This document shows, one piece after another, positions 1 through 64,000 of a stretch of DNA of 64,000 nt. The stretch is from Pseudomonadota bacterium (lineage in GTDB: Bacteria; Pseudomonadota; Alphaproteobacteria; Acetobacterales; Acetobacteraceae). The notes below the pieces were generated by a model. It was not told the DNA's origin and searched no databases. It saw only the letters and a list, made by a program, of their open reading frames with translations. The position numbers and the translations under genes were made by a program. The stretch spans positions 1 through 64,000 of the forward strand of contig JAFEFW010000641.1 of assembly GCA_018240405.1 (NCBI GenBank). The letters run 5' to 3'. Within the stretch, counting starts at the first letter, position 1. Each line of letters opens with the position of its first letter.

Positions 1-89
1 ATTGCGCGCAATCTTCCTTTATCCGCCAACCCCTTCCAGGCTACTCTTCATCCTGGCCGCCAAGCCCCGATTCACCCCCATGAGGACCC

Positions 90-2624
90 ATGGCCGTTCG
101 CGCCCCTGTCGCCGAGTCCCGCCGTATCGCATCGCCCGCGCTACGCAGCCTGATGACCCGCCGCACCGCCGAGTTCGGCGGCCTGCTCCTCGGCCTGCTG
201 GGCCTCGCGATCCTGGTGGCGCTGGTCTTTTACGACCCGCGCGATCCATCGCTGAACACGGCGACGTCCCGCCGGGTCAGTAACATCGCCGGACCGGGGG
301 GCGCGATTCTGTCCGACATGCTGCTGCAGGGTTTTGGACTGGCGGGTGCGCTGCCGGGCCTGACGCTCCTGGCGTGGTCGTGGCGCATCGTTTCCGATGG
401 CCGGCTGGGCGCTTTCACACTGCGCCTCGCCGCGCTGCTGGGCGCCATGCCAATGCTGGCAGCCGTATTGGCGCCGTTGCCACCACCCGTCGGGCACTGG
501 CCGGTCATGGCGGGATTTGGCGGGTCGATCGGGCAACTGATCGCGTCGCACGGCCTGGCACTCGGCGCCGGGCTGTTCGGTGTGTTTGGCAGCGCCATGG
601 TCTGGTGCATCGGCGCCGCGCTGGCCCTGGTGCTGACGCTGCTGGCCCTCGGCCTGACGTCGACCGAATGGCGGACGGCCGGACGCGCCGCTGCCACGGT
701 CGGGCGTTACTCGGTCTATGGCGGCCGCAGCGCCGCCGGCGCAGTCGGTCGCAGCGCCGGGAGAGTGGGCGCCGCGTCAGGCTGGCTGGTCAATCTGGTG
801 CACCGCAGCCCCGGCCTGGGGCCCGATGAGGAGGACGACGTTGCGCCGTCGACGAAAGCGGCGCCCCGCGTGACACGGGAGCCGGTGCCGGTCATCAAGG
901 ATGCCGCTCCAGCGCAAGACCCGGACCGGCTGGAACGCGCCACTGAGGCTGCTACGTCGACCCCAGCGCCCGCGTCGAAGCGCGTGGCAGTCGCCGAGAT
1001 GCCGCCGCCACCGGTCGTTGTCGCACCCACGGTGAAGCCGCAGCCGACCCTGCCGCGGAAGCCCGTTCAGCAGGCGCTGCCGCTGTCCGAGGCAAACTGG
1101 AAGTTCCCGCCGATGTCGCTGCTGAAGGAGCCGCCGGCGCGCGCCGCCTCCGGACCGAGCGAGGAGTCGCTGCAGGCGAATGCGCGGCTGCTGGAGACGG
1201 TGCTGTCGGACTACGGCGTACAGGGCGAGATCGTAGAAATCCGGCCGGGTCCGGTGGTGACGCTGTATGAGCTGGTCCCGGCGCCGGGCATCCGGTCGGC
1301 CCGGGTCATCGGCCTCGCCGACGACGTCGCGCGGTCCCTGTCGGTGACGGCGGTGCGTATCGCCACTGTGCCGGGCCGCAACGTCATCGGCATCGAGGTG
1401 CCGAACGCCAAGCGCGAAACCGTCTTCCTGTCCGAAATCCTGGCAAGCGATGAGGTGCAGCACGCGGCCGGCCGCCTGTCGCTGGCGCTGGGCAAGGATA
1501 TCGGCGGCAAGTCCATTGTCGCCGATCTGGCGCGCATGCCGCACCTGATGATCGCCGGCACCACCGGGTCCGGTAAGTCGGTCGGCGTCAACGCGATGAT
1601 CCTGTCGCTGCTGTACCGGCTCTCGCCCGATCAGTGCCGGCTGATTCTGATCGATCCGAAGATGCTGGAACTATCGACCTACGAAGGCATTCCGCACCTG
1701 ATGTCGCCCGTGGTTACGGAGCCGGCCAAGGCGGTGACAGCGCTGAAATGGACTGTCCGCGAGATGGAGCGGCGCTACCGCGCCATGTCGCAGCTCGGCG
1801 TGCGCAACATCGGCGGCTACAACGACCGCGTCGAGGAGGCTCGCCGTAAGGGCGAGGTCGTCACCCGCCGCGTGCAGACCGGCTTCGACCCCGATACCGG
1901 CCGCCCGACCTTTGAGGAACAGCCGCTGGCGCTGGAACCGCTGCCGTTCATCGTGGTGGTGGTGGACGAGATGGCGGACCTGATGATGGTCGCCGGCAAG
2001 GAGATCGAGGCGGCGGTGCAGCGCCTGGCGCAGATGGCCCGCGCCGCCGGCATCCACGTCATCATGGCGACGCAGCGGCCGTCTGTGGATGTCATCACCG
2101 GCACGATCAAGGCCAACTTCCCCACGCGCATCAGCTTCCAGGTGATCTCCAAGTTCGACAGCCGCACCATCCTGGGCGAGCAGGGGGCGGAGCAGTTGCT
2201 GGGCATGGGCGACATGCTGTTCATGCAGGGCGGCGGGCGCATCACCCGCGTGCACGGCCCCTTCGTCTCGGATGACGAGGTCGAGAAGGTCGTCGCCTTC
2301 CTGCGCGAACAGGGCGAGCCGCAATATGTCGAGGACGTGACGGAGCCGCTGGACAAGGACGGCGACTCCGAGTCCCTGCTGTCCGGCATGGGCAGCCTGG
2401 GCGGCGGCGACGACAAGTCGTTGTTCGATCAGGCTGTGGCGGTGATCGCGCGTGAGGGCAAGGCATCCACGAGCTTCATCCAGCGTCACCTGAATATCGG
2501 TTACAACAAGGCCGCCAAGCTGATCGAGCAGATGGAGAAGGAGGGCATCGTCGGCCCCGCCAACCATGTCGGCAAGCGTGAAATCCTGGTACGGCGTACT
2601 CCAGTGGACGATATGGATTGCTGA
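90..2624 (+). CDS. ftsK: DNA translocase FtsK
   Basis: 844-residue FtsK/SpoIIIE-type septal DNA pump, which moves chromosome ends through the closing septum and activates XerCD at dif. Several hydrophobic segments lie in the first ~190 residues, followed by a Pro/Ala-rich linker (~250-340). The ATPase motor has Walker A GTTGSGKS at 490-497 and a Walker B region (VVVVDEMADL) near 620-630. A C-terminal winged-helix gamma domain (~778-840, IARGKASTSFIQRHL-like helix) would read KOPS sites. The ATG is preceded by GAGGA. Length is normal for alphaproteobacterial FtsK. It is not followed by lolA as in many relatives; a sugar dehydrogenase comes next after 282 bp. Only the gene symbol choice among FtsK paralogues is uncertain. 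Confidence 0.97.
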   Translation: MAVRAPVAESRRIASPALRSLMTRRTAEFGGLLLGLLGLAILVALVFYDPRDPSLNTATSRRVSNIAGPGGAILSDMLLQGFGLAGALPGLTLLAWSWRIVSDGRLGAFTLRLAALLGAMPMLAAVLAPLPPPVGHWPVMAGFGGSIGQLIASHGLALGAGLFGVFGSAMVWCIGAALALVLTLLALGLTSTEWRTAGRAAATVGRYSVYGGRSAAGAVGRSAGRVGAASGWLVNLVHRSPGLGPDEEDDVAPSTKAAPRVTREPVPVIKDAAPAQDPDRLERATEAATSTPAPASKRVAVAEMPPPPVVVAPTVKPQPTLPRKPVQQALPLSEANWKFPPMSLLKEPPARAASGPSEESLQANARLLETVLSDYGVQGEIVEIRPGPVVTLYELVPAPGIRSARVIGLADDVARSLSVTAVRIATVPGRNVIGIEVPNAKRETVFLSEILASDEVQHAAGRLSLALGKDIGGKSIVADLARMPHLMIAGTTGSGKSVGVNAMILSLLYRLSPDQCRLILIDPKMLELSTYEGIPHLMSPVVTEPAKAVTALKWTVREMERRYRAMSQLGVRNIGGYNDRVEEARRKGEVVTRRVQTGFDPDTGRPTFEEQPLALEPLPFIVVVVDEMADLMMVAGKEIEAAVQRLAQMARAAGIHVIMATQRPSVDVITGTIKANFPTRISFQVISKFDSRTILGEQGAEQLLGMGDMLFMQGGGRITRVHGPFVSDDEVEKVVAFLREQGEPQYVEDVTEPLDKDGDSESLLSGMGSLGGGDDKSLFDQAVAVIAREGKASTSFIQRHLNIGYNKAAKLIEQMEKEGIVGPANHVGKREILVRRTPVDDMDC

Positions 2625-2906
2625 GGACGAGAGCCCGCAGATTGTTGGTATGCTTTGCAACGGTTTTCGTGACGAAATCGGCATGACAGCAGCGGAACAG
2701 GTAAACAGCTAGGTTATTGAACGGACCGGCACCGTTGCTGCAGACAATTGTAACGCTGAGCGTCGGCACGGGTACGACTATTGGCCATGCGTGCTGTGCG
2801 CCGCCGTCAGCATGCGGATAAGCGATCCTCGCTACGGATTCTGGTTCGCTCTGGTGTCAATCCCGTGTAAGAAACCACAGCGTCTGGCAATTGGGATCGC
2901 CATCGT

Positions 2907-4223
2907 ATGCGTGTTTCCGTCTTCGGCATCGGTTACGTCGGTGTCGTCTCGTGCGGGTGCCTCGCTGAACTCGGCCATGAGGTCATCGGCATCGATATTT
3001 CGTCTGAAAAGATCGCCATGCTGGCCGACGGACGCTCGCCGATCGTCGAGGAGGAGATCGACGATCTGATCGCCGCGGCCGTCAGGCAGAAGCGGTTGAC
3101 CGCGACAGCCGACGTCGCGGCCGCGATCGCCGGCAGCGACGTATCCTTCGTCTCGGTGGGCACGCCAAGCGCCCCTGACGGCAGTGTGGCCCTCGGTGCG
3201 GTGGATGGCGTGATCCGGTCGATTGGTGAAGCGCTGCGGACGAAGCGGGGCCCGCATACCGTCGTTATGCGCTCGACCGTGCCGCCAGGCACGGCAGAAG
3301 ATCGGGTTATCCCGTTGCTGGAGCAGGCCAGCGGGCGCCGCCTCGGCGACGGTCTGGCCTACTACAGCAATCCGGAGTTCCTTCGCGAAGGCTGCTCCGT
3401 CCGCGACTTCCGCGCGCCGCCCTTCACCCTGATCGGGGCGCCGCCGGGTGACGACGCCACGATCCTGCGCCAGATTTATGCACCGCTATCGGCGCCGGTG
3501 CATGTCGCGCCATATCGGGTGGCGGAGAGCGTCAAGCACATCTCCAACGTGTTTCACGCCGTGAAGCTGGCGTTTGCCAATGAAGCCGGAGCCATTCTCT
3601 CCGCCTACGGCGTGGACGCACGCGACGCCTTTCGCCTGCTGTGCGAGGACCGGGTGCTGAACGTTTCGCCCGCCTATCTGCGGCCCGGCTTTGCCTTCGG
3701 CGGATCATGCCTGCCCAAGGACGTGCGCAGCTTCCTCGCCCTGGCCGATCAGCGCGGCATGGCAGCGCCGCTGCTGAAACAGCTTCTGCCGGCGAACCAG
3801 GCCATCATCGACCGTACCTACGACGCAATTGCCCGGCACGGGCGGCAACCGGTGGCGCTGTTCGGCCTGGCGTTCAAGCCGGGCACTGACGATCTCCGCG
3901 AGTCACCGTTCGTGATGCTGGCCGAGAAGCTTCTGGGCAAGGGCTTCGACTTGCACATCTACGACCGCTTTGTGCAGGTCGCGCGGCTGATGGGCGCCAA
4001 CCGCGCCTATATCGACCGGGAGATTCCGCATCTCGAGCGGCTTCTGGTGGCCGACCCGCGCGATGCGCTGACGAAGGCCCGGGTCGTGGTGCTCGGCCAC
4101 ATCGCCCCGGAGGATCGCGCCGTCCTGCTGGCGGGGCTGGAGGGGCACATCGTACTCGACCTGGCCGGCATGATGGATGTGGCGGCCAAGGCGGGGATCA
4201 CCTACCAGGGGCTGTGCTGGTAG
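2907..4223 (+). CDS. GDP-mannose/UDP-glucose 6-dehydrogenase (AlgD type)
   Basis: 438-residue NAD-dependent nucleotide-sugar dehydrogenase that oxidises the C6 alcohol of a sugar nucleotide to the uronate for exopolysaccharide. The N-terminus has a Rossmann fold (GIGYVG, then Asp at the end of beta-2 in IGIDIS). The central segment has NPEFLREG and FANEAG, the catalytic motif FGGSCLPKD has Cys268, and the C-terminal UDPGDH domain contains FKPGTDDLRESP. Position 268 of the catalytic Cys and the motif wording resemble Pseudomonas AlgD more than Ugd, so GDP-mannose is the likelier substrate. This is inference from remembered family sequence. No alginate-type genes are adjacent; the gene is monocistronic and converges on the minus-strand toxin-antitoxin locus. 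Confidence 0.92.
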   Translation: MRVSVFGIGYVGVVSCGCLAELGHEVIGIDISSEKIAMLADGRSPIVEEEIDDLIAAAVRQKRLTATADVAAAIAGSDVSFVSVGTPSAPDGSVALGAVDGVIRSIGEALRTKRGPHTVVMRSTVPPGTAEDRVIPLLEQASGRRLGDGLAYYSNPEFLREGCSVRDFRAPPFTLIGAPPGDDATILRQIYAPLSAPVHVAPYRVAESVKHISNVFHAVKLAFANEAGAILSAYGVDARDAFRLLCEDRVLNVSPAYLRPGFAFGGSCLPKDVRSFLALADQRGMAAPLLKQLLPANQAIIDRTYDAIARHGRQPVALFGLAFKPGTDDLRESPFVMLAEKLLGKGFDLHIYDRFVQVARLMGANRAYIDREIPHLERLLVADPRDALTKARVVVLGHIAPEDRAVLLAGLEGHIVLDLAGMMDVAAKAGITYQGLCW

Positions 4224-4234
4224 CCGGTCCCGCC

Positions 4235-4251
4235 GCCGGTTCGTGACCGGC
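4235..4251. terminator. hairpin between convergent genes
   Basis: Perfect 6-bp stem GCCGGT/ACCGGC with a 5-nt loop, lying 11 bp after the dehydrogenase stop and 16 bp from the stop of the opposing small ORF. There is no strong T-run, so it is a weak bidirectional terminator candidate. Confidence 0.35.
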
Positions 4252-4267
4252 TTCGGTGCAGCGACTG

Positions 4268-4450
4268 CTAAACCGTCTTCGTCGGGTTCACCGGTGCCGG
4301 CGCGTTCGGCGGAGGATCGCGGTTCTCATCCCCCTGCGGCCCGAGATAGGGCGACGGGAGCGTCCCCGGCGGCAGTTCAGCGGCCCCACCGGGCTTGCGG
4401 CGGGCCGGTGGCACGGGATGGTTGGGATCGAAGTGCGGGTCATCGCTCAT
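4268..4450 (-). CDS. 60-residue Pro-rich hypothetical protein
   Basis: Short ORF starting at an ATG that lies inside the last 11 bp of mntA, so probably translationally coupled to it. The product is hydrophilic and strongly Pro/Asp/Asn rich (starts MSDDPHFDPNHPVPP, contains PSPYLGPQGDENRDPPP). It has no hydrophobic segment and no recognisable domain, and is probably disordered. A longer reading in the same frame back to 4618 would run entirely within mntA and is unlikely. The overlap with the HepT/MntA pair suggests a common transcript; any function in that system is a guess. Confidence 0.55.
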   Translation of the reverse strand: MSDDPHFDPNHPVPPARRKPGGAAELPPGTLPSPYLGPQGDENRDPPPNAPAPVNPTKTV

Positions 4451-4802
4451 GCGCCGGGAACGAGCCTGGCTGTGGCGCGGTTCCCTCCGCTGGTCGCTGG
4501 ATGATGACCTTGTCCCGCGCGATAATGCTGCGGAAGCCGGGGCTGGTTGTCGCCCAGTCCACGACGTCGACCCGCCAGGGCAGGTCGCTTTCCGAAAACG
4601 CCTCGGCCAGCGCAGCACCGACGTCCAGTGACAGCGGCGCTTCCGTGATCACGGCCAGATCGAGGTCAGAGTAGCGCTTTGCGGCATTCCGCGCACGCGA
4701 CCCGAAGGCCCAGACTTCATGCCGCGGCACGTGCTGGCGCAGGATGTCCCGCACGATCGCCCAGTGTTCCGGCCGGACATCGATGGGTGGCGTGTCACCC
4801 AT
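4440..4802 (-). CDS. mntA: MntA-type nucleotidyltransferase antitoxin
   Basis: 120-residue minimal nucleotidyltransferase (MNT/Pol-beta fold). The signature GSX10DXD is exact: Gly34-Ser35, ten residues, then Asp46-Leu-Asp48. In characterised HepT/MntA pairs this enzyme neutralises the HEPN RNase by transferring AMP to its active-site Tyr. I chose the ATG at 4802 (protein MGDTPPIDV) because it gives the normal MNT length. An upstream in-frame ATG at 4838 would add 12 residues deeper inside hepT. It overlaps the end of hepT by 8 bp, the usual arrangement. The downstream 60-residue ORF overlaps its end by 11 bp. Confidence 0.9.
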   Translation of the reverse strand: MGDTPPIDVRPEHWAIVRDILRQHVPRHEVWAFGSRARNAAKRYSDLDLAVITEAPLSLDVGAALAEAFSESDLPWRVDVVDWATTSPGFRSIIARDKVIIQRPAEGTAPQPGSFPAHER

Positions 4803-5229
4803 TGCGTGCCTCGAGGCGCGCCAGGACTGCCTTAGCATCCTTCAGGAATGGAGGCAGGTCGTGAAACACTTGCCAGGCCTTGGCCTGGTCGTAGGTATGA
4901 GCACTGAGGTTGCGCATCTGGCGATAGTGGAACCAGGCCTCGACGTCTTCAATCAGCCCGCGCTCCGCGCCCATGCGCAAAACGTCACGGAAATTCGCTG
5001 CGTCGATCGACGCCGGACTGTCGGAGCCGCGTTCCAGTTCACGCCGCAGCATTTTCACGCTCAGCTCATAGACGAACTCAAAATTCTGGATGACCCCGGC
5101 GATCACTGTGTTCTGGATCGCCGGCGACTGCGCGCTGAACCAGGCCTCGTTGCCAACGGCGACGAGAGCGGCGTCGAGAGACGCTATGGCGCTGCGCAGA
5201 GGGCTCAGGTCCAGGACCGGCTGGGTCAT
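4795..5229 (-). CDS. hepT: HepT-like HEPN ribonuclease toxin
   Basis: 144-residue all-helical HEPN protein of the HI0074/nucleotidyltransferase-substrate-binding family. The catalytic motif RX4HXY is exact (Arg106, His111, Tyr113 in RNLSAHTY). Arg/His make the RNase site and the Tyr is the residue AMPylated by MntA in studied systems. The ATG at 5229 (MTQPVLDLS) fits the family; an upstream start at 5268 adds 13 residues. It is the first gene of a minus-strand operon hepT-mntA-orf60 whose ends overlap throughout. The intact motifs argue for an active toxin-antitoxin pair rather than a relic. Confidence 0.9.
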   Translation of the reverse strand: MTQPVLDLSPLRSAIASLDAALVAVGNEAWFSAQSPAIQNTVIAGVIQNFEFVYELSVKMLRRELERGSDSPASIDAANFRDVLRMGAERGLIEDVEAWFHYRQMRNLSAHTYDQAKAWQVFHDLPPFLKDAKAVLARLEARNG

Positions 5230-5488
5230 CGGTGCATATCCCCGCTTCAACCGGACAACCCTTAGCACACCAGCCGCATCGACGCCGCCGCTACCCTATC
5301 CCGGCGTCGGAAGGCTTGGCGCGCCGTGCTCCGGCCGGTGCAAGACAACCAGGCAAGCCACCTCCCGCGTGAAAGGACGCGTGCTGCCCGCAAGGCGCGC
5401 TATCTGCAGGGGCGCGAGACCAGCACCCGTTGCCAAGGGTCATGGATCGGGACAGAAACACGCCGTCAGGAACCGGGTTGCCAACGCG

Positions 5489-5863
5489 ATGAAATCACAG
5501 CGGCTCGCTTTCGCCTTGCTGATGACGGCCGTGCTGCTGACCGGCTGCAAGCCGGCCCCGGATGGACCTGTGTCCGCAGCGTTCGACGGCATCTACAAAG
5601 GGTCTGGTACGGCCGTCACCTCGGGCGGCGACTGTCCGGCGACGATGCCGGACGATACGCTGACGGTCGCCGCAGGCTATGCCACCTTCGCGGACCTGCG
5701 GGGCTGGGTGGCGCCGGGCGGCACAGCGCGGCTATCCTCACGCATCGCCACGCTGCAGGGCCAGTTCCAGGGCCGGCATTTCTCCGGAACTCTACAGTTC
5801 CACGAATACGGCACCGTCCGCCCAACCTGCGGCTATACGCTGTCGCTGGACCTGTCCGGCTGA
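5489..5863 (+). CDS. small lipoprotein of unknown function
   Basis: 124-residue protein with a clear lipoprotein signal: positive start (MKSQR), hydrophobic core and lipobox LLTGC with Cys near residue 20. The mature part has two further Cys (in GGDCPAT and RPTCGY) that could form a disulfide, and a Gly-rich beta-type composition ending in TCGYTLSLDLSG. The frame is open further upstream to 5090, but only this ATG places a signal peptide at the N-terminus. It stands alone between the toxin-antitoxin operon and the sulfhydrylase gene. I recognise no domain; localisation to the inner face of the outer membrane is inferred from the lipobox. Confidence 0.75.
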   Translation: MKSQRLAFALLMTAVLLTGCKPAPDGPVSAAFDGIYKGSGTAVTSGGDCPATMPDDTLTVAAGYATFADLRGWVAPGGTARLSSRIATLQGQFQGRHFSGTLQFHEYGTVRPTCGYTLSLDLSG

Positions 5864-5950
5864 TCACGCGCGGCGCCCGCCGCCGCCGATGTTGCCAAGC
5901 TGTGACTCGCGGCTATAGCTAGCGCCCCTCCGCTGCAAAGGTCCGCATCC

Positions 5951-7753
5951 ATGGGCGCCCTCGATCCGATCCCGTACTCTGACGCCAAGCTGCGCGCGAT
6001 CCTGTCCAGCGTGCGGACGATCGCGCTGGTCGGTGCCTCATCCAACTGGAACCGGCCCAGCTATTTCGTCATGAAGTATCTGCAGAACAAAGGCTATCGG
6101 GTGATCCCGGTAAATCCGGGCCTCGCGGGCCAGGACCTGCTGGGCGAACGCGTCTATGGCTCGCTGCGTGACATCCCCGACAAGGTTGACATGGTGGAGG
6201 TGTTCCGGGCGTCCAACCAGGTCGGACCGATCGCCGACGACGCCATTGCCATCGGCGCCCCGGTGTTGTGGATGCAGCTTGGCGTGCGCAATGACGAAGC
6301 CGCGGCAAAGGCCGAGGCGGCGGGGCTGGACGTCGTCATGGACCGTTGCCCGAAGATCGAGTTCGGCCGCCTTGGCGGCGAACTGTCCTGGAGCGGGGTA
6401 AACTCCGGCATCATCCGCAACCGTCCCGCAGAGCCGCCCCGGCCGCAGCGGACCGCGCCGCGGCCCTTGCCGCCGACCAACACGACCTACGGGTTCGAGA
6501 CGCGGGCGGTCCATTCCGGCGCGCAGCCAGATCCGACGACCGGCGCCCGCTCGACGCCGATCTACCAGACCACGGCCTATGTCTTCGAAGACGCGGACCA
6601 TGCGGCGTCTTTGTTCAACCTGCACAATTTCGGCTACATCTACACGCGGCTGACCAATCCGACGGTCGCGGTGCTGGAGGAACGCATTGCCGCGCTGGAG
6701 GGCGGCCGCGCCTCGGTCGCCGCGGCGTCAGGGCACGCCGCGCAATTCCTCACCTTCGCGACGCTCCTGGAGCCAGGGGACGAGTTTCTGGCCTCCCGCG
6801 CGCTGTATGGCGGCTCGCTGACGCAGTTTGGTCTTTCGTTCAAGAAACTCGGCTGGACTTGTCATTTTGTCGATCCGAACGATCCGGAGAACTTCCGTCG
6901 CGCGCTGACGCCGAAATGCAAGGCGATCTTCATCGAAAGCCTGGCCAATCCCGGCGGTATCGTGGTCGATATCGAGGCGATTGCCCGCGTGGCGCATGAC
7001 GCGGGCATTCCGCTGATCGTCGACAACACGCTGGCGACGCCGTTCCTGTGCCGGCCGATCGAATGGGGCGCCGACATCGTCACGCATTCGACGACCAAGT
7101 TCCTCGGCGGCCATGGCAACTCGATGGGCGGCATGGTGGTCGAGTCCGGCAAGTTCGACTGGACGCAGGGCGGCAAGTTCCCGTCCATGACGGAACCGGA
7201 ACCGGCCTATCACGGCCTGAAATTCTACGAGAATTTCGGCGACTTCGCGTTCACCACCAAGGCGCGGGCGGTGGCGCTGCGTGACTATGGCCCGACCATG
7301 GCGCCGATGAACGCCTTCCTGACCATAACCGGCGTCGAGACCTTGCACGTGCGGATGGAGCGGCACTGCGCCAATGCCCAGGCGGTGGCGGAGTTCCTGG
7401 CCGGCGACCAACGCGTTGCATGGGTTTCCTACGCTGGACTATCCGACAACAAGTACAACCTTCTGGCTCGGAAATACCTGCCGAAGGGCGCGGGAGCTGT
7501 TTTCACCTTCGGTATCAAGGGCGGCTACGAGGCCGGGCTGAAGCTGGTGGAGAACGTGCGCCTGTTCAGCCATCTGGCAAATATCGGTGACACGCGCAGT
7601 CTGATCCTGCATCCGGCCTCGACAACGCACCGCCAACTGACCGACGAGCAGCGGCTTGCCGCGGGGGCGGGCCCGGATGTCATCCGTCTTTCCATCGGGT
7701 TGGAGACCGCGTCCGACCTCATCGCCGACCTGGATCAGGCTCTTGCCGGATAA
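5951..7753 (+). CDS. CoA-binding domain fused to O-acetylhomoserine sulfhydrylase
   Basis: 600-residue fusion. Residues ~8-150 form a CoA_binding/YccU-like Rossmann domain (IALVGASSNWNRPSYFVMKYL, VIPVNPG, VLWMQLGVRN, MDRCPKIEFGRL). A Pro-rich linker (~152-178) leads to a complete Cys/Met-metabolism PLP enzyme. That part has GFETRAVHSGAQPDPTTGA at its start, YTRLTNPTVAVLEERIAALE, and the PLP-lysine region HSTTKFLGGHGNSMGG. The second part matches O-acetylhomoserine aminocarboxypropyltransferase (MetY), which makes homocysteine from O-acetylhomoserine and sulfide. The two parts are read in one frame with no break. The CoA-binding part may sense acyl-CoA supply for acetylhomoserine synthesis; that is inference. 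Confidence 0.93.
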   Translation: MGALDPIPYSDAKLRAILSSVRTIALVGASSNWNRPSYFVMKYLQNKGYRVIPVNPGLAGQDLLGERVYGSLRDIPDKVDMVEVFRASNQVGPIADDAIAIGAPVLWMQLGVRNDEAAAKAEAAGLDVVMDRCPKIEFGRLGGELSWSGVNSGIIRNRPAEPPRPQRTAPRPLPPTNTTYGFETRAVHSGAQPDPTTGARSTPIYQTTAYVFEDADHAASLFNLHNFGYIYTRLTNPTVAVLEERIAALEGGRASVAAASGHAAQFLTFATLLEPGDEFLASRALYGGSLTQFGLSFKKLGWTCHFVDPNDPENFRRALTPKCKAIFIESLANPGGIVVDIEAIARVAHDAGIPLIVDNTLATPFLCRPIEWGADIVTHSTTKFLGGHGNSMGGMVVESGKFDWTQGGKFPSMTEPEPAYHGLKFYENFGDFAFTTKARAVALRDYGPTMAPMNAFLTITGVETLHVRMERHCANAQAVAEFLAGDQRVAWVSYAGLSDNKYNLLARKYLPKGAGAVFTFGIKGGYEAGLKLVENVRLFSHLANIGDTRSLILHPASTTHRQLTDEQRLAAGAGPDVIRLSIGLETASDLIADLDQALAG

Positions 7754-8029
7754 GTCAGCGTCAAGCGCACACAGCGTGCGGTCAGCCCTGTGGCCGGAAC
7801 TGAAGTATTGCATGGTTTCGACAGTCGTTTTTCGACGAATGACCGTGCCATTCCCAGCATAATCATCTACAACTGAGACGTGTATATTGTCACGCGCAAC
7901 TATCTATTTGCCGATACACACGTTTGTGATGCGCGTCGCTTCTCTCCTGCGGTAACGTAGCAGTGCGGAGAAAGAAGTGGCTACAACGTCGGCTGTGGGG
8001 AACGACGCCAGCATACCGGGGGACCGCGA

Positions 8030-8512
8030 ATGGGCTCATATGCCGCAACTGCCGGGATAGGGTTCCTGGGCGCACCATCAGTACTCGTCGTTGAGGATGA
8101 ATGGCTGCTGCGGAATACTGTCGCTGATTACCTGCGGGAGCTCGATTTTGTTGTGGCGGAGGCTGACAGCGCTGATGATGCGCTTACACGGCTGCAGAAC
8201 GGGCTGTCCGTCGATCTGATTATATCCGATGTGAAGATGCCAGGCCGCATGGACGGGATCGGCCTTGCTGGCTGGCTCGAGGCGAACCGGCCAAGCCTCC
8301 CCGTGATTCTCGCCTCGGGGACCATTTCCCTGACCGACGCACACCGGCCATCGAACGTGTGGCGCTACCTGGAAAAGCCCTACAATTTCCAACTCTTGGA
8401 AGAAGCTGTTCTCGAGCTATTCGCGCTCCGGAGGGCTTCCAACGCGCCCACCCAGCCTGAGCATGCTGGCGCATGCAGCGAATGGCAGTGCTACGCCAAG
8501 GCCCGCGCCTGA
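8030..8512 (+). CDS. single-domain response regulator (CheY-like receiver)
   Basis: 160-residue receiver with no output domain. Acidic pocket VVEDE at 20-24, phospho-acceptor Asp67 in IISDVKMPG, conserved Thr/Ser region LASGTIS, and Lys in LEKPYNFQLLEEAV. A GGGGGA-type ribosome site lies 7 nt before the ATG. It is the only receiver-only gene near the CheB/CheR-HWE kinase 1.3 kb downstream, which itself lacks a receiver, so it may be a phosphorylation target of that kinase. Pairing is inferred from proximity only. The short C-terminal tail after residue ~140 is low complexity. Confidence 0.9.
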   Translation: MGSYAATAGIGFLGAPSVLVVEDEWLLRNTVADYLRELDFVVAEADSADDALTRLQNGLSVDLIISDVKMPGRMDGIGLAGWLEANRPSLPVILASGTISLTDAHRPSNVWRYLEKPYNFQLLEEAVLELFALRRASNAPTQPEHAGACSEWQCYAKARA

Positions 8513-8561
8513 GGACGGTTACAGCCCGCCGCCCCACCGCGAGGCGTCAACGGCTGCACCC

Positions 8562-9578
8562 TCACGTCAATCCGGAGCTTGTTTTGCCGCCATCGCGCGC
8601 CATCCCCTGCAACACGCTACGCCGCAGGACTTCGGCGTGCTGTCCGCATTCCTCCGCCCGCGTCAGTAAGGTGCGCGCCATCTGATGCTGGCCGTGCTCA
8701 GTGGCATCCCGAGCCATCTTCGTCAGCAGGATCCGTCGTTCCTCCAGGATCCGCAGCGCGATCCGCATCGCCTCGTCAACCGAATCCTCCTGCTGTGTCG
8801 ACAACGAATCAGCCGTGTAGGCATGGCCGACCTGACAGCGGAAGCGCAGGACCTTGTTGTCCCGAACTTGGGACATGACGCCGCCGCACGCGGGGCAGGA
8901 CAGTGCGACGGGATCGCCGATCGTGGCGATTTCGTCCGTCGTCACCTGCCGGCCGCGCGCGATATCCACTTCCAGCCGGATGTCGTCCGGCACCGGCGGC
9001 GAAGGTCCCGCCTCCTCGGTCATCAGCGTCGTCAGCAGGGCGCCGAGTTCGGACAACGGTGCCCGGTAATCGACGCTGCTGGTGCGCAGGGCGCCCAGCG
9101 GCATATCGGCCGCCACGGCGTCGCGTGGACCCTGCACAATTGTGACGCCGCCGCAGCGTTTGAGATCGGCCAGGCCGGCGGCGCCGTCGTTCAGCAGCCC
9201 GGTCAGCACCACGCCGATCGCGCGGCCGCCGTAGCTGATGCCGACCGACCGGAACAGCGGGTCGATCGCCGGCCGCACCATGTTCTCGCGCGGTCCGTTA
9301 CCCAGCCGGATGGTGCCGTCGATCACCAGCATGTGATGATCGGCGGGCGCGATGTAGATGCGCCCTTTTTCCAGCCGATCGCCATCGGTCGCGGTCGACA
9401 CCGGCAGCCCGGTATCTTCCTGAAGCAGCGCTGCCAGCAGGTTGTCGCCATGGGACGCGACGTGGATAACGATGAAGACGCTGGCTATCAGATCGGGCGC
9501 CAGGCCACTGCATAGCTCCCGCACCACGCTGACGGCGCCGAGCGAACCACCGATCGCAATGATGTCCCGCCTGGGCAT
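8562..9578 (-). CDS. stand-alone CheB methylesterase with C-terminal zinc-ribbon-like tail
   Basis: 338-residue CheB catalytic domain without the usual N-terminal receiver. The Ser-His-Asp triad is intact: Ser12 in IGGSLGA, His39 in IVIHV, and Asp in LTGLLNDGAAG (~132). The tail (~residues 225-335) carries SCPACGGVM and FRCQVGHAYTADSL, a CxxC...C/H pattern typical of this CheB subgroup, followed by helical segments. GGAGGGC precedes the ATG. It lies next to the CheB-CheR-HWE kinase, divergently transcribed. No chemotaxis operon (cheA, cheW, mcp) is present here, so it may act in a non-flagellar signalling pathway. Confidence 0.9.
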   Translation of the reverse strand: MPRRDIIAIGGSLGAVSVVRELCSGLAPDLIASVFIVIHVASHGDNLLAALLQEDTGLPVSTATDGDRLEKGRIYIAPADHHMLVIDGTIRLGNGPRENMVRPAIDPLFRSVGISYGGRAIGVVLTGLLNDGAAGLADLKRCGGVTIVQGPRDAVAADMPLGALRTSSVDYRAPLSELGALLTTLMTEEAGPSPPVPDDIRLEVDIARGRQVTTDEIATIGDPVALSCPACGGVMSQVRDNKVLRFRCQVGHAYTADSLSTQQEDSVDEAMRIALRILEERRILLTKMARDATEHGQHQMARTLLTRAEECGQHAEVLRRSVLQGMARDGGKTSSGLT

Positions 9579-9791
9579 CCGAGCCCTCCTTACCGGTGCA
9601 GAAACCGCGGGGCGATACGGCGGTTTGGTGGCTGCATGATCACGAAAACCCGTCGGCGATCCTCACGGGCCTTGGAGACCGAGGGTGAACGTGGCAACCA
9701 AGTGCCGGAGTCGGAAAGAACAGCCGACGAGATGTTTTCAATGAGGTACGGGATATTGGGTCGTTAATGAGGGTGACAAAAGGACACGGGC

Positions 9792-12700
9792 ATGGATGAC
9801 GACGGCGATCCCAGGATCGTTGGCATTGGCGCGTCGGCCGGCGGCGTACAGGCGCTGCAGGCGTTCTTCCAGGGTCTACCCGACGACACCGGCGCGGCCT
9901 TCGTGGTTGTGGTGCATCTCGACCCGGACGCGCGCAGCGAGTTGGTGCCGATCCTGGCCTCCAGGACCGGCATGCCGGTGCATCAGGTGCACGAGTCCGA
10001 AAAGTTGCTGCCGAACCAGGTCTACGTCATCCCGCCGGATCGGCGGCTGCATATCGCCGATCGCACAATTTCCGCGCTGCCGTTCGACGAACCGCGCGGC
10101 CAGCGCGCACCGATCGACCTGTTCTTCCGCTCCCTGGCGGAGCAGCACGCCAACGGCTTCGCCATCGTCCTCACCGGCGCCGGCAGCGATGGCGCAAGCG
10201 GTGTCAGGGCGGTGAAGGAAGCTGGCGGTATCATCCTGGTGCAGGACCCGAACGAGGCCGAGCACCCGTCGATGCCGCGCAGCGCCATCGCAACTGAGGC
10301 CGCTGATTTCGTGTTGCCGGTGCGCGAGATGGGGCGGCAACTGGCTGAGCTGTTGTGGAAGAGTGGCGCCGGCGGGACCATTGAGCCGCGCGACGGTGAT
10401 GAAGAGGTGCTGCGGCGCATCCTCGCTCATGTGCGGGTGCGGACCGGCCATGATTTCAGCCAGTACAAACGCGCAACAGTGTTCCGTCGCGTCGCCCGCC
10501 GAGCCCAGGTGACCCGACACGATTCGTTTGAGGACTACTACAGATACCTGCGCGACAACGTCGAAGAAGCGCAGGCACTGTTCAACGACTTCCTGATCTC
10601 GGTCACGACGTTCTTTCGGGACCCGCGCGTCTTCGAGGCCGTCGCCTCGGCCGCCATTCCCCATTTGTTCGACAACAAGGAAGCCGGCGACGTCATCCGC
10701 ATCTGGGTTCCCGGCTGCGCCACCGGCGAGGAGGCCTACACAATCGGCATCCTGCTGCTGGAGGAGGCGGCGAAGCGCGACGTCCGGCCCGAGATCCAGG
10801 TCTTCGGCTCGGACCTGGACGCCGGCGCCCTGGCCGTGGCGCGGGAGGGGCGCTACCCCTCGACGATCGAGGCCGATCTGACCGAGGACCGGCTGCGCCG
10901 GTTCTTCCAGAAGGAAGGCGACCATTACCGGGTACGCCGGGAACTGCGCGATATCGTGCTGTTCGCCAGCCACAGCCTGCTGCGCGACCCACCCTTCTCG
11001 CGGCTCGATATGATCTCCTGCCGCAATCTGCTGATCTACCTGGATCGCGAACTGCAGCACCAGGTCATCCACACGTTCCATTACGCCCTGGTTCCGGATG
11101 GCTTCCTCCTGCTCGGCTCCTCGGAAAGCGCCGACCAGCCACCGAACCTGTTTCGCACCGTCGATCGGGACACGCGCATCTACCGATCCGTGGTCATGCC
11201 CGACCGGCGGCCGAACCTGCCGGTCCTGCTGGGGCCCAATCATTTCGGCATCCGTGCGCCGGAGCCATCCCGCCGGTTCACCGGCAATATACCAAGCGAC
11301 GCCGGATCGCACCGTCAGTTGCTGGAGCGTGTGGCACCGCCCAGCATGCTGGTCGACAGCAATCACCACGCCTTGCACCTGTCGGAAAGCGCCGGCCTGT
11401 TCCTGCAGCCGGCCGGCGGACCGCTCAGCGTCGATGCCACGGACCTGGTGCGGCCGGAACTGCGCTTCGACCTCCGCTCCGCGCTGCATCGCGCGTTTGA
11501 GCGCAATGAAGCAACGCTGACCATGCCGATCCCGGTGCGGTTCAACGGCTCACCGCACCGCGTCCTGCTGCTGGTGAAGCCGGTGCCGCAGGACGATGAC
11601 CATCCGCCGCACGCCCTGGTCATGTTCATCGAGGGAGAAGCGATCGAAACCGCCGCCGGCGAGGAAACACGTCCTGAGTTCGGCCCGGCCGAGGAGACCA
11701 TCAGGCGGCTGCGTGAAGAACTGCAGGTCGCGCAGAACCGGCTGCGCGCCACCAAGGAAGAGTCCGAGGCGGCGACAGAAGAATTGCGTGCGGCTAACGA
11801 AGAGCTGCAGTCGATCAACGAGGAATATCGCTCGACATCCGAGGAACTGGAGACCAGCAAGGAGGAACTGCAGTCGATCAACGAGGAACTGCAGACCGTC
11901 AACAATGAGCTGAAGCTGAAGCTGGAAAGCGTCTCCCGCGCCAACAGTGACCTGCAGAACCTGATGGCGGCGACCGATGTCGGCACGCTGTTCCTCGACC
12001 CGATGCTGCGGATCAAACGCTTTACCCCGCGGCTGACCGACCTGTTCAACATCACCTCGAATGACGAAGGGCGGCCGATCACCGACTTTACGCACCAGCT
12101 CGACTATGATGGCCTCGCCGACCACGCCCGTGCCGTGCTGAAGGACCTGATGCCTGTCGAGCACGAGGTCGCCAGCCGGAACGGTAGCTGGTACCTGGCG
12201 CGCATTCGCCCCTACCGTACGGTCGACGACAAGATCGATGGCGTCGTCGCCACCTTTGTCGATATCACCGAGCGGAAGCGGTCAGAGGAAGCCGTGCGCA
12301 GCGGCGAGGAGCGCCTGCGGCAGGAGATGCGGCTGGTGGACCTGTCGCGGGCGCCGATCTTTGTCTGGGATTTTGATGGCGGTATCACCCAGTGGAACCG
12401 CGGCAGCGAGGAGCTTTACGGCTATCGCCGTGATGAGGCCCTGGGCCGGAATGCGAATGCGCTGTTGCGGACGGCCGTGCCGGGATCCAGCTTTGACGCG
12501 GTGCGGGAAAGTCTGCTGCGTGACGGTACCTGGAGCGGCGAGTTGCTGCATCAGGCCAAGTCCGGTGCGATCCTGACCGTGGAGAGCCAGATCGAACTGA
12601 CCGTCTCCAACGGGCGCCGGCTGTGCCTGGAAAGCACCCGTGACGTGACGGAACAGAAACAATGGGCACGACGGCAGCAATTGCTGCTGGGCGAACTCAA

Positions 12701-13280
12701 TCACCGGGTGAAGAACACGCTGGCCGTGGTGCAGGCCGTGGCGCGGCAGACGCTGCGGACGACCGACTCCTCCGAGGATTTCATCAAGCGGTTCGAGGGG
12801 CGGCTGATGGCGTTGGCGGAGGCGAACGGGCTGCTGGTCGACAACAACTGGCAGGGCGCTGACCTGGCCGACCTGGCGCGGCGGCAGCTTGCCGCATACA
12901 TGGGCAAGGATGCCAACCAGGTCAGGATCGATGGCGAGCCGATCATACTGCCAGCGGATCAGGCGACGCCGCTTGGCCTGGTGCTGCATGAGCTGGCAAC
13001 GAATGCCGCAAAATACGGCGCGCTCTCCACGGCCAGCGGTTCCGTAAGGCTGCACTGGACGATCGTGGATGGGCCACAGCGGCAACTGAGACTGGTCTGG
13101 CAGGAGCAGGGCGGGCCAGCGGTTACACCGCCGACGCGGCGCGGCTTCGGCGGCACGCTGATTGAACGAAGCCTGGCAGGCGCTGCGGTGCGCCGCGAGT
13201 TTCTGCCGGATGGGCTGGTGTGCACGATCGAACTGCCGCTGCCGGCGCAGCATCAGCAGGACGAACGGCTCCCGTCGTAG
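9792..13280 (+). CDS. CheB-CheR-PAS-HWE hybrid sensor histidine kinase
   Basis: 1162-residue multidomain signalling protein. Order: CheB methylesterase (~5-190, GIGASAGGVQALQ, LTGAGSDGASG). Then CheR methyltransferase (~200-460, FNDFLISVTTFFRDP, VPGCATGEEAYTIG, SCRNLLIYLD). Then a long coiled coil (~630-720, repeated EELQSINEE), two PAS domains (~730-850 and ~860-965), and an HWE kinase with phospho-acceptor His971 in LGELNHRVKN, N-box ELATNAAKYG and GFGGTLIERSL. HWE kinases are mainly alphaproteobacterial. Fused CheB/CheR may tune the sensor by reversible methylation, as suggested for this architecture. AAAGGA sits before the ATG. No transmembrane segment, so a cytoplasmic sensor. Confidence 0.94.
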   Translation: MDDDGDPRIVGIGASAGGVQALQAFFQGLPDDTGAAFVVVVHLDPDARSELVPILASRTGMPVHQVHESEKLLPNQVYVIPPDRRLHIADRTISALPFDEPRGQRAPIDLFFRSLAEQHANGFAIVLTGAGSDGASGVRAVKEAGGIILVQDPNEAEHPSMPRSAIATEAADFVLPVREMGRQLAELLWKSGAGGTIEPRDGDEEVLRRILAHVRVRTGHDFSQYKRATVFRRVARRAQVTRHDSFEDYYRYLRDNVEEAQALFNDFLISVTTFFRDPRVFEAVASAAIPHLFDNKEAGDVIRIWVPGCATGEEAYTIGILLLEEAAKRDVRPEIQVFGSDLDAGALAVAREGRYPSTIEADLTEDRLRRFFQKEGDHYRVRRELRDIVLFASHSLLRDPPFSRLDMISCRNLLIYLDRELQHQVIHTFHYALVPDGFLLLGSSESADQPPNLFRTVDRDTRIYRSVVMPDRRPNLPVLLGPNHFGIRAPEPSRRFTGNIPSDAGSHRQLLERVAPPSMLVDSNHHALHLSESAGLFLQPAGGPLSVDATDLVRPELRFDLRSALHRAFERNEATLTMPIPVRFNGSPHRVLLLVKPVPQDDDHPPHALVMFIEGEAIETAAGEETRPEFGPAEETIRRLREELQVAQNRLRATKEESEAATEELRAANEELQSINEEYRSTSEELETSKEELQSINEELQTVNNELKLKLESVSRANSDLQNLMAATDVGTLFLDPMLRIKRFTPRLTDLFNITSNDEGRPITDFTHQLDYDGLADHARAVLKDLMPVEHEVASRNGSWYLARIRPYRTVDDKIDGVVATFVDITERKRSEEAVRSGEERLRQEMRLVDLSRAPIFVWDFDGGITQWNRGSEELYGYRRDEALGRNANALLRTAVPGSSFDAVRESLLRDGTWSGELLHQAKSGAILTVESQIELTVSNGRRLCLESTRDVTEQKQWARRQQLLLGELNHRVKNTLAVVQAVARQTLRTTDSSEDFIKRFEGRLMALAEANGLLVDNNWQGADLADLARRQLAAYMGKDANQVRIDGEPIILPADQATPLGLVLHELATNAAKYGALSTASGSVRLHWTIVDGPQRQLRLVWQEQGGPAVTPPTRRGFGGTLIERSLAGAAVRREFLPDGLVCTIELPLPAQHQQDERLPS

Positions 13281-13288
13281 CAACCAGG

Positions 13289-13310
13289 TAGCGCCGATTG
13301 TGTGGCGCTA
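13289..13310. terminator. hairpin after HWE kinase gene
   Basis: Perfect 7-bp inverted repeat TAGCGCC/GGCGCTA with an 8-nt loop, starting 9 bp after the kinase stop and lying between it and a convergent small gene. The T-run is poor (TTCAG). Confidence 0.45.
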
Positions 13311-13372
13311 TTCAGTGCCAAAGTACACAAGCTCACGTTGGCAATGAAGCAGGGTCGTGCGCTAACGTTGGC

Positions 13373-13738
13373 CTACTCGCTCTTGCCGTGCCCAAGCTGA
13401 GCCTGGCGGCCCTCCAGCAGCTCCGTCGTCGCCTCCAGCAAGGCGCGGCTCCGCCGGATACAAGCAAAGCTGGCAAGTAACTGCTCCTCCAGCGTCAGCA
13501 TCCGGATTTGCCGTTCCTCCGCGAGATCAATGAGCGAGCGATCGTCCGCCGGCGGCCGGTTCGTCGCGGTGCTCACGCGTCTCGGTCCACACCATACTTC
13601 ATAGTCGTGGAACACGTCATGGGTCGACCGCAACAGTACCGTAGCCGTTTCCAGAGCCTCCGCGTCATCCTGAGCAATGAACGCTTCGGCTGCGGCGATC
13701 TTTTTGTACTCGTCTAACAAATAGACTCGGTAGCGCAT
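13373..13738 (-). CDS. small YLLDE/YEVWCG family protein (paralogue of the 58.1-kb gene)
   Basis: 121-residue soluble protein. Its N-terminal half carries YRVYLLDE, EAFIA, DDAEALETA and the ending YEVWCGPRRV; the C-terminal half is helical (LAEERQIRMLTLEEQL, SRALLEATTELL). AGGAG lies 7 nt before the ATG. The gene at 58147-58776 has the same two halves in the same order, so they are paralogues over the full length. It converges on the HWE kinase gene. I do not recognise a named domain; the compact alpha/beta N-terminus with a YE.WCG motif and its place beside kinases suggest a signalling accessory, which is inference. Confidence 0.8.
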   Translation of the reverse strand: MRYRVYLLDEYKKIAAAEAFIAQDDAEALETATVLLRSTHDVFHDYEVWCGPRRVSTATNRPPADDRSLIDLAEERQIRMLTLEEQLLASFACIRRSRALLEATTELLEGRQAQLGHGKSE

Positions 13739-13992
13739 GCAGCGACTCCTGAATGAGGAGCATAGCTGGCGATCAGTGGATCAGCCCGGCTATGATCTGT
13801 AACGAAAAGATCCAGGGTACCATTCGCACCGTCGTGCCCTCGGCAAACGCCAATGGCGGGATAACGTTGCATCCTGTGGCAAACGACAACACAACCCGGC
13901 ACCGCCAGGGTCAACCCGCTTCGGCTGTTCACGAACCGTTTGCACGCATCCGTGACCGGGGGGTGGCGTCGGTGGCCCTGGACGGAAGGCGT

Positions 13993-15498
13993 CTAGACGG
14001 CCGGCGCCGTCATGCGCCGGATGGTGCCGGTCGTGCTGTGGCCTTCCTGCAGCGTGACCAGGACCACACGGCCGCCCCGAGCCTGCACCTCCTGGCTGCC
14101 GACCACCTGCTCGACGGTGTAGTCCGAACCCTTCACCAGCACATCGGGCTGCAGCAGTTGGATCAGTTCCAGCGGCGTGTCCTCATCGAACAGCGTCACC
14201 AGGTCCACCGGCGCCATCGACGCCATCACCGTGGCACGGGCCATTTCATTCTGTAGTGGCCGGCTTGGACCTTTCAGGCGTTTGACCGAGGCATCGGTGT
14301 TCAGCGCCACCACCAGACGGTCGCAGGCGGCCCGTGCGTCGGAGAGCAGCCGGACATGGCCGGGGTGGATCAGGTCGAAGCAGCCATTGGCGAAGCCGAC
14401 CTTCAGGCCGCGGCGCTTCCAGTCCGCCACCTGCGCCGCCGCCTGCTCTCGCCCGACGACCTTGCGGTCGGTCTGCACGAGGTCGTCGAGGTGCAGCACG
14501 TCGAGCAATTCCTGGGCGGTGACCGTAGCGGTTCCTGGCTTGCCGACCGAGATGCCGGCGGTGGCATTGGCCAATACGGCGGCGTCCGGCAGTGAGGCGC
14601 CGGCGCCGAGCGCGACGGCGAGGCCAGCGACCAAGGTGTCGCCGGCGCCGGAGACATCCGCGACCTCTCGCGCGCGGGTCGGCAGGTGCAGGGCCGCCAT
14701 CTCCCGTCGCACCAGGGTCAGGCCCTTGGCGGAGCGGGTGACCAGTACGGCGTGGCCCTGCGTCTGTTCCAGCGCGACGCGGCCGGCGCGGTCTGCCTCG
14801 GAATCATGGTCGGCATCGATGCGGGTGGCCGTCCGCACTTCCAGCTCATTCGGCGTCAGGATGTCGGCGCCGCGATAGGCGGAGAAGTCTGGCCGCTTCG
14901 GGTCAGCGATCAGCAGCTTGCCGGTGCGCTCCAGCGCCAGCACGGCGTCCAGCACGCCATCGCATAGTACCCCCTTGGCGTAGTCGGACAGCACGACCAC
15001 GTCGACCGTGGGCAGATGGCGCTTCACCGAATCCAGCACCGCCGCCGCGGCGGTGTCGTCAAGCGGGGCGGTGGTTTCCTCGTCCAGGCGCAGCAATTGA
15101 TGCGAACCGGTCATGAACCGGGTCTTGGCCGTGGTCGGGCGGCCGGGCACGCGTACCAGGGCGGAGCTGATGCCGAGGGTTGTGCTGACCAGCGTCTCAA
15201 CCTGCTGGCCGGCCAGGTCCTCGCCAATGACGCCGACCAGCACCGCCTCCCCGCCCAGCGTGGCGATATTCAGGGCGACGTTGGCTGCGCCGCCCAGGGT
15301 GCAGCGGTCCCCCGAGGGACGCAGGACGGGGATCGGCGCCTCCGGCGACAGCCGGCTGACGGCGCCGGAAACATAGCGGTCGAGGATAATGTCGCCGATG
15401 ACCAGGACCCGGGCGCTGGAGAAGTGGCGGACGATGTCGGCGAGCTCGATATCGGTCGGCATCGCCGGTCGATCCTGCACGGGAGGCGTTTGCGTCAT
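13993..15498 (-). CDS. hldE: bifunctional heptose-7-phosphate kinase / ADP-heptose synthase
   Basis: 501 residues from the ATG at 15498; a longer reading starts at 15540. The N-terminal PfkB kinase domain has VIGDIILDRYVSG at its start and the ATP/catalytic signature DVSGAGDTLVAGLAV. The C-terminal cytidylyltransferase-like domain (~370-500) has FANGCFDLIHPGHVRLL and LNTDASVKRLKGPSRP. The enzyme phosphorylates D-glycero-D-manno-heptose-7-P and later adenylylates heptose-1-P, giving ADP-heptose for LPS core. It lies divergent from a polysaccharide operon whose large glycosyltransferase ends in a heptosyltransferase-type GT9 domain, so donor and user genes are adjacent. Confidence 0.95.
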   Translation of the reverse strand: MTQTPPVQDRPAMPTDIELADIVRHFSSARVLVIGDIILDRYVSGAVSRLSPEAPIPVLRPSGDRCTLGGAANVALNIATLGGEAVLVGVIGEDLAGQQVETLVSTTLGISSALVRVPGRPTTAKTRFMTGSHQLLRLDEETTAPLDDTAAAAVLDSVKRHLPTVDVVVLSDYAKGVLCDGVLDAVLALERTGKLLIADPKRPDFSAYRGADILTPNELEVRTATRIDADHDSEADRAGRVALEQTQGHAVLVTRSAKGLTLVRREMAALHLPTRAREVADVSGAGDTLVAGLAVALGAGASLPDAAVLANATAGISVGKPGTATVTAQELLDVLHLDDLVQTDRKVVGREQAAAQVADWKRRGLKVGFANGCFDLIHPGHVRLLSDARAACDRLVVALNTDASVKRLKGPSRPLQNEMARATVMASMAPVDLVTLFDEDTPLELIQLLQPDVLVKGSDYTVEQVVGSQEVQARGGRVVLVTLQEGHSTTGTIRRMTAPAV

Positions 15499-15673
15499 AC
15501 AGAAGGTCCTGTGCGGCGGTAACGGACGGTCACGGGCCATTTAGCAGGACGGATCACAGCCCGCACCTGCAAAAAAGCCTTACGTCGCTGTTCCCATTGC
15601 TGGTTGAACTTGGTATCGATGGCGTGCCTTTGCGGCACAGGGACCATCGATCTGGCGATCTCCAGGAGACCTC

Positions 15674-16069
15674 GTGAAATACCTTCCGCCTTTCGAATTG
15701 ATCCGCCGTTCCATTGAAATCTCTACTGTTCGCGGCGAGCTCCGCGTCAACATGGCCTATGAGGACTTTGTCAAAATCCTGCGGACCATGATTGCCGGCA
15801 TCGAGGTCGACGAAGCCTGGTATCTGCAGACGTATGAGGACATTGCCGCGGCGATCAAGGCTGGCGCCGTGCGTTCCGCCAAGCAGCACTTCGTCGATGA
15901 CGGCTATTTTGAAGGCCGCCGCCCGTTCCCGATGCAGGTGGATGAGCGCTGGTACCTGATGGAGAACCCTGACGTCGCCGATCACATCCGGCGCGGGGAG
16001 ATCACCTCGGCACAGGAGCATTTTGAGCAGGATGGCTACCGGGAAGGGCGCCTCCCGTTTGCCATGTAA
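15674..16069 (+). CDS. tandem-repeat protein of polysaccharide locus
   Basis: 131 residues, GTG start with AGGAGA 7 nt upstream. The protein has two copies of a ~45-residue module: W/Y-YL, then a D(I/V)A...I+.G.+.SA...F..DGY.EGR.PF pattern. Copy 1 covers ~residues 46-85 and copy 2 ~88-128. The repeat resembles the 'YL..YPDV..A...G....HY...G..EGR' element often found attached to glycosyltransferases; that is recalled, not searched. The 68-bp gap to the glycosyltransferase and common direction suggest an operon. No signal peptide or membrane helix. Function unknown; perhaps a scaffold for the polysaccharide enzymes. Confidence 0.8.
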   Translation: MKYLPPFELIRRSIEISTVRGELRVNMAYEDFVKILRTMIAGIEVDEAWYLQTYEDIAAAIKAGAVRSAKQHFVDDGYFEGRRPFPMQVDERWYLMENPDVADHIRRGEITSAQEHFEQDGYREGRLPFAM

Positions 16070-16137
16070 TGTCGTCCTGGGTCGTAACGGCCCGCACCTG
16101 GTAAGGCATCCGCGGTCGACGCGGCTGAAAGTCATGC

Positions 16138-19100
16138 GTGATGGCGCGAGATAGGGCGGCGATGAAGCGGAAGGGATCCGCGTCCCGGGCCGGACGCAAC
16201 CGGCAGGCCGACGCCCGAACGGCGGAGCCGGACCTGTTGGCCGCACCATCGCCTGACGCGACGCCGCCGGCCGCGGTCGCCCTGGCGCCGGTCATTGAGG
16301 TGTTCCCGAATGTCTTCGGCGGCCCGGCGCGCGACCGGTTCGACGTCACCATCATGGGCCGGGTGATCGCCCAGGTGCCGATCGAGAGCATCCGCCTGGA
16401 GTACGACGGCAACATCATCTCGACAACGACCTATGGTGAGGCTGAGACGGTTGCCGAGGTGATCGCGGCCGACGGCACGCCTGCGCAGCAGCAAAGCTTC
16501 CAGTTCAATATCGGGCGGAAGCTGGCGGGCCTGCCGGCTGACTGTACATTTGAAATCATCGCCCGGGGACCGGATGGCGTGGAAACCGCCGTGCCGCTGG
16601 TCATCGGCCTGACGCCGGGGACGCCGCGGCCGATCAATGTGATTTCCGCGCCGGTGCCCACCGAACCGAACCCGGACCGCCGGGCGTCGCATGGCATCCT
16701 GCAACTGGAGTGCGCCTGCATCGACAGCCAGGGCGTGCTGGTCGCCGGCGGCTGGGCGGTCGGGTTCGAGCCGATCGAAGCCGTGCAGATCAGCGTTGGA
16801 TCGGCTGGGTCGGCCACGGACGTCGGCGCGGCCGAAACCGGGCAGGAACGGGCGGACGTCGCCGGCGCCTTCCCGAACTACCCGCACGCCATGGAGTCCG
16901 GCTTCGCGCTGATCACAGAGCTGGATCCGGCGCTGCACGACGCAACGGCCCTGCATGCAAAGCTGCTGTGCCGCAACGGCTTTGTCATCGAGGCGGTTAT
17001 CCCGGTCGAGCGCATCAATGCCTGGACCGACACGCCGCTGGGCGCCATGGCCTCGGTGCAGGGGCGCCAACGTGACAGCGGCGCGGACCGCCCGGAACCC
17101 GTGTTCCGGATGTTCTGCGACGCTGCCGACCTGACCCATGACGGGCGCCTGTATGTCAACGGCTGGGCGGTCTGCGACTCCGGCATCCTGCAGATGCGGG
17201 TGATGCTGAACGACGACTTCATCGGTCTTGCCGCACTGGGACATGAGCGCTCGGACGTCGGTGCCGCCTACAAGGATATTCCGTCCGCGTATCTCTCTGG
17301 CTTCCAGTTCGAAACCCAGCTGCCCGGCAGCTTCGAGGGCGAGCACCGCATCCGCGTCATCGCCCGCAACAGCCGAGGCGAGGAGCAGGAGCAGGAGATC
17401 CCGGTCGCCGTCGTTCCGCCCGATGAGCCGGAACCGGAGCCGGAAGAGGAGATATCGCCGGAGTTGAAAGCGGAATTCCGCTTTGAGCTCGACGGGCCGG
17501 TGCTGGTCAACAACGAGGTGATGCAGCCGATCACCGGCCGGTTGACGATCGAGGGCTGGCTGCTGTCGCGCACCGGCATCGCCAGCTTCGTCGTCTTCCT
17601 GGACGACCAGCGGCTCGGCGACGTGCATTATGGCCTGGCGCGGCACGATGTCGGCAACGCGTTTCCGGAATGGCCGGACTCGGTGCGCAGCGGCTATGCG
17701 TTCCACTGTCCGCCGCGCAGCCTGCGCGACGGCCAGCATACCGTCCGGCTGGAGATCACCGCACATAGCGGCCTGAAGCTGGAGCGGAGTTTCCGCATTT
17801 CGGTCAGCCGGTCGGAAGAGCTGGTCGATAACCTCGCCATCCGCCGCAAGGTGCCGCTGCCCGAGATCGACATCATGCGAGCGGTGCTGTCCGACCTGGA
17901 CCATCACCCGGCGTTCCGGCTGATCCTGCGGCAGCCGGCCGCCTACGATCGCGAGCGGCTGGCGCAGACCTTGAATTCATTGCGGACACAGGTCTACGCC
18001 AACTGGTCCTGCCGCATTCTTGCCGAGACCAAGGAAGTTGCCGCCGAGGTTGAGGCGCTGCTGCGCGATACCGAGTCCGACATCAAGGACCGTATCACGG
18101 TGGTCAGTCCGGCGGCCAAGGCGGCCTGGCGTGCGCCGTTGGCGGCTGCCGGGTCCGGCGGCCCGGAATTCTACGGTCTGCTGTCGGCCGGCGACGAGCT
18201 GGGTGTCGATGCGCTGCTGGAAGTTGCCGCCGCGGCGGCCATGGATCGCAGCGCGACGTTGCTTTATAGCGACGAAGTGCGGACCAGCCCGGCTTCGCAG
18301 GAACTGGAGCCGTTCTTCAAGCCCGACTACACGCCGGACCTGCTGCTGTCGATGAACTATATTGGCCGGCCCTGGTTTGCGGGGGGGACGCTGCTGGCGG
18401 CGACCGGTGCGACGCCCACCATGCTGGCGAAGTCCGGGGAGTATGATCTTGTGCTGCGGTGCGCCGAACAGGCGCAATCGGTGCATCACCTGCCGAAGCT
18501 GTTGTGTCAGCGCAACACGGCGGAGCTTGACACGCCGGCGCAGGAGGCGGCGGCACTGAGCGCGGCGATGGCCCGGCGCGCCATCGCAGCCACGGTCAGC
18601 GCCGGTTCGGTGGCCGGCACCTGGCGGGTGCGGCGGACCACCCCGGCGAAGGGCAAGGTATCGGTCATCATCCCGACCTGCGCCGCGCACGGCTATATCG
18701 AGACCTGCATCAAGACGTTCCGTGAGAAGACCCGATACACCAACTACGAACTGATCGTCGTCGACAACATCCCCGAGAAGCAGCTCGCCTGGAAGGTCTG
18801 GGTGATGCAGAACGCGGACAAGGTCGTCGACATGCCGGACGCGTTCAACTGGTCGATTTTCAACAACCGCGCCGCGGCGGTTGCCGACGGTGAATACCTG
18901 CTGTTCCTGAACGACGATATCGAGATCACGCAGGAAGACTGGCTGGACGTCATGCTGGAGCATGCGCAGCGGCCGGAGGTCGGGCTGACCGGGCCGCGCC
19001 TGCTGTATCCGGACGGCAAAGTGCAACACGCCGGAATGTTCCTGGCAGCTAATGGTATCGGCCGCCATGCCTTCCGCTTCGCCGCACCGGATGAGCCTGG

Positions 19101-20703
19101 CTATTTCGGGCTGGCGCAGACCCAGCGCAACGTGATGGCGGTGACCGGCGCCTGCATGCTGGTGCGCCGCGACTTGTTTGAGCGCCTGGGCGGCTTCGAC
19201 GAGCAGCACCAGATCGTCAACAACGACCTGGATTTCTGCCTCCGCGTGCACAAGGCGGGCCTGCTGACTGTCTATACGCCCTACGCGACGCTCACCCATC
19301 ATGAGCTTGCCAGCCGCGCCGGCCTGAAGGACGTGTTCAACAGTGCCCATTTCGACACGTCCTGGAAGACCACGTTCGCGCTCGGTGATCCGTATTTCAG
19401 CCCGCGCCTGTCACGGCATTCCGACGATGTGCGGCCGGACGATGAAGCCGTACAATGGGTGACGCCTGGCGCGCCGCTGTTCCGGGCGGAAGACATCAAG
19501 CGCATCCTGGTGGTGAAGCTGGACCATATCGGTGATTTCGTTACCGCACTGCCGGCAATAAGGCGGCTGAAGCAGAGTTTCCCGCAGGCTCGTATCACCG
19601 TGCTGGCCGGACCGGCCTCGCGCGCGTTCGTGCCGCTGGAATCCTGCATCGATGAGTTCATTCCGTTCGCGTTTTTCTATGCCCGGTCGCAGCTTGGCGA
19701 GCGCAAGCTGGAGCGGGAGGATTTCCTGGCGCTGCAGGAACAGTTGAAGCCGCATCGCTTCGACCTGGCGGTGGACCTGCGCAAGCACCCGTCGACGCGC
19801 GATGTGCTGAAATTCACCGGCGCGCGGTATCTGGCCGGCTATGATTATCAGGGGCAGTTCCCCTACCTGGATATCGCGCTGGACTGGGATGGCGACCGGC
19901 GCCTGCAGCGCAAGCGCAGCCACGTCATTGACGACCTGATCGCGCTGGTGGATGCGATCCATCACGCCACCGAACCGGACCGCGTGCTGATGCAGCCGCG
20001 CCCCGCGCCGATGCCGCGCGACAACCTGCCCGAAGAGGTGCAGGCCTTGTTTGTGCGGCCGGTCGTCGCCATTCATCCCGGTGCGGGCAACATCACCAAG
20101 CAGTGGCCGACGGAGCATTTTTCCGCGCTGATCGACCTGCTGGTGGAACGCGACGGAGTCAATGTGCTGCTGATCGGCGGGCCGGATGAGGTCGAGGTGG
20201 TGAACGACCTGCTGAAGCGCACGCAGCATCCGCAGGCGCTTGCGTCGATGGCCGGTAAGGCGCCGCTGGCAGACCTGCCAAGCCTGCTGCTGAACTGCGT
20301 ACTATACATCGGCAATGACAGCGGACCGAAGCATATTGCCGCGGCGGTCGGGTTGCCGACGATCGGCATTCACTCCGGTGTGGTCGATCCGGTGGAATGG
20401 GGACCGCTTGGCCCGAACGCGCTGGCGCTGCGGCGGAACATGACGTGCAGCCCCTGCTACCTGGCGAATGCGGCCGATTGCACGCGCGGCCTGGCGTGCC
20501 TGAGGCATCTCGATGTCAGCGAGGTCTATGACGCGGCGGTGACGCTGCTGCGGCCGCGCCTGGCCGCGCTGGGCCTGCTTCCGGCGGCGCCTGAACCGGC
20601 CGCGGTGAAGGTAGAGGCGGTACCGGAAGCCGAATCGGCGCCGGCCGCGAAACCAGCGCCGGCTGCGACGCCGCGGCGTAAGCGGCGGGCCCAGGCGGCA
20701 TGA
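16138..20703 (+). CDS. giant multidomain glycosyltransferase (GT2-GT2-GT9)
   Basis: 1521 residues, GTG start followed at once by ATG (16141); ATG 16162 is also possible. Residues ~180-575 hold three related beta-rich modules, each with a GWAV/GWLL core and a ...RSDVGAAY..-like end. A degenerate GT2-like domain (~585-800) has LLSAGDELG and LLYSDEVRTS. A full GT2 domain (~840-1080) has VSVIIPTCAAHGYIETCI, LNDDIEIT and GACMLVRRDLFERLGGFD. A GT9/heptosyltransferase domain (~1117-1475) has RILVVKLDHIGDFVTALPAIRRL, HPGAG and NDSGPKHIAAAVGLP. The Ala/Pro-rich tail follows. Likely builds O-antigen or capsule; the stop overlaps the next gene by ATGA. Confidence 0.9.
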   Translation: MMARDRAAMKRKGSASRAGRNRQADARTAEPDLLAAPSPDATPPAAVALAPVIEVFPNVFGGPARDRFDVTIMGRVIAQVPIESIRLEYDGNIISTTTYGEAETVAEVIAADGTPAQQQSFQFNIGRKLAGLPADCTFEIIARGPDGVETAVPLVIGLTPGTPRPINVISAPVPTEPNPDRRASHGILQLECACIDSQGVLVAGGWAVGFEPIEAVQISVGSAGSATDVGAAETGQERADVAGAFPNYPHAMESGFALITELDPALHDATALHAKLLCRNGFVIEAVIPVERINAWTDTPLGAMASVQGRQRDSGADRPEPVFRMFCDAADLTHDGRLYVNGWAVCDSGILQMRVMLNDDFIGLAALGHERSDVGAAYKDIPSAYLSGFQFETQLPGSFEGEHRIRVIARNSRGEEQEQEIPVAVVPPDEPEPEPEEEISPELKAEFRFELDGPVLVNNEVMQPITGRLTIEGWLLSRTGIASFVVFLDDQRLGDVHYGLARHDVGNAFPEWPDSVRSGYAFHCPPRSLRDGQHTVRLEITAHSGLKLERSFRISVSRSEELVDNLAIRRKVPLPEIDIMRAVLSDLDHHPAFRLILRQPAAYDRERLAQTLNSLRTQVYANWSCRILAETKEVAAEVEALLRDTESDIKDRITVVSPAAKAAWRAPLAAAGSGGPEFYGLLSAGDELGVDALLEVAAAAAMDRSATLLYSDEVRTSPASQELEPFFKPDYTPDLLLSMNYIGRPWFAGGTLLAATGATPTMLAKSGEYDLVLRCAEQAQSVHHLPKLLCQRNTAELDTPAQEAAALSAAMARRAIAATVSAGSVAGTWRVRRTTPAKGKVSVIIPTCAAHGYIETCIKTFREKTRYTNYELIVVDNIPEKQLAWKVWVMQNADKVVDMPDAFNWSIFNNRAAAVADGEYLLFLNDDIEITQEDWLDVMLEHAQRPEVGLTGPRLLYPDGKVQHAGMFLAANGIGRHAFRFAAPDEPGYFGLAQTQRNVMAVTGACMLVRRDLFERLGGFDEQHQIVNNDLDFCLRVHKAGLLTVYTPYATLTHHELASRAGLKDVFNSAHFDTSWKTTFALGDPYFSPRLSRHSDDVRPDDEAVQWVTPGAPLFRAEDIKRILVVKLDHIGDFVTALPAIRRLKQSFPQARITVLAGPASRAFVPLESCIDEFIPFAFFYARSQLGERKLEREDFLALQEQLKPHRFDLAVDLRKHPSTRDVLKFTGARYLAGYDYQGQFPYLDIALDWDGDRRLQRKRSHVIDDLIALVDAIHHATEPDRVLMQPRPAPMPRDNLPEEVQALFVRPVVAIHPGAGNITKQWPTEHFSALIDLLVERDGVNVLLIGGPDEVEVVNDLLKRTQHPQALASMAGKAPLADLPSLLLNCVLYIGNDSGPKHIAAAVGLPTIGIHSGVVDPVEWGPLGPNALALRRNMTCSPCYLANAADCTRGLACLRHLDVSEVYDAAVTLLRPRLAALGLLPAAPEPAAVKVEAVPEAESAPAAKPAPAATPRRKRRAQAA

Positions 20704-21473
20704 CGGACGAACAGCTTTTGGCTCTGGCGGTTGACCTGGCGCGCCAGGCGGGCGTGGCGATCTGCGCCATCCGCGACCGCGGCTTCGCCGTGCAGCGCAA
20801 GGAGGACCACTCGGTCGTCACCGAAGCCGATCATGCCGCGGAGGCATTGATCCTCGCTGGGCTACGTGCCTCCCTGCCGGGGTGCCTGGTGGTCGCCGAG
20901 GAGGAGGTCGCCGGCGGTGCGTTGCATGCGGCAACGGCCGAATTCTGGCTGGTCGACCCGCTGGACGGGACGCGGGAGTTCAGCAGCGGCGGCAAAGACT
21001 TTGCCGTCAATATTGGTCTCGTCCGCAACGGCCGTCCGGTGCTCGGTGCGGTCGGCGTCCCGGCGACGGGCGAGGTGTTCAGCGGCATCGTCGGCACCGG
21101 TGCGTGGCTGCACAAGGACGGCGCACGCACGCCGATCGAAGCGCGGATGGCCCCGGCGAAAGGGCTGACGGTGGTGGCTAGCCGCCATCACGGCGATCAG
21201 GCGCGGCTGGACGCGTATCTGAACGGGCGGACGGTCGCGGAGGTGGTTAATTTCGGCTCCAGCCTGAAATTCTGCCGCGTCGCGCAGGGTGAGGCGGATC
21301 TGTATCCACGCTTCGGCCGGACGATGGAATGGGACACCTGTGCGCCGCAGGCCGTGCTGGAAGCCGCCGGCGGATCGGTCGAGACGCTGGATGGCGCACC
21401 ACTGCGCTACGGCAAGCCGGGTTGGGATAATCCGCATTTCGTCTGCTGGGGGCGGCGCGGGTCGGACGGCTGA
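20700..21473 (+). CDS. cysQ: 3'(2'),5'-bisphosphate nucleotidase
   Basis: 257-residue member of the inositol-monophosphatase superfamily. Metal-binding motifs: VVAEEEV (Glu pair), LVDPLDGTREF and WDTCAPQAVLEAAGG. FWLVDPLDGT.EF is the wording typical of CysQ, which hydrolyses PAP to AMP during sulfate assimilation. A less likely alternative is an inositol or histidinol phosphatase. Its ATG overlaps the stop of the giant glycosyltransferase (ATGA), so the two are translationally coupled. That coupling might mean removal of PAP generated by a sulfotransferase decorating the polysaccharide, but no sulfotransferase is visible. Confidence 0.9.
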   Translation: MTDEQLLALAVDLARQAGVAICAIRDRGFAVQRKEDHSVVTEADHAAEALILAGLRASLPGCLVVAEEEVAGGALHAATAEFWLVDPLDGTREFSSGGKDFAVNIGLVRNGRPVLGAVGVPATGEVFSGIVGTGAWLHKDGARTPIEARMAPAKGLTVVASRHHGDQARLDAYLNGRTVAEVVNFGSSLKFCRVAQGEADLYPRFGRTMEWDTCAPQAVLEAAGGSVETLDGAPLRYGKPGWDNPHFVCWGRRGSDG

Positions 21474-21566
21474 CCGGGGCAGCTTCGTCAGTATCATATG
21501 AAACAGTACGGGTCTGACGCCGCCGCGGCGGGCGCAGAACCACCATGTATGCAGTGTATGGCCGAT

Positions 21567-21638
21567 GGACGGTGGCCATTGCTCTCTCACCATGGTGGAC
21601 CTTCGCCCGCCATGACGATGTTGCAATGGCCACCGTCC
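21567..21638. repeat. perfect 16-bp inverted repeat between convergent genes
   Basis: Arms 21567-21582 (GGACGGTGGCCATTGC) and 21623-21638 are exact reverse complements, separated by 40 bp. The space contains CACCATGGTG and, on the minus strand, CGTCATGGCG. The right arm ends 3 bp before the stop codon of the binding-protein gene. Could be a bidirectional terminator or a small palindromic element. There is no obvious target duplication at its edges. Confidence 0.7.
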
Positions 21639-21641
21639 TGT

Positions 21642-23237
21642 TCAGGCGGCCTTCTTGACTCCCCAGAAGATCGGGCACCCCTTGACGATTCCGCTGAGCG
21701 ACTTGTTGTAGGCAGTTGGCTGGAAATACTCGCCGACCGGAATATACGGCACCGTGTCAAACGCCCGCGCCTGAATCTCCCGGCCGATCGCCTTCTGCGC
21801 TGCCGTGTCTGGCGCGGCGAACCAAGCGGCGCGCAGTTCCTCCAGCTTCGGGTCATTGCACCAGCCGAACCAGCCATTGGCGCCATTGCCGCGGAGCCCC
21901 AGATGGCCGGCCGGCGTGTATTGGTCGATGCCGTTGAAGCTGGTGAAGAATACGTTCCACCCGCCCTCGGAAGGTGGCTTCTTGCTGGCGCGCCGCTGCA
22001 CGATGGAGCCCCAGTCGGTGACCTGCAGGTCAACGGCGATGCCCGCCTTTTGCAGCATGTCGGCGCCGACCATGCCCATTGCGTTCAGCACCGGGAAGTC
22101 CGAGGCCACCATGACGACCGCCTTCTCGCCCTTGTAGCCAGCGGCGGCGAGGTCCTTCTTGACCTTTTCATAGTCGCGTGGGCCTTCGAACACCTTCATG
22201 CCGACATCACTCGCCAACGGCGAACCTGGCGGGAAATAGCCGACACCGTCGCGCCAGCCGCCTGGATCGGTGCCGGCGACGGCCGTCATGAAGTCGGACT
22301 GGTCGACCGCACCCAGGATGGCACGCCGGATCGCCGGGTTGTCGAACGGCGGAAACAGATGGTTGAAACGCAACATGGACGGCGAGCCGGACGGGTCCAG
22401 CACCTCCAGCTTCATGTTGGGGTCCTTCTTCAGCACGGGGAGCAGGTCAAAAGTCGGTTGCTCCCACCAGTCCTGCTGGCCGGTTTGCAATGCCGCTACG
22501 GCAGTGGTGGCGTCGGGAATCACCGTCCATTCAACGCGGTCGAAATTGGCGATCTTCGGCCCGGTCAGCCAGTCGGGCGAGCCGGCCGGACGCGGCACGT
22601 AGCCATCAAAGCGCTCATAGACCAGCCGAGCGCCTGGGACGCGTTCGCTGGCAAGGAAGCGGTAGGGGCCGGAGCCGACCATCTCAGTCACCTGGGTGAA
22701 GGCGTCGGTCTTCGCCAGGCGCTCCGGCATGATCGGGCAGAAATTCGTGCTGATCTTGCCCAGGGCGGAGGGCAGCAGCGGGAAGGGCTGCTTCAGTTTG
22801 AACACCAGTGTCTTGTCGTCAGGCGCGGAGAGCTCGTCCGTCACCGCCATCAGCGCCTGCCCAAATGAGTCGCGCTTGCCCCATCGCTGTACCGACGCGA
22901 CACAGTCGCGTGCCAGAACCGGCGTGCCGTCGTGGAACTTCAGCCCGTCGCGGAGCGTCAACGTCCAGGTCTTGCCATCGGCGCTGGTGTCGACGCCGCT
23001 GACCATCTGCGGCTGCGGATTGAACGAAGCGTCCACGCCGAACAGCGTGTCGAACACCATCAGGCCGTGGTTGCGGGTCACGTAGGCCGTGGTCCAGACC
23101 GGATCGAGCACCGCCAGATCCGCCTGCGGGATGTATCGCAGAATGCGGGTGCCTGCGGCTTGGCTGATATGGGGGCGCGCAAGCGCCGCGGCGGCGAGCG
23201 TCGTGGCGCCGGCCTGCAGGAAAATACGTCGTTTCAC
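21642..23237 (-). CDS. ABC transporter substrate-binding protein, family 5 (peptide/opine type)
   Basis: 531 residues from a GTG at 23237 with a GGAGC ribosome site; the frame stays open upstream to 23402 but lacks a signal there. The N-terminus is a Tat-type signal (KRRIFLQAG, then Ala-rich core and ARPHISQAAG). The mature protein has the SBP_bac_5 layout: LRYIPQADLAVLDPVWTTAYVTRNHG, GKTWTLTLRDGLKFHDGTPV and the FNHLFPPFDNPAIRRAILGAVD segment. Such proteins deliver di/oligopeptides or similar solutes to an ABC importer. No permease or ATPase gene is adjacent, so its transporter is elsewhere or it is an orphan receptor. A PAS hybrid kinase lies immediately upstream in the same direction. Confidence 0.92.
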   Translation of the reverse strand: MKRRIFLQAGATTLAAAALARPHISQAAGTRILRYIPQADLAVLDPVWTTAYVTRNHGLMVFDTLFGVDASFNPQPQMVSGVDTSADGKTWTLTLRDGLKFHDGTPVLARDCVASVQRWGKRDSFGQALMAVTDELSAPDDKTLVFKLKQPFPLLPSALGKISTNFCPIMPERLAKTDAFTQVTEMVGSGPYRFLASERVPGARLVYERFDGYVPRPAGSPDWLTGPKIANFDRVEWTVIPDATTAVAALQTGQQDWWEQPTFDLLPVLKKDPNMKLEVLDPSGSPSMLRFNHLFPPFDNPAIRRAILGAVDQSDFMTAVAGTDPGGWRDGVGYFPPGSPLASDVGMKVFEGPRDYEKVKKDLAAAGYKGEKAVVMVASDFPVLNAMGMVGADMLQKAGIAVDLQVTDWGSIVQRRASKKPPSEGGWNVFFTSFNGIDQYTPAGHLGLRGNGANGWFGWCNDPKLEELRAAWFAAPDTAAQKAIGREIQARAFDTVPYIPVGEYFQPTAYNKSLSGIVKGCPIFWGVKKAA

Positions 23238-23353
23238 GTCATGCTCCGTGTCTGTGCGTCTGCCAGCACAGCAAGAAGCATACCGTATCGCGCGTCCTTG
23301 AGCAGCCGGCGTTAAGCGCGTGTCATACCGATCGTCGGCAAGGCGTTCCCGCG

Positions 23354-23379
23354 ATGGCCTGGACGCGCCGGCCATGACG
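23354..23379. repeat. REP-like short palindrome
   Basis: ATGGCC (23354-23359) pairs with GGCCAT (23370-23375); read on the minus strand it begins CGTCATGGCC, the same ten bases as the palindrome at 34317-34326. Lies in the gap between the hybrid kinase and the binding-protein gene. Confidence 0.35.
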
Positions 23380-23420
23380 TCTGAACACCGGCCGGTAGCC
23401 AAGCATCGCGGCGTCGATAA

Positions 23421-26400
23421 TCAGCAATCCGGAGCTCGAACGGTAACGCCGACGGGCGCGCCCAGACAGGCGTGTAGCTTGGCGGCCAGTTCTACGCGCC
23501 GGAACGGCTTACGCAGCATGTCAAAGGCGCCGGCAAAATCGTCGCGCGCCGCGTCCTCGGGATCGGCGAAGCCGGACACGAACAGGATGCGGAGGTCAGG
23601 ATGCTGGCGCTTCGCTTCTCGCGCCAGGTCGAAGCCGCTTGATCCACCGCCCAGGATAACGTCCGAGAACAACAGCTTCACCTCAGGGTTGGCGGCAAGC
23701 GCCTGCATCGCAGTTCGGGCGTCGCCAACAGCAATGACGCGATAGCCGAGAGCCTTGACCGCGGCGGCGGTGATTTTGCGCAGCCGCGGATCATCCTCGA
23801 CCAGCAGAATAAGCTCGCTATTACCCGCCACGGCCCCGCTGCGCCGCTCACGGAGGGCGCCGGCTTCGTCGTCGGCACGTGGCAGGTAGAGGGCAACGCT
23901 CGTGCCATTACCTGGGAAACTGGTCAGGCTGACACGGCCGCCGGACTGGTTGGCGAAGCCCAGCACCATGCTCAGCCCCAGCCCGCTTCCCTTGCCGACC
24001 TCCTTCGTGGTGAAGAATGGCTCAAACACGCGCGGCTGGACGTCTGGCGGGATGCCAGAGCCATTGTCGCTGACAGTAATGCAGACATAGTCGCCGGCCT
24101 GGATGTCGCGCAGCTGGCTTGCCTCAATCTCATTGATATGCGCGTTGCAGGTGTCGATCGTCAGCGTGCCACCGGACGGCATGGCATCACGCGCATTTAA
24201 TGCCAGGTTCAGGATGGCGCTTTCAAGCTGGGCACGGTCCACCAGCGCCGGCCAAAGGTCGTCATCCCTGGTGCGCCGGATGGCGACCGCGTCCCCCACT
24301 GCGCGCTGCAGCAGTGGTGTCATTTCATGCACGAGTGTATCGATATTTGTTGGCGTGGGCCGCAGCGCCTGGCGGCGGGCGAACGCCAGCAGGCGGGACG
24401 TAAGATCGGCGCCCTTCTCGGCTGCCTCAATTGCCTGGTCCACCAGCGACCGGTGGGCCTCGTCCGGCGTAAGGGACGCCAGCAGCAAATCGAGCGATCC
24501 AATGATGACGGCAAGCAGATTGTTGAAATCATGCGCGATGCCGCCGGTCAGTTGCCCAACCGCCTCCATCTTCTGCGCCTGCTGCAACTGCCGGGCCGTT
24601 GCGCGCTGTTGAGTAACATCAAGACAGATGATGACCGCGCCTTCGACAACGCCGTCAGGATTGCGCAACGGCGCGCCCGACATCAGCAACTCGATCTCAC
24701 CGCCCTCTTTGCGACGGCGCCTGATCTCCATATTGGCGAAGGATTCGCCACGCGTAATGCGGGACAGAACCTCGGTCAGATCGGCAAGCTGCCGTGGGCT
24801 CCGCGCCGGTGCCCGGCCAGTCAGCGCTTCTTCTGCTGTCAGACCCAGCAGGCGCTCGGCGGCCGGATTCCAGCTGGTGAAGCGCCCGTCCAGGGCCATG
24901 GTGATGATCGGAACCGGCGCGCAATCCAGTACCGTTGAAACCAGTTCATTCACCTTCGCCAGTTCACGGGCGCGCTCCGCGGCCCGTCGCTCCAGGTCCG
25001 AATTGACCTCGCGGAGCTCATCGGTGATCCGCAGCATGTCGGTAACGTCCACGCCGACAGCCAGAATGCCCTCGATGCGGCCTTCAGCGTCACGCACGGC
25101 GACGCGGCGTACACTGTAGTCGCGCAGTTGGCCGTCCTGCGCGGGCAAGCGCTGCGCCATTGCAGGCACTTCGACGCCCGTCTCCAGCAGGGCTTCGTCC
25201 GACTTCCGCACCTCTTCGGCAAGGGCGTGGTCGGGAAGGAACTCCTCAACCCGGGCACCAACGATTTTCGCAGCAACGATCTTGCCCAGGATACGCTCAA
25301 ACTCGCGGTTTACCCACTGGTAGCGGCGATCCCGGTCCTTCAGGGCAATCGTCAGCGGTACCGCATCCAGCACCTGCTGCAAGCGACGCCGAGCCTCATC
25401 CGCTTCGGTGCGTAGTCGGTAAAGTTCCGAAACATCAGCGCCGATCGTAATGACGTGCGTCGGTACGCCGTCAGCATCAACCATCGGCGCCTTCACCACC
25501 ATGACCTGTCGGTAAACGCCGTCATGCACCCAACGCTCCTGGAACTGGAGTGTTGCGCAGGTTGTCAGAACCGTGCGGTCCTGTTCGTCCGTATACGTCA
25601 TGGCCCAGGTCGGAACGTTCAGGTCATGGACCGTCTTGCCGATCATGTTGGCGATGTCGTCATTGAACGTCTGCGCGAAGGCGCGATTGGCCCAGCGATA
25701 CCGCAGGTCGCGGTCCTTGATCTGGATGCTGAGGGGTACGTGCCGAAGGATGCCCTCAACGAGTCTGTTGGCGGTGTCAGCTTCGGCACGCAGACGATGC
25801 TGTTCCGTTACGTCGTCGGCGATCGTCAGGACGTGCGACGCCCGGCCGTCAGCATCAAGGATCGGCGCCTTGATGACGCTCATGACATGTTCGACGCCGT
25901 CGTTCAGCCAGTGATCGTCGAAGCGGATAGTTTCGCCTGTGGAAAGAACAGAGCGGTCCATGTCCTCCAGGCGCCGCTTGGCCTCTGGCGTAAAATTCAT
26001 GGCTTCGACCGTCTTGCCAGGAATGTCAGCGGAGGCGATCCCCATGGCTTGTGCGAACCATCGGTTGGCCCATCGGTACTGCAGATTGGCGTCCTTCAGC
26101 TGGATGGACAGCGGCACGTTGTCCAGAATTGATTCCAGCAGGCGGTTGGCCTGTTCGGCCTTGGCCTCCGCGCGTCTGAGCGCTGTCACGTCGGTGCCGA
26201 TCGTCAGGATCTGCTCGACCGCTCCGGTAGGGCCCGGGACGGGCACTTTGAGCACCAGGAAATGACGCTCCGGCGTGCCGTCCCGGGCGGGGTAATACTG
26301 CTCCGTCTGCACGACATCGCGTCGACCGGAGAGCAGGTCCTCATTGAAGGCGATCGACTGCGGCGACACCGGGTATGTGGCAGCGAGCTGGGCAATCGTC

Positions 26401-27269
26401 TTTTCGGTTGGCGTGTCATCGCGAATGCCAAACGTATCGAGGAAGGCTCGGTTGGCCCAGCGCAGGCGCATGTCACGATCAACGACCTGGATGGTCACCG
26501 GTGCGGCATCCATCACCGTCTGCAGCAGGCGCTGCGCCTCCTCCAGGTGCAGGCGCCTCTCGCGCCAGGCGGGCATCTCCACCGCGAAGGTGAGCACGTG
26601 GGTCACCTTTCCGTCCTGAATCAGAGGCGCCTTGGTCACCAGGATCTTGTTTCGCAGGACTCCGTCCGGACCTGGAACCCATTGCTCCACCGGGCCATGC
26701 GGGCGGCCCGATTCCAGTACTTGCCGGTCATCGGCCATCACCTGACGCACCAGCGTGTCGTCCAGCCCGAGTTCCTCCACCGTGCGGCCGAGCAGGTGAT
26801 TGGCCGAATGTTGTATGGCTGATTGGTGGATGTCGTTCACCCAGACATAACGGAGTGCCGCGTCCTTGATCTGCAGTCCGGCCGGAAATGCATTGAGCGC
26901 TGCCGCCAGCACATCCCGCATCTGCTCCGCGCGTGCGGTCGCCTGGCGTGCCTTGCGGACGCTACGGTCCAGCAGCAGCATGCCAGACAAACAGGCGGTC
27001 AGGATGGTCGTGAACAGCAGCACGACGACAACGCTGCTCCCCGGATCGCCGGCCGCGAGGCGAACGGGGCCAAGGGTAACGCTCAGCAGCCAGAGCGTGC
27101 CGATCCAGGCGAGGACGATACCACCGGAAAGTACGAAACCGAGGGGGCTCAGCTGTGTGCGCCGCGGCGCCTCGGGTTGCCAGCCCGCAGGGGCACCCTG
27201 TAGCAAGCGGTCTGCCAGCGGCGGACCGGCAGCTTGTCCATCTGGCTTCGTCATCGATCGATATAACAA
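23421..27269 (-). CDS. six-PAS hybrid sensor histidine kinase / response regulator
   Basis: 1282 residues. Two transmembrane helices near residues 45-70 and 80-102, then six PAS domains. The first five are close variants of one unit (opening like LLESILDNVPLSIQLKDA, then YRWANR.F), and the sixth is divergent (APVPIITMALDGRFTSWNPAAERLLG). A long helix leads to HisKA with His913 in GGIAHDFNNLL. The HATPase (DNGSGIPPDV, GKGSGLGLSMV) and a C-terminal receiver (ILLVEDDPRLRK, Asp in LLFSDVILGG) complete it. PAS-to-PAS similarity indicates recent tandem duplication. The membrane anchor is short with no sizeable periplasmic sensor, so signals are probably cytoplasmic or membrane-derived. Upstream in the same direction of the binding-protein gene. 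Confidence 0.93.
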   Translation of the reverse strand: MLYRSMTKPDGQAAGPPLADRLLQGAPAGWQPEAPRRTQLSPLGFVLSGGIVLAWIGTLWLLSVTLGPVRLAAGDPGSSVVVVLLFTTILTACLSGMLLLDRSVRKARQATARAEQMRDVLAAALNAFPAGLQIKDAALRYVWVNDIHQSAIQHSANHLLGRTVEELGLDDTLVRQVMADDRQVLESGRPHGPVEQWVPGPDGVLRNKILVTKAPLIQDGKVTHVLTFAVEMPAWRERRLHLEEAQRLLQTVMDAAPVTIQVVDRDMRLRWANRAFLDTFGIRDDTPTEKTIAQLAATYPVSPQSIAFNEDLLSGRRDVVQTEQYYPARDGTPERHFLVLKVPVPGPTGAVEQILTIGTDVTALRRAEAKAEQANRLLESILDNVPLSIQLKDANLQYRWANRWFAQAMGIASADIPGKTVEAMNFTPEAKRRLEDMDRSVLSTGETIRFDDHWLNDGVEHVMSVIKAPILDADGRASHVLTIADDVTEQHRLRAEADTANRLVEGILRHVPLSIQIKDRDLRYRWANRAFAQTFNDDIANMIGKTVHDLNVPTWAMTYTDEQDRTVLTTCATLQFQERWVHDGVYRQVMVVKAPMVDADGVPTHVITIGADVSELYRLRTEADEARRRLQQVLDAVPLTIALKDRDRRYQWVNREFERILGKIVAAKIVGARVEEFLPDHALAEEVRKSDEALLETGVEVPAMAQRLPAQDGQLRDYSVRRVAVRDAEGRIEGILAVGVDVTDMLRITDELREVNSDLERRAAERARELAKVNELVSTVLDCAPVPIITMALDGRFTSWNPAAERLLGLTAEEALTGRAPARSPRQLADLTEVLSRITRGESFANMEIRRRRKEGGEIELLMSGAPLRNPDGVVEGAVIICLDVTQQRATARQLQQAQKMEAVGQLTGGIAHDFNNLLAVIIGSLDLLLASLTPDEAHRSLVDQAIEAAEKGADLTSRLLAFARRQALRPTPTNIDTLVHEMTPLLQRAVGDAVAIRRTRDDDLWPALVDRAQLESAILNLALNARDAMPSGGTLTIDTCNAHINEIEASQLRDIQAGDYVCITVSDNGSGIPPDVQPRVFEPFFTTKEVGKGSGLGLSMVLGFANQSGGRVSLTSFPGNGTSVALYLPRADDEAGALRERRSGAVAGNSELILLVEDDPRLRKITAAAVKALGYRVIAVGDARTAMQALAANPEVKLLFSDVILGGGSSGFDLAREAKRQHPDLRILFVSGFADPEDAARDDFAGAFDMLRKPFRRVELAAKLHACLGAPVGVTVRAPDC

Positions 27270-27596
27270 TGTGATACAGCGTCTTGCGTACCGACGTGCC
27301 GGCGGATGCGAGAACGCTGATCAATGGGAGAAATCGTGCACTTTACTGATGCAACCGCGGAGTCTGTCTGTGGCCTTATGTCCGGGTCCTTGATGCTGGG
27401 CGGAACGAATGCCTTTCGCGCACTCAATACACCTTTCGTTCCCCTTTTTCAAATATTTCGGGTATTTTGCGATCTGGATTAGGAGACGTTACATGCGTGT
27501 GTACTCTCATACCTCGCCGCCGGGCGGCGGCACGGCTGGTTGCGGCGTGGAGTGAATACCGCAGTAATCATGGCAACCCGGGCGCGGTGATCCGGC
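27270..27596. other. 327-bp divergent intergenic region
   Basis: Separates the hybrid kinase (minus) from the small membrane protein gene (plus) and must hold both promoters. The only structure seen is a short A+T-rich patch around 27440-27475 and a 20-codon ORF with a good ribosome site (listed separately). No repeat or RNA gene recognised. Confidence 0.6.
27493..27555 (+). CDS. possible 20-residue leader peptide
   Basis: ATG preceded by AGGAG at a 7-nt spacing, then 20 sense codons and TGA (MRVYSHTSPP...). It ends 41 bp before the start of the 94-residue membrane protein. The strong ribosome site is better than that of the downstream gene. Could be a translated leader or a chance ORF; there is no terminator/antiterminator structure I can point to. 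Confidence 0.25.
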   Translation: MRVYSHTSPPGGGTAGCGVE

Positions 27597-27881
27597 ATGC
27601 CATCCGCCTTCTCCGCCTTACTGGTTGTGGTGGTCATCCTTTCGCTGCCCGCCTATCTCGTACTCCAGCCAGTTGCGACGATCCGGCTGGAAGGGCGTTG
27701 GCGCGTGGCGTCGCTGGCGCCGTTGCTGCTGATGCTGCCGGCCGCGGGATTCAGCCTGTACGCCCTGGCGCAGAGTTCCAACCTGTGGCCGATGACCCTG
27801 ATCCTGTCGGCGCCCTTCGGAGCCGTGTATCTGATCGTGCTGCTGGCCGTGCACCACGCCCGCACCGGCAGCCGTGACTGA
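27597..27881 (+). CDS. small three-helix membrane protein
   Basis: 94 residues, nearly all hydrophobic: helices at about 5-27, 38-60 and 65-87, with a short charged tail (HHARTGSRD). GGTGAT lies 5 nt before the ATG. It resembles the many short unannotated inner-membrane proteins of alphaproteobacteria; I recognise no family. It stands alone, converging on the TPP-enzyme gene only 27 bp away, and is divergent from the large hybrid kinase. Confidence 0.65.
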   Translation: MPSAFSALLVVVVILSLPAYLVLQPVATIRLEGRWRVASLAPLLLMLPAAGFSLYALAQSSNLWPMTLILSAPFGAVYLIVLLAVHHARTGSRD

Positions 27882-27908
27882 GGCTGCCGGCCGGATTCCC
27901 AGATAGCC

Positions 27909-29597
27909 TCAGTGCTGACCGGTTTCGAAGGCGTAGAACTCGCTCATGAATGGCGCCGCGACATCGGCATTGAGCTTGACGTCCAGCAGCACCGGCCCTT
28001 CCGGATTGCGCAGCAGCGGCGCGGCATCCTGCAGGTCCTGCAAGGTGCGGATGGTGCGCGCCTCGAAGCCGAACGCCGCCGCGACCGGGGCGAAATCGAC
28101 GTCGGGGAACACCGATTTCTGCTCCGGCAGGCTGCGCATGCGCAGGAAGTGCAATTCGGCGCCGTAGGCGCAGTCGTTCATGACAATGATGACCAGCGGG
28201 ATGTCCTCCCGCACCACCGTCTCCAGCTCGCCCAGCGTCATCAGGAAGCCGCCGTCGCCGATAATCAGGAACGTCGGAATATCGGGGCGTCCCTTGGCAA
28301 CACCCATGGCCGCGCCGATGCCAAGGCCGATGGAGGCGAACTCGCTGGTCATCTTGAAGTGGCCGGGGCCGGGAACGGAGATATACGGCAGCACACCCAG
28401 GAAGTTGCCGGCGTCGTAGACGACATTCTTCTGCTCCGGCATCAGCGTGTTCAGCGTGGCGCCGACGCTGCGCATGTCCACGGTGCGTGGCGTGTTCGCC
28501 GGCTGGAAATCCTTGCCGATGTCGTAGGCCGCCAGCGCCTGCTTGGTTGCCTCGGATCGGAACGGCTTCTCGGCGTTCGAGCCCGGCGGGAGCGCGGCCA
28601 GGATGCCCTCGGCCGCCAGCTTCGCGTCACCGACGATGGCAACATCGGCGCTGGTGTAGCGGCCGATATTTGCCCGGCTGGCATCGACATGGATCAGCGG
28701 CACCGGCGGCAGCGACTGGCCGAAGCTCATGGTGAGGAAATTCAGCCCGGCGCCGAAGACGATGGCGCAGTCCGCCTGGTCCACCATGCGCCGTGCCATG
28801 GAGTGCGAAAAGGAGCCGAGGATGCCCAGGTTATACGGGTTGCCGCGGAACATGTCCTTGCCCTTGGCGGTGGTGATCAGCAGCGCGCCGGTACGCTCCG
28901 CCAGCGCCTCGATGGCTTCCTTCGCTCCGGCCAGGTGCGCCCCGCGGCCGGCGACGATGATCGGCTTGCTGGCGCCGCGCAGCAGTTCCGCCGCCGCGGT
29001 GATGGATTGCGGGCGGGGCGCAACCGGCTTGCGCGGCGGCGTGGCGATGGAGATCGACGAGCCGTCGGTCTCGATCTGCTGATGCTGCACATTTGTTGGC
29101 AGCAGGAACGCGGCGGTGTTGCCGGTTTCCGCATAGGCAATGGCGTCGGCGAGGGCAGAGCGTGCGGCGCCACCCGAGGTGGCCACAAAGGTGCGCAGCC
29201 CGGCCGATTGCAGCACGCCGACGGCGTTGAAGCCCTTGTAGTCGGGACCAATCGGGTTCGGCGCGCCGGTCGGCTGCGCCTGCTCGCCGTAGATGATCAG
29301 CAGCTTGGAGCCGGTGCGGCTGGCGAAGGTGGCGGCGTGCAGCCCGTTTGCCGTCGCCGGTCCGCGGCCGATGATGGCAACGCCCAGCTTGCCGGTGGCG
29401 AAGGCGTATCCGTCTGCCATGGCAATGGCCTGGTTCTCGTGCCGTGCGCCGTGGAAGGCGATGCCGAGGCCGTCGAGCGCGATGCAGAACACGGCCGTAT
29501 CGTCGCTCATGAGTCCGAATACGGTGTCGATACCGAGGGACTTCAGGTCCTCGGCCACGCCCTCATGCGCCTGGATGGTGCGGCTGATGCTGTCCAT
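27909..29597 (-). CDS. acetolactate-synthase-like TPP-dependent enzyme
   Basis: 562 residues from the ATG at 29597, which has GGGGAGGAA just upstream; a longer reading to 29654 lacks a ribosome site. Three-domain TPP enzyme. The PYR domain has the catalytic Glu in GARHENQAIAMADGYA (~48-52), so it is not glyoxylate carboligase, which lacks that Glu. The central domain has IIVAGRGAHLAGA. The PP domain has the TPP motif IIGDGGFLMTLGELETVVRE ending with MNDCAYGAE. Family members act as acetolactate synthases, 2-oxoacid decarboxylases or related carboligases; the substrate cannot be read here. Divergent from the lyase-aconitase operon across a 122-bp shared promoter region. Confidence 0.9.
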   Translation of the reverse strand: MDSISRTIQAHEGVAEDLKSLGIDTVFGLMSDDTAVFCIALDGLGIAFHGARHENQAIAMADGYAFATGKLGVAIIGRGPATANGLHAATFASRTGSKLLIIYGEQAQPTGAPNPIGPDYKGFNAVGVLQSAGLRTFVATSGGAARSALADAIAYAETGNTAAFLLPTNVQHQQIETDGSSISIATPPRKPVAPRPQSITAAAELLRGASKPIIVAGRGAHLAGAKEAIEALAERTGALLITTAKGKDMFRGNPYNLGILGSFSHSMARRMVDQADCAIVFGAGLNFLTMSFGQSLPPVPLIHVDASRANIGRYTSADVAIVGDAKLAAEGILAALPPGSNAEKPFRSEATKQALAAYDIGKDFQPANTPRTVDMRSVGATLNTLMPEQKNVVYDAGNFLGVLPYISVPGPGHFKMTSEFASIGLGIGAAMGVAKGRPDIPTFLIIGDGGFLMTLGELETVVREDIPLVIIVMNDCAYGAELHFLRMRSLPEQKSVFPDVDFAPVAAAFGFEARTIRTLQDLQDAAPLLRNPEGPVLLDVKLNADVAAPFMSEFYAFETGQH

Positions 29598-29629
29598 GGG
29601 TTCCTCCCCGTTGTTTCTGGCCGTGAGCG

Positions 29630-29654
29630 TTGCACTGGTTCGGGCGAGGTGCAA
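29630..29654. promoter_or_regulatory. operator-like inverted repeat in divergent promoter region
   Basis: TTGCAC (29630-29635) and GTGCAA (29649-29654) are perfect reverse complements 13 bp apart, midway between the TPP-enzyme gene and the lyase gene. Spacing and symmetry suit a dimeric regulator controlling both directions. No regulator gene lies in this locus. Confidence 0.35.
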
Positions 29655-29719
29655 TCGACACCGGCGCGGTGGAGCCGCATCATGGCCAGCGAAATACGTC
29701 CAGGAACGGGAGCGCGCCC

Positions 29720-30624
29720 ATGACCGCCATCGCCGAATCCCCCGGCCGCCGGCTGCGGAAATTGATGGAGGAGTCCGGCATCTGCATCTGCCCCGGCGTC
29801 TACGATGGCTTCAGTGTCCGGCTGGTGGAGATGATGGGTTACAAGACGGCCTCGATTTCCGGCGCCGGGCTGAGTGAGTCCAAGCTGGGCTGGGCCGATG
29901 TCGGCATCATGGGCTACGAGGAGAACGTGCACGCCTCCGGCCTGCTGGCCGCCTGCACGTCAATGCCGCTGAGCGCTGACGGCGACACTGGTTACGGCAA
30001 CGCGATGAACGTCTACTTCACCGTGCAGGGCTTCGAACGCGCCGGGATCGCCTGCCTGATGATCGAGGACCAGGTCTGGCCGAAGCGCTGCGGCCACATG
30101 GAGGGCAAGCAGGTCATTTCGGCCGAAGAAGGCGTCGAGAAGATCCAGGCGGCGTCCGAGGCGCGCCGTGACCCGGACTTCATGATCAAGGCGCGCACCG
30201 ATGCCACCGCGATCCACGGCGTCAGCGAGGCGATCCGCCGCCTGAACCTGTATGCTGAAGCCGGCGCCGATCTGCTGTTTGCCGACGCGCTGCTGTCCGC
30301 CGAAGACATCGCCACGGTGGCGCGCAACGTGTCCAAGCCGCTGGCCGTCAACATGGGTTTCGGCATCCGCCAGCGCCCCACCACCCCGCTGCTGTCCGCC
30401 CGGCAACTGGAGGACATGGGGGTGAAGGTCGTATCGTATCCAAGGATGCTGACCTCGGCGGCAATCCAGGGCATGAAGAACGCGCTGGCGGTGCTGAACC
30501 AGTCGATCGAAGAGGGCAGGGTGATCGACCGCCCCGACCTGCTGGTGCCGTTCGATGAACTCAACACGCTGATGGGGCTGCCGCGGATCAAGGAGCTTGA
30601 GACGCGCTTCGTGCGGACGCGCCG

Positions 30625-30628
<4 letters not shown>
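29720..30628 (+). CDS. isocitrate lyase/PEP mutase superfamily lyase
   Basis: 302 residues from ATG 29720; upstream in-frame starts overlap the promoter region. Beta-barrel lyase with metal site DGDTGYGNAMNV and catalytic loop EDQVWPKRCGH. KRCGH is the lyase form, as in isocitrate and methylisocitrate lyases; PEP mutases carry a different loop. Length matches PrpB-type methylisocitrate lyase or 2,3-dimethylmalate/oxaloacetate-type lyases. Expected reaction: retro-aldol cleavage of a 2-substituted malate giving pyruvate or glyoxylate. Its stop overlaps the aconitase start (ATGA), tying it to a hydratase that could make its substrate. Confidence 0.9.
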
Positions 30629-33272
<2,644 letters not shown>

Positions 33273-33276
<4 letters not shown>

Positions 33277-34283
33277 CATCCTGTCTGACCCGCCGCCATG
33301 TACTGGGCGGCGCCGCGGCCGCGGCTTGGGCCTCCGGCGCCAAGGCCGAAACGAACCAGCTTCGCATATCCTACGGTTACAGCACGGGCTACCTGCCGCT
33401 GATGGTGATGCGCGACCAGCGCCTGATTGAAAAGCATGCGGCGAACGCCGGCCTTGGCAACGTCGCGGTGTCCTGGCAGATCGTTGATGGCGGCAACAAT
33501 ACCAACGATGCGATGCTGGCCGGGGCACTGGATATCGCAGGCCTCGGCATCCCCGGCTACTGCGTGCTGCGCGATCGCACGCGTGGCCGCAAGCAGGAGG
33601 TGATCGGCGTCACCGCGCTCAACACCGGGGCGCAGTGGCTGAACACGATCGAGCCGCGGATCAAAACGCTGGCAGACTATACGCCGAAGGACCGGATCGC
33701 GATGCCGGGCATCAAGACGTCCTTTGCCGCGATCGCCCTGCAGATGTGCGTCGCGAAGCAGTTCGGCATCGACAACTATGCGAAGCTGGATCCGATGACC
33801 GTCGGCATCCCCCATCCGGATGCCTATGCCGCCATGATGTCCGGCAAGACCGAGATCACCTCGCACTTCGCCTCGGCGCCGTTCTCCTACATGGAGTTGA
33901 AGAATCCGGCCGTTCACCGGGTGCTGAGCACCGGCGAAGTGTTTGGACCGATGAGCATCCTGATGACGATGGCGCAACGCCAGTTTACCGACGCCAATCC
34001 GGGCCTGATACAAGCCTTCCTTGACGCGCAGGAGGAAGCCAACGCCTTCATTAAGGCGGATCCCGATGGTGCGGCGGCGGCGTATACGCGCGTCAGCGGC
34101 ACTAAGACACCGGCCGCGGAAGTCCTGCAGATCCTTGCCGACCCGGAAAACGGTTTCAACGTCGCGCCGACGGCGAGCCTGGCCTACGCGCGGTTCCTGG
34201 CTGACATCGGCACGATCAAGGAAAGGCCCGCCGCATGGACGGAGCTGTTCCTGCCAGTCCTGAAGGACCGGTCCGGAAGCTGA
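33273..34283 (+). CDS. ABC-type substrate-binding protein (SsuA/NMT1-like)
   Basis: 336 residues from ATG 33273, overlapping the aconitase stop by ATGA. N-terminal Tat-like signal (LTRRHVLGGAAAAAWASGAKA, cleavage after AKA). The mature part begins LRISYGYSTGYLPLMVMRDQ, as in periplasmic proteins for nitrate, sulfonates or thiamine precursors. It continues with the AGALDIAGLGIPGY segment typical of the fold. No permease or ATPase follows: after the stop comes a long palindrome and a convergent gene. Co-translation with the lyase and aconitase suggests it binds the compound they degrade, or a precursor; the ligand is unknown. Confidence 0.88.
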
Positions 34284-34313
34284 AGCGGAGCGCCGATGCG
34301 CCGACCATCACCC

Positions 34314-34350
34314 GCTCGTCATGGCCCGGATGAGCCGAACCATGACGAGC
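34314..34350. terminator. perfect 11-bp inverted repeat between convergent genes (REP-like)
   Basis: Arms GCTCGTCATGG (34314-34324) and CCATGACGAGC (34340-34350), with a 15-nt spacer. It lies between the binding-protein stop and the opposing epimerase stop, so it is well placed as a bidirectional terminator. No T-run. Its CGTCATGGCC head is shared with the palindrome near 23.37 kb, hinting at a dispersed REP-type element. Confidence 0.6.
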
Positions 34351-34398
34351 ATGGGTTACCGTCAACGCTTCATGCGCTCGATATGACCGCGACGTGTC

Positions 34399-35334
34399 CT
34401 AAGCTTTTATCAGCGGCAGACCCTCGGCGGCGCGCACCTCATTGATGATCTGCAGCACCCGTTCCGGATACGCCCGGTACTGTACGCCGAACTCCTCCAC
34501 CAGGCGGCGATTGTCGATCAGGTAGTTGCCGGAGCTTTCCTTGCCGCCGGTCTCCTTTTCGAACGTGATCTTCGCGTCCGGCAGGTAGCCACGGACCAGT
34601 TTTGCGATATCGCTCAGGCTGATGGCAGTGCCGCCGGAGTTGTAGATGCTATGCGCCGGCTTGTCCTTCAGCAGCACGCGCACAAACACCTCGGCGATGT
34701 CGTCGACATGGATCGGGCAACGCATCGCATCGGCAAAGGGGAAAGTAATCGGATTGCCGCGCGCGGGCTGCGTAATGATGTTCACGTGGTCCACCGATCC
34801 GCGCACCTTGTCCGGCCCCGTAACGTTCGCCGGCCGCACGCCGGTGATCGTCATGCCGTATTTACGGTTGTAATCCTCTGCCTGGAACTCGTTGAACCGC
34901 TTGTGCTGGGCATACTGATAATCGCCGTATTGCAGGTCGTCCTCGGTCACCGCACGGTCGCCAAAATGCTTCTGCTGACCGCTGACGGCGAGTGAACTGG
35001 CGTAGACGACGCGGTTGACGCCGCACAGGCGCGCCGCCTCGAAGCAGTTGTCCATGCCGATGATGTTCAGCTTGGTGGCGAAATGCGGCGGATGGTCGCC
35101 GAGGAAATACGAAAGATTCAGGATCCGCGACGGCTTCGTCGTCGCGGTCACCGCCATGACGTCGTCGAACTGCGTGACGTCGCCGCGCAGCACCTTCACC
35201 TGCTTGCCCAGGTCATCGAACCGGGCGGCGCCGGGGTTGATGTCGACACAGACGATTTCCTCCCCGCGATTGGCGAGCAGCCGGATGACCCGCAGGCCGA
35301 TGAAGCCGGTGCCACCGAGAACCAGAATGGACAT
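34399..35334 (-). CDS. NAD-dependent epimerase/dehydratase (extended SDR)
   Basis: 311 residues from ATG 35334 with GGAGGGA upstream; 14 residues longer if read from 35376. Rossmann motif GGTGFIGLRVIRLL at the start, Asp at the end of beta-2 (CVDINPG), and the extended-SDR catalytic signature with Tyr/Lys in DYQYAQHKRFNE. Ser is in YASSLAVSG. A C-terminal substrate domain follows (IYNSGGTAISLSDIAKLV). Such enzymes epimerise or dehydrate sugar nucleotides, or reduce other carbonyls. It is the last gene of a minus-strand run with two acyl-CoA dehydrogenases, starting 23 bp after the second one. In that setting a non-sugar substrate is plausible; the substrate is not decidable from sequence. Confidence 0.88.
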   Translation of the reverse strand: MSILVLGGTGFIGLRVIRLLANRGEEIVCVDINPGAARFDDLGKQVKVLRGDVTQFDDVMAVTATTKPSRILNLSYFLGDHPPHFATKLNIIGMDNCFEAARLCGVNRVVYASSLAVSGQQKHFGDRAVTEDDLQYGDYQYAQHKRFNEFQAEDYNRKYGMTITGVRPANVTGPDKVRGSVDHVNIITQPARGNPITFPFADAMRCPIHVDDIAEVFVRVLLKDKPAHSIYNSGGTAISLSDIAKLVRGYLPDAKITFEKETGGKESSGNYLIDNRRLVEEFGVQYRAYPERVLQIINEVRAAEGLPLIKA

Positions 35335-35357
35335 GGTCGTTCCCTCCTTGCTGTTTG

Positions 35358-36455
35358 TTACGCGTGCAGTTTCCAACCTTGCAGCTCGGCCGCCTCTTCG
35401 CGGCAGCGTTCCGGACCGCCAAGGATCTGCCGATTGAAGGCGATGCGCTTGAACCAGTAGTGCAGCCCTAGAAGATCCGTAAAGCCCATGCCACCATGCG
35501 CCTCGGTGGTAATGCGCGCCACGTCGCGTGCCACGTCGCTAACGTGCGCCTTGGTTTGGCAGGCGGTCAGGCGCGCCTCGTCCGGCAGCGAGTCCTGCGC
35601 ATAGGCAGCATACCAGACCATGCCTCGGCACGGTTCCAGCGTGGTGACGCAGTCCACCAGCATGTATTTCACGCCCTGGAAGCTGCCGATGACGCGGCCG
35701 AACTGCACGCGCTCCTTGGCGAACGCCACGGCGGCATCCAGCATGCGCTGCGCCGCGCCGACCGTATCGGCGGCGAGGATGACGCGACCGGCATCCAGCA
35801 CGCGGCGAGCGGCGGCCAGCGGCGCATTGGCGGCATCCAGCCGCTCCGCTGGCGCGGCGTCAAAGCTGATGTCACTGACCGGCCGGGTGCGGTCCAGGCT
35901 GCGGTGCATGGTCGTGGCGACACCGCCACCGTCGACTGCCACGACAGCCGCATGGCCGTCCGGCAGATAGACCAGCACATGTGTGGCGGCGCCCGCATCC
36001 GCCACGCCAGTGACGCGGCCGGACAGCCGCCCGTTCTCCAGCCGCACCGATCCGCCGCCGGTCTGGCCGGCGAAGCCGGGCAGGGCGACGGCGAAGCGCG
36101 CCTCACCGGCGGCGATCAGCGGCAGGTATTCGTCCTGCAACGACGAGGAGGCACTGTTGATAAACGCCAGGCTCGCCATCACCACGCTGCCAAGATAGGG
36201 CAGGGGAGCCGCGGCATTGCCCAGCGCCTCGGCGGCAATGGCGGCGTCCAGCACGCCCAGGCCGGCGCCGCCGAACCGTTCCGGAACCACAAGCCCGTGC
36301 AGGCCAAGGTCCGCAGCGCCGCGCCACAGATCCTCGTCGTATCCGCTGCCCGACGCCGCCAGCGTGCGCAGGCGCTCCATCGGCAAGTTCTCCTTAAGGA
36401 ACGCGCGCAACGAATCGTCGAACTGACGCTGCTCCAGGCTAAGGCCGAAATCCAT
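35358..36455 (-). CDS. acyl-CoA dehydrogenase, short partner
   Basis: 365-residue flavoprotein of the acyl-CoA dehydrogenase fold. Helical N-terminal domain (LSLEQRQFDDSLRAFLKENLP, GAADLGLHGLVVPERFGGAGLG), beta middle domain, and a C-terminal helical domain with VQFGRVIGSFQGVKYMLVD and EAHGGMGFTDLLGLHYWFKR. The middle domain is divergent and shorter than in the companion gene, and I do not see the usual FAD-binding WITNG/WCQ..SEP segment. It begins 2 bp after the stop of the companion, so the two are surely coexpressed. The pattern fits heteromeric dehydrogenases in which one subunit is catalytic and the other lacks part of the FAD site. Confidence 0.9.
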   Translation of the reverse strand: MDFGLSLEQRQFDDSLRAFLKENLPMERLRTLAASGSGYDEDLWRGAADLGLHGLVVPERFGGAGLGVLDAAIAAEALGNAAAPLPYLGSVVMASLAFINSASSSLQDEYLPLIAAGEARFAVALPGFAGQTGGGSVRLENGRLSGRVTGVADAGAATHVLVYLPDGHAAVVAVDGGGVATTMHRSLDRTRPVSDISFDAAPAERLDAANAPLAAARRVLDAGRVILAADTVGAAQRMLDAAVAFAKERVQFGRVIGSFQGVKYMLVDCVTTLEPCRGMVWYAAYAQDSLPDEARLTACQTKAHVSDVARDVARITTEAHGGMGFTDLLGLHYWFKRIAFNRQILGGPERCREEAAELQGWKLHA

Positions 36456-36457
36456 CG

Positions 36458-37681
36458 TCAGCGTCCCCCGATCACCGCGGCGGTTTGCACCTTCGGCTCG
36501 CGCGGCAGGTCGAGGCCACGCTCACCAATGATATTCTTCTGGATGTTGTTCGATCCGCCACCGATCATCAGGCCGACATCGTACATGTAGTCGATGTTCC
36601 AGGTCGTTGCGTCGTCGGCTTCCGCGTCTTCGCCGATGTCCTCGAACGGCAGACCCGCCGCGCCTAGCGCATCCACCGCCAGGGACGACAGCCGCCATCC
36701 CAGCATGGTGCCACCGTATTTCACGATCATGCGCTTGATGCCGGAATCGATGCCCTGGGCGGCTTCGGTCAGCAGGCGCAGATTGTGCGCCTTCCACGCC
36801 ATCACCTCACCCTGCAGGCGCAGCAACCGGTCACGATATTCCGGTATTGCAATCAGCCTGACACCGTCGACCTCGGTAGTCTGCAGCAGCGTGATCAACT
36901 GCTCCAGCCGAGCGGCCATCTTGCCGGCGTCGCCGATCATCAGGCGCTCGTGCTTCAGGGTCACGTTGGCGACGAACCAACCCTTGCCGCGGCCCAGTAC
37001 GATCTGGCTTTCCGGAACTTTCACGTCGGTGAAGAACACTTCATTGAATTCGCTGCGTCCGGTCATCGTCTTCAGCGGCCGCCGTTCCAGCCCCGGCGAA
37101 TCCATGGACAGCAGCAGATACGACAACCCGTCGTGCTTCTTCGCCTCGGGTTCGGTGCGGCACAACAGGAACATCATGTCGGCGTAATGAGCGGAACTGG
37201 TCCAGATCTTCTGGCCGTTGACGATCCAGTAGCCGTCCTTCAGTTCCGCCTTGGTCTGCGCGTTCGCCAGGTCGCTCCCATTGCCGGGCTCCGAATAGCC
37301 CTGGCACCAGATCATGTCGCCGCGGATGGTCTTCTGGACATAAGCGCGCTTCTGTTCCTCGGTGCCGACTTCCAGCAGTGTGGGCACCAGCATGGAGATG
37401 CCCTGGTTGGTCAGCCCGGCGTAGACATTGGCCGCAGCGAACTCACCCGCGATGACCGCCGCCGCCATGACATCAGGTTCGGCGCCGAAGCCACCGTATT
37501 CCTTCGGGATCGTGCGGCCGGCGTAACCGTGCTCGACCAGGCGCTTCTGCCAGTCCAGCGTCTTCTGGTCCGGCCGCTTGCGGCCGCCGCCAACTTTCGG
37601 GGACAGGTGCCCGCATTGGGTGATGAACCCGCGGATTTCCGCCTGCAATTCGCGGTATGGCTCCGAGAGCGTCAGATCCAT
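36458..37681 (-). CDS. acyl-CoA dehydrogenase, long partner
   Basis: 407 residues; GGGAGGA precedes the ATG. Canonical middle-domain motifs: IWCQGYSEPGNGSDLANAQTKA and GYWIVNGQKIWTSSAHYADM. The C-terminal half has GWFVANVTLKHERLMIG and the flavin/active-site-like helix region WRLSSLAVDALGAAGLPFEDIG. Introduces a 2,3-double bond into an acyl-CoA with FAD as cofactor. First gene of the acd-acd-epimerase run and only 67 bp after the PP2C stop, so read-through from the PP2C gene is possible. The fatty-acyl or sterol-like side-chain substrate cannot be decided. Confidence 0.93.
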   Translation of the reverse strand: MDLTLSEPYRELQAEIRGFITQCGHLSPKVGGGRKRPDQKTLDWQKRLVEHGYAGRTIPKEYGGFGAEPDVMAAAVIAGEFAAANVYAGLTNQGISMLVPTLLEVGTEEQKRAYVQKTIRGDMIWCQGYSEPGNGSDLANAQTKAELKDGYWIVNGQKIWTSSAHYADMMFLLCRTEPEAKKHDGLSYLLLSMDSPGLERRPLKTMTGRSEFNEVFFTDVKVPESQIVLGRGKGWFVANVTLKHERLMIGDAGKMAARLEQLITLLQTTEVDGVRLIAIPEYRDRLLRLQGEVMAWKAHNLRLLTEAAQGIDSGIKRMIVKYGGTMLGWRLSSLAVDALGAAGLPFEDIGEDAEADDATTWNIDYMYDVGLMIGGGSNNIQKNIIGERGLDLPREPKVQTAAVIGGR

Positions 37682-37748
37682 AGCTTCCTCCCGTATCTGG
37701 TTGGAAGCAGTGTAGGCCGGGCTGCGGAATTGGGAAGCCGACGCCCGT

Positions 37749-38492
37749 TCAGCACTCCGCGTCAGCGACGCCGGTCACCTCAATCGCCACGGCGGTAACG
37801 TTGTCGCTGGCCTGCTGCACCAGGGCCGCATCGATCATCGCCTGTGTCGGCGCGGCTTGTGCGCCGGCGCGCAGCAGAGCGAGGATGTCCTTCTCCTCCA
37901 GAGCCTTGAACAGCCCGTCGGAGCAAAGCAGGAAGCGGTCGCCATTTCTTAGCCGGTCTGAAACATCATCCAGCACCAGGGTGTCGTCAGCACCTACCGC
38001 ACGCGTAATGATGTTGCCGTGCGGATGGCGATCAGCCTCCGCCGCGGTGATCGCGCCGGAGTCCAGAAGTTCCTGTACGACGCTATGATCATGCGTGATC
38101 TGGTGCATCCGCCCGTTACGCAACAAATAGGCACGGGAGTCGCCGGCCCATAAGCAGGCATACTGGGTATCACGCACCACCAGCGCCACCACGGTCGAGG
38201 CCATCATCACCGTCGGCCCGCGCGACTCGGCCAGCCGACGCAAGGCATTATGAGTCGTCAGGACAGCCGCGCGTACATGTGCCACCAGTTCGGAATCGTC
38301 GGCTCCGGCGGGCAGAGAATTCAGCGCCTGGCGCAACATCCCGGACGCAATCTCGCCGCCTTGATGGCCACCGGCACCGTCCGCAACCGCCCACACACCA
38401 AGGTCCGGGCGATCCACAAAGGCGTCCTGATTGACAGTCCGCTTCGCCCCCGGGTGCGTCGTTGCCCACGACACGACATGCGGCCGGCTCAT
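37749..38492 (-). CDS. PP2C-family Ser/Thr protein phosphatase
   Basis: 247 residues from the ATG at 38492, with GGAG 8 nt upstream. Bacterial PppA/PrpC-type PP2C with metal-site motifs KRTVNQDAF, WAVADGAGGHQGGE, LWAGDSRAYLLRNG, FLLCSDGLFK and SDNVTAVAIEV. The first motif reads NQD where most have NED. Cytosolic, no membrane segment. It would dephosphorylate targets of the Ser/Thr kinase encoded two genes upstream, with the FHA protein between them, the same trio as PpkA-PppA-Fha of type VI secretion. A palindrome lies just upstream, in its 5' leader. Confidence 0.92.
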   Translation of the reverse strand: MSRPHVVSWATTHPGAKRTVNQDAFVDRPDLGVWAVADGAGGHQGGEIASGMLRQALNSLPAGADDSELVAHVRAAVLTTHNALRRLAESRGPTVMMASTVVALVVRDTQYACLWAGDSRAYLLRNGRMHQITHDHSVVQELLDSGAITAAEADRHPHGNIITRAVGADDTLVLDDVSDRLRNGDRFLLCSDGLFKALEEKDILALLRAGAQAAPTQAMIDAALVQQASDNVTAVAIEVTGVADAEC

Positions 38493-38526
38493 GTCATCGC
38501 TCCAGAGCGTCCTTCCTGGTGTCCCC

Positions 38527-38561
38527 GGCACCCAGCGTAACAGACCTGTTACTCGGGTGCC
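38527..38561. promoter_or_regulatory. nested palindrome upstream of PP2C gene
   Basis: Inner perfect inverted repeat GTAACAG-AC-CTGTTAC (38537-38552), flanked by a second perfect pair GGCACCC (38527-38533) and GGGTGCC (38555-38561). The whole is a 35-bp two-tier palindrome 35-70 bp before the PP2C start and after the FHA gene stop. Reads equally as a dimer operator or as an RNA stem-loop; no T-run follows. Confidence 0.55.
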
Positions 38562-38692
38562 ATGGTCCGCTCATCCTGAATTTCAATATTGTAACGTTCT
38601 TGCGCCATGCCACAAGCGGCTGTCGCAGCATCTCGCCACGCCGTGGAAACCAGCTGCCAGCAAAGCGGCCACGACGCCCGATGCCGGGGCGA

Positions 38693-39925
38693 TCATTCGG
38701 GATCGCTGGCTTCCAGGTCATTCAGCGCCTCCTCATAGGCTCGGGCAAACGCCCGGCCGAAGACGCTGTCGAAGTCGTCGTGCAGCGCCTGCGCCATCTT
38801 TTCGTGCAGCGCTTCGTAAGTATCCCAGGCCCGTGCCTTCTTGTGCGCCGGCAGCAATGACATGCCGCCGGCTCGTTCAATTGCGCTGCGAATCCGTTGC
38901 GGATCAAGGTCCGAGAGCAACGCCTGCGCCGCGGCCTGCATGGCAGTCATCGAGGCAAGTTCGTGCAGTTTGATGTCGCGCAGGGCTTCCCCCACCACCG
39001 CGGCGGGTAGCAGGTCAGAGCGGCGGCCAATTCCCAACAGGGCGGCAATTGCATCGTCATCGTTGGCGGAAAACTTCAGCGGATTGTTGCCGCGCGCCCG
39101 GATCATCGTCTGCTCGATGCGGAACTCACCTTTGATCTGGGCGCGCGCGATCAGCACCGCGCGGAGGCCGGCCACCAACACCCGGAACGTCTCGCCCAGC
39201 CGCAGGAACATCTGTTCGGGGTTGGCGGGATAAACGTCCGGCAGGTCCAGCCCGGAGAAGAACGCATCCATCAGGCTGGAATCAGGCGGCAGCGCGGTCT
39301 GCCGCTGTGCCCGGTCCTCGGCCAGCGCAGGGGGCGAAGGGAGCGGCGAGCGCATGGACGTCTCGTCCATGCCTCCCGCGGACAACGCGGTCTCTGCCGG
39401 CCAGTCATTTTGTGGCGGTGGCTCCACGACAGGCGGTGGCTCCGCCCGCAGCGGCCGTAGCGGCACGACATTGGGCTTCAGCGCCGGCGGCAGCCCGCCC
39501 TGGCTGCCAAGCGATGGGTCGCTCGCACCCGGGGCATCGTCAAAATATTCCTCATGCACTGCCGCTGTGCGCTGGCGTGTGCCGGGCGGCGGACGACGGG
39601 ACAGCGAGTCCTCATCGAGACTCGCCTCCAGCTCATACGGACCGATGCGGATGCGGTCATTATTACGCAAGCGGCGCCGGTTGCCGCGGCCAATCGGCGC
39701 CTTGTCCCAATTGGCATATGTACCATTCGAGCTTTCGTCGATGATATGCCAGCGCCCGGCGCGCATCATGATGGTGAAATGCCGCCGGGAAATCGTCTGC
39801 TCCGGATCGTGCAGCACCCAGTCGACGCCAGGCCCGCGGCCAACCGACAATTCGCCGGCGTTGACCAGACGGGTCTCGGGCCGCACCGAGGCCGGGCAGC
39901 GCAGCATAGTCAGGGTCAGAGGCAT
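38693..39925 (-). CDS. FHA-domain protein with TagH-like C-terminus
   Basis: 410 residues. N-terminal FHA domain (~1-105) with phosphothreonine-binding signatures SVGRGPG, SRRHFTI and ESSNGTYANW. A low-complexity Pro-rich middle (~110-225) follows. The helical C-terminal domain (~228-405) has LMDAFFSGLDLPDVYPANPEQMFLRLGETFRVLVAGLRAVLIARAQIKGEFRIE split over 50 residues. That domain's wording resembles the type VI secretion Fha/TagH/ImpI C-terminal domain, as I recall it. No type VI structural gene occurs in the window. Its partners here are a Ser/Thr kinase upstream and a PP2C downstream, so it probably reads the kinase's phospho-Thr mark. Confidence 0.88.
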   Translation of the reverse strand: MPLTLTMLRCPASVRPETRLVNAGELSVGRGPGVDWVLHDPEQTISRRHFTIMMRAGRWHIIDESSNGTYANWDKAPIGRGNRRRLRNNDRIRIGPYELEASLDEDSLSRRPPPGTRQRTAAVHEEYFDDAPGASDPSLGSQGGLPPALKPNVVPLRPLRAEPPPVVEPPPQNDWPAETALSAGGMDETSMRSPLPSPPALAEDRAQRQTALPPDSSLMDAFFSGLDLPDVYPANPEQMFLRLGETFRVLVAGLRAVLIARAQIKGEFRIEQTMIRARGNNPLKFSANDDDAIAALLGIGRRSDLLPAAVVGEALRDIKLHELASMTAMQAAAQALLSDLDPQRIRSAIERAGGMSLLPAHKKARAWDTYEALHEKMAQALHDDFDSVFGRAFARAYEEALNDLEASDPE

Positions 39926-40107
39926 CGCCGGGGCGACCGGATAATGGCAGAAATCGGCGTCACACTTCCTCCGCGATCAGTTCGCCTGGGCTGCCCGCCA
40001 TGATATTACGTGCACTTTCCCGCCTGCCCTGCAACCTTTTCATTTTGCGGGTGACATCACCGGCCGTTGCATGCCGGTGCCAGCGCGTCGCCCCTGCCGG
40101 GTGCCTG

Positions 40108-42267
40108 CTACTTCGGCAACGTGTCGACCAGCATGGCGTTGCCGATAAGCCGTCCACCCGCCCTCTCAAAGTTGCGGACGGCAGCCGCGAGGTCGTGCAG
40201 GTAGGCATCGGCCTTCTCCACATTGCCCGGCCGCGGTTTGGCAAACAGCGGCTGTGACGAGGCAATGGCAATGATCATATCGGTGCCGTAGGGTGGCCCG
40301 ACTTCCCAGGCCGGCTGGCCCGGCGACGGATCGCCCAGTGCTACACGCTCGCCGGCCGGAAACACCTTGACCTTGTCGGCGACCACACCTTGGTCCGCCA
40401 CTTGCGGGTACAGGTGCTGCACAGCGCCATCATGCGTCACGTAGTCGACGCGAAGGTATCCGGGAAAGTTCGGCATCACAATGCGCGGGCGGATTCGCTG
40501 ACCGTCATGCAGTGCCGTCCGCTCGTCCGCCAGCGACAGCGCCAGCCGCGGCTCTATGGAGGCGAAGGCCGGGGCGATTGGCCGCAGGACATCGAGTGGC
40601 TGGCAGAACACGCTTTCCGCCGCGCTGGTCCGCCACAGCACAGGAATGGCAGCGCCCGCCAGCGCATCGCGGACATCGTCGCGCACGCCCGGCCCGGCGA
40701 TGCCGGTCAGGGTCACGGTGCCCCTGTCGCTGACCGCTCCGTTCAGTAACGAGCAGGATTGTCCCGCCACGATCTGCGCGAACCGCTCGCGGATCGCGGC
40801 GATATCCGGGCCGGGCGGCGGGGCCGGTTGGGACGGCGGCGGGCTGACGATGGGCGGTTTTTCCGCCGCAACCTCTCGCGGCGGAGCGGGCTCCGCCGGC
40901 TTGGCGGTCTGCACGGGCGGGGGCTGGGTGGTACTTGGTTGCGCTGCCTGCGCAGTCGGGGTTTGCGCTTGTTGGGTCGGCGGTGGCTGCGGTGGCGGCG
41001 CGACGGGCTGCGGCGTGGGGGTGACGGCCTGCGGCGCTGGGGTAACGGCCTGCGGTGCCGGCGTCACCACTGCAGGCGACGTACTGACCGAGGGCGCTGG
41101 CGGCGCATTCTGGCGCAGCATAAAAAAGGCGCCGCCGCCACCAACCGCCAGCAAGGCAATAACGGCTCCGGCGATCAGTGGCACCTTGCTGGAGCCGCTG
41201 CTTACCGGTTCGGCGGGTGACGGCGGCGGCGGTGGCGGCGCAATGACCGTCGCCTCGGATGGCGGTGCGCTGGCCGGCGGGGCAGCGGCCGGCTGCGGCG
41301 GCAGCGTCTCCAGCGTCGCCATCGCCATCGTGGCGTCCATTTCGGCCGCCCCTGCGGCAGCGGCCACCGTATCCGGCCGCGCCACCAGTGTCGCCTCCTC
41401 GGCGGTCAGTGTGTCCAGAGTCGCCGCCGCTCCCGGCGCCCGGACCGCGGTCACCAGCGCCTCGGAAAAATCGTGCGCGCTTTGGAAACGCTCCGCGGGG
41501 CGCTTCGCCATTGCCTTCTTCACCACGGTATCCAACGCCGGGGTGACATTGACCGACAGCTGCGACGGCGGAATCGGCTCCGTGTTCAGCACCTTGTGCA
41601 TGATCGCCGATAGCCCGCCCTCAAACGGGCGTTCCCCGGTCAGCATCTGGTACAGCAGCACGCCGCAGGCGTAGATGTCCGTCCGCGGATCGACCGTCTG
41701 ACCCATGAACTGCTCGGGCGACATGTAGGTCGGCGTGCCCATCATCACGCCGGCCTGGGTCATGCTGCTACTCTCGATCCGGGCAATGCCGAAATCGGAG
41801 ATCTTGATGCGGGCGCGCGACCGATCCGTGCTGGTCAGCATCAGGTTGGCCGGCTTGATGTCACGGTGGACGACGCCCTGCTCATGGCTGTGTTCCAGCC
41901 CGGCCAGCACGTCCTGCATGATCTTGACGACGTCCGGCAGCGCGAACCGGTCGTTCTTGCCCATCACCTCCTTCAGGCTCGGTCCGTTGACGAACTCCAT
42001 CACGATGTAGGCGAGTTCGTTGGTCTCACCGTAGTCGAACACCGAGACGATGTTGGGATGCGTCAGCCGCCCCGCGGCCTGCGCCTCCCGCCGGAAGCGG
42101 GCGATAGCCTCCCGAGTTTCTTCGTCGTCGGTGTCGCTGATCGGCACAGTCTTGATCGCAACCACGCGCTGGATCGTCGGATCCCAGCCTTCGTACACGA
42201 CGCCCATGGCGCCGCGCCCGAGCACGCGCTTTATCTCGTACTTGCCAAGTTTCTCCAGCGTGTCCAT
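40108..42267 (-). CDS. transmembrane Ser/Thr protein kinase (PpkA/PknB type)
   Basis: 719 residues; GAGG precedes the ATG. Kinase domain ~10-270: G-loop LGRGAMGVVYEG, Lys39 in VAIKTV, catalytic Asp136 in VVHRDIKPANLM, DFG Asp158, and activation-loop end GTPTYMSPEQFMG with Thr residues for autophosphorylation. One membrane helix at ~358-380 (VPLIAGAVIALLAVGG). Then a long Pro/Gln/Thr-rich stalk (APQAVTPAPQAVTP repeats) and a C-terminal periplasmic domain with a DUF4384-like look (PGYLRVDYVTHDGAVQHLYP, PYGTDMIIAIASSQPLF). The outer domain probably senses an envelope signal. It lies directly after the CHAT gene. Confidence 0.93.
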   Translation of the reverse strand: MDTLEKLGKYEIKRVLGRGAMGVVYEGWDPTIQRVVAIKTVPISDTDDEETREAIARFRREAQAAGRLTHPNIVSVFDYGETNELAYIVMEFVNGPSLKEVMGKNDRFALPDVVKIMQDVLAGLEHSHEQGVVHRDIKPANLMLTSTDRSRARIKISDFGIARIESSSMTQAGVMMGTPTYMSPEQFMGQTVDPRTDIYACGVLLYQMLTGERPFEGGLSAIMHKVLNTEPIPPSQLSVNVTPALDTVVKKAMAKRPAERFQSAHDFSEALVTAVRAPGAAATLDTLTAEEATLVARPDTVAAAAGAAEMDATMAMATLETLPPQPAAAPPASAPPSEATVIAPPPPPPSPAEPVSSGSSKVPLIAGAVIALLAVGGGGAFFMLRQNAPPAPSVSTSPAVVTPAPQAVTPAPQAVTPTPQPVAPPPQPPPTQQAQTPTAQAAQPSTTQPPPVQTAKPAEPAPPREVAAEKPPIVSPPPSQPAPPPGPDIAAIRERFAQIVAGQSCSLLNGAVSDRGTVTLTGIAGPGVRDDVRDALAGAAIPVLWRTSAAESVFCQPLDVLRPIAPAFASIEPRLALSLADERTALHDGQRIRPRIVMPNFPGYLRVDYVTHDGAVQHLYPQVADQGVVADKVKVFPAGERVALGDPSPGQPAWEVGPPYGTDMIIAIASSQPLFAKPRPGNVEKADAYLHDLAAAVRNFERAGGRLIGNAMLVDTLPK

Positions 42268-42340
42268 CAGCGCCTCAGGCTATGGCCGCACCATAACCGA
42301 ACCGTCCCGGTTGAGCGATATTGTCCTTCTTCAACGTTGC

Positions 42341-42356
42341 ACCGGCGGGAGCCGGT
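42341..42356 (-). terminator. hairpin at end of CHAT gene
   Basis: ACCGGC-GGGA-GCCGGT, a perfect 6-bp stem with a 4-nt loop, starting in the CHAT stop codon and lying 74 bp before the kinase start. Lacks a T-run; may be an mRNA-processing or attenuation stem within the operon rather than a full terminator. Confidence 0.35.
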
Positions 42357-45300
42357 CAGCCGCCGGCCGGACCGCCCGGAACAGCGGCCATTTTTCCGCC
42401 TCCGCCTTCCCCGCGCCCGCCGATCAGCGCCGCGACTGCCCAATAATACGGATGGGCCTGCACGGCGCGTTCGCCGACCGATTCGCTCAACATCCGCCGT
42501 TGCGCGTTCGCCAGCGCCATGGCCGGGCCGGCTTGCGGACTGGCATTCAGGTTCCCCAGGAACAGCGCGGTCAGATAGAGCGTCGTCGCATCGTTCGCTT
42601 CCCAGTGCGTCACCAGCAGTGAGCGGGCGCCGGCAAAAAAGAAGGCACGTGCCAGACCGGACAGGCTTTCACCGGCCGCGCCGTTGGCACCGCCCGTGTT
42701 GCACGCGGCCAGGATAACCAGTTCGGCGTCGAGTTCCATTTGCTGGATCTGCGACGCGGTCAGCATGGCGGCGGAGGCATTTGGTGCGTTTGGCGGCGTC
42801 GAGGTCAGTACCGCCGGTTCAGCCTGGCAGCGCAACTCGCCCGGCAGGATGGCATGTGTGGCGAAGTGCACGATGCGGAAGTTCTTCAGCGGCGCCTTCA
42901 GCACGGCCTGCGAGGTGAACGCCATGCCCAGAAGTTGGTCGCGCGCCGCGGCGCCCTCCAGTTGGCGGGCCACCTCAAGCTCCCGGACAGCCCCCGGCAG
43001 CGGCGGCAGCGAGGCCAGCGCCTTGGCGCTGTCGCCGCACGCGTCGACCGGGAAGGTCGCCATTGCCTGCTTCAGGCTGGGCGGTTTGAAATCGCCCATG
43101 CCGAACCAGGGGTTGCGCGCCTGCACGGTCTTCGCGCCCTTGCGCAGGTTGACGAAGCTGGCCGCCGACGGCACGTGCGAGATCGCATACTGCTTGATCA
43201 GGAAGGGTGCCGCACTGAGGTTGCTGTCCTCGGCCGGGCCGGTCAGCAATGCCGCGAAGGGCACCGACAGCAGACTGCCGGCCGGCGCCACGGTCAGCGC
43301 GTTCACGCCCGACAGGCCAGACTGCACCGGTGCCAGTACCGCGTCGTAGATCCCACGCGCGGCTGCGATGTTGAACGCATGTGGCCGGTTGTCGCGGCCA
43401 AGTTCCATCGCATCGCGGAATGCCTTCACCATGCCATCGAGCTTGGCGGCGCCCCCGGAAATGCGCCCGGCGCTGATGGAGTCCTTGCGGATCAGCAGCG
43501 TCCAGCCTTCGTTCGGCCCAACCACCATCGTGGCGACCGCCTCATCCGGTCCCAGCAGCGCCTGCACGTCGGCGGCCGAAACGGATTCCTGCACCAGCGC
43601 GGCAAAGCCCGGCGACGCCGCCTGGCGCGCCTCACCGGCATCGCGCTGCGCGGCGACGGCCTTGCGAATTTCCTCATCCAGCGCCTTGGCCGAGGTGCTG
43701 TCCTTATCGCCGCCCAGTTCGAGCCGGCGGCGATACAGCGTCTCCAGCTTCGCCGTGGCGGCGTCATAGGCGTTGATCGCGTCCGCCACCTTCGGGTCGC
43801 GGGCGCTCTCTGCGAGGCGCGCCGCTGCCAACGCAATCTGCCGGCTGGTAATGCTGCCCTGCGCCAATTGGGACAGGGCAAACATCTCCGCCAGCACCGG
43901 TTGGCCGCCGCGGGCGACCTCGGTGTTCAGCGCATCGAGGCAGGGGATCAGCAGCGCCGGCTCGACGCCGCCCTTCAGTGTGCCAAGGGTCTTTGCAGCA
44001 GAGCGGCACTCGGGCAGTGCACTGGAATAGCTCCCGGCGGCGGCAAGGCGTGCCGCGTGCAGCAATTGCGTTTCGGCCAGCGGCATGGTGCCGGGCTGGC
44101 CGCGGTTGAAATTGTCGACCGCACGCTGCAGGTCGGCTGCGTCACCACGGACACCCGCATCGCCGAGACCCATGCCGACGGTGCGGTAGAAGCGCGCCGC
44201 CAGCCGCGGGTCACGGCCGGCGTAGAGATCGGCGGCGGATTGCAGCGCCGCTTCGGCGTCCTGGGTGCGGCCCATTTCCGCCAGCGCAATGGCCTGATAG
44301 CGCCGGGTCTCGATCACGCTGTTCAGCGCCTGGTTGGCGGTTGGGTCGGACATGATCGACATGTCCTCGGCTTCCTGCGCCAGGCGTTCTGCGGTCGTCC
44401 GGGCAACGCGGTTGTTGCGCGCACGGGGCCGCAGTGCGTCCGGCGGCACCAGCTTCAGGAACCCTTGCTCTGCCTGCTTCAGCAGCGGCAGTGCCTCGGC
44501 CGGCTTGTCGCGGTTCAGCAGGTCGAGCGCGCGCATGTCAGCGACCATCGGCCGCGCCAGCGGGTCGATCTGGTTACGCTGCGACACCAGCTTTTCGGCA
44601 CGGGCGAACAGCCGGTCCGCCTCGGCATAGCGGCCCTGGTTGGACACCTGCAGCGCCTCACGTGCCACTGGCACGGCCAGCGCCGGGTTGTCGGCGCCGA
44701 CGATGCGCTCCTGGATCGAGATTGCCGCGCGGTAGGCGCTTTCCGCGGCAGCGTAGTTGCCGCGCCGGTTCTCCATGGCACCACGCTGCATCTGCCGCTG
44801 TACTTCGGCGATGGCGCCGGCACCCTGGATATTGACGGCCTGCGAGGCGGAACGCTGCGCTTCCAGACCGGAATCGAGTGCCGCGGCCGGGCTGGCGGAG
44901 ACCTTGCCGGCCACCACGCCGATCGCCTTGGGCAGCACCGATTCCACCGGCCTCACGCCGTCGGCGACAAACATCTTGCCGTCGATACTGGTGGCGAGCA
45001 CGACCTGCTGCCAACCGCCCTGGCGGCGGGTGCACGACAAGGTCGCGGCCGGGGCGCCCAGCACGGTGGTCGATGTCGGCGAACCGCACAGGAAGCGGCT
45101 GTCGAAGCTGCTGCGCCACGGGCTGGAGCCGAGAAATGCCGACGGGTCCGCCGTCGTCGTCTGTGTGTCGACCCGGCCCGCGGGCTCAAGGTAGCTGCCG
45201 CAGAAGATCTCGGCATTATTGGCGCCTTGCTGCAGCGAGCAGGCTTCATTGGCGGTGTTCTTGCCCAGGTCCAGGGCCTGCCCGCTGCGGGCGCTGCCGA

Positions 45301-45388
45301 CATAGACGTCGGCCGGTGGCTTGGAGCAGGCGACCAGCGCCAGGGCGGCCGCGGCGGCCAGGCCGAGAGGGCGCGACCAGCGAATCAT
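42356..45388 (-). CDS. lipoprotein CHAT-domain (caspase-like) protease with TPR region
   Basis: 1010 residues. Lipoprotein signal with lipobox LVAC, Cys21. Residues ~190-500 are helical, TPR-like (RGNYAAAESAYRAAISIQERIVG, EMGRTQDAEAALQSAADLYAG). The CHAT domain occupies ~640-1000. It has the catalytic dyad His845 in IVHFATH and Cys896 in LVILAACNTGG, and GLARAFFFAGARSLLVTHW, all as in CHAT peptidases. So the protease would be lipid-anchored in the periplasm or outer membrane rather than cytosolic. Its ATG overlaps the stop of the giant exoprotein gene (ATGA), so the two are made together. Likely role: processing or surveillance of that exoprotein, inferred from the coupling. Confidence 0.92.
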   Translation of the reverse strand: MIRWSRPLGLAAAAALALVACSKPPADVYVGSARSGQALDLGKNTANEACSLQQGANNAEIFCGSYLEPAGRVDTQTTTADPSAFLGSSPWRSSFDSRFLCGSPTSTTVLGAPAATLSCTRRQGGWQQVVLATSIDGKMFVADGVRPVESVLPKAIGVVAGKVSASPAAALDSGLEAQRSASQAVNIQGAGAIAEVQRQMQRGAMENRRGNYAAAESAYRAAISIQERIVGADNPALAVPVAREALQVSNQGRYAEADRLFARAEKLVSQRNQIDPLARPMVADMRALDLLNRDKPAEALPLLKQAEQGFLKLVPPDALRPRARNNRVARTTAERLAQEAEDMSIMSDPTANQALNSVIETRRYQAIALAEMGRTQDAEAALQSAADLYAGRDPRLAARFYRTVGMGLGDAGVRGDAADLQRAVDNFNRGQPGTMPLAETQLLHAARLAAAGSYSSALPECRSAAKTLGTLKGGVEPALLIPCLDALNTEVARGGQPVLAEMFALSQLAQGSITSRQIALAAARLAESARDPKVADAINAYDAATAKLETLYRRRLELGGDKDSTSAKALDEEIRKAVAAQRDAGEARQAASPGFAALVQESVSAADVQALLGPDEAVATMVVGPNEGWTLLIRKDSISAGRISGGAAKLDGMVKAFRDAMELGRDNRPHAFNIAAARGIYDAVLAPVQSGLSGVNALTVAPAGSLLSVPFAALLTGPAEDSNLSAAPFLIKQYAISHVPSAASFVNLRKGAKTVQARNPWFGMGDFKPPSLKQAMATFPVDACGDSAKALASLPPLPGAVRELEVARQLEGAAARDQLLGMAFTSQAVLKAPLKNFRIVHFATHAILPGELRCQAEPAVLTSTPPNAPNASAAMLTASQIQQMELDAELVILAACNTGGANGAAGESLSGLARAFFFAGARSLLVTHWEANDATTLYLTALFLGNLNASPQAGPAMALANAQRRMLSESVGERAVQAHPYYWAVAALIGGRGEGGGGKMAAVPGGPAGG

Positions 45389-48300
45389 GTTCTGTAATCC
45401 CTCTTGGCGACGTCGGGGAGCAGGTCTTCGTCTTCAAAATCGTTCAGCATGCCGCCCATTTGCAGGTCCTGCAGCCCGTTGATGATCGGGATCGTCGTCA
45501 GGTTCTGCAGGTTCTGCGCGCCGTTGATGCTGGTCGACAGGTTGCCGGTACCGCAACTGGTGGCGATCGCGCAGCCGTTGATCTGGTAGTTCGCCTGCAC
45601 GCCCGGTGCGATGAACGAGATCGGCGCTGCGCCGATGCCGCCAACGCCACCGACCGATCCGGTCAGGTTGATCAACACGTCGGTCGGCGGTCCGTATCGC
45701 ACCTGCAGTCCGGCAACCACAATCGCGCCAGCCGCGCGACCATTGCTCAGGTCAAGGAACAGCTTCGCCCCGGGGTTCTCGAATGTGCCAATGCTGGCGA
45801 GGCCGGGTCCGGTCAGGGCGAAGCTGACGGCAATTGGCGTGGCACCGGACACGGTCATGCCGGCGTTGTCGATGTTTGCCGCCTGCAGGAACACGCCGGG
45901 TCCCCCGGCAACCGGGAAGGATTGCTCCTGGAGCGGCTCGCCACCGATGCTGGCAAGGCCTGCGAAGCCACTGCCCGCGGCCAATGTCAGCGTCGATTGC
46001 GGTGCCGTAATTGCCACGCTGCTGGCGGTGATGACGCCCTGAACTGTCAGGCCTTCGGCGTTCGCCAGGCTGAACGCATGCCCTGCCGCCGTGAAGTTGC
46101 CAAGGTTCGCGACGCCGTTCGCGCCACTGAGGCTGACATCGCCGCCCGCGGAACCGGTAAGATTGGCGGTGCGGATCGCGCCGCTCGCCGCCTGACTAAT
46201 GCCAGCCGGCGTGGCAAGCTGAACGACGCCGCTGCCGGGGGTCGTTGACGCGATGAGGCCGTTGGCGGCAATGCCGCCATTGGCTGTCACGCCGACCGCT
46301 CCGCCGCTCTGCAGCACCGCGCTGGCAGCCTGGGTAAAGACGCCAGTGGTGAAGATCGCGGCACCGCTGCCGGCCGTGATCGAGCCGGCGTTCTGCACGA
46401 ATTGCCCGGTCGTTGCCGTCGATCCCCCCGCGCCAGCTGTGCCCGATCCGGTGCCGACCGCGAGGCGGCCGGTGCTGGCGATGAGGCCGCCATTTTGCAG
46501 AAGCGATGTCGCGGTGACGTTGCCGCGCGCGGTGGTGATGGTGCCGGCATTCTGCGTCACCGACCCGATGGCCACGTTGCCGAAATTCGCCGCCACAGTG
46601 CCGCCGTTCTGTGTCAAGGACGCCGCGGTGACGTTGCCCTGGGCGCTGACGCGGCTGCCGGCTGCCTGTGTCACGCCGCCGGCAAAGCTGATATCGGTCC
46701 CCTGACCGGTGGTCGCGACGAGCTGGTTGGCGCCGAGTGTTACAAGGCTGCTGTTCACCAGGATCGAGCCAGCGCTGGCGATGACGGCGCCGCCGTTCAG
46801 CGTGACACCATTGGTCAGCGTGCCATCCAGCACCACTGACCCAGCCTGGATGGTGCCGGCGTTCTGCACCAGCGGCCCGCCGGACACGCGTAGCGCAGCC
46901 GCTCCGCCGGCGCTGACGGTGCCGGTCTGGGTCAATGCGTTGGATTGCAGCGTCAAGTCGCCTGTGGTCGCGAAATCCGACAAGCGGGCGACGGCGTTGC
47001 TGAGGCGCGGCAGCGACGCGCTGCCAGTCGTGTTCCCCCAGCCGATCGCCGCCGCGTTGGCCCAGCCCAGGGCAATAAGGCCGGCCGGCAATGTCGTACC
47101 GGCGCCGGCGCTGCCGGTCAAAAGTGATGCGGTGACGCCGCTACCAGCCTGCTGCGAAATCTGGTTCCGCGCATAGAGGCCGAGGCTGGAGGCATAGAGC
47201 GAGCCGGCGATGTCGATCGAGCCGGCAGTCAGCACCAGCGGCATGGTGTTGCTAGGTGACGTCGGCGTCGGCCCCTGGACGCTCGGCAGCGCCAGGGCCG
47301 GTACGGGCTGCGCGGACTCCGACGGCACCTGGAAGCAGTTGGCGCAGACCAGCGTGTAGCCACTGGCAATGGCCGTCGTCGCTGTCACTGACCCGGCTGT
47401 TGCGAAGACGGTGGTGCCGCTTGGCACCTGTATGGTTCCTGCCGGTGCCTGTACGGCGTTGCCGCCGATGACGTTGCCGTTCACTGCCACCTGCGGTCCG
47501 GCGACCACGCCAGTCAGCACCGCATTGCCGCCATTGGTCAGCAGCATGAAGCCGGACGGTTTGCCGGCGGCGGACACGGTTCCGCCGACGGACAGGCCGG
47601 TAGTTGCGGTGACGCCCAGGGTGCCGCCGCTGGCCAGGATCGCTCCACCCGATTGGGTGAAAGCGCCCAATGAGAAAACGTTTACGGCCTGGCCACCGAC
47701 GGCCACGCCGCCGCTTTGGTTGAAGCCGCCGCCGGTGGCGACCGACCCGCCCCATCCCGCGACACCGGAGCCGCTTCCAACCGCGAGCGTGGTCCCGGCG
47801 CTGAGGGTGCCGGCGGTCTGGTTCAGCGTCGTGGCGCCGATCGTGCCGGCGGCGATGATGGTGCCGCCGTTCTCCTTCAGCAGGCCGTTGACGTTGACGT
47901 TGCGGTTCGCCTGGATCCGGCTGTCGGTGGCTTGCGAAACCGCGCCCGACAGCACCACGTCCTGCGCGCTGTTCACCGCGGCGATGACCTCGCCGCTGCC
48001 GACGTTGATGATGCCCGCGCTCAGCGCGACAGATCCGTTCGTTCCCGTGGCGATGATCCGCCCGTTCGGCGGATCGCCGTTGGCGCTTCCGGCCAGGGCA
48101 ATGGTGCCGCCGAAGGTGTCGGCGGTGATGGCGACCGCGCCGCCGTTGATCTGGCCGGCGGCTTGCGTGAAGGTCGAACCCGTGCCGTTGACGGTGATCG
48201 CGATATTGCCGCCCTGCGTGCCGTTTGGCACGGCGGCGATCACGGGCGGCGGGTTTGCGTCGGACGGCCACTCCATCAGGATGTCGCCGGTGAAATTGAT

Positions 48301-51300
48301 GCCATTCTGCGTGGTGAGGGAAACGTTCACGCCCGGGCGCGACTGACCATCGTCGATGCCGCCCGAAATCACGCCCTGGACGTCCAGCTTGCCCAGAACG
48401 CCAATCCCGAGCGTGCCCGCCGTAGCTGCGCTGCGCACGGCGGTGCCGGCTTGCACCGTGCCGACCTGGGTCAGCGTATACGGCGCCTCCAGCGGAGCAA
48501 TTGAAATCACGAAATCGCCGGTGGTGCGGAAGTCGGACAGGGTGCGGATGTTGTTCCAGCGGTTCGGCGCGGTCAGCGAGACGTTGCCGATGGTATCGGC
48601 GCTCGGCGTGTACCAGCCAAGGGCGATCGAACTGCCCCAACCCAGGACACTGAGCCCCGGCGAAACAATGGCGTTGCGCAGAACGCCGGCAGTGCCGGTC
48701 AGCGTGCCGGTGTTGATCAGGCCCAGCGCAGATTCAGAGATCAGGGTCTTGGCGTATAGTCCGAGATGGGAGGTGACGATGCGTCCCTGAATGTCGATCG
48801 TGCCGCCGACCAGAACCGCGGGAATGGGCGGCGCGAAGAAGTTCACCGCATTGGCTGTCGATGGCAGTTGCAGCGGGGTGACGGGCGGCAGGGACAAGGC
48901 GAGGCCTAGCGTCTGCCCAGGTGCGAACAGCGTGTAGCCGGTTACAATGGTATTCGAGGCGTTAATCGATCCAAACGTGGCAACTGACTGCGTCTCGCTT
49001 GAATCGATGCGCACCACGCCGAGCGGGGCCTGGACAGCATTACCGACGATTATGGTGCCACTGTTCACCTCGACCGCCGGACCGGCGACCCGGCCCTCTC
49101 CGGTGATGGTCGCGGTGGCGCCGTCACCTGTTGTCAGCAGCATGAAGCCGGTCGTTCCACCAGCCGCGACCGTGCCGGCCACGCTGATATTGCCGCTGGC
49201 GGTGACGCCAAGCGTGCCACCCGCCGCGAACAGGGCGCCGGCGCCCTGGGTGAAATTCCCGGCGCTGAACACGTTCGCGTCCTGGTTGACAACGATCACG
49301 CCGCCGGTCTGCTCGAAGCTGCCGGAAATTGCGCCGGAGCCACCCCAGCCGGCGATGACTCCGTTGGAGCCGATGCCGGAGACGCTGGCGAGGGCTAACC
49401 TCTGGGAGTTGCCGTCGAAACCTTCCCCGACGTCCAGATTGCCGCCGATGCTGAAAAGTCCGCCGCTCTGGCTGACGCCGCCGACCACGGCGTTCCCCAC
49501 GGTAATCACATAGCCGCTGCTCTGAGTCAGCAAACCGGAGACGGCCAGGCCACCATTGCTGCCGACGTAGGCGTTGCCGGACACGGCGAGGTTGCCGTCA
49601 ACGAAGATGTCTGTCGCATTGTTCAACGTCGCAACGATACCGACGCCGGATACCGAAACGTTGCTGCCCGTCAGGCTGATGAACCCGTCCTCCTCCACCC
49701 CGCCCACCGCGATCACGCGCCCATCGGTAATCGAGATGCTGTTGGTGCCGGTCATCCGCACCGAACCCGCGTTGATGAGGCCGGCGGTCTGGACGATGGA
49801 GTCGGCGGTCAGCACCGCTTCGCCGTCGGCCTTGATGACCGGCAGGATGATTGACCCGATCTGCTGGATCGCGATCGTGCCGGCGGTCAGCGACAGGCTG
49901 CCACCCGGGCCGGCGACGACCTCGCCGCCGATGGTCATGGTGCGGCCGGGTGTCTCAATGGTAACCGTCTGCCCGCCGGACTGTGCGCCGTAGCCGGCGA
50001 CGACGTTGCCCTGGATCGACAGGTCCGTGCTGTTGCGCACGGTGATGTTGCCCCCTGCCGCCAGCGCCCAGGTGATGCCGGGCGGCTCAAGGCCGATCGT
50101 GCCGATGGCGTTGCTCGTGCCGATTAACGAGATATCGCCGCTGATGATGCCGGCATTGGTCAGCAGGCCGACATCCAGCACGCCGCCGGTCTGCTGCGTC
50201 ACGCCGCCGTTCGATGCTTCCAGCATCAGCCGGCCAGCGGTGAGCGTGCTGGCAGCCAGGTTGATGCCGTTCGTCCCGCTCAGCACGATCGTACCCGCGT
50301 TCAGCGCGGTGAGGTGGGCGGACAGCCCGATGCTGCCGCCATTCATGGTGATGCGGCCGGCGGTGACGTCGGCGCCGACCGAAATGTTCCCGCCATTGGC
50401 GAGCATGGACACAGTCTGGAAGGCGTTCGCGCTAATTGGCGCGTTCGTCGTCAACGTGATGTTCGGCGCCTGCAGGGTCAGGCTGAGTGCGCCGCCGGAC
50501 AACGTGATCGGCGCATCGTCATAGATCAGCGACTGTGCCTGCAGCACGATATTGCCGGCCAGCGAGCCGATCGTATCGATGGTGATGGTTGCGTTGGACG
50601 GCGGCGAGCCGGCCGCAACGGTGCTGCCCGACAGGACCGCGTCGGTGGTGCCGGAGGCGACGATGTTCAGAACCTCGGGATCCAGCAGAATCGTGCCAGC
50701 GAGACCTTGCGGTGCGGTGACGTCGACCGGCCCGGTCAGGCTAAGTCCTTTGTCGCCGGAAACCTCGACGAAGCCGCCGTTGCCGCCGTTCGGGCCGCCC
50801 TTCGCGGTGATTGCGCCGGCCATGTCCGTGCTGTCGGTCGACAGCACGGTGACCCGGCCGCCCGGGCCGCTGTCAACGGCGTCCGCCGCCACTTTCGCGC
50901 CCTTGGCGACCTGCACCACCTTTGCGGTCCTCGCGCCGGAGACCGAGGGGCCGCCGGTGGCGCGCGCCAGTGTGGTGCCAATGGCGACGGTGCCGCCGCC
51001 CGCCGGCCCGGAGGCCGAAACGTTCGCCGTCGCGGTCAGCGAGACCTTGCCCGACGCATTGGCGACGATCGCGCCGCCGGTGGCGCCCGGTCCCACGCCG
51101 TCGGCCGATACGTCACCGCTGACAACGACGTCACCGCCACGGCCGGCGATCACGATCTTGCCGCTCCGGGCGGTAGTACTTTTTGCCGAGATGTTGCCGC
51201 CGGCATTCACCAGCGTCTGGACGACGCCGTCGACGGCCTGCGCCGTGAGCACCACCGTGCCGCCCTGCGCCTGGACTACGCCGGTGTTGGTGACCAGCGC

Positions 51301-52032
51301 GGCGCCGCCGTCCGGTGCCTTCGTCACCTGCTTGGTAACATTAAACGACACCATGCCGTCGCCGTACAGGTCAAGCGTGTGCGCCTCGGCGCCAGCCAGC
51401 ACGACCTTGCCCATATTGGCCCGGATGACGCCCGAATTCGCCACCTGCGGCGCCACCAGCGCGGCCAGGCCACGCTCTGCGACCGTGATCTCGCCCTGGT
51501 TGATGATCTTGGCGTCGGGCCGGCCTGGCTGATCGAACTTCAGGTTGCCGGCCATCAGGTTTTCATTGCTGATATTGGCCGACGACACGACGAGGCCGGC
51601 GGTATTGATGATCGCGCCCTTGTGGACGGTCAGGCCTGCCTGGTTGACGATTACGACCGTGCCGTTCGCCTGGATTTTGCCGGCGATCTGTGACGGGTTG
51701 GGTCCAACGACCCGGTTCAACGTGACGGCGCTGCTATTCGGAGCCTGGATGTCGACTTTGTGGGCGCTACCGACGTCGAAGCTTTGCCAGTTCACCGCCG
51801 CACGCTGGCTGCCCTGATTGATAGCGGTCGTAGCGGTCGATTGCGAAATGCTGGCCTGTCCGGCGACGACCTGGCCGCCGGTCGGACGTGCAGTCGGCGA
51901 AAGCTGTGCCAGCGCGGGGTGGCTCAGCATGACCGCGACCGCGGCCTGTAGCGCGGTGGTCGCCATCAGTCCGGTGCGTGCGCCGGCAGTGCCGACGGTG
52001 CGGTGATGAACGCCGGGCGTGAGCAAATTCAT
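45385..52032 (-). CDS. giant filamentous-haemagglutinin-type exoprotein (TpsA)
   Basis: 2215 residues from ATG 52032, 5 bp after the tpsB stop; the frame is open to 52194 inside tpsB. Signal region with hydrophobic core before SHPALAQ. The TPS secretion domain (~45-270) has VNWQSFDVGSAHKVDIQ, RVVGPNPSQIAGKIQANG, and VVIVNQAGL. The body is Gly/Ala/Thr-rich beta-helix sequence containing a large unit repeated about three times. The unit is marked by VFSAGNFTQG-like, VFSLGAFTQS-like and IFTTGVFTQA-like segments near nt 49255, 47660 and 46335. The C-terminus has a Cys pair (GCAIATSCGTGN) and an acidic end (NDFEDEDLLPDVAKRDYRT). Probably a long surface fibre or adhesin. Confidence 0.93.
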   Translation of the reverse strand: MNLLTPGVHHRTVGTAGARTGLMATTALQAAVAVMLSHPALAQLSPTARPTGGQVVAGQASISQSTATTAINQGSQRAAVNWQSFDVGSAHKVDIQAPNSSAVTLNRVVGPNPSQIAGKIQANGTVVIVNQAGLTVHKGAIINTAGLVVSSANISNENLMAGNLKFDQPGRPDAKIINQGEITVAERGLAALVAPQVANSGVIRANMGKVVLAGAEAHTLDLYGDGMVSFNVTKQVTKAPDGGAALVTNTGVVQAQGGTVVLTAQAVDGVVQTLVNAGGNISAKSTTARSGKIVIAGRGGDVVVSGDVSADGVGPGATGGAIVANASGKVSLTATANVSASGPAGGGTVAIGTTLARATGGPSVSGARTAKVVQVAKGAKVAADAVDSGPGGRVTVLSTDSTDMAGAITAKGGPNGGNGGFVEVSGDKGLSLTGPVDVTAPQGLAGTILLDPEVLNIVASGTTDAVLSGSTVAAGSPPSNATITIDTIGSLAGNIVLQAQSLIYDDAPITLSGGALSLTLQAPNITLTTNAPISANAFQTVSMLANGGNISVGADVTAGRITMNGGSIGLSAHLTALNAGTIVLSGTNGINLAASTLTAGRLMLEASNGGVTQQTGGVLDVGLLTNAGIISGDISLIGTSNAIGTIGLEPPGITWALAAGGNITVRNSTDLSIQGNVVAGYGAQSGGQTVTIETPGRTMTIGGEVVAGPGGSLSLTAGTIAIQQIGSIILPVIKADGEAVLTADSIVQTAGLINAGSVRMTGTNSISITDGRVIAVGGVEEDGFISLTGSNVSVSGVGIVATLNNATDIFVDGNLAVSGNAYVGSNGGLAVSGLLTQSSGYVITVGNAVVGGVSQSGGLFSIGGNLDVGEGFDGNSQRLALASVSGIGSNGVIAGWGGSGAISGSFEQTGGVIVVNQDANVFSAGNFTQGAGALFAAGGTLGVTASGNISVAGTVAAGGTTGFMLLTTGDGATATITGEGRVAGPAVEVNSGTIIVGNAVQAPLGVVRIDSSETQSVATFGSINASNTIVTGYTLFAPGQTLGLALSLPPVTPLQLPSTANAVNFFAPPIPAVLVGGTIDIQGRIVTSHLGLYAKTLISESALGLINTGTLTGTAGVLRNAIVSPGLSVLGWGSSIALGWYTPSADTIGNVSLTAPNRWNNIRTLSDFRTTGDFVISIAPLEAPYTLTQVGTVQAGTAVRSAATAGTLGIGVLGKLDVQGVISGGIDDGQSRPGVNVSLTTQNGINFTGDILMEWPSDANPPPVIAAVPNGTQGGNIAITVNGTGSTFTQAAGQINGGAVAITADTFGGTIALAGSANGDPPNGRIIATGTNGSVALSAGIINVGSGEVIAAVNSAQDVVLSGAVSQATDSRIQANRNVNVNGLLKENGGTIIAAGTIGATTLNQTAGTLSAGTTLAVGSGSGVAGWGGSVATGGGFNQSGGVAVGGQAVNVFSLGAFTQSGGAILASGGTLGVTATTGLSVGGTVSAAGKPSGFMLLTNGGNAVLTGVVAGPQVAVNGNVIGGNAVQAPAGTIQVPSGTTVFATAGSVTATTAIASGYTLVCANCFQVPSESAQPVPALALPSVQGPTPTSPSNTMPLVLTAGSIDIAGSLYASSLGLYARNQISQQAGSGVTASLLTGSAGAGTTLPAGLIALGWANAAAIGWGNTTGSASLPRLSNAVARLSDFATTGDLTLQSNALTQTGTVSAGGAAALRVSGGPLVQNAGTIQAGSVVLDGTLTNGVTLNGGAVIASAGSILVNSSLVTLGANQLVATTGQGTDISFAGGVTQAAGSRVSAQGNVTAASLTQNGGTVAANFGNVAIGSVTQNAGTITTARGNVTATSLLQNGGLIASTGRLAVGTGSGTAGAGGSTATTGQFVQNAGSITAGSGAAIFTTGVFTQAASAVLQSGGAVGVTANGGIAANGLIASTTPGSGVVQLATPAGISQAASGAIRTANLTGSAGGDVSLSGANGVANLGNFTAAGHAFSLANAEGLTVQGVITASSVAITAPQSTLTLAAGSGFAGLASIGGEPLQEQSFPVAGGPGVFLQAANIDNAGMTVSGATPIAVSFALTGPGLASIGTFENPGAKLFLDLSNGRAAGAIVVAGLQVRYGPPTDVLINLTGSVGGVGGIGAAPISFIAPGVQANYQINGCAIATSCGTGNLSTSINGAQNLQNLTTIPIINGLQDLQMGGMLNDFEDEDLLPDVAKRDYRT

Positions 52033-52037
52033 TGCAG

Positions 52038-53831
52038 TTAAAACCGTTGCAGAAGTTGCCAATAGAACGCGGCGGAGGACAGCGGTGAAATGCCCGTTCC
52101 CTGTCCACCGTTCGGGTAGCGATTCTGGCGGTAGACGCCCTCGAAATCTATTTCGGTAGCAGAACTTAGGAAGAAGCGCACGCCGCCGCCCCACGACCGC
52201 AGGACCACGTCCGCCTCCAGGCTGGTATTCTGCCAGGCCTGACCCCAGTCATAGAACAGGTAGAACTGCGACTGCACCTCGAACGGGATCGGCTTCGGCG
52301 TCGGCAATCTGGCGTTTAGCTGCAACTCAACGGCAGCGGTAACGGCGCTGTCGCCACTGACCTGGCCATAGTAATAACCACGGTTGAACTGTGGACCACC
52401 GAGATAAAACTTCTCGGCAGGCGGCAGCAACACGGCGCTGTACTGCCAGCCGACGCGGCCTGCCAGTGCCACCGAAGCATCGGCGAACGGCCGGAACAAG
52501 GTCTGCGTGCGGGACGTCTCACCGCTGATCTTGGTGAAGGTGATGGTCTCGCCCAGGCGCGGCGGCGGGGTCCAGGTGTCGTTGTTTGACGAGGCGCCGA
52601 GCGCCGAAACACCCTGGCTGAGCTTGGCGCTGAAGCTGTTGATACCGGTACGATCTGCGCCCAGCCAGGTATCGAGCATTGCGTAGTCTTCGCCGAGGCG
52701 AAAGACTCGCAGGCTGTCGAAGGAACTGCGCTGCGGCGTGCCAAATTGGTTCAAATTGTTCTGCGTATTGTTCTCTAGCGCATCAAAAGCCAGGGACATG
52801 ACAAGGCTCTGAGCCCTGGAACGGATGACCGGATACGCGAAGGAGCCGCCGAAGATATCGGTGCGGCCGGTATAGCCGATTTGCTGCAGGACGCCGCGTG
52901 GCGAGGAACGGCCGCCACCGCCATACAGGCGGAATTTCAGGCCGGAACCGCCGACGAAAAGTTCCTCGGAAACCTGGCCGAAGAAGTTGGCACCGTTCAG
53001 TGCGCCATACAGCGACAATTGTGTCTGCTCACCATACTCGGTGAAGCTGTTGGCATTGAAAACGCCCAGGCCCTGCTTGGGACCGATCAGGTCAAACGCC
53101 CGGTTGTCCGCCGAGATGTAGCCGGTGAACGGCCGGCGGGAAACTTGAGCGACAAGGGTCAGAGCGCCTGGATCGCCCTCGGATGGATTCAATACCGATT
53201 TGACCGTGAGGCCGGGAATGTCCTGCGCCAGCAGCAGCCAGCGCTCAAGCTCCGCGGTGTTCAGCGGCGTCTGGCCGACAAGGTGGCGCAGGAAACGCAG
53301 CACTTGGGTGCCCGCCGGTCCGATGTCGCCGTCCAGCTTCACGTCGGCGACGTAGCCCTCGATCACCTGGAACCGGACTTCGTTACGCTGCACCGTCGCC
53401 TGCACGGTGGTGAAGGCGTAGCCCTGGCTCCGGTAGAGGTCGACGATGGCGGCGCGCGACGCTTCAATCTGTGCCTCGGGCACCGACGGACCCGTCAGGC
53501 CTTGCGTCAGGGCCGCAATCTGCGATTGCGGAAAGGCGGTGGCACCGTTGATGACGACGTTGGAGATGGCATGCGTTGCGCCGCCGGTTACGGATTCGGG
53601 CGCCGTCGGCCGTGCGGGCCGCGGCAGACCTGGCGCCAGTGTGGGCTGTTCCGGCTGCACAATGCCGGGCAGCGGCGAGCCCTGTAGCACCGAGGGCGGG
53701 GTAAAGGGTCTTGGAACCTCCTGCGCGTGGGCGGTGGTCACGGTGCCGGCGCCAAGCAGGAACGCGACCCCGATTCGGGTCAGGCCACGGGCACGTACTC
53801 GGCTCGCATAGGTTGTATGAGACCTAACCAC
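52038..53831 (-). CDS. two-partner secretion outer-membrane transporter (TpsB/FhaC-ShlB type)
   Basis: 597 residues from the GTG at 53831, preceded by AAGGG with a 6-nt spacer. A GTG at 53939 would add 36 residues but lacks a ribosome site and disrupts the signal peptide. Signal: RVRARGLTRIGVAFLLGAGTV with cleavage after AHA. A Pro-rich lead is followed by POTRA domains (~95-250: VINGATAFPQSQIAALTQGL, VRFQVIEGYVADVKLDGDIG, PGLTVKSVLNPSEGDPGALTL). The 16-strand-type barrel ends in aromatic SSAAFYWQLLQRF, a C-terminal Phe as expected for Bam substrates. The barrel has the conserved FYDWG-type motif (YLFYDWGQAW). It exports the TpsA encoded 5 bp downstream. Confidence 0.94.
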   Translation of the reverse strand: MVRSHTTYASRVRARGLTRIGVAFLLGAGTVTTAHAQEVPRPFTPPSVLQGSPLPGIVQPEQPTLAPGLPRPARPTAPESVTGGATHAISNVVINGATAFPQSQIAALTQGLTGPSVPEAQIEASRAAIVDLYRSQGYAFTTVQATVQRNEVRFQVIEGYVADVKLDGDIGPAGTQVLRFLRHLVGQTPLNTAELERWLLLAQDIPGLTVKSVLNPSEGDPGALTLVAQVSRRPFTGYISADNRAFDLIGPKQGLGVFNANSFTEYGEQTQLSLYGALNGANFFGQVSEELFVGGSGLKFRLYGGGGRSSPRGVLQQIGYTGRTDIFGGSFAYPVIRSRAQSLVMSLAFDALENNTQNNLNQFGTPQRSSFDSLRVFRLGEDYAMLDTWLGADRTGINSFSAKLSQGVSALGASSNNDTWTPPPRLGETITFTKISGETSRTQTLFRPFADASVALAGRVGWQYSAVLLPPAEKFYLGGPQFNRGYYYGQVSGDSAVTAAVELQLNARLPTPKPIPFEVQSQFYLFYDWGQAWQNTSLEADVVLRSWGGGVRFFLSSATEIDFEGVYRQNRYPNGGQGTGISPLSSAAFYWQLLQRF

Positions 53832-53842
53832 CTCAAACCCTT

Positions 53843-53855
53843 TGCAATTATTGCA
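53843..53855. promoter_or_regulatory. 13-bp palindrome next to tpsB ribosome site
   Basis: TGCAAT-T-ATTGCA, a perfect inverted repeat with a single central base, 12 bp upstream of the GTG start and touching the AAGGG ribosome site. Occupancy by a protein or RNA pairing here would affect translation or transcription of tpsB. Confidence 0.4.
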
Positions 53856-54021
53856 CGGGTATACAAGGCCATTTTGCTCAACGCAACGTGACCACGGGCT
53901 GTTATGAAATTTTTGTTTGTCGAGATCGCGTATTGTCACAAGTGTGGCGCGTCGGTATCAGGGCAAGTATCCACACCGTCCGCTGCAGTGGCAACGCCAT
54001 GAAATCATTTGATATATTGAC

Positions 54022-54085
54022 TTATCTAAGGTTATCTATTCTACAACCGACGAAATCCGTATAGTCCACAACCGGTGAAAATCGT
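54022..54085. repeat. two sets of direct repeats upstream of tpsB
   Basis: TTATCTA occurs exactly at 54022-54028 and 54032-54038, a 10-bp period (one helix turn). Beside it a 20-bp block CTACAACCGACGAAATCCGT (54041-54060) recurs with 15 of 20 matches at 54066-54085, period 25 bp. Tandem sites on one helix face are typical of response-regulator binding; the regulator is unknown. Confidence 0.45.
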
Positions 54086-54195
54086 GCGAACCGAAGCGGC
54101 CGGGTCGTTGCGTAGACGATCCCGGCGCGCCTCGGCTTATGTTTCGACGCCATATTAGATATGGCTTGCACCGTCAAAGCGCCGGGGGTGTACTG

Positions 54196-55107
54196 TCAGC
54201 CTGCACCCGATCGTTGCAGATTCCGCATCAGATCAAGGTTCCAGGCTACATAGCCGGGTTGCACGTGCGCCAGTCGGCTTCGCATCAGCGCGTGAGCGTC
54301 GGCCAAGCGGAAAAACGGGATCGACGGATACAAGTGGTGTTCCGCGTGGTATGGCATGTTCCACATTAGCAGACGCACCGGCGCAGTGGTCAGTGTTGTT
54401 CGTGTATTGGTCAGGCCGTTGCGGTCTTCCGTGCAGCCCGTATGTTCCGCCAGCAGATAGGCGCGCAGCGGTGGCTGGCCGAGCAATTGCGGGCCGATCC
54501 AGTAGAGCAAAGGGGTCGCCCAGCCGAACAGCGCGGCGGACAGCGCCGACGCGCCAAGCATCAGGGCGATCATCCAGCGGCCGCTGCGGATGATGACCGG
54601 TGCGGCGGCCGGCGTGACAAAAGGATAGGCGGACAGGTCGCCGCGCAGGCAGTCCCACGCCACGCGAAGACGCAACGACCAGAACGGCACGCCGAGCACA
54701 CGCAGCCAATAGCCGCGCAAATCGCGCGGTGCGGGTGCGGCGAGTTCCGGATCCTGCCCCGGAATCTGCGTGTGGCGGTGATGCGCGAGGTGGAAGGCAA
54801 TGTAAAAATGCCAGTTCAACAGCGATGGACAGGCGCAAATCCAACCCACCACGGCGTTCATGCGCCGCGAGGCGAAGGCAGTCTGGTGCATGGTTTCGTG
54901 CGCTGGTGCAAACAGCGCCGCCTGTACAATGCCCAGCGCGGCCATGGCGGGCAGGACCATCCATCCCGACGACAGCGCCACCACCAATCCGGCGGCGACC
55001 AATAGGACACTATGTATTGCCAGGCGCAGGCCGCCCTGAAGGTCAGACCGGCCCTGCAGCGCGCGCAGTTCTTCAATGCTCAGGATGCGGTCCGAAACAG
55101 CGGTCAA
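54196..55107 (-). CDS. membrane fatty-acid desaturase
   Basis: 303 residues from a TTG at 55107 with AGGAG 6 nt upstream; GTG 55155 is an alternative that lacks a ribosome site. The three His boxes for the di-iron centre are present: HETMH, HLAHHRH and YHAEHH. Hydrophobic segments flank them in pairs (HSVLLVAAGLVVAL, MVLPAMAALGIVQAALF, WMIALMLGASALSAALFGW). Introduces a double bond into an acyl or carotenoid-like chain using O2. The HETMH and MPYHAEHH wording fits the fatty-acid desaturase type 1 family. It lies upstream of tpsB in the same direction but 364 bp away, so probably an independent unit, divergent from the OmpA-like gene. Confidence 0.88.
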   Translation of the reverse strand: MTAVSDRILSIEELRALQGRSDLQGGLRLAIHSVLLVAAGLVVALSSGWMVLPAMAALGIVQAALFAPAHETMHQTAFASRRMNAVVGWICACPSLLNWHFYIAFHLAHHRHTQIPGQDPELAAPAPRDLRGYWLRVLGVPFWSLRLRVAWDCLRGDLSAYPFVTPAAAPVIIRSGRWMIALMLGASALSAALFGWATPLLYWIGPQLLGQPPLRAYLLAEHTGCTEDRNGLTNTRTTLTTAPVRLLMWNMPYHAEHHLYPSIPFFRLADAHALMRSRLAHVQPGYVAWNLDLMRNLQRSGAG

Positions 55108-55350
55108 TACGGTCTCCTGCGGATTGTGGCGGCGATGGCCGTATGGCGGGGGCACGTTACGGGAAACAAGTTCAGGGTGTTGCAGCCGCTAAGCAAGTGC
55201 CATGCCGATGCAAACCAGTTATTGTGGATCATTCATGACGCGGCGGCGGCGCGATGCGCCAGCACTCCAAGTGCGGTTGCTGCGAATTTATTTGCTTCGA
55301 TTGTGCACCATGTTAGTTTGCATACGCAGTCAGTTTTCAGGAGATGTCCA

Positions 55351-55977
55351 ATGCGCAGCCGGATGGTCCCCATCGTTGCGGGTCTTTTCGCTGTCGTGGC
55401 GACGCAAGCGTTCGCTCAGAACCCGTCCGCCGACCAGATCATCAAGTCGCTGACCCCATCCGGCGACGTCAGCAAGCAGGGCACCCGTGGCATCCGCCTG
55501 TCGACCGGTGATGGCTCTGGCGCAGCCGCAGCGCCGGCGGCGCCCGCGCCGTCGGCCGGAGCGGCCCGCAAGCCCAGCCATGGTGCCATGGCGTCCTCCA
55601 AGCCGATGGCCCCGACAGAGGCGAGCGGTCCGTCGGTCGACCTGACGGTGAACTTTGAAACTGCTTCGGCCGACCTGACCGCCGATGCCATGAAGACCCT
55701 GGATGAACTCGGCGCCGCGCTGAGCAGCGATGCGCTGAAGCAATACCGCTTCCGCGTTGAAGGGCACACCGACACGGTCGGCAATGCCGCGAGCAACAAG
55801 ACCTTGTCTGAACGCCGGGCGCGGGCCGTGGTGAACTACATTTCCGCCAAGTACGGCATACCGACCGGTCGCATGGTCGCGGTTGGCATGGGTGAGGAAG
55901 GCCAGGCGGTAAAGACTGGCGATCAGGTGGCGGAGCCCAAGAATCGCCGGGTGGTGGTCGTGAATTTGGGCGCCTGA
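55351..55977 (+). CDS. OmpA-family peptidoglycan-binding protein
   Basis: 208 residues from ATG 55351 with CAGGAG upstream; the frame is open to 55012 but only this start gives a signal peptide (MRSRMVPIVAGLFAVVATQAFA). A ~70-residue Ala/Pro-rich spacer leads to an OmpA-C domain (~95-205): VNFETASADLTADAMKTLDELG, VEGHTDTVGNAASNKTLSERRA and RRVVV near the end. The conserved Asp/Arg pair for diaminopimelate binding is in the HTDxxG and SxxRA motifs. It has no beta-barrel domain and no lipobox, so it is a periplasmic peptidoglycan binder. Next genes downstream are on the same strand and may be cotranscribed. Confidence 0.9.
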   Translation: MRSRMVPIVAGLFAVVATQAFAQNPSADQIIKSLTPSGDVSKQGTRGIRLSTGDGSGAAAAPAAPAPSAGAARKPSHGAMASSKPMAPTEASGPSVDLTVNFETASADLTADAMKTLDELGAALSSDALKQYRFRVEGHTDTVGNAASNKTLSERRARAVVNYISAKYGIPTGRMVAVGMGEEGQAVKTGDQVAEPKNRRVVVVNLGA

Positions 55978-56010
55978 GCGTCCATGGCCTGCCGCTGATA
56001 TTATCCGACC

Positions 56011-57150
56011 GTGAAGAGGCCACGGCCGACCGGCGACGAGACGGTCATACTCGTTCCCAGACCGGCCAGGCCAGCGGTGCAAACCGCGAAAGCTCGGTCG
56101 GTCCCGGTCGCCGCCATTGGGGTAGGGGCGGCTGTAGCGCTTGCCGGCGTCGTCGGCGGGCTCTGGCTGGTGCTGCACGCTCCGTCACCCCCCGCGCAGG
56201 TGGCGAATTCCATTGCCGCACCGGCCGCGCCGCCGATGGTGACAGCGCCCGCGCCGGCCGCACCGCAAGTCGCTGCTCCCGTACCGACTGCATCGGGAGC
56301 GGTGGCGTCCGCGCCGCCTGCGGCTCAGGCTACGCCCGCGCCCACACCGCCGATCCAGGCGGCAGCGCCGGAATTCGCGGTCATTCAAGCGCCGGTCGAC
56401 GCCATCCGCCGCAACACGCCCACCGACATGACGGTCTTCCGCCTTGCGGAGAACCCGAACGTCATCGTGCTGGACTTCGCATCACTGGAACAGCAGGGCC
56501 GTATGCTCGACCGGGTGGCAGCCCTGACCGAAAAACGCAGCCAGCCGCGCGACCGGATCGTCACCTCGGAAGAACTCAATAAGGCGCTGCGGTCAGAAGC
56601 CAGTCCATCGGGCTGGTTCTATTACGGCCACGACTACAGCGCGGCGCAACTGAACCGCTTCTTTGACCTCGCGGCGCGGGAGCGTATGCCCTTGACGCCG
56701 GAGGAGGCCACATTGGCACGCCTGCTGACGCAGTTGGGATGGCGCAACGCGACCAGCAGCGGCGCCCTGATCTCCATCCCACGCCTCGGCGCCGACTCCA
56801 ACGTCACCCCGGAGGCGCGCAACACGATCCTCACACACGAGCTGTCGCACGGTGAGTATTTCAGCAATCCGGCCTATGCCGACTACGTCCACCGATTCTT
56901 CCTGGCGAGCCTGACGGCGCCGGAGCGGGAGGCATTTCGGACGTTCCTGGCACGCGAAGGCTATGACCGGGACAATCCCGAAGTGGTGGAGAACGAAACG
57001 CACGCCTATCTGCTGTTCACCGCCGACTCCAAGTTCTTCACGCCCAAGGATGTCGGGATGACGCCGGCCCGCCGGGCCGATTTGCGCGCGCTGTTCCTCC
57101 GCGACATGCCCGCCGGCTGGCTCAAGGATTTGCTCGCTCGGCTGCCGTAG
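56011..57150 (+). CDS. membrane-anchored putative zinc metallopeptidase
   Basis: 379 residues, GTG start, 33 bp after the OmpA-like gene. Short cytosolic N-terminus, one membrane helix (~32-54), then a ~75-residue Ala/Pro/Thr-rich spacer. The folded periplasmic domain (~115-379) contains HELSH at 276-280, a zincin HExxH motif, followed ~47 residues later by ENETHAY with Glu327/Glu329 as candidate third ligand. I do not recognise the family by name. The layout (anchor, flexible spacer, zinc site) suits envelope maintenance, and the neighbour binds peptidoglycan; a role in wall or outer-membrane turnover is inference. Confidence 0.8.
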   Translation: MKRPRPTGDETVILVPRPARPAVQTAKARSVPVAAIGVGAAVALAGVVGGLWLVLHAPSPPAQVANSIAAPAAPPMVTAPAPAAPQVAAPVPTASGAVASAPPAAQATPAPTPPIQAAAPEFAVIQAPVDAIRRNTPTDMTVFRLAENPNVIVLDFASLEQQGRMLDRVAALTEKRSQPRDRIVTSEELNKALRSEASPSGWFYYGHDYSAAQLNRFFDLAARERMPLTPEEATLARLLTQLGWRNATSSGALISIPRLGADSNVTPEARNTILTHELSHGEYFSNPAYADYVHRFFLASLTAPEREAFRTFLAREGYDRDNPEVVENETHAYLLFTADSKFFTPKDVGMTPARRADLRALFLRDMPAGWLKDLLARLP

Positions 57151-57211
57151 GGCGCGGCCGGGGCTTCTGCTAGGCTCTGCCATCCGGATTGGTGCGGGAT
57201 GGGGACGAAGC

Positions 57212-58048
57212 ATGGCGAACCCAAAGACGAGCGATGGCGTCAGCCTGACAGGATTCACAGAGCGGGATCATGCGCAGCAGCTCAACACCTATATCAGGGC
57301 GCTGGAGGCGTTCGACGCCACCGCCGGAATCCAGGAACTGAAGGCGCTGTCGCGGGAGCGGACCGGCATCGGTCCGGGACGTCGCGTATTGGATGTCGGC
57401 TGCGGGTTCGGATTGGAGACACTGCGCGCGGCGGAACGCGTTGCGCCGTCTGGAACGGTCGCCGGACTTGACCTCAGCCGTGACTTCATCGTCGAGGCAC
57501 AACGCCGCGCTGACGCCGCCGGACTGAAAATCGACCTGCGCGTCGGGTCGGCCGAGGCGCTGCCATTCGCCGATGCCGCCTTCGACATCGTCAGGGCCGA
57601 ACGACTGCTGATCTATCTGCATCAGTGGCAGACGGCGTTGGCCGAAATACGCCGCACGGTCCGTCCGGGCGGCCGGATCGCGCTGATCGAGCCGGACATC
57701 AGTACCACCACGGTCAACATTCCGGACCGCGCACTGCTCCGGCGCATCATGGCGCATGAGGCGGATATGAACGTGGTGAATGCCTGGCTGCCCGGTCCGC
57801 TCAGCGCCGCGCTCCGCTCTTTGAACTTCGTCGACGTGGCGCTGGCAACGCGTGTGGTGGTGTTTCCGGCGGAGCTGGGGCGGGTCTATTTTGGCGAGTG
57901 CGGCCGGTCCGCGTGCGAAGCCGGGGTGATCGGCGCCGATGAGCTGGTGCACTGGCAGGTCGGCCTGGATGCCCTGCATGCAAGCGGACAGCTTTTCGGC
58001 ACGGTCAGCTATTTTCTGTTCAACGCGACGCGGCCCGCAGAAAACTGA
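57212..58048 (+). CDS. class I SAM-dependent methyltransferase (UbiE-like)
   Basis: 278 residues; GGGGA precedes the ATG. Motif I VLDVGCGFGLETLRAAER, Asp of motif II in VAGLDLSRDFI, SAEALPFADAAFDIV, and VRPGGRIALIEPD. This is the Methyltransf_11/25 arrangement for small molecules or lipids. The C-terminal half (~195-278) is a less conserved lid. Lies 61 bp after the zinc-peptidase gene in the same direction. Substrate unknown; no ubiquinone genes nearby, so ubiE itself is unlikely. Confidence 0.88.
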   Translation: MANPKTSDGVSLTGFTERDHAQQLNTYIRALEAFDATAGIQELKALSRERTGIGPGRRVLDVGCGFGLETLRAAERVAPSGTVAGLDLSRDFIVEAQRRADAAGLKIDLRVGSAEALPFADAAFDIVRAERLLIYLHQWQTALAEIRRTVRPGGRIALIEPDISTTTVNIPDRALLRRIMAHEADMNVVNAWLPGPLSAALRSLNFVDVALATRVVVFPAELGRVYFGECGRSACEAGVIGADELVHWQVGLDALHASGQLFGTVSYFLFNATRPAEN

Positions 58049-58146
58049 ACGACGCTCTCGAGCCCCTGCTGATGGGACTGTCCGGCGGCATCAAATTACC
58101 GTTTTGCCATTACGCGGGAGTCACTGCGGATGTTCGAGTAGTAATC

Positions 58147-58776
58147 ATGGCAAGCGACTTCCGGCGGACGACCGATATGGCGGCATCTCCACGGTTCTAT
58201 ATCTATCTGCTGGACGAGGCCGGCCGAACCAGGGCCGGCGATTCATTTGCTGCGCGCAGCTATCTGGAGGCAGCCGACACCGCGGCTATCCTTTACGAGG
58301 CCTGCAGCGACGCATTCGCCGGCTACGAGCTCTGGTGCGGACACCATCGCCTGCTTCGGACATTGGCTCCTCCCGCTGCGGCAAGCGACGAATTTCAGCG
58401 CCTTGCGGCGGAACACCAGGAGGAGGTCGTCGCCCTCGAGGAGAGCTTGAAGGACGCAAGCCTGGAGGCACGGACAAGCCGGAGGCTGCTCCAGTCGACG
58501 GAACGGTTCCTGACCGACCGGTATGCCCGGCTTATCGAGCTAGCGCCCGACCCGGCCTCGTCCACTGTCAATACAAGCGAAGACGCGTCCGAGGAGGCGC
58601 GTCTGACAAACCTGCTCCGTGTCAGCCAGGCGCGTGTTGTCCGGCAGCGGGCGGTGGCCGCGTCGCTGGAAGCTGCCGGCCATCTGGAGGCCGCGGCGAC
58701 GGCACGGGCCGTGCTGGCCACGTTCCAGAAGACGCTCATGCTGCTGCGCCGTCAGCGCACGCCGCACAATTCCTGA
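58147..58776 (+). CDS. small YLLDE/YELWCG family protein, longer paralogue
   Basis: 209 residues from ATG 58147. Opens FYIYLLDE, then EAADTAAIL and YELWCGHHRLL, followed by a helical half (LAAEHQEEVVALEESL, SRRLLQSTERFL) matching the 121-residue protein at 13373-13738 region by region. It adds a C-terminal coiled segment (~140-209, LTNLLRVSQARVVRQRAVAAS, ATFQKTLMLLRRQR). Soluble, no signal. Neighbours are a methyltransferase and a convergent exoprotein gene. Function unknown. Its kin beside an HWE kinase suggests stress or two-component signalling. Confidence 0.75.
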   Translation: MASDFRRTTDMAASPRFYIYLLDEAGRTRAGDSFAARSYLEAADTAAILYEACSDAFAGYELWCGHHRLLRTLAPPAAASDEFQRLAAEHQEEVVALEESLKDASLEARTSRRLLQSTERFLTDRYARLIELAPDPASSTVNTSEDASEEARLTNLLRVSQARVVRQRAVAASLEAAGHLEAAATARAVLATFQKTLMLLRRQRTPHNS

Positions 58777-58825
58777 AGGCTGCGACGGCGACGGTCATGC
58801 CGCACTGACGGGGCCGGCCCCAAGG

Positions 58826-61225
58826 CTAACGCCGGAACCGCCCGCCACCTTCAAACCCCCGCGCTCCGCCTTCGAAACCGCCGCGATTGAAGCCGCCGTC
58901 ATTGAAGCGCTGCGCGCCCTGGTATCCGCCGTAGCTGGAGGTCCGCTGCTGCTGGTATTGCTCCTGTCGAGCATACCCTTGCGTGCGGGCGCGATCGTCG
59001 TTCTCCAACTGGCTCCAGGTGTTCTGTGACCTGGCGGCGGGCGCGGACTGGGTGCCGGTCTGCCGTGTGCCCTCGGTCGGCGATTTAGGCGGGGTCACCG
59101 GATTCCACGAGCCGTTATCCCATTTGGACCAGCCATCCGATGTCTTCTTATAGGCATTGCCGTCGGCGCCGGCATACACGTTGCCACTTGCGGTCTTGGC
59201 CACGCCGGCGTCCCGGCCGCCCGCCGTGTGCACGGCAGCGCCTTCGGCGCCAGTGGAGGAGCTGAAGCCCCGCGCCGTCCCGCCGGCAGCGCTCCGAGCG
59301 CTGGCGGTATCTACAGACTTGTTCGGGCCAGAGATTTCGCTCGACCCCCACCGCCCATAGGCATTGGCGTTCTGTGTCGTCGAGCCGGAGCGGCCGGTCG
59401 AGGGATTCACAAAACTGGCGTTGGCCGTGCCGCCGTATGCTCCCCAGGAGGCGGTGCCGTGCGAGTAGCGCCCGGTCGCCGGATTATAGGCCGACCAACC
59501 GCCGGCGCCGCCATACGGGCCGTAGACCGCACCACCGCGCGCCCAGGCGCCGGTGTTCGGGTTGTAGTAGGCGCCACCGCGCGCTCCATAATAGGGACCA
59601 TAGACTCCGCCGCCGCGAGCCCAGGCGCCGGTCGCGGGGTTGTAGTAGACGCCGCCGGCATAGGAGTACGGGTAAGGGAAATAACCCGGCACCCGGCCTG
59701 CCACGACATAGGGCGGGTAGTAGTAGCCAGTGCCATAAACCAATAACCCGGCGGTGATGAAGCCCAGCGCATAGCCGGCGGTATAGCCATAGGTTATCGC
59801 GGTCGGCGTGGTGTCATACACCCGCACATACGTCACCGGGTAATAGGGGCTGCTGGGCGGAATTTCGTAGATCGCCGGCGGCACTGACGCCGCCAGCACC
59901 CAGGGGCCGTTTGGCGACGGCGCGGTGAACCAGGCACCCTGCCAGCAGGCATAGTAGACGCCGCCGACCTGGAAGACTGGATAATTGGTGTTCGCCGCGG
60001 CCGAGACTGACGTGCCGGGCACCGGCTTGAACTGCGGTGCCCCGGCATAAGCCACTTTGATCGTCGTGGTCTTCCGGTCGAGCGTCGCCTGGGTTGGTAT
60101 CTGCGCCTGGATGACCGCTTCCTGCGCCTGCTGCGTTCCCGGCACCGAGGACAGCACGGCGCCCTGCGGGCTGTCGGCGGGGATCATCGCGAAATCCGGC
60201 GGCAGAGTGCCCGTGGCGAAGCTCCATGGCCCATCGAAGCCGGGCGCCGAAAACCAGCGGCCGGAGGCAAGGAAAAACAGTTTCCCAGCGGAGTCCCTGA
60301 ACAGCGCGCTGTTGGTGTTGGCGGCCACCTGCAGCGTCGTCTCCGGCACCGGCGTCCATTGCGGCGGCCCGTCGGTAACGATGATCTCCGCGGGCACGGT
60401 CGAGACGATGATCTTCGGCACCGGGTTCAGCAAATGGCCGGGCACGCTGCCTTTCAGCTCCGGAAAGTCGGGATTGTCGGCCAGCGCTCGGAAGGTTGGC
60501 GGCACCGTATTGGTCTGTGACCATGGCCCCGAAGCAGCCGGCGCGGTAAACCAGGCGCCGTTGTTCAGTAGGTACCAGCTTTGGTTGCCGGGGTCCTGGA
60601 ACACCGGCCAATTGGTGTTCACCGCCCGTAACAACGGGCTGCCCTGGATCGGCGCCAGCACCGGTTCGCCATCAAACACCACCAGACTGGCCGGGGAGGC
60701 GGCGTAGTAGATGGCCGGCGGCTCATTCTTCACCGCCACCGGCTTGGCGTCGACCTGAGCGGACTGCAGGCTGAGCAGCACCATATCCAGTGGCACGGTC
60801 TTCGGCGGCATGCTGGCCAGTCTGGCCTGGATGCGCTGTGCCAGTTCGCCGGCCTGGGTCGTATCCAGCGCCGGGAAGTGCGACGAGACGAGCTTGAAGC
60901 CGGTGACGGTCACGGTGCGGCTCTGCTGATCCGTCATGGTCTGGCCGGACACAAGCAGCGTGCCGATGATCGGTGTCGTACTGCCCACGCGCGTGATGGA
61001 CACGGCCATGCGCGCCTCCAGGCGCGTGCGCTCCGGCCAGTCCGTTACCTGCGGCGGGTAGACGGTGATGCTGCCGTCCTTCCCGGTGATGGTATGGGGC
61101 CAGCCCGGCGTCGCCACGTCGGCGGCCGTTTGTGGTGTCGTAGGAGCAGGGGCGGCGAGGGCTGGCGATAAGGCCGGCGGGATGGCCAGCAGCATGGCTG
61201 CGGTAAGAAGCAAGGCAGCGCGCAT
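58826..61225 (-). CDS. secreted Trp-rich repeat protein with Tyr/Gly-rich tail
   Basis: 799 residues. Signal peptide MRAALLLTAAMLLAIPPALSPALA. Residues ~40-180 form a beta domain. Three ~95-residue repeats follow (~200-480), each with an NTN..VF element and a W..AP...GPW ending (GAWFTAPAASGPW, GRWFSAPGFDGPW, GAWFTAPSPNGPW). After a hydrophobic stretch (~505-525) comes a Tyr/Gly/Pro-rich region of YNP.TGAWARGG.VYGPYGG repeats (~560-640) and a Gln/Arg/Gly tail. Members of this type are often labelled carbohydrate-binding or exoprotein, from memory. Probably cell-surface or extracellular. Converges on the YLLDE gene, 49 bp apart. Confidence 0.82.
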   Translation of the reverse strand: MRAALLLTAAMLLAIPPALSPALAAPAPTTPQTAADVATPGWPHTITGKDGSITVYPPQVTDWPERTRLEARMAVSITRVGSTTPIIGTLLVSGQTMTDQQSRTVTVTGFKLVSSHFPALDTTQAGELAQRIQARLASMPPKTVPLDMVLLSLQSAQVDAKPVAVKNEPPAIYYAASPASLVVFDGEPVLAPIQGSPLLRAVNTNWPVFQDPGNQSWYLLNNGAWFTAPAASGPWSQTNTVPPTFRALADNPDFPELKGSVPGHLLNPVPKIIVSTVPAEIIVTDGPPQWTPVPETTLQVAANTNSALFRDSAGKLFFLASGRWFSAPGFDGPWSFATGTLPPDFAMIPADSPQGAVLSSVPGTQQAQEAVIQAQIPTQATLDRKTTTIKVAYAGAPQFKPVPGTSVSAAANTNYPVFQVGGVYYACWQGAWFTAPSPNGPWVLAASVPPAIYEIPPSSPYYPVTYVRVYDTTPTAITYGYTAGYALGFITAGLLVYGTGYYYPPYVVAGRVPGYFPYPYSYAGGVYYNPATGAWARGGGVYGPYYGARGGAYYNPNTGAWARGGAVYGPYGGAGGWSAYNPATGRYSHGTASWGAYGGTANASFVNPSTGRSGSTTQNANAYGRWGSSEISGPNKSVDTASARSAAGGTARGFSSSTGAEGAAVHTAGGRDAGVAKTASGNVYAGADGNAYKKTSDGWSKWDNGSWNPVTPPKSPTEGTRQTGTQSAPAARSQNTWSQLENDDRARTQGYARQEQYQQQRTSSYGGYQGAQRFNDGGFNRGGFEGGARGFEGGGRFRR

Positions 61226-62191
<966 letters not shown>

Positions 62192-62213
62192 CTGACTGTC
62201 TGATCGATCGAAC

Positions 62214-62233
62214 CTTGGCCGATAACGGCCGAG
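62214..62233. other. hairpin between glnB and glnA
   Basis: CTTGGCCG-ATAA-CGGCCGAG forms an 8-bp stem with one G.T pair and a 4-nt loop, 23 bp after the glnB stop. No T-run, so possibly an mRNA-stability or processing stem that lets glnA be expressed apart from glnB. Confidence 0.35.
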
Positions 62234-62346
62234 GGGTAGCAACCAGGGCGCCGCGTGGTGCGGGCCCGTTCAGAGCTGCTTTGTCCGCTGGTCCATGACG
62301 GGGCGCGGCACTGTGGCTCGTTTGTTTGGCAACGGGGAATACCAGA

Positions 62347-63762
62347 ATGGCAAGCGAGAGCGTCAGCAAGGTGCTGGCGATGCTGAAAGAAAACTCGGTC
62401 GAGTACGTTGACCTGCGGTTCACCGACCCGCGCGGCAAGTGGCAGCACACTGCCCAGCATGTCTCCACCATCGAGGAAGATGTCTTCACCGATGGTTTCA
62501 TGTTCGACGGCTCCTCGATCGCCGGCTGGAAGGCCATCAACGAGTCCGACATGATCCTGATGCCGGATCCGGACACGGCCGTCATGGATCCGTTCGCGGC
62601 CAAGCCGAGCCTGATCCTGGTCTGCGATATCATCGAGCCGTCCACCGGCCAGCTGTATTCGCGCGATCCGCGCGGCACGGCGAAAAAGGCCGAGGCCTAT
62701 GTGAAGGAATCCGGCATCGGCGACGCCGTGTTCATGGGGCCGGAAGCCGAATTCTTTATCTTTGACAGTGTGAAGTATGGTACCGGCGGCAACTACGGCA
62801 TCTATCAGCTGGACAGCCAGGAAGGTCCGCAGGCCTCGCTGAAGGACTATCCGGAAGGCAATATGGGCCACCGTCCGGGCGTGAAGGGTGGCTACTTCCC
62901 GGTTCCGCCCATCGACAGCGAGAGCGACCTGCGCGCCGAGATGCTGTCCACCATGGGCGAGATGGGCGTGGTCATCGAGAAGCACCACCACGAGGTGGCG
63001 CAGAGCCAGCATGAGCTTGGCATGAAGTTCGGCCCGCTGACGCGCATGGCCGACCACCTGCAGATCTACAAGTACTGCATCCACAACGTGGCGCACAGCT
63101 ACGGCAAGACGGCGACGTTCATGCCGAAGCCGATCTATGGCGACAACGGATCGGGCATGCACGTCCACCAGTCGATCTGGAAGGACGGCAAGCCGTTGTT
63201 TGCTGGCAACGGCTACGCGGATCTGTCGGAGACCTGCCTGTATTACATCGGCGGCATCATCAAGCACGCCAAGGCGCTGAACGCCTTCACCAACCCGCTA
63301 ACCAACAGCTACAAGCGGTTGATCCCGGGCTTCGAGGCGCCGGTGCTGCTGGCTTATTCCGCGCGCAACCGGTCGGCGTCCTGCCGTATCCCGTACGCGA
63401 CGAACCCGAAGGCGAAGCGCGTGGAAGTTCGTTTCCCGGATCCGGGTGCCAACCCGTACCTGGCGTTCGCGGCGATGCTGATGGCTGGCCTGGACGGCAT
63501 CAAGAACAAGATCCATCCCGGCGATCCAATGGACAAGGACCTGTACGATCTGCCTCCGGAAGAACTCAAGGGCATTCCGACCGTCTGCGGCTCGCTCCGC
63601 GAGGCGCTCGGCGCGCTGGCGGCCGACCACGACTTCCTGCTGCAGGGCGGCGTGTTCAGCCAGGACCAGATCGAGAGCTATATCGAACTGAAGTGGGGCG
63701 AGGTGTATCGCTTCGAGCATACGCCGCACCCGGTCGAGTTCGAGATGTACTACTCCGTCTGA
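62347..63762 (+). CDS. glnA: type I glutamine synthetase
   Basis: 471 residues from ATG 62347 (MASESVSK) with GGGGA upstream; 7 residues longer from 62326. GlnA type I-beta: [18 protein letters not shown], metal site [13 protein letters not shown] region [21 protein letters not shown] and [22 protein letters not shown]. The adenylylation site is Tyr400 in [11 protein letters not shown], so GlnE control is expected. Dodecameric cytosolic enzyme making glutamine from glutamate, ammonia and ATP. Second gene of glnB-glnA and followed by a strong terminator. Confidence 0.98.
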
Positions 63763-63789
63763 TCCGTTTCCGCGGTCAGAGGACAAGGA

Positions 63790-63821
63790 CCCCGCCACGG
63801 CGACGTGGCGGGGTTTCTTTT
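63790..63821 (+). terminator. intrinsic terminator of glnBA
   Basis: Perfect 9-bp GC-rich stem CCCCGCCAC/GTGGCGGGG (63790-63798, 63805-63813) with a 6-nt loop, immediately followed by TTTCTTTT. Starts 28 bp after the glnA stop. The clearest rho-independent terminator in the window. Confidence 0.92.
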
Positions 63822-64000
63822 GCCCTCATGGCATCGGCCGTTGTTAGCCCGGCCGCCCCTAGCGCCACGGCGCGATAACCTTTTGCGCGCTTCTGAATGA
63901 TCGTCGGCAACCCGGCGTGTTGGATGACCGGTAGAACATGCCGCGCTGGCGGCACCCGGAAGGCGTCCTGACTGGCGTGTCGGCGCTTGGTCATCCCCTG

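Follow-up and report, generated by a model that had tools for sequence, protein, structure and literature searches.

How a type VI secretion system (T6SS) learns of a neighbour or of a surface is, to our knowledge, known in only a few models. The control of T6SS by a kinase, an FHA protein and a PP2C phosphatase, two-partner secretion (TPS) and CHAT proteins are each already known. The locus described here raises the question of what these parts do side by side, in a setting from which the T6SS core is absent. It lies in the window, i.e. the whole 64,000-nucleotide stretch analysed, which makes up most of a 68.8-kb contig in a draft genome of 7.37 Mb and 681 contigs. Our best explanation, which we hold to be moderately probable, is a switch that works by threonine phosphorylation of the T6SS kind, acts on a second membrane target and is linked to both a surface fibre and a CHAT lipoprotein; half of a T6SS superlocus stands here without the T6SS core.

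Eight genes form the set

Naming of the window ORFs with Pfam and NCBIfam profiles bore out the six consecutive minus-strand ORFs at 37749-53831, in coordinates and in families, as proposed by a sequence-only reading of this DNA. That reading had missed that the FHA protein is of the T6SS TagH type, and also two plus-strand genes upstream of TpsB, which recur with the six-gene set. These two, an OmpA-like gene and a previously undescribed HExxH membrane protein, are members of the gene set. The features are as follows:

52038..53831, minus strand: TpsB outer-membrane transporter (POTRA_2, ShlB), likeliest start GTG at 53831
45385..52032, minus strand: TpsA, TPS-domain exoprotein, ~2,215 aa from the ATG at 52032
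42356..45388, minus strand: TPR-CHAT lipoprotein (His845, Cys896, lipobox Cys21)
40108..42267, minus strand: membrane Ser/Thr kinase (Pkinase and DUF4384)
38693..39925, minus strand: TagH-type FHA protein (FHA and T6SS_FHA_C), orthologue of the T6SS FHA of the same-genus genomes G199 and G099
37749..38531, minus strand: PP2C phosphatase (PF13672), with homologues inside T6SS loci of relatives
55351..55977, plus strand: OmpA-domain protein with a likely signal peptide; inferred start, the ORF opening at 55012
56011..57150, plus strand: HExxH membrane protein, no Pfam match; with the OmpA-like gene it spans 55351-57150
56032..56058, plus strand: tail motif GDETVILVP of the HExxH protein, residues 8-16, with Thr11 as predicted phospho-site and FHA ligand
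56836..56850, plus strand: HELSH (HExxH) motif, residues 276-280

The TpsA ATG lies 5 bp past the TpsB stop and the CHAT start at 45388 overlaps the TpsA stop at 45385 by 4 bp, the gap and the overlap noted earlier both being present. On TpsA, the TPS domain (PF05860, 94.5 bits) is the sole domain matched, while PF08479 and PF03865 are over cut-off on TpsB; compared with CdiA/CdiB, for which a C-terminal toxin domain and an immunity gene are expected, it is CHAT, rather than a small ORF, that follows TpsA. The CHAT domain (PF12770, 165 bits) contains a His-Cys dyad and would make the lipoprotein a putative protease. Its catalytic motifs, like those of the kinase, FHA protein and PP2C, had been read as intact, which holds by eye in the translations of the latter three and, for CHAT, in an alignment of 77 homologues: His845 and Cys896 are kept in 76, the remainder being a gap, and Cys21 is kept in 72, the remainder being gaps.

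The kinase (Pkinase, E = 2e-54) reads, from its transmembrane segment in the sequence, as a membrane Ser/Thr kinase with a periplasmic part. The ectodomain displays an invariant Cys pair and DUF4384, and ends in a C-terminal Ig-like sandwich in a confident model (pLDDT 94.7); it is a candidate sensor. The FHA protein scores 283 bits against TIGR03354 TagH (cut-off 120) and 175 bits against T6SS_FHA_C. PP2C passes PF13672 (53 bits, cut-off 24) and falls below the NCBIfam Stp1 equivalog (190, cut-off 230). The HExxH protein has a predicted layout of a cytosolic Thr tail, a single transmembrane helix (33-55) and a periplasmic zincin-like HExxH domain.

Two other neighbours were observed in the window. 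A fatty acid desaturase ORF (54196-55155, minus strand) separates TpsB from the OmpA-like gene; at its 5' end it runs into the ORF annotated as OmpA but stops short of the likely OmpA start. An ORF at 58826-61225 (minus strand, 799 aa), with no Pfam match, has a likely signal peptide, is Gly/Tyr-rich and harbors a 78-bp tandem repeat (59472-59657).

A T6SS superlocus in Acetobacteraceae relatives

We surveyed 200 genomes drawn from Acetobacteraceae, of which 87 have a CHAT match, 91 T6SS_FHA_C, 106 TPS and 101 the T6SS sheath gene TssC. After weak or minor matches were dropped for the linkage count (leaving CHAT in 86 of 87 genomes, FHA in 90 of 91, TPS in 105 of 106 and TssC in 98 of 101), CHAT and TssC are both found in 69 genomes, on one contig in 27 and at most 25 kb apart in 24, where uniform placement predicts ~1.2. 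CHAT and TPS are both found in 74 genomes, on the same contig in 48 and every time within 25 kb. The grouping is well above chance, and the CHAT-T6SS linkage is strong but not obligatory, 29 of the 98 TssC genomes being without CHAT. The HExxH protein is nearly confined to the family: strong matches occur in 83 of the 200 genomes, and among 240 genomes across the class in four others, one of them weak. It tracks CHAT in 72 of the 83 genomes and TssC in 73 (three weak genomes of 86, G045, G143 and G190, were left out of this count, which used all 101 TssC genomes).

Fourteen loci, picked for long contigs or for contrast and not as a random draw, were then fetched. Eight of them (G199, G005, G051, G160, G028, G067, G197 and G036) carry the whole superlocus on one stretch: TpsB, TpsA, CHAT, the kinase (STPK), OmpA, the homologue of the HExxH gene at 56011, TssF-TagJ-TssC2-TssC-TssB-TssA, ClpV, PP2C, TssL, TssK and FHA, the last being cut by the contig end in G028. 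G183 has everything except TPS, G020 has the module among more distant T6SS genes, and in G043 CHAT adjoins such genes. G099, of the same genus as the window, has T6SS, kinase, FHA and PP2C, with CHAT and HExxH matches absent genome-wide. A public Rhodopila record (L009) holds CHAT, OmpA, VgrG, DUF6931, FHA, TssJ, TssK, TssL, PP2C and STPK within 20 kb.

Two side observations concern these loci. G156 (L099, C99), again of the same genus, has only TpsB-TpsA-CHAT; its CHAT branches with G051/G129, apart from the window, so that the genus has two TPS-CHAT lineages. In G152 and in the majority of the T6SS loci examined, the FHA gene is preceded by DUF6931 (e.g. L081:10018-10614), for which no match was found in the window; this position makes DUF6931 a possible partner of the FHA protein.

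The kinase follows CHAT in many loci

The recurrence of TpsB-TpsA-CHAT with kinase, FHA and PP2C, on which the earlier proposal of a functional cluster depends, was assessed by fetching stretches of at most 20 kb flanking 96 additional CHAT matches. A CHAT match was present in 104 loci; 89 belong to the window type, and 74 of these have at least 1.5 kb downstream. With a limit of 200 bits, 42 of the 74 show a kinase match that starts 33-213 bp downstream of the CHAT match; six of the 42 come from genomes in which TssC had no match. Both OmpA and the 56011 homologue can be seen in 28 of the 42, and one of the two in three more, contig ends cutting several others. The remaining 32 have no kinase directly downstream, G067, G197, G058 and G043 carrying it elsewhere in the stretch and G133 having a match under the limit (157 bits). 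The association thus recurs, and G152 has all of it together without TssC, but it is not obligatory, as these 32 loci and the CHAT-less G099 indicate. Most loci where kinase, FHA and PP2C are seen together have them seated in a T6SS locus.

Sets of CHAT, kinase, HExxH and OmpA were also observed in L127 (G015), L169 (G106) and L138 (G033), two of them with a PP2C match; neither TssC nor a TagH-type FHA protein was found in these three genomes.

A threonine in the HExxH tail tracks the TagH-type FHA protein

The tail of the HExxH proteins carries an acidic-Thr-hydrophobic motif (GDETVILVP in the window, e.g. DDTVRIVP or DATVRIVP in others). The N-tails of TssL in 12 loci, typically DNPFxEPDDSDRTVIRP, look similar. 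In Agrobacterium tumefaciens, Fha binds TssL through phospho-Thr14 in DLPpTVVEI, a phosphorylation that depends on PpkA (PMC3953482); the HExxH tail is like this peptide too.

We read the tails in 53 of the 83 HExxH genomes: every one of the 16 that lack a PF20232 match, plus 37 of the 67 with one. Among 42 genomes with a TagH-type FHA protein, 40 retain the Thr, versus 3 of the 11 in which no such protein was found (Fisher p = 7e-6); counted by genus, the figures are 28/2 against 3/7 (p = 2e-4). The exceptions are G002 and G035, where the FHA protein is present and the Thr lost, and G147, G153 and G167, where the Thr is kept and no TagH-type FHA protein was found, G153 being a well-assembled case (20 contigs, 100% complete). 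Both are missing from G015, G033, G074, G080, G106, G165, G178 and G181. Within genera g21 and g34, members with the FHA protein keep the Thr and members without it have lost it; within g27 and g97, the Thr is still kept in members without the FHA protein. In G015, G033 and G106 the HExxH motif stays while the tail Thr is gone, indicating that it is the tail, not the enzyme, that follows the FHA protein there. The kinase persists in these three genomes although FHA and Thr are gone, so that it either has another target there or is on its way out. From motif and profile together we infer that the HExxH membrane protein is the best-supported new target of the phospho-switch, a predicted second FHA ligand beside TssL.

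The same eight genes occur without the sheath gene in G152

G152 (10 contigs, 100% complete) has no TssC match genome-wide and no T6SS core match in the 40 kb round the locus. It carries the same eight genes as the window, in the order STPK-CHAT-TpsA-TpsB, DUF6931, FHA, PP2C, unrelated genes, then OmpA and HExxH. Since the trees place neither the FHA nor the CHAT of G152 as sister to that of the window, two separate losses of T6SS genes, each leaving the same eight genes, probably took place. With the eight genes present and the weapon genes missing both in the window and in G152, the switch may well have a separate function.

Taken in its strict form, the sequence-only reading would have the switch gate the export of TpsA or its proteolytic release, and G152, which retains the module as a unit, speaks in its favour, as do G165 and G178, which hold TPS-CHAT-HExxH without TssC and without an adjacent kinase, and the protease-like nature of both CHAT and HExxH. 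We nevertheless consider it rather unlikely: the same switch sits in the T6SS loci of relatives, with a matching motif on TssL, the kinase is not directly downstream in the 32 CHAT loci counted above, and no link was found between the kinase and TpsA or TpsB.

The host T6SS core belongs to another lineage

With 14 host T6SS proteins as tblastn queries, no T6SS core match was found in the window. The host core is on two other contigs, C355 (TssB, TssC, TssC2, TagJ, TssF) and C623 (Hcp, ClpV, TssA, VgrG, DUF6931, a second FHA, TssJ, TssK, TssL), whose tetranucleotide make-up correlates with that of the window at r 0.98-0.99, compared with 0.93-0.98 for four other genomes. The window FHA is sister to the T6SS FHA of G199 and grouped with G199 and G099, while the FHA beside the host core falls in a branch with G078 and the Rhodopila record; a search with the FHA protein retrieved four relatives, which carry the label Acetobacteraceae or Rhodopila. 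For CHAT, TpsB, HExxH protein, OmpA and PP2C of the window, the nearest sequences are those of G199, G099 or the Rhodopila record; the kinase is equally near to G052 and G199, and TpsA lies slightly nearer to G182 and G002 than to G199. The host core is not closest to G199 (TssC 0.74 to G199 vs 0.91 for G199-G099). Judged from these comparisons, it is of a lineage other than that of the window set.

In G199 the minus-strand order is TpsB, TpsA, CHAT, STPK, VgrG, DUF6931, FHA, TssJ, TssK, TssL, an unlabelled 4 kb where we would expect TssM, and PP2C. The window order (TpsB, TpsA, CHAT, STPK, FHA, PP2C) equals the G199 order minus the T6SS genes, and this order together with the FHA orthology is why we infer a loss of the T6SS core rather than a state in which it had never joined.

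Alternatively, kinase, PP2C and CHAT/TPS of the window might regulate the host T6SS in trans, being merely placed elsewhere in the genome. The host TssL tail retains the Thr motif, and neither kinase nor PP2C has a match in the fetched parts of C355 and C623; however, these contigs break off close to TssF and just past TssL, which leaves room for either gene beyond their ends, the host T6SS has its own FHA, and G152 keeps the module without TssC. We regard this alternative as unlikely. That the set is what is left of a decaying T6SS locus and no longer has a function is more improbable still: the long FHA branches in the window (1.07) and G152 (1.15) versus G199 (0.28) also fit relaxed constraint, and the window FHA is less like ten outgroups than the G199 FHA in both domains (0.516 vs 0.588; 0.639 vs 0.714), but all frames are open, the catalytic residues and Thr11 are kept, and G152, non-sister in both trees, has the same eight genes.

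A proposed threonine switch with two membrane targets

We therefore return to the threonine-phosphorylation switch with a second membrane target. By comparison with relatives, the window genes are the envelope-facing and signalling half of the Acetobacteraceae T6SS superlocus, without the T6SS core. The membrane kinase would phosphorylate two tails: the cytosolic one of the HExxH protein, at Thr11, and, where relatives carry a T6SS, that of TssL, at the corresponding Thr. The phospho-Thr would serve as a docking site for the TagH-type FHA protein and be reset by PP2C. We propose these actions on Thr because of the motif, the phylogenetic profile and the published TssL case. On the periplasmic side, CHAT lipoprotein, HExxH domain and OmpA would work on the TpsB-exported TpsA fibre or together with it, and the kinase ectodomain would read the state of envelope or surface, leading to FHA recruitment at the membrane. 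This recruitment may promote T6SS assembly in relatives, while in the window and G152 it may serve the fibre/protease unit alone, the fibre being input or output.

A bolder form of this reading, which we advance tentatively and regard as possible rather than probable, is that a T6SS phosphorylation pathway was freed from the weapon: kinase, TagH FHA and PP2C would run a membrane zincin via a TssL-like pThr tail, and zincin and CHAT would control a giant surface fibre. If true, a contact-sensing fibre would have two clients, the T6SS being just one of them. The T6SS locus of many family members encodes a TPS fibre, a CHAT lipoprotein and a kinase whose ectodomain is conserved, which together make a concrete, testable sensor, and genomes with the switch but without the T6SS core separate the two possible roles of the switch.

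Relation to known systems

The PpkA-Fha-PppA pathway of T6SS, described for A. tumefaciens TssL Thr14 (PMC3953482), shares with the window a membrane kinase, a TagH-type FHA protein and PP2C, and with relatives the TssL tail motif. It differs in that the window-type kinase is tied to TPS-CHAT, that a second FHA ligand is predicted on the membrane HExxH protein, and that the T6SS core, present in relatives such as G199 and G051, is absent at the locus in the window and G152. In Acidovorax citrulli, the outer-membrane protein TssW acts on T6SS via PpkA and Fha (PMC12607579); the likeness is one of role, a single TssW lying between ppkA and fha there, whereas CHAT lipoprotein, TpsA/TpsB, OmpA and HExxH protein are found here. 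Two-partner secretion is matched by a TPS domain and a POTRA/ShlB transporter in tandem, here coupled to CHAT and a phospho-switch.

In the open-access literature, "CHAT domain" was not found alongside either "two-partner secretion" or "hemagglutinin", whether T6SS was included or not, and no title or abstract start among the matches listed describes such a TPS-CHAT-kinase-T6SS locus. The HExxH protein has no significant sequence match in Pfam or PDB; PPEP-1/Zmp1 and related zincins give a weak Z for the HExxH domain, which is here membrane-anchored with a cytosolic Thr tail.
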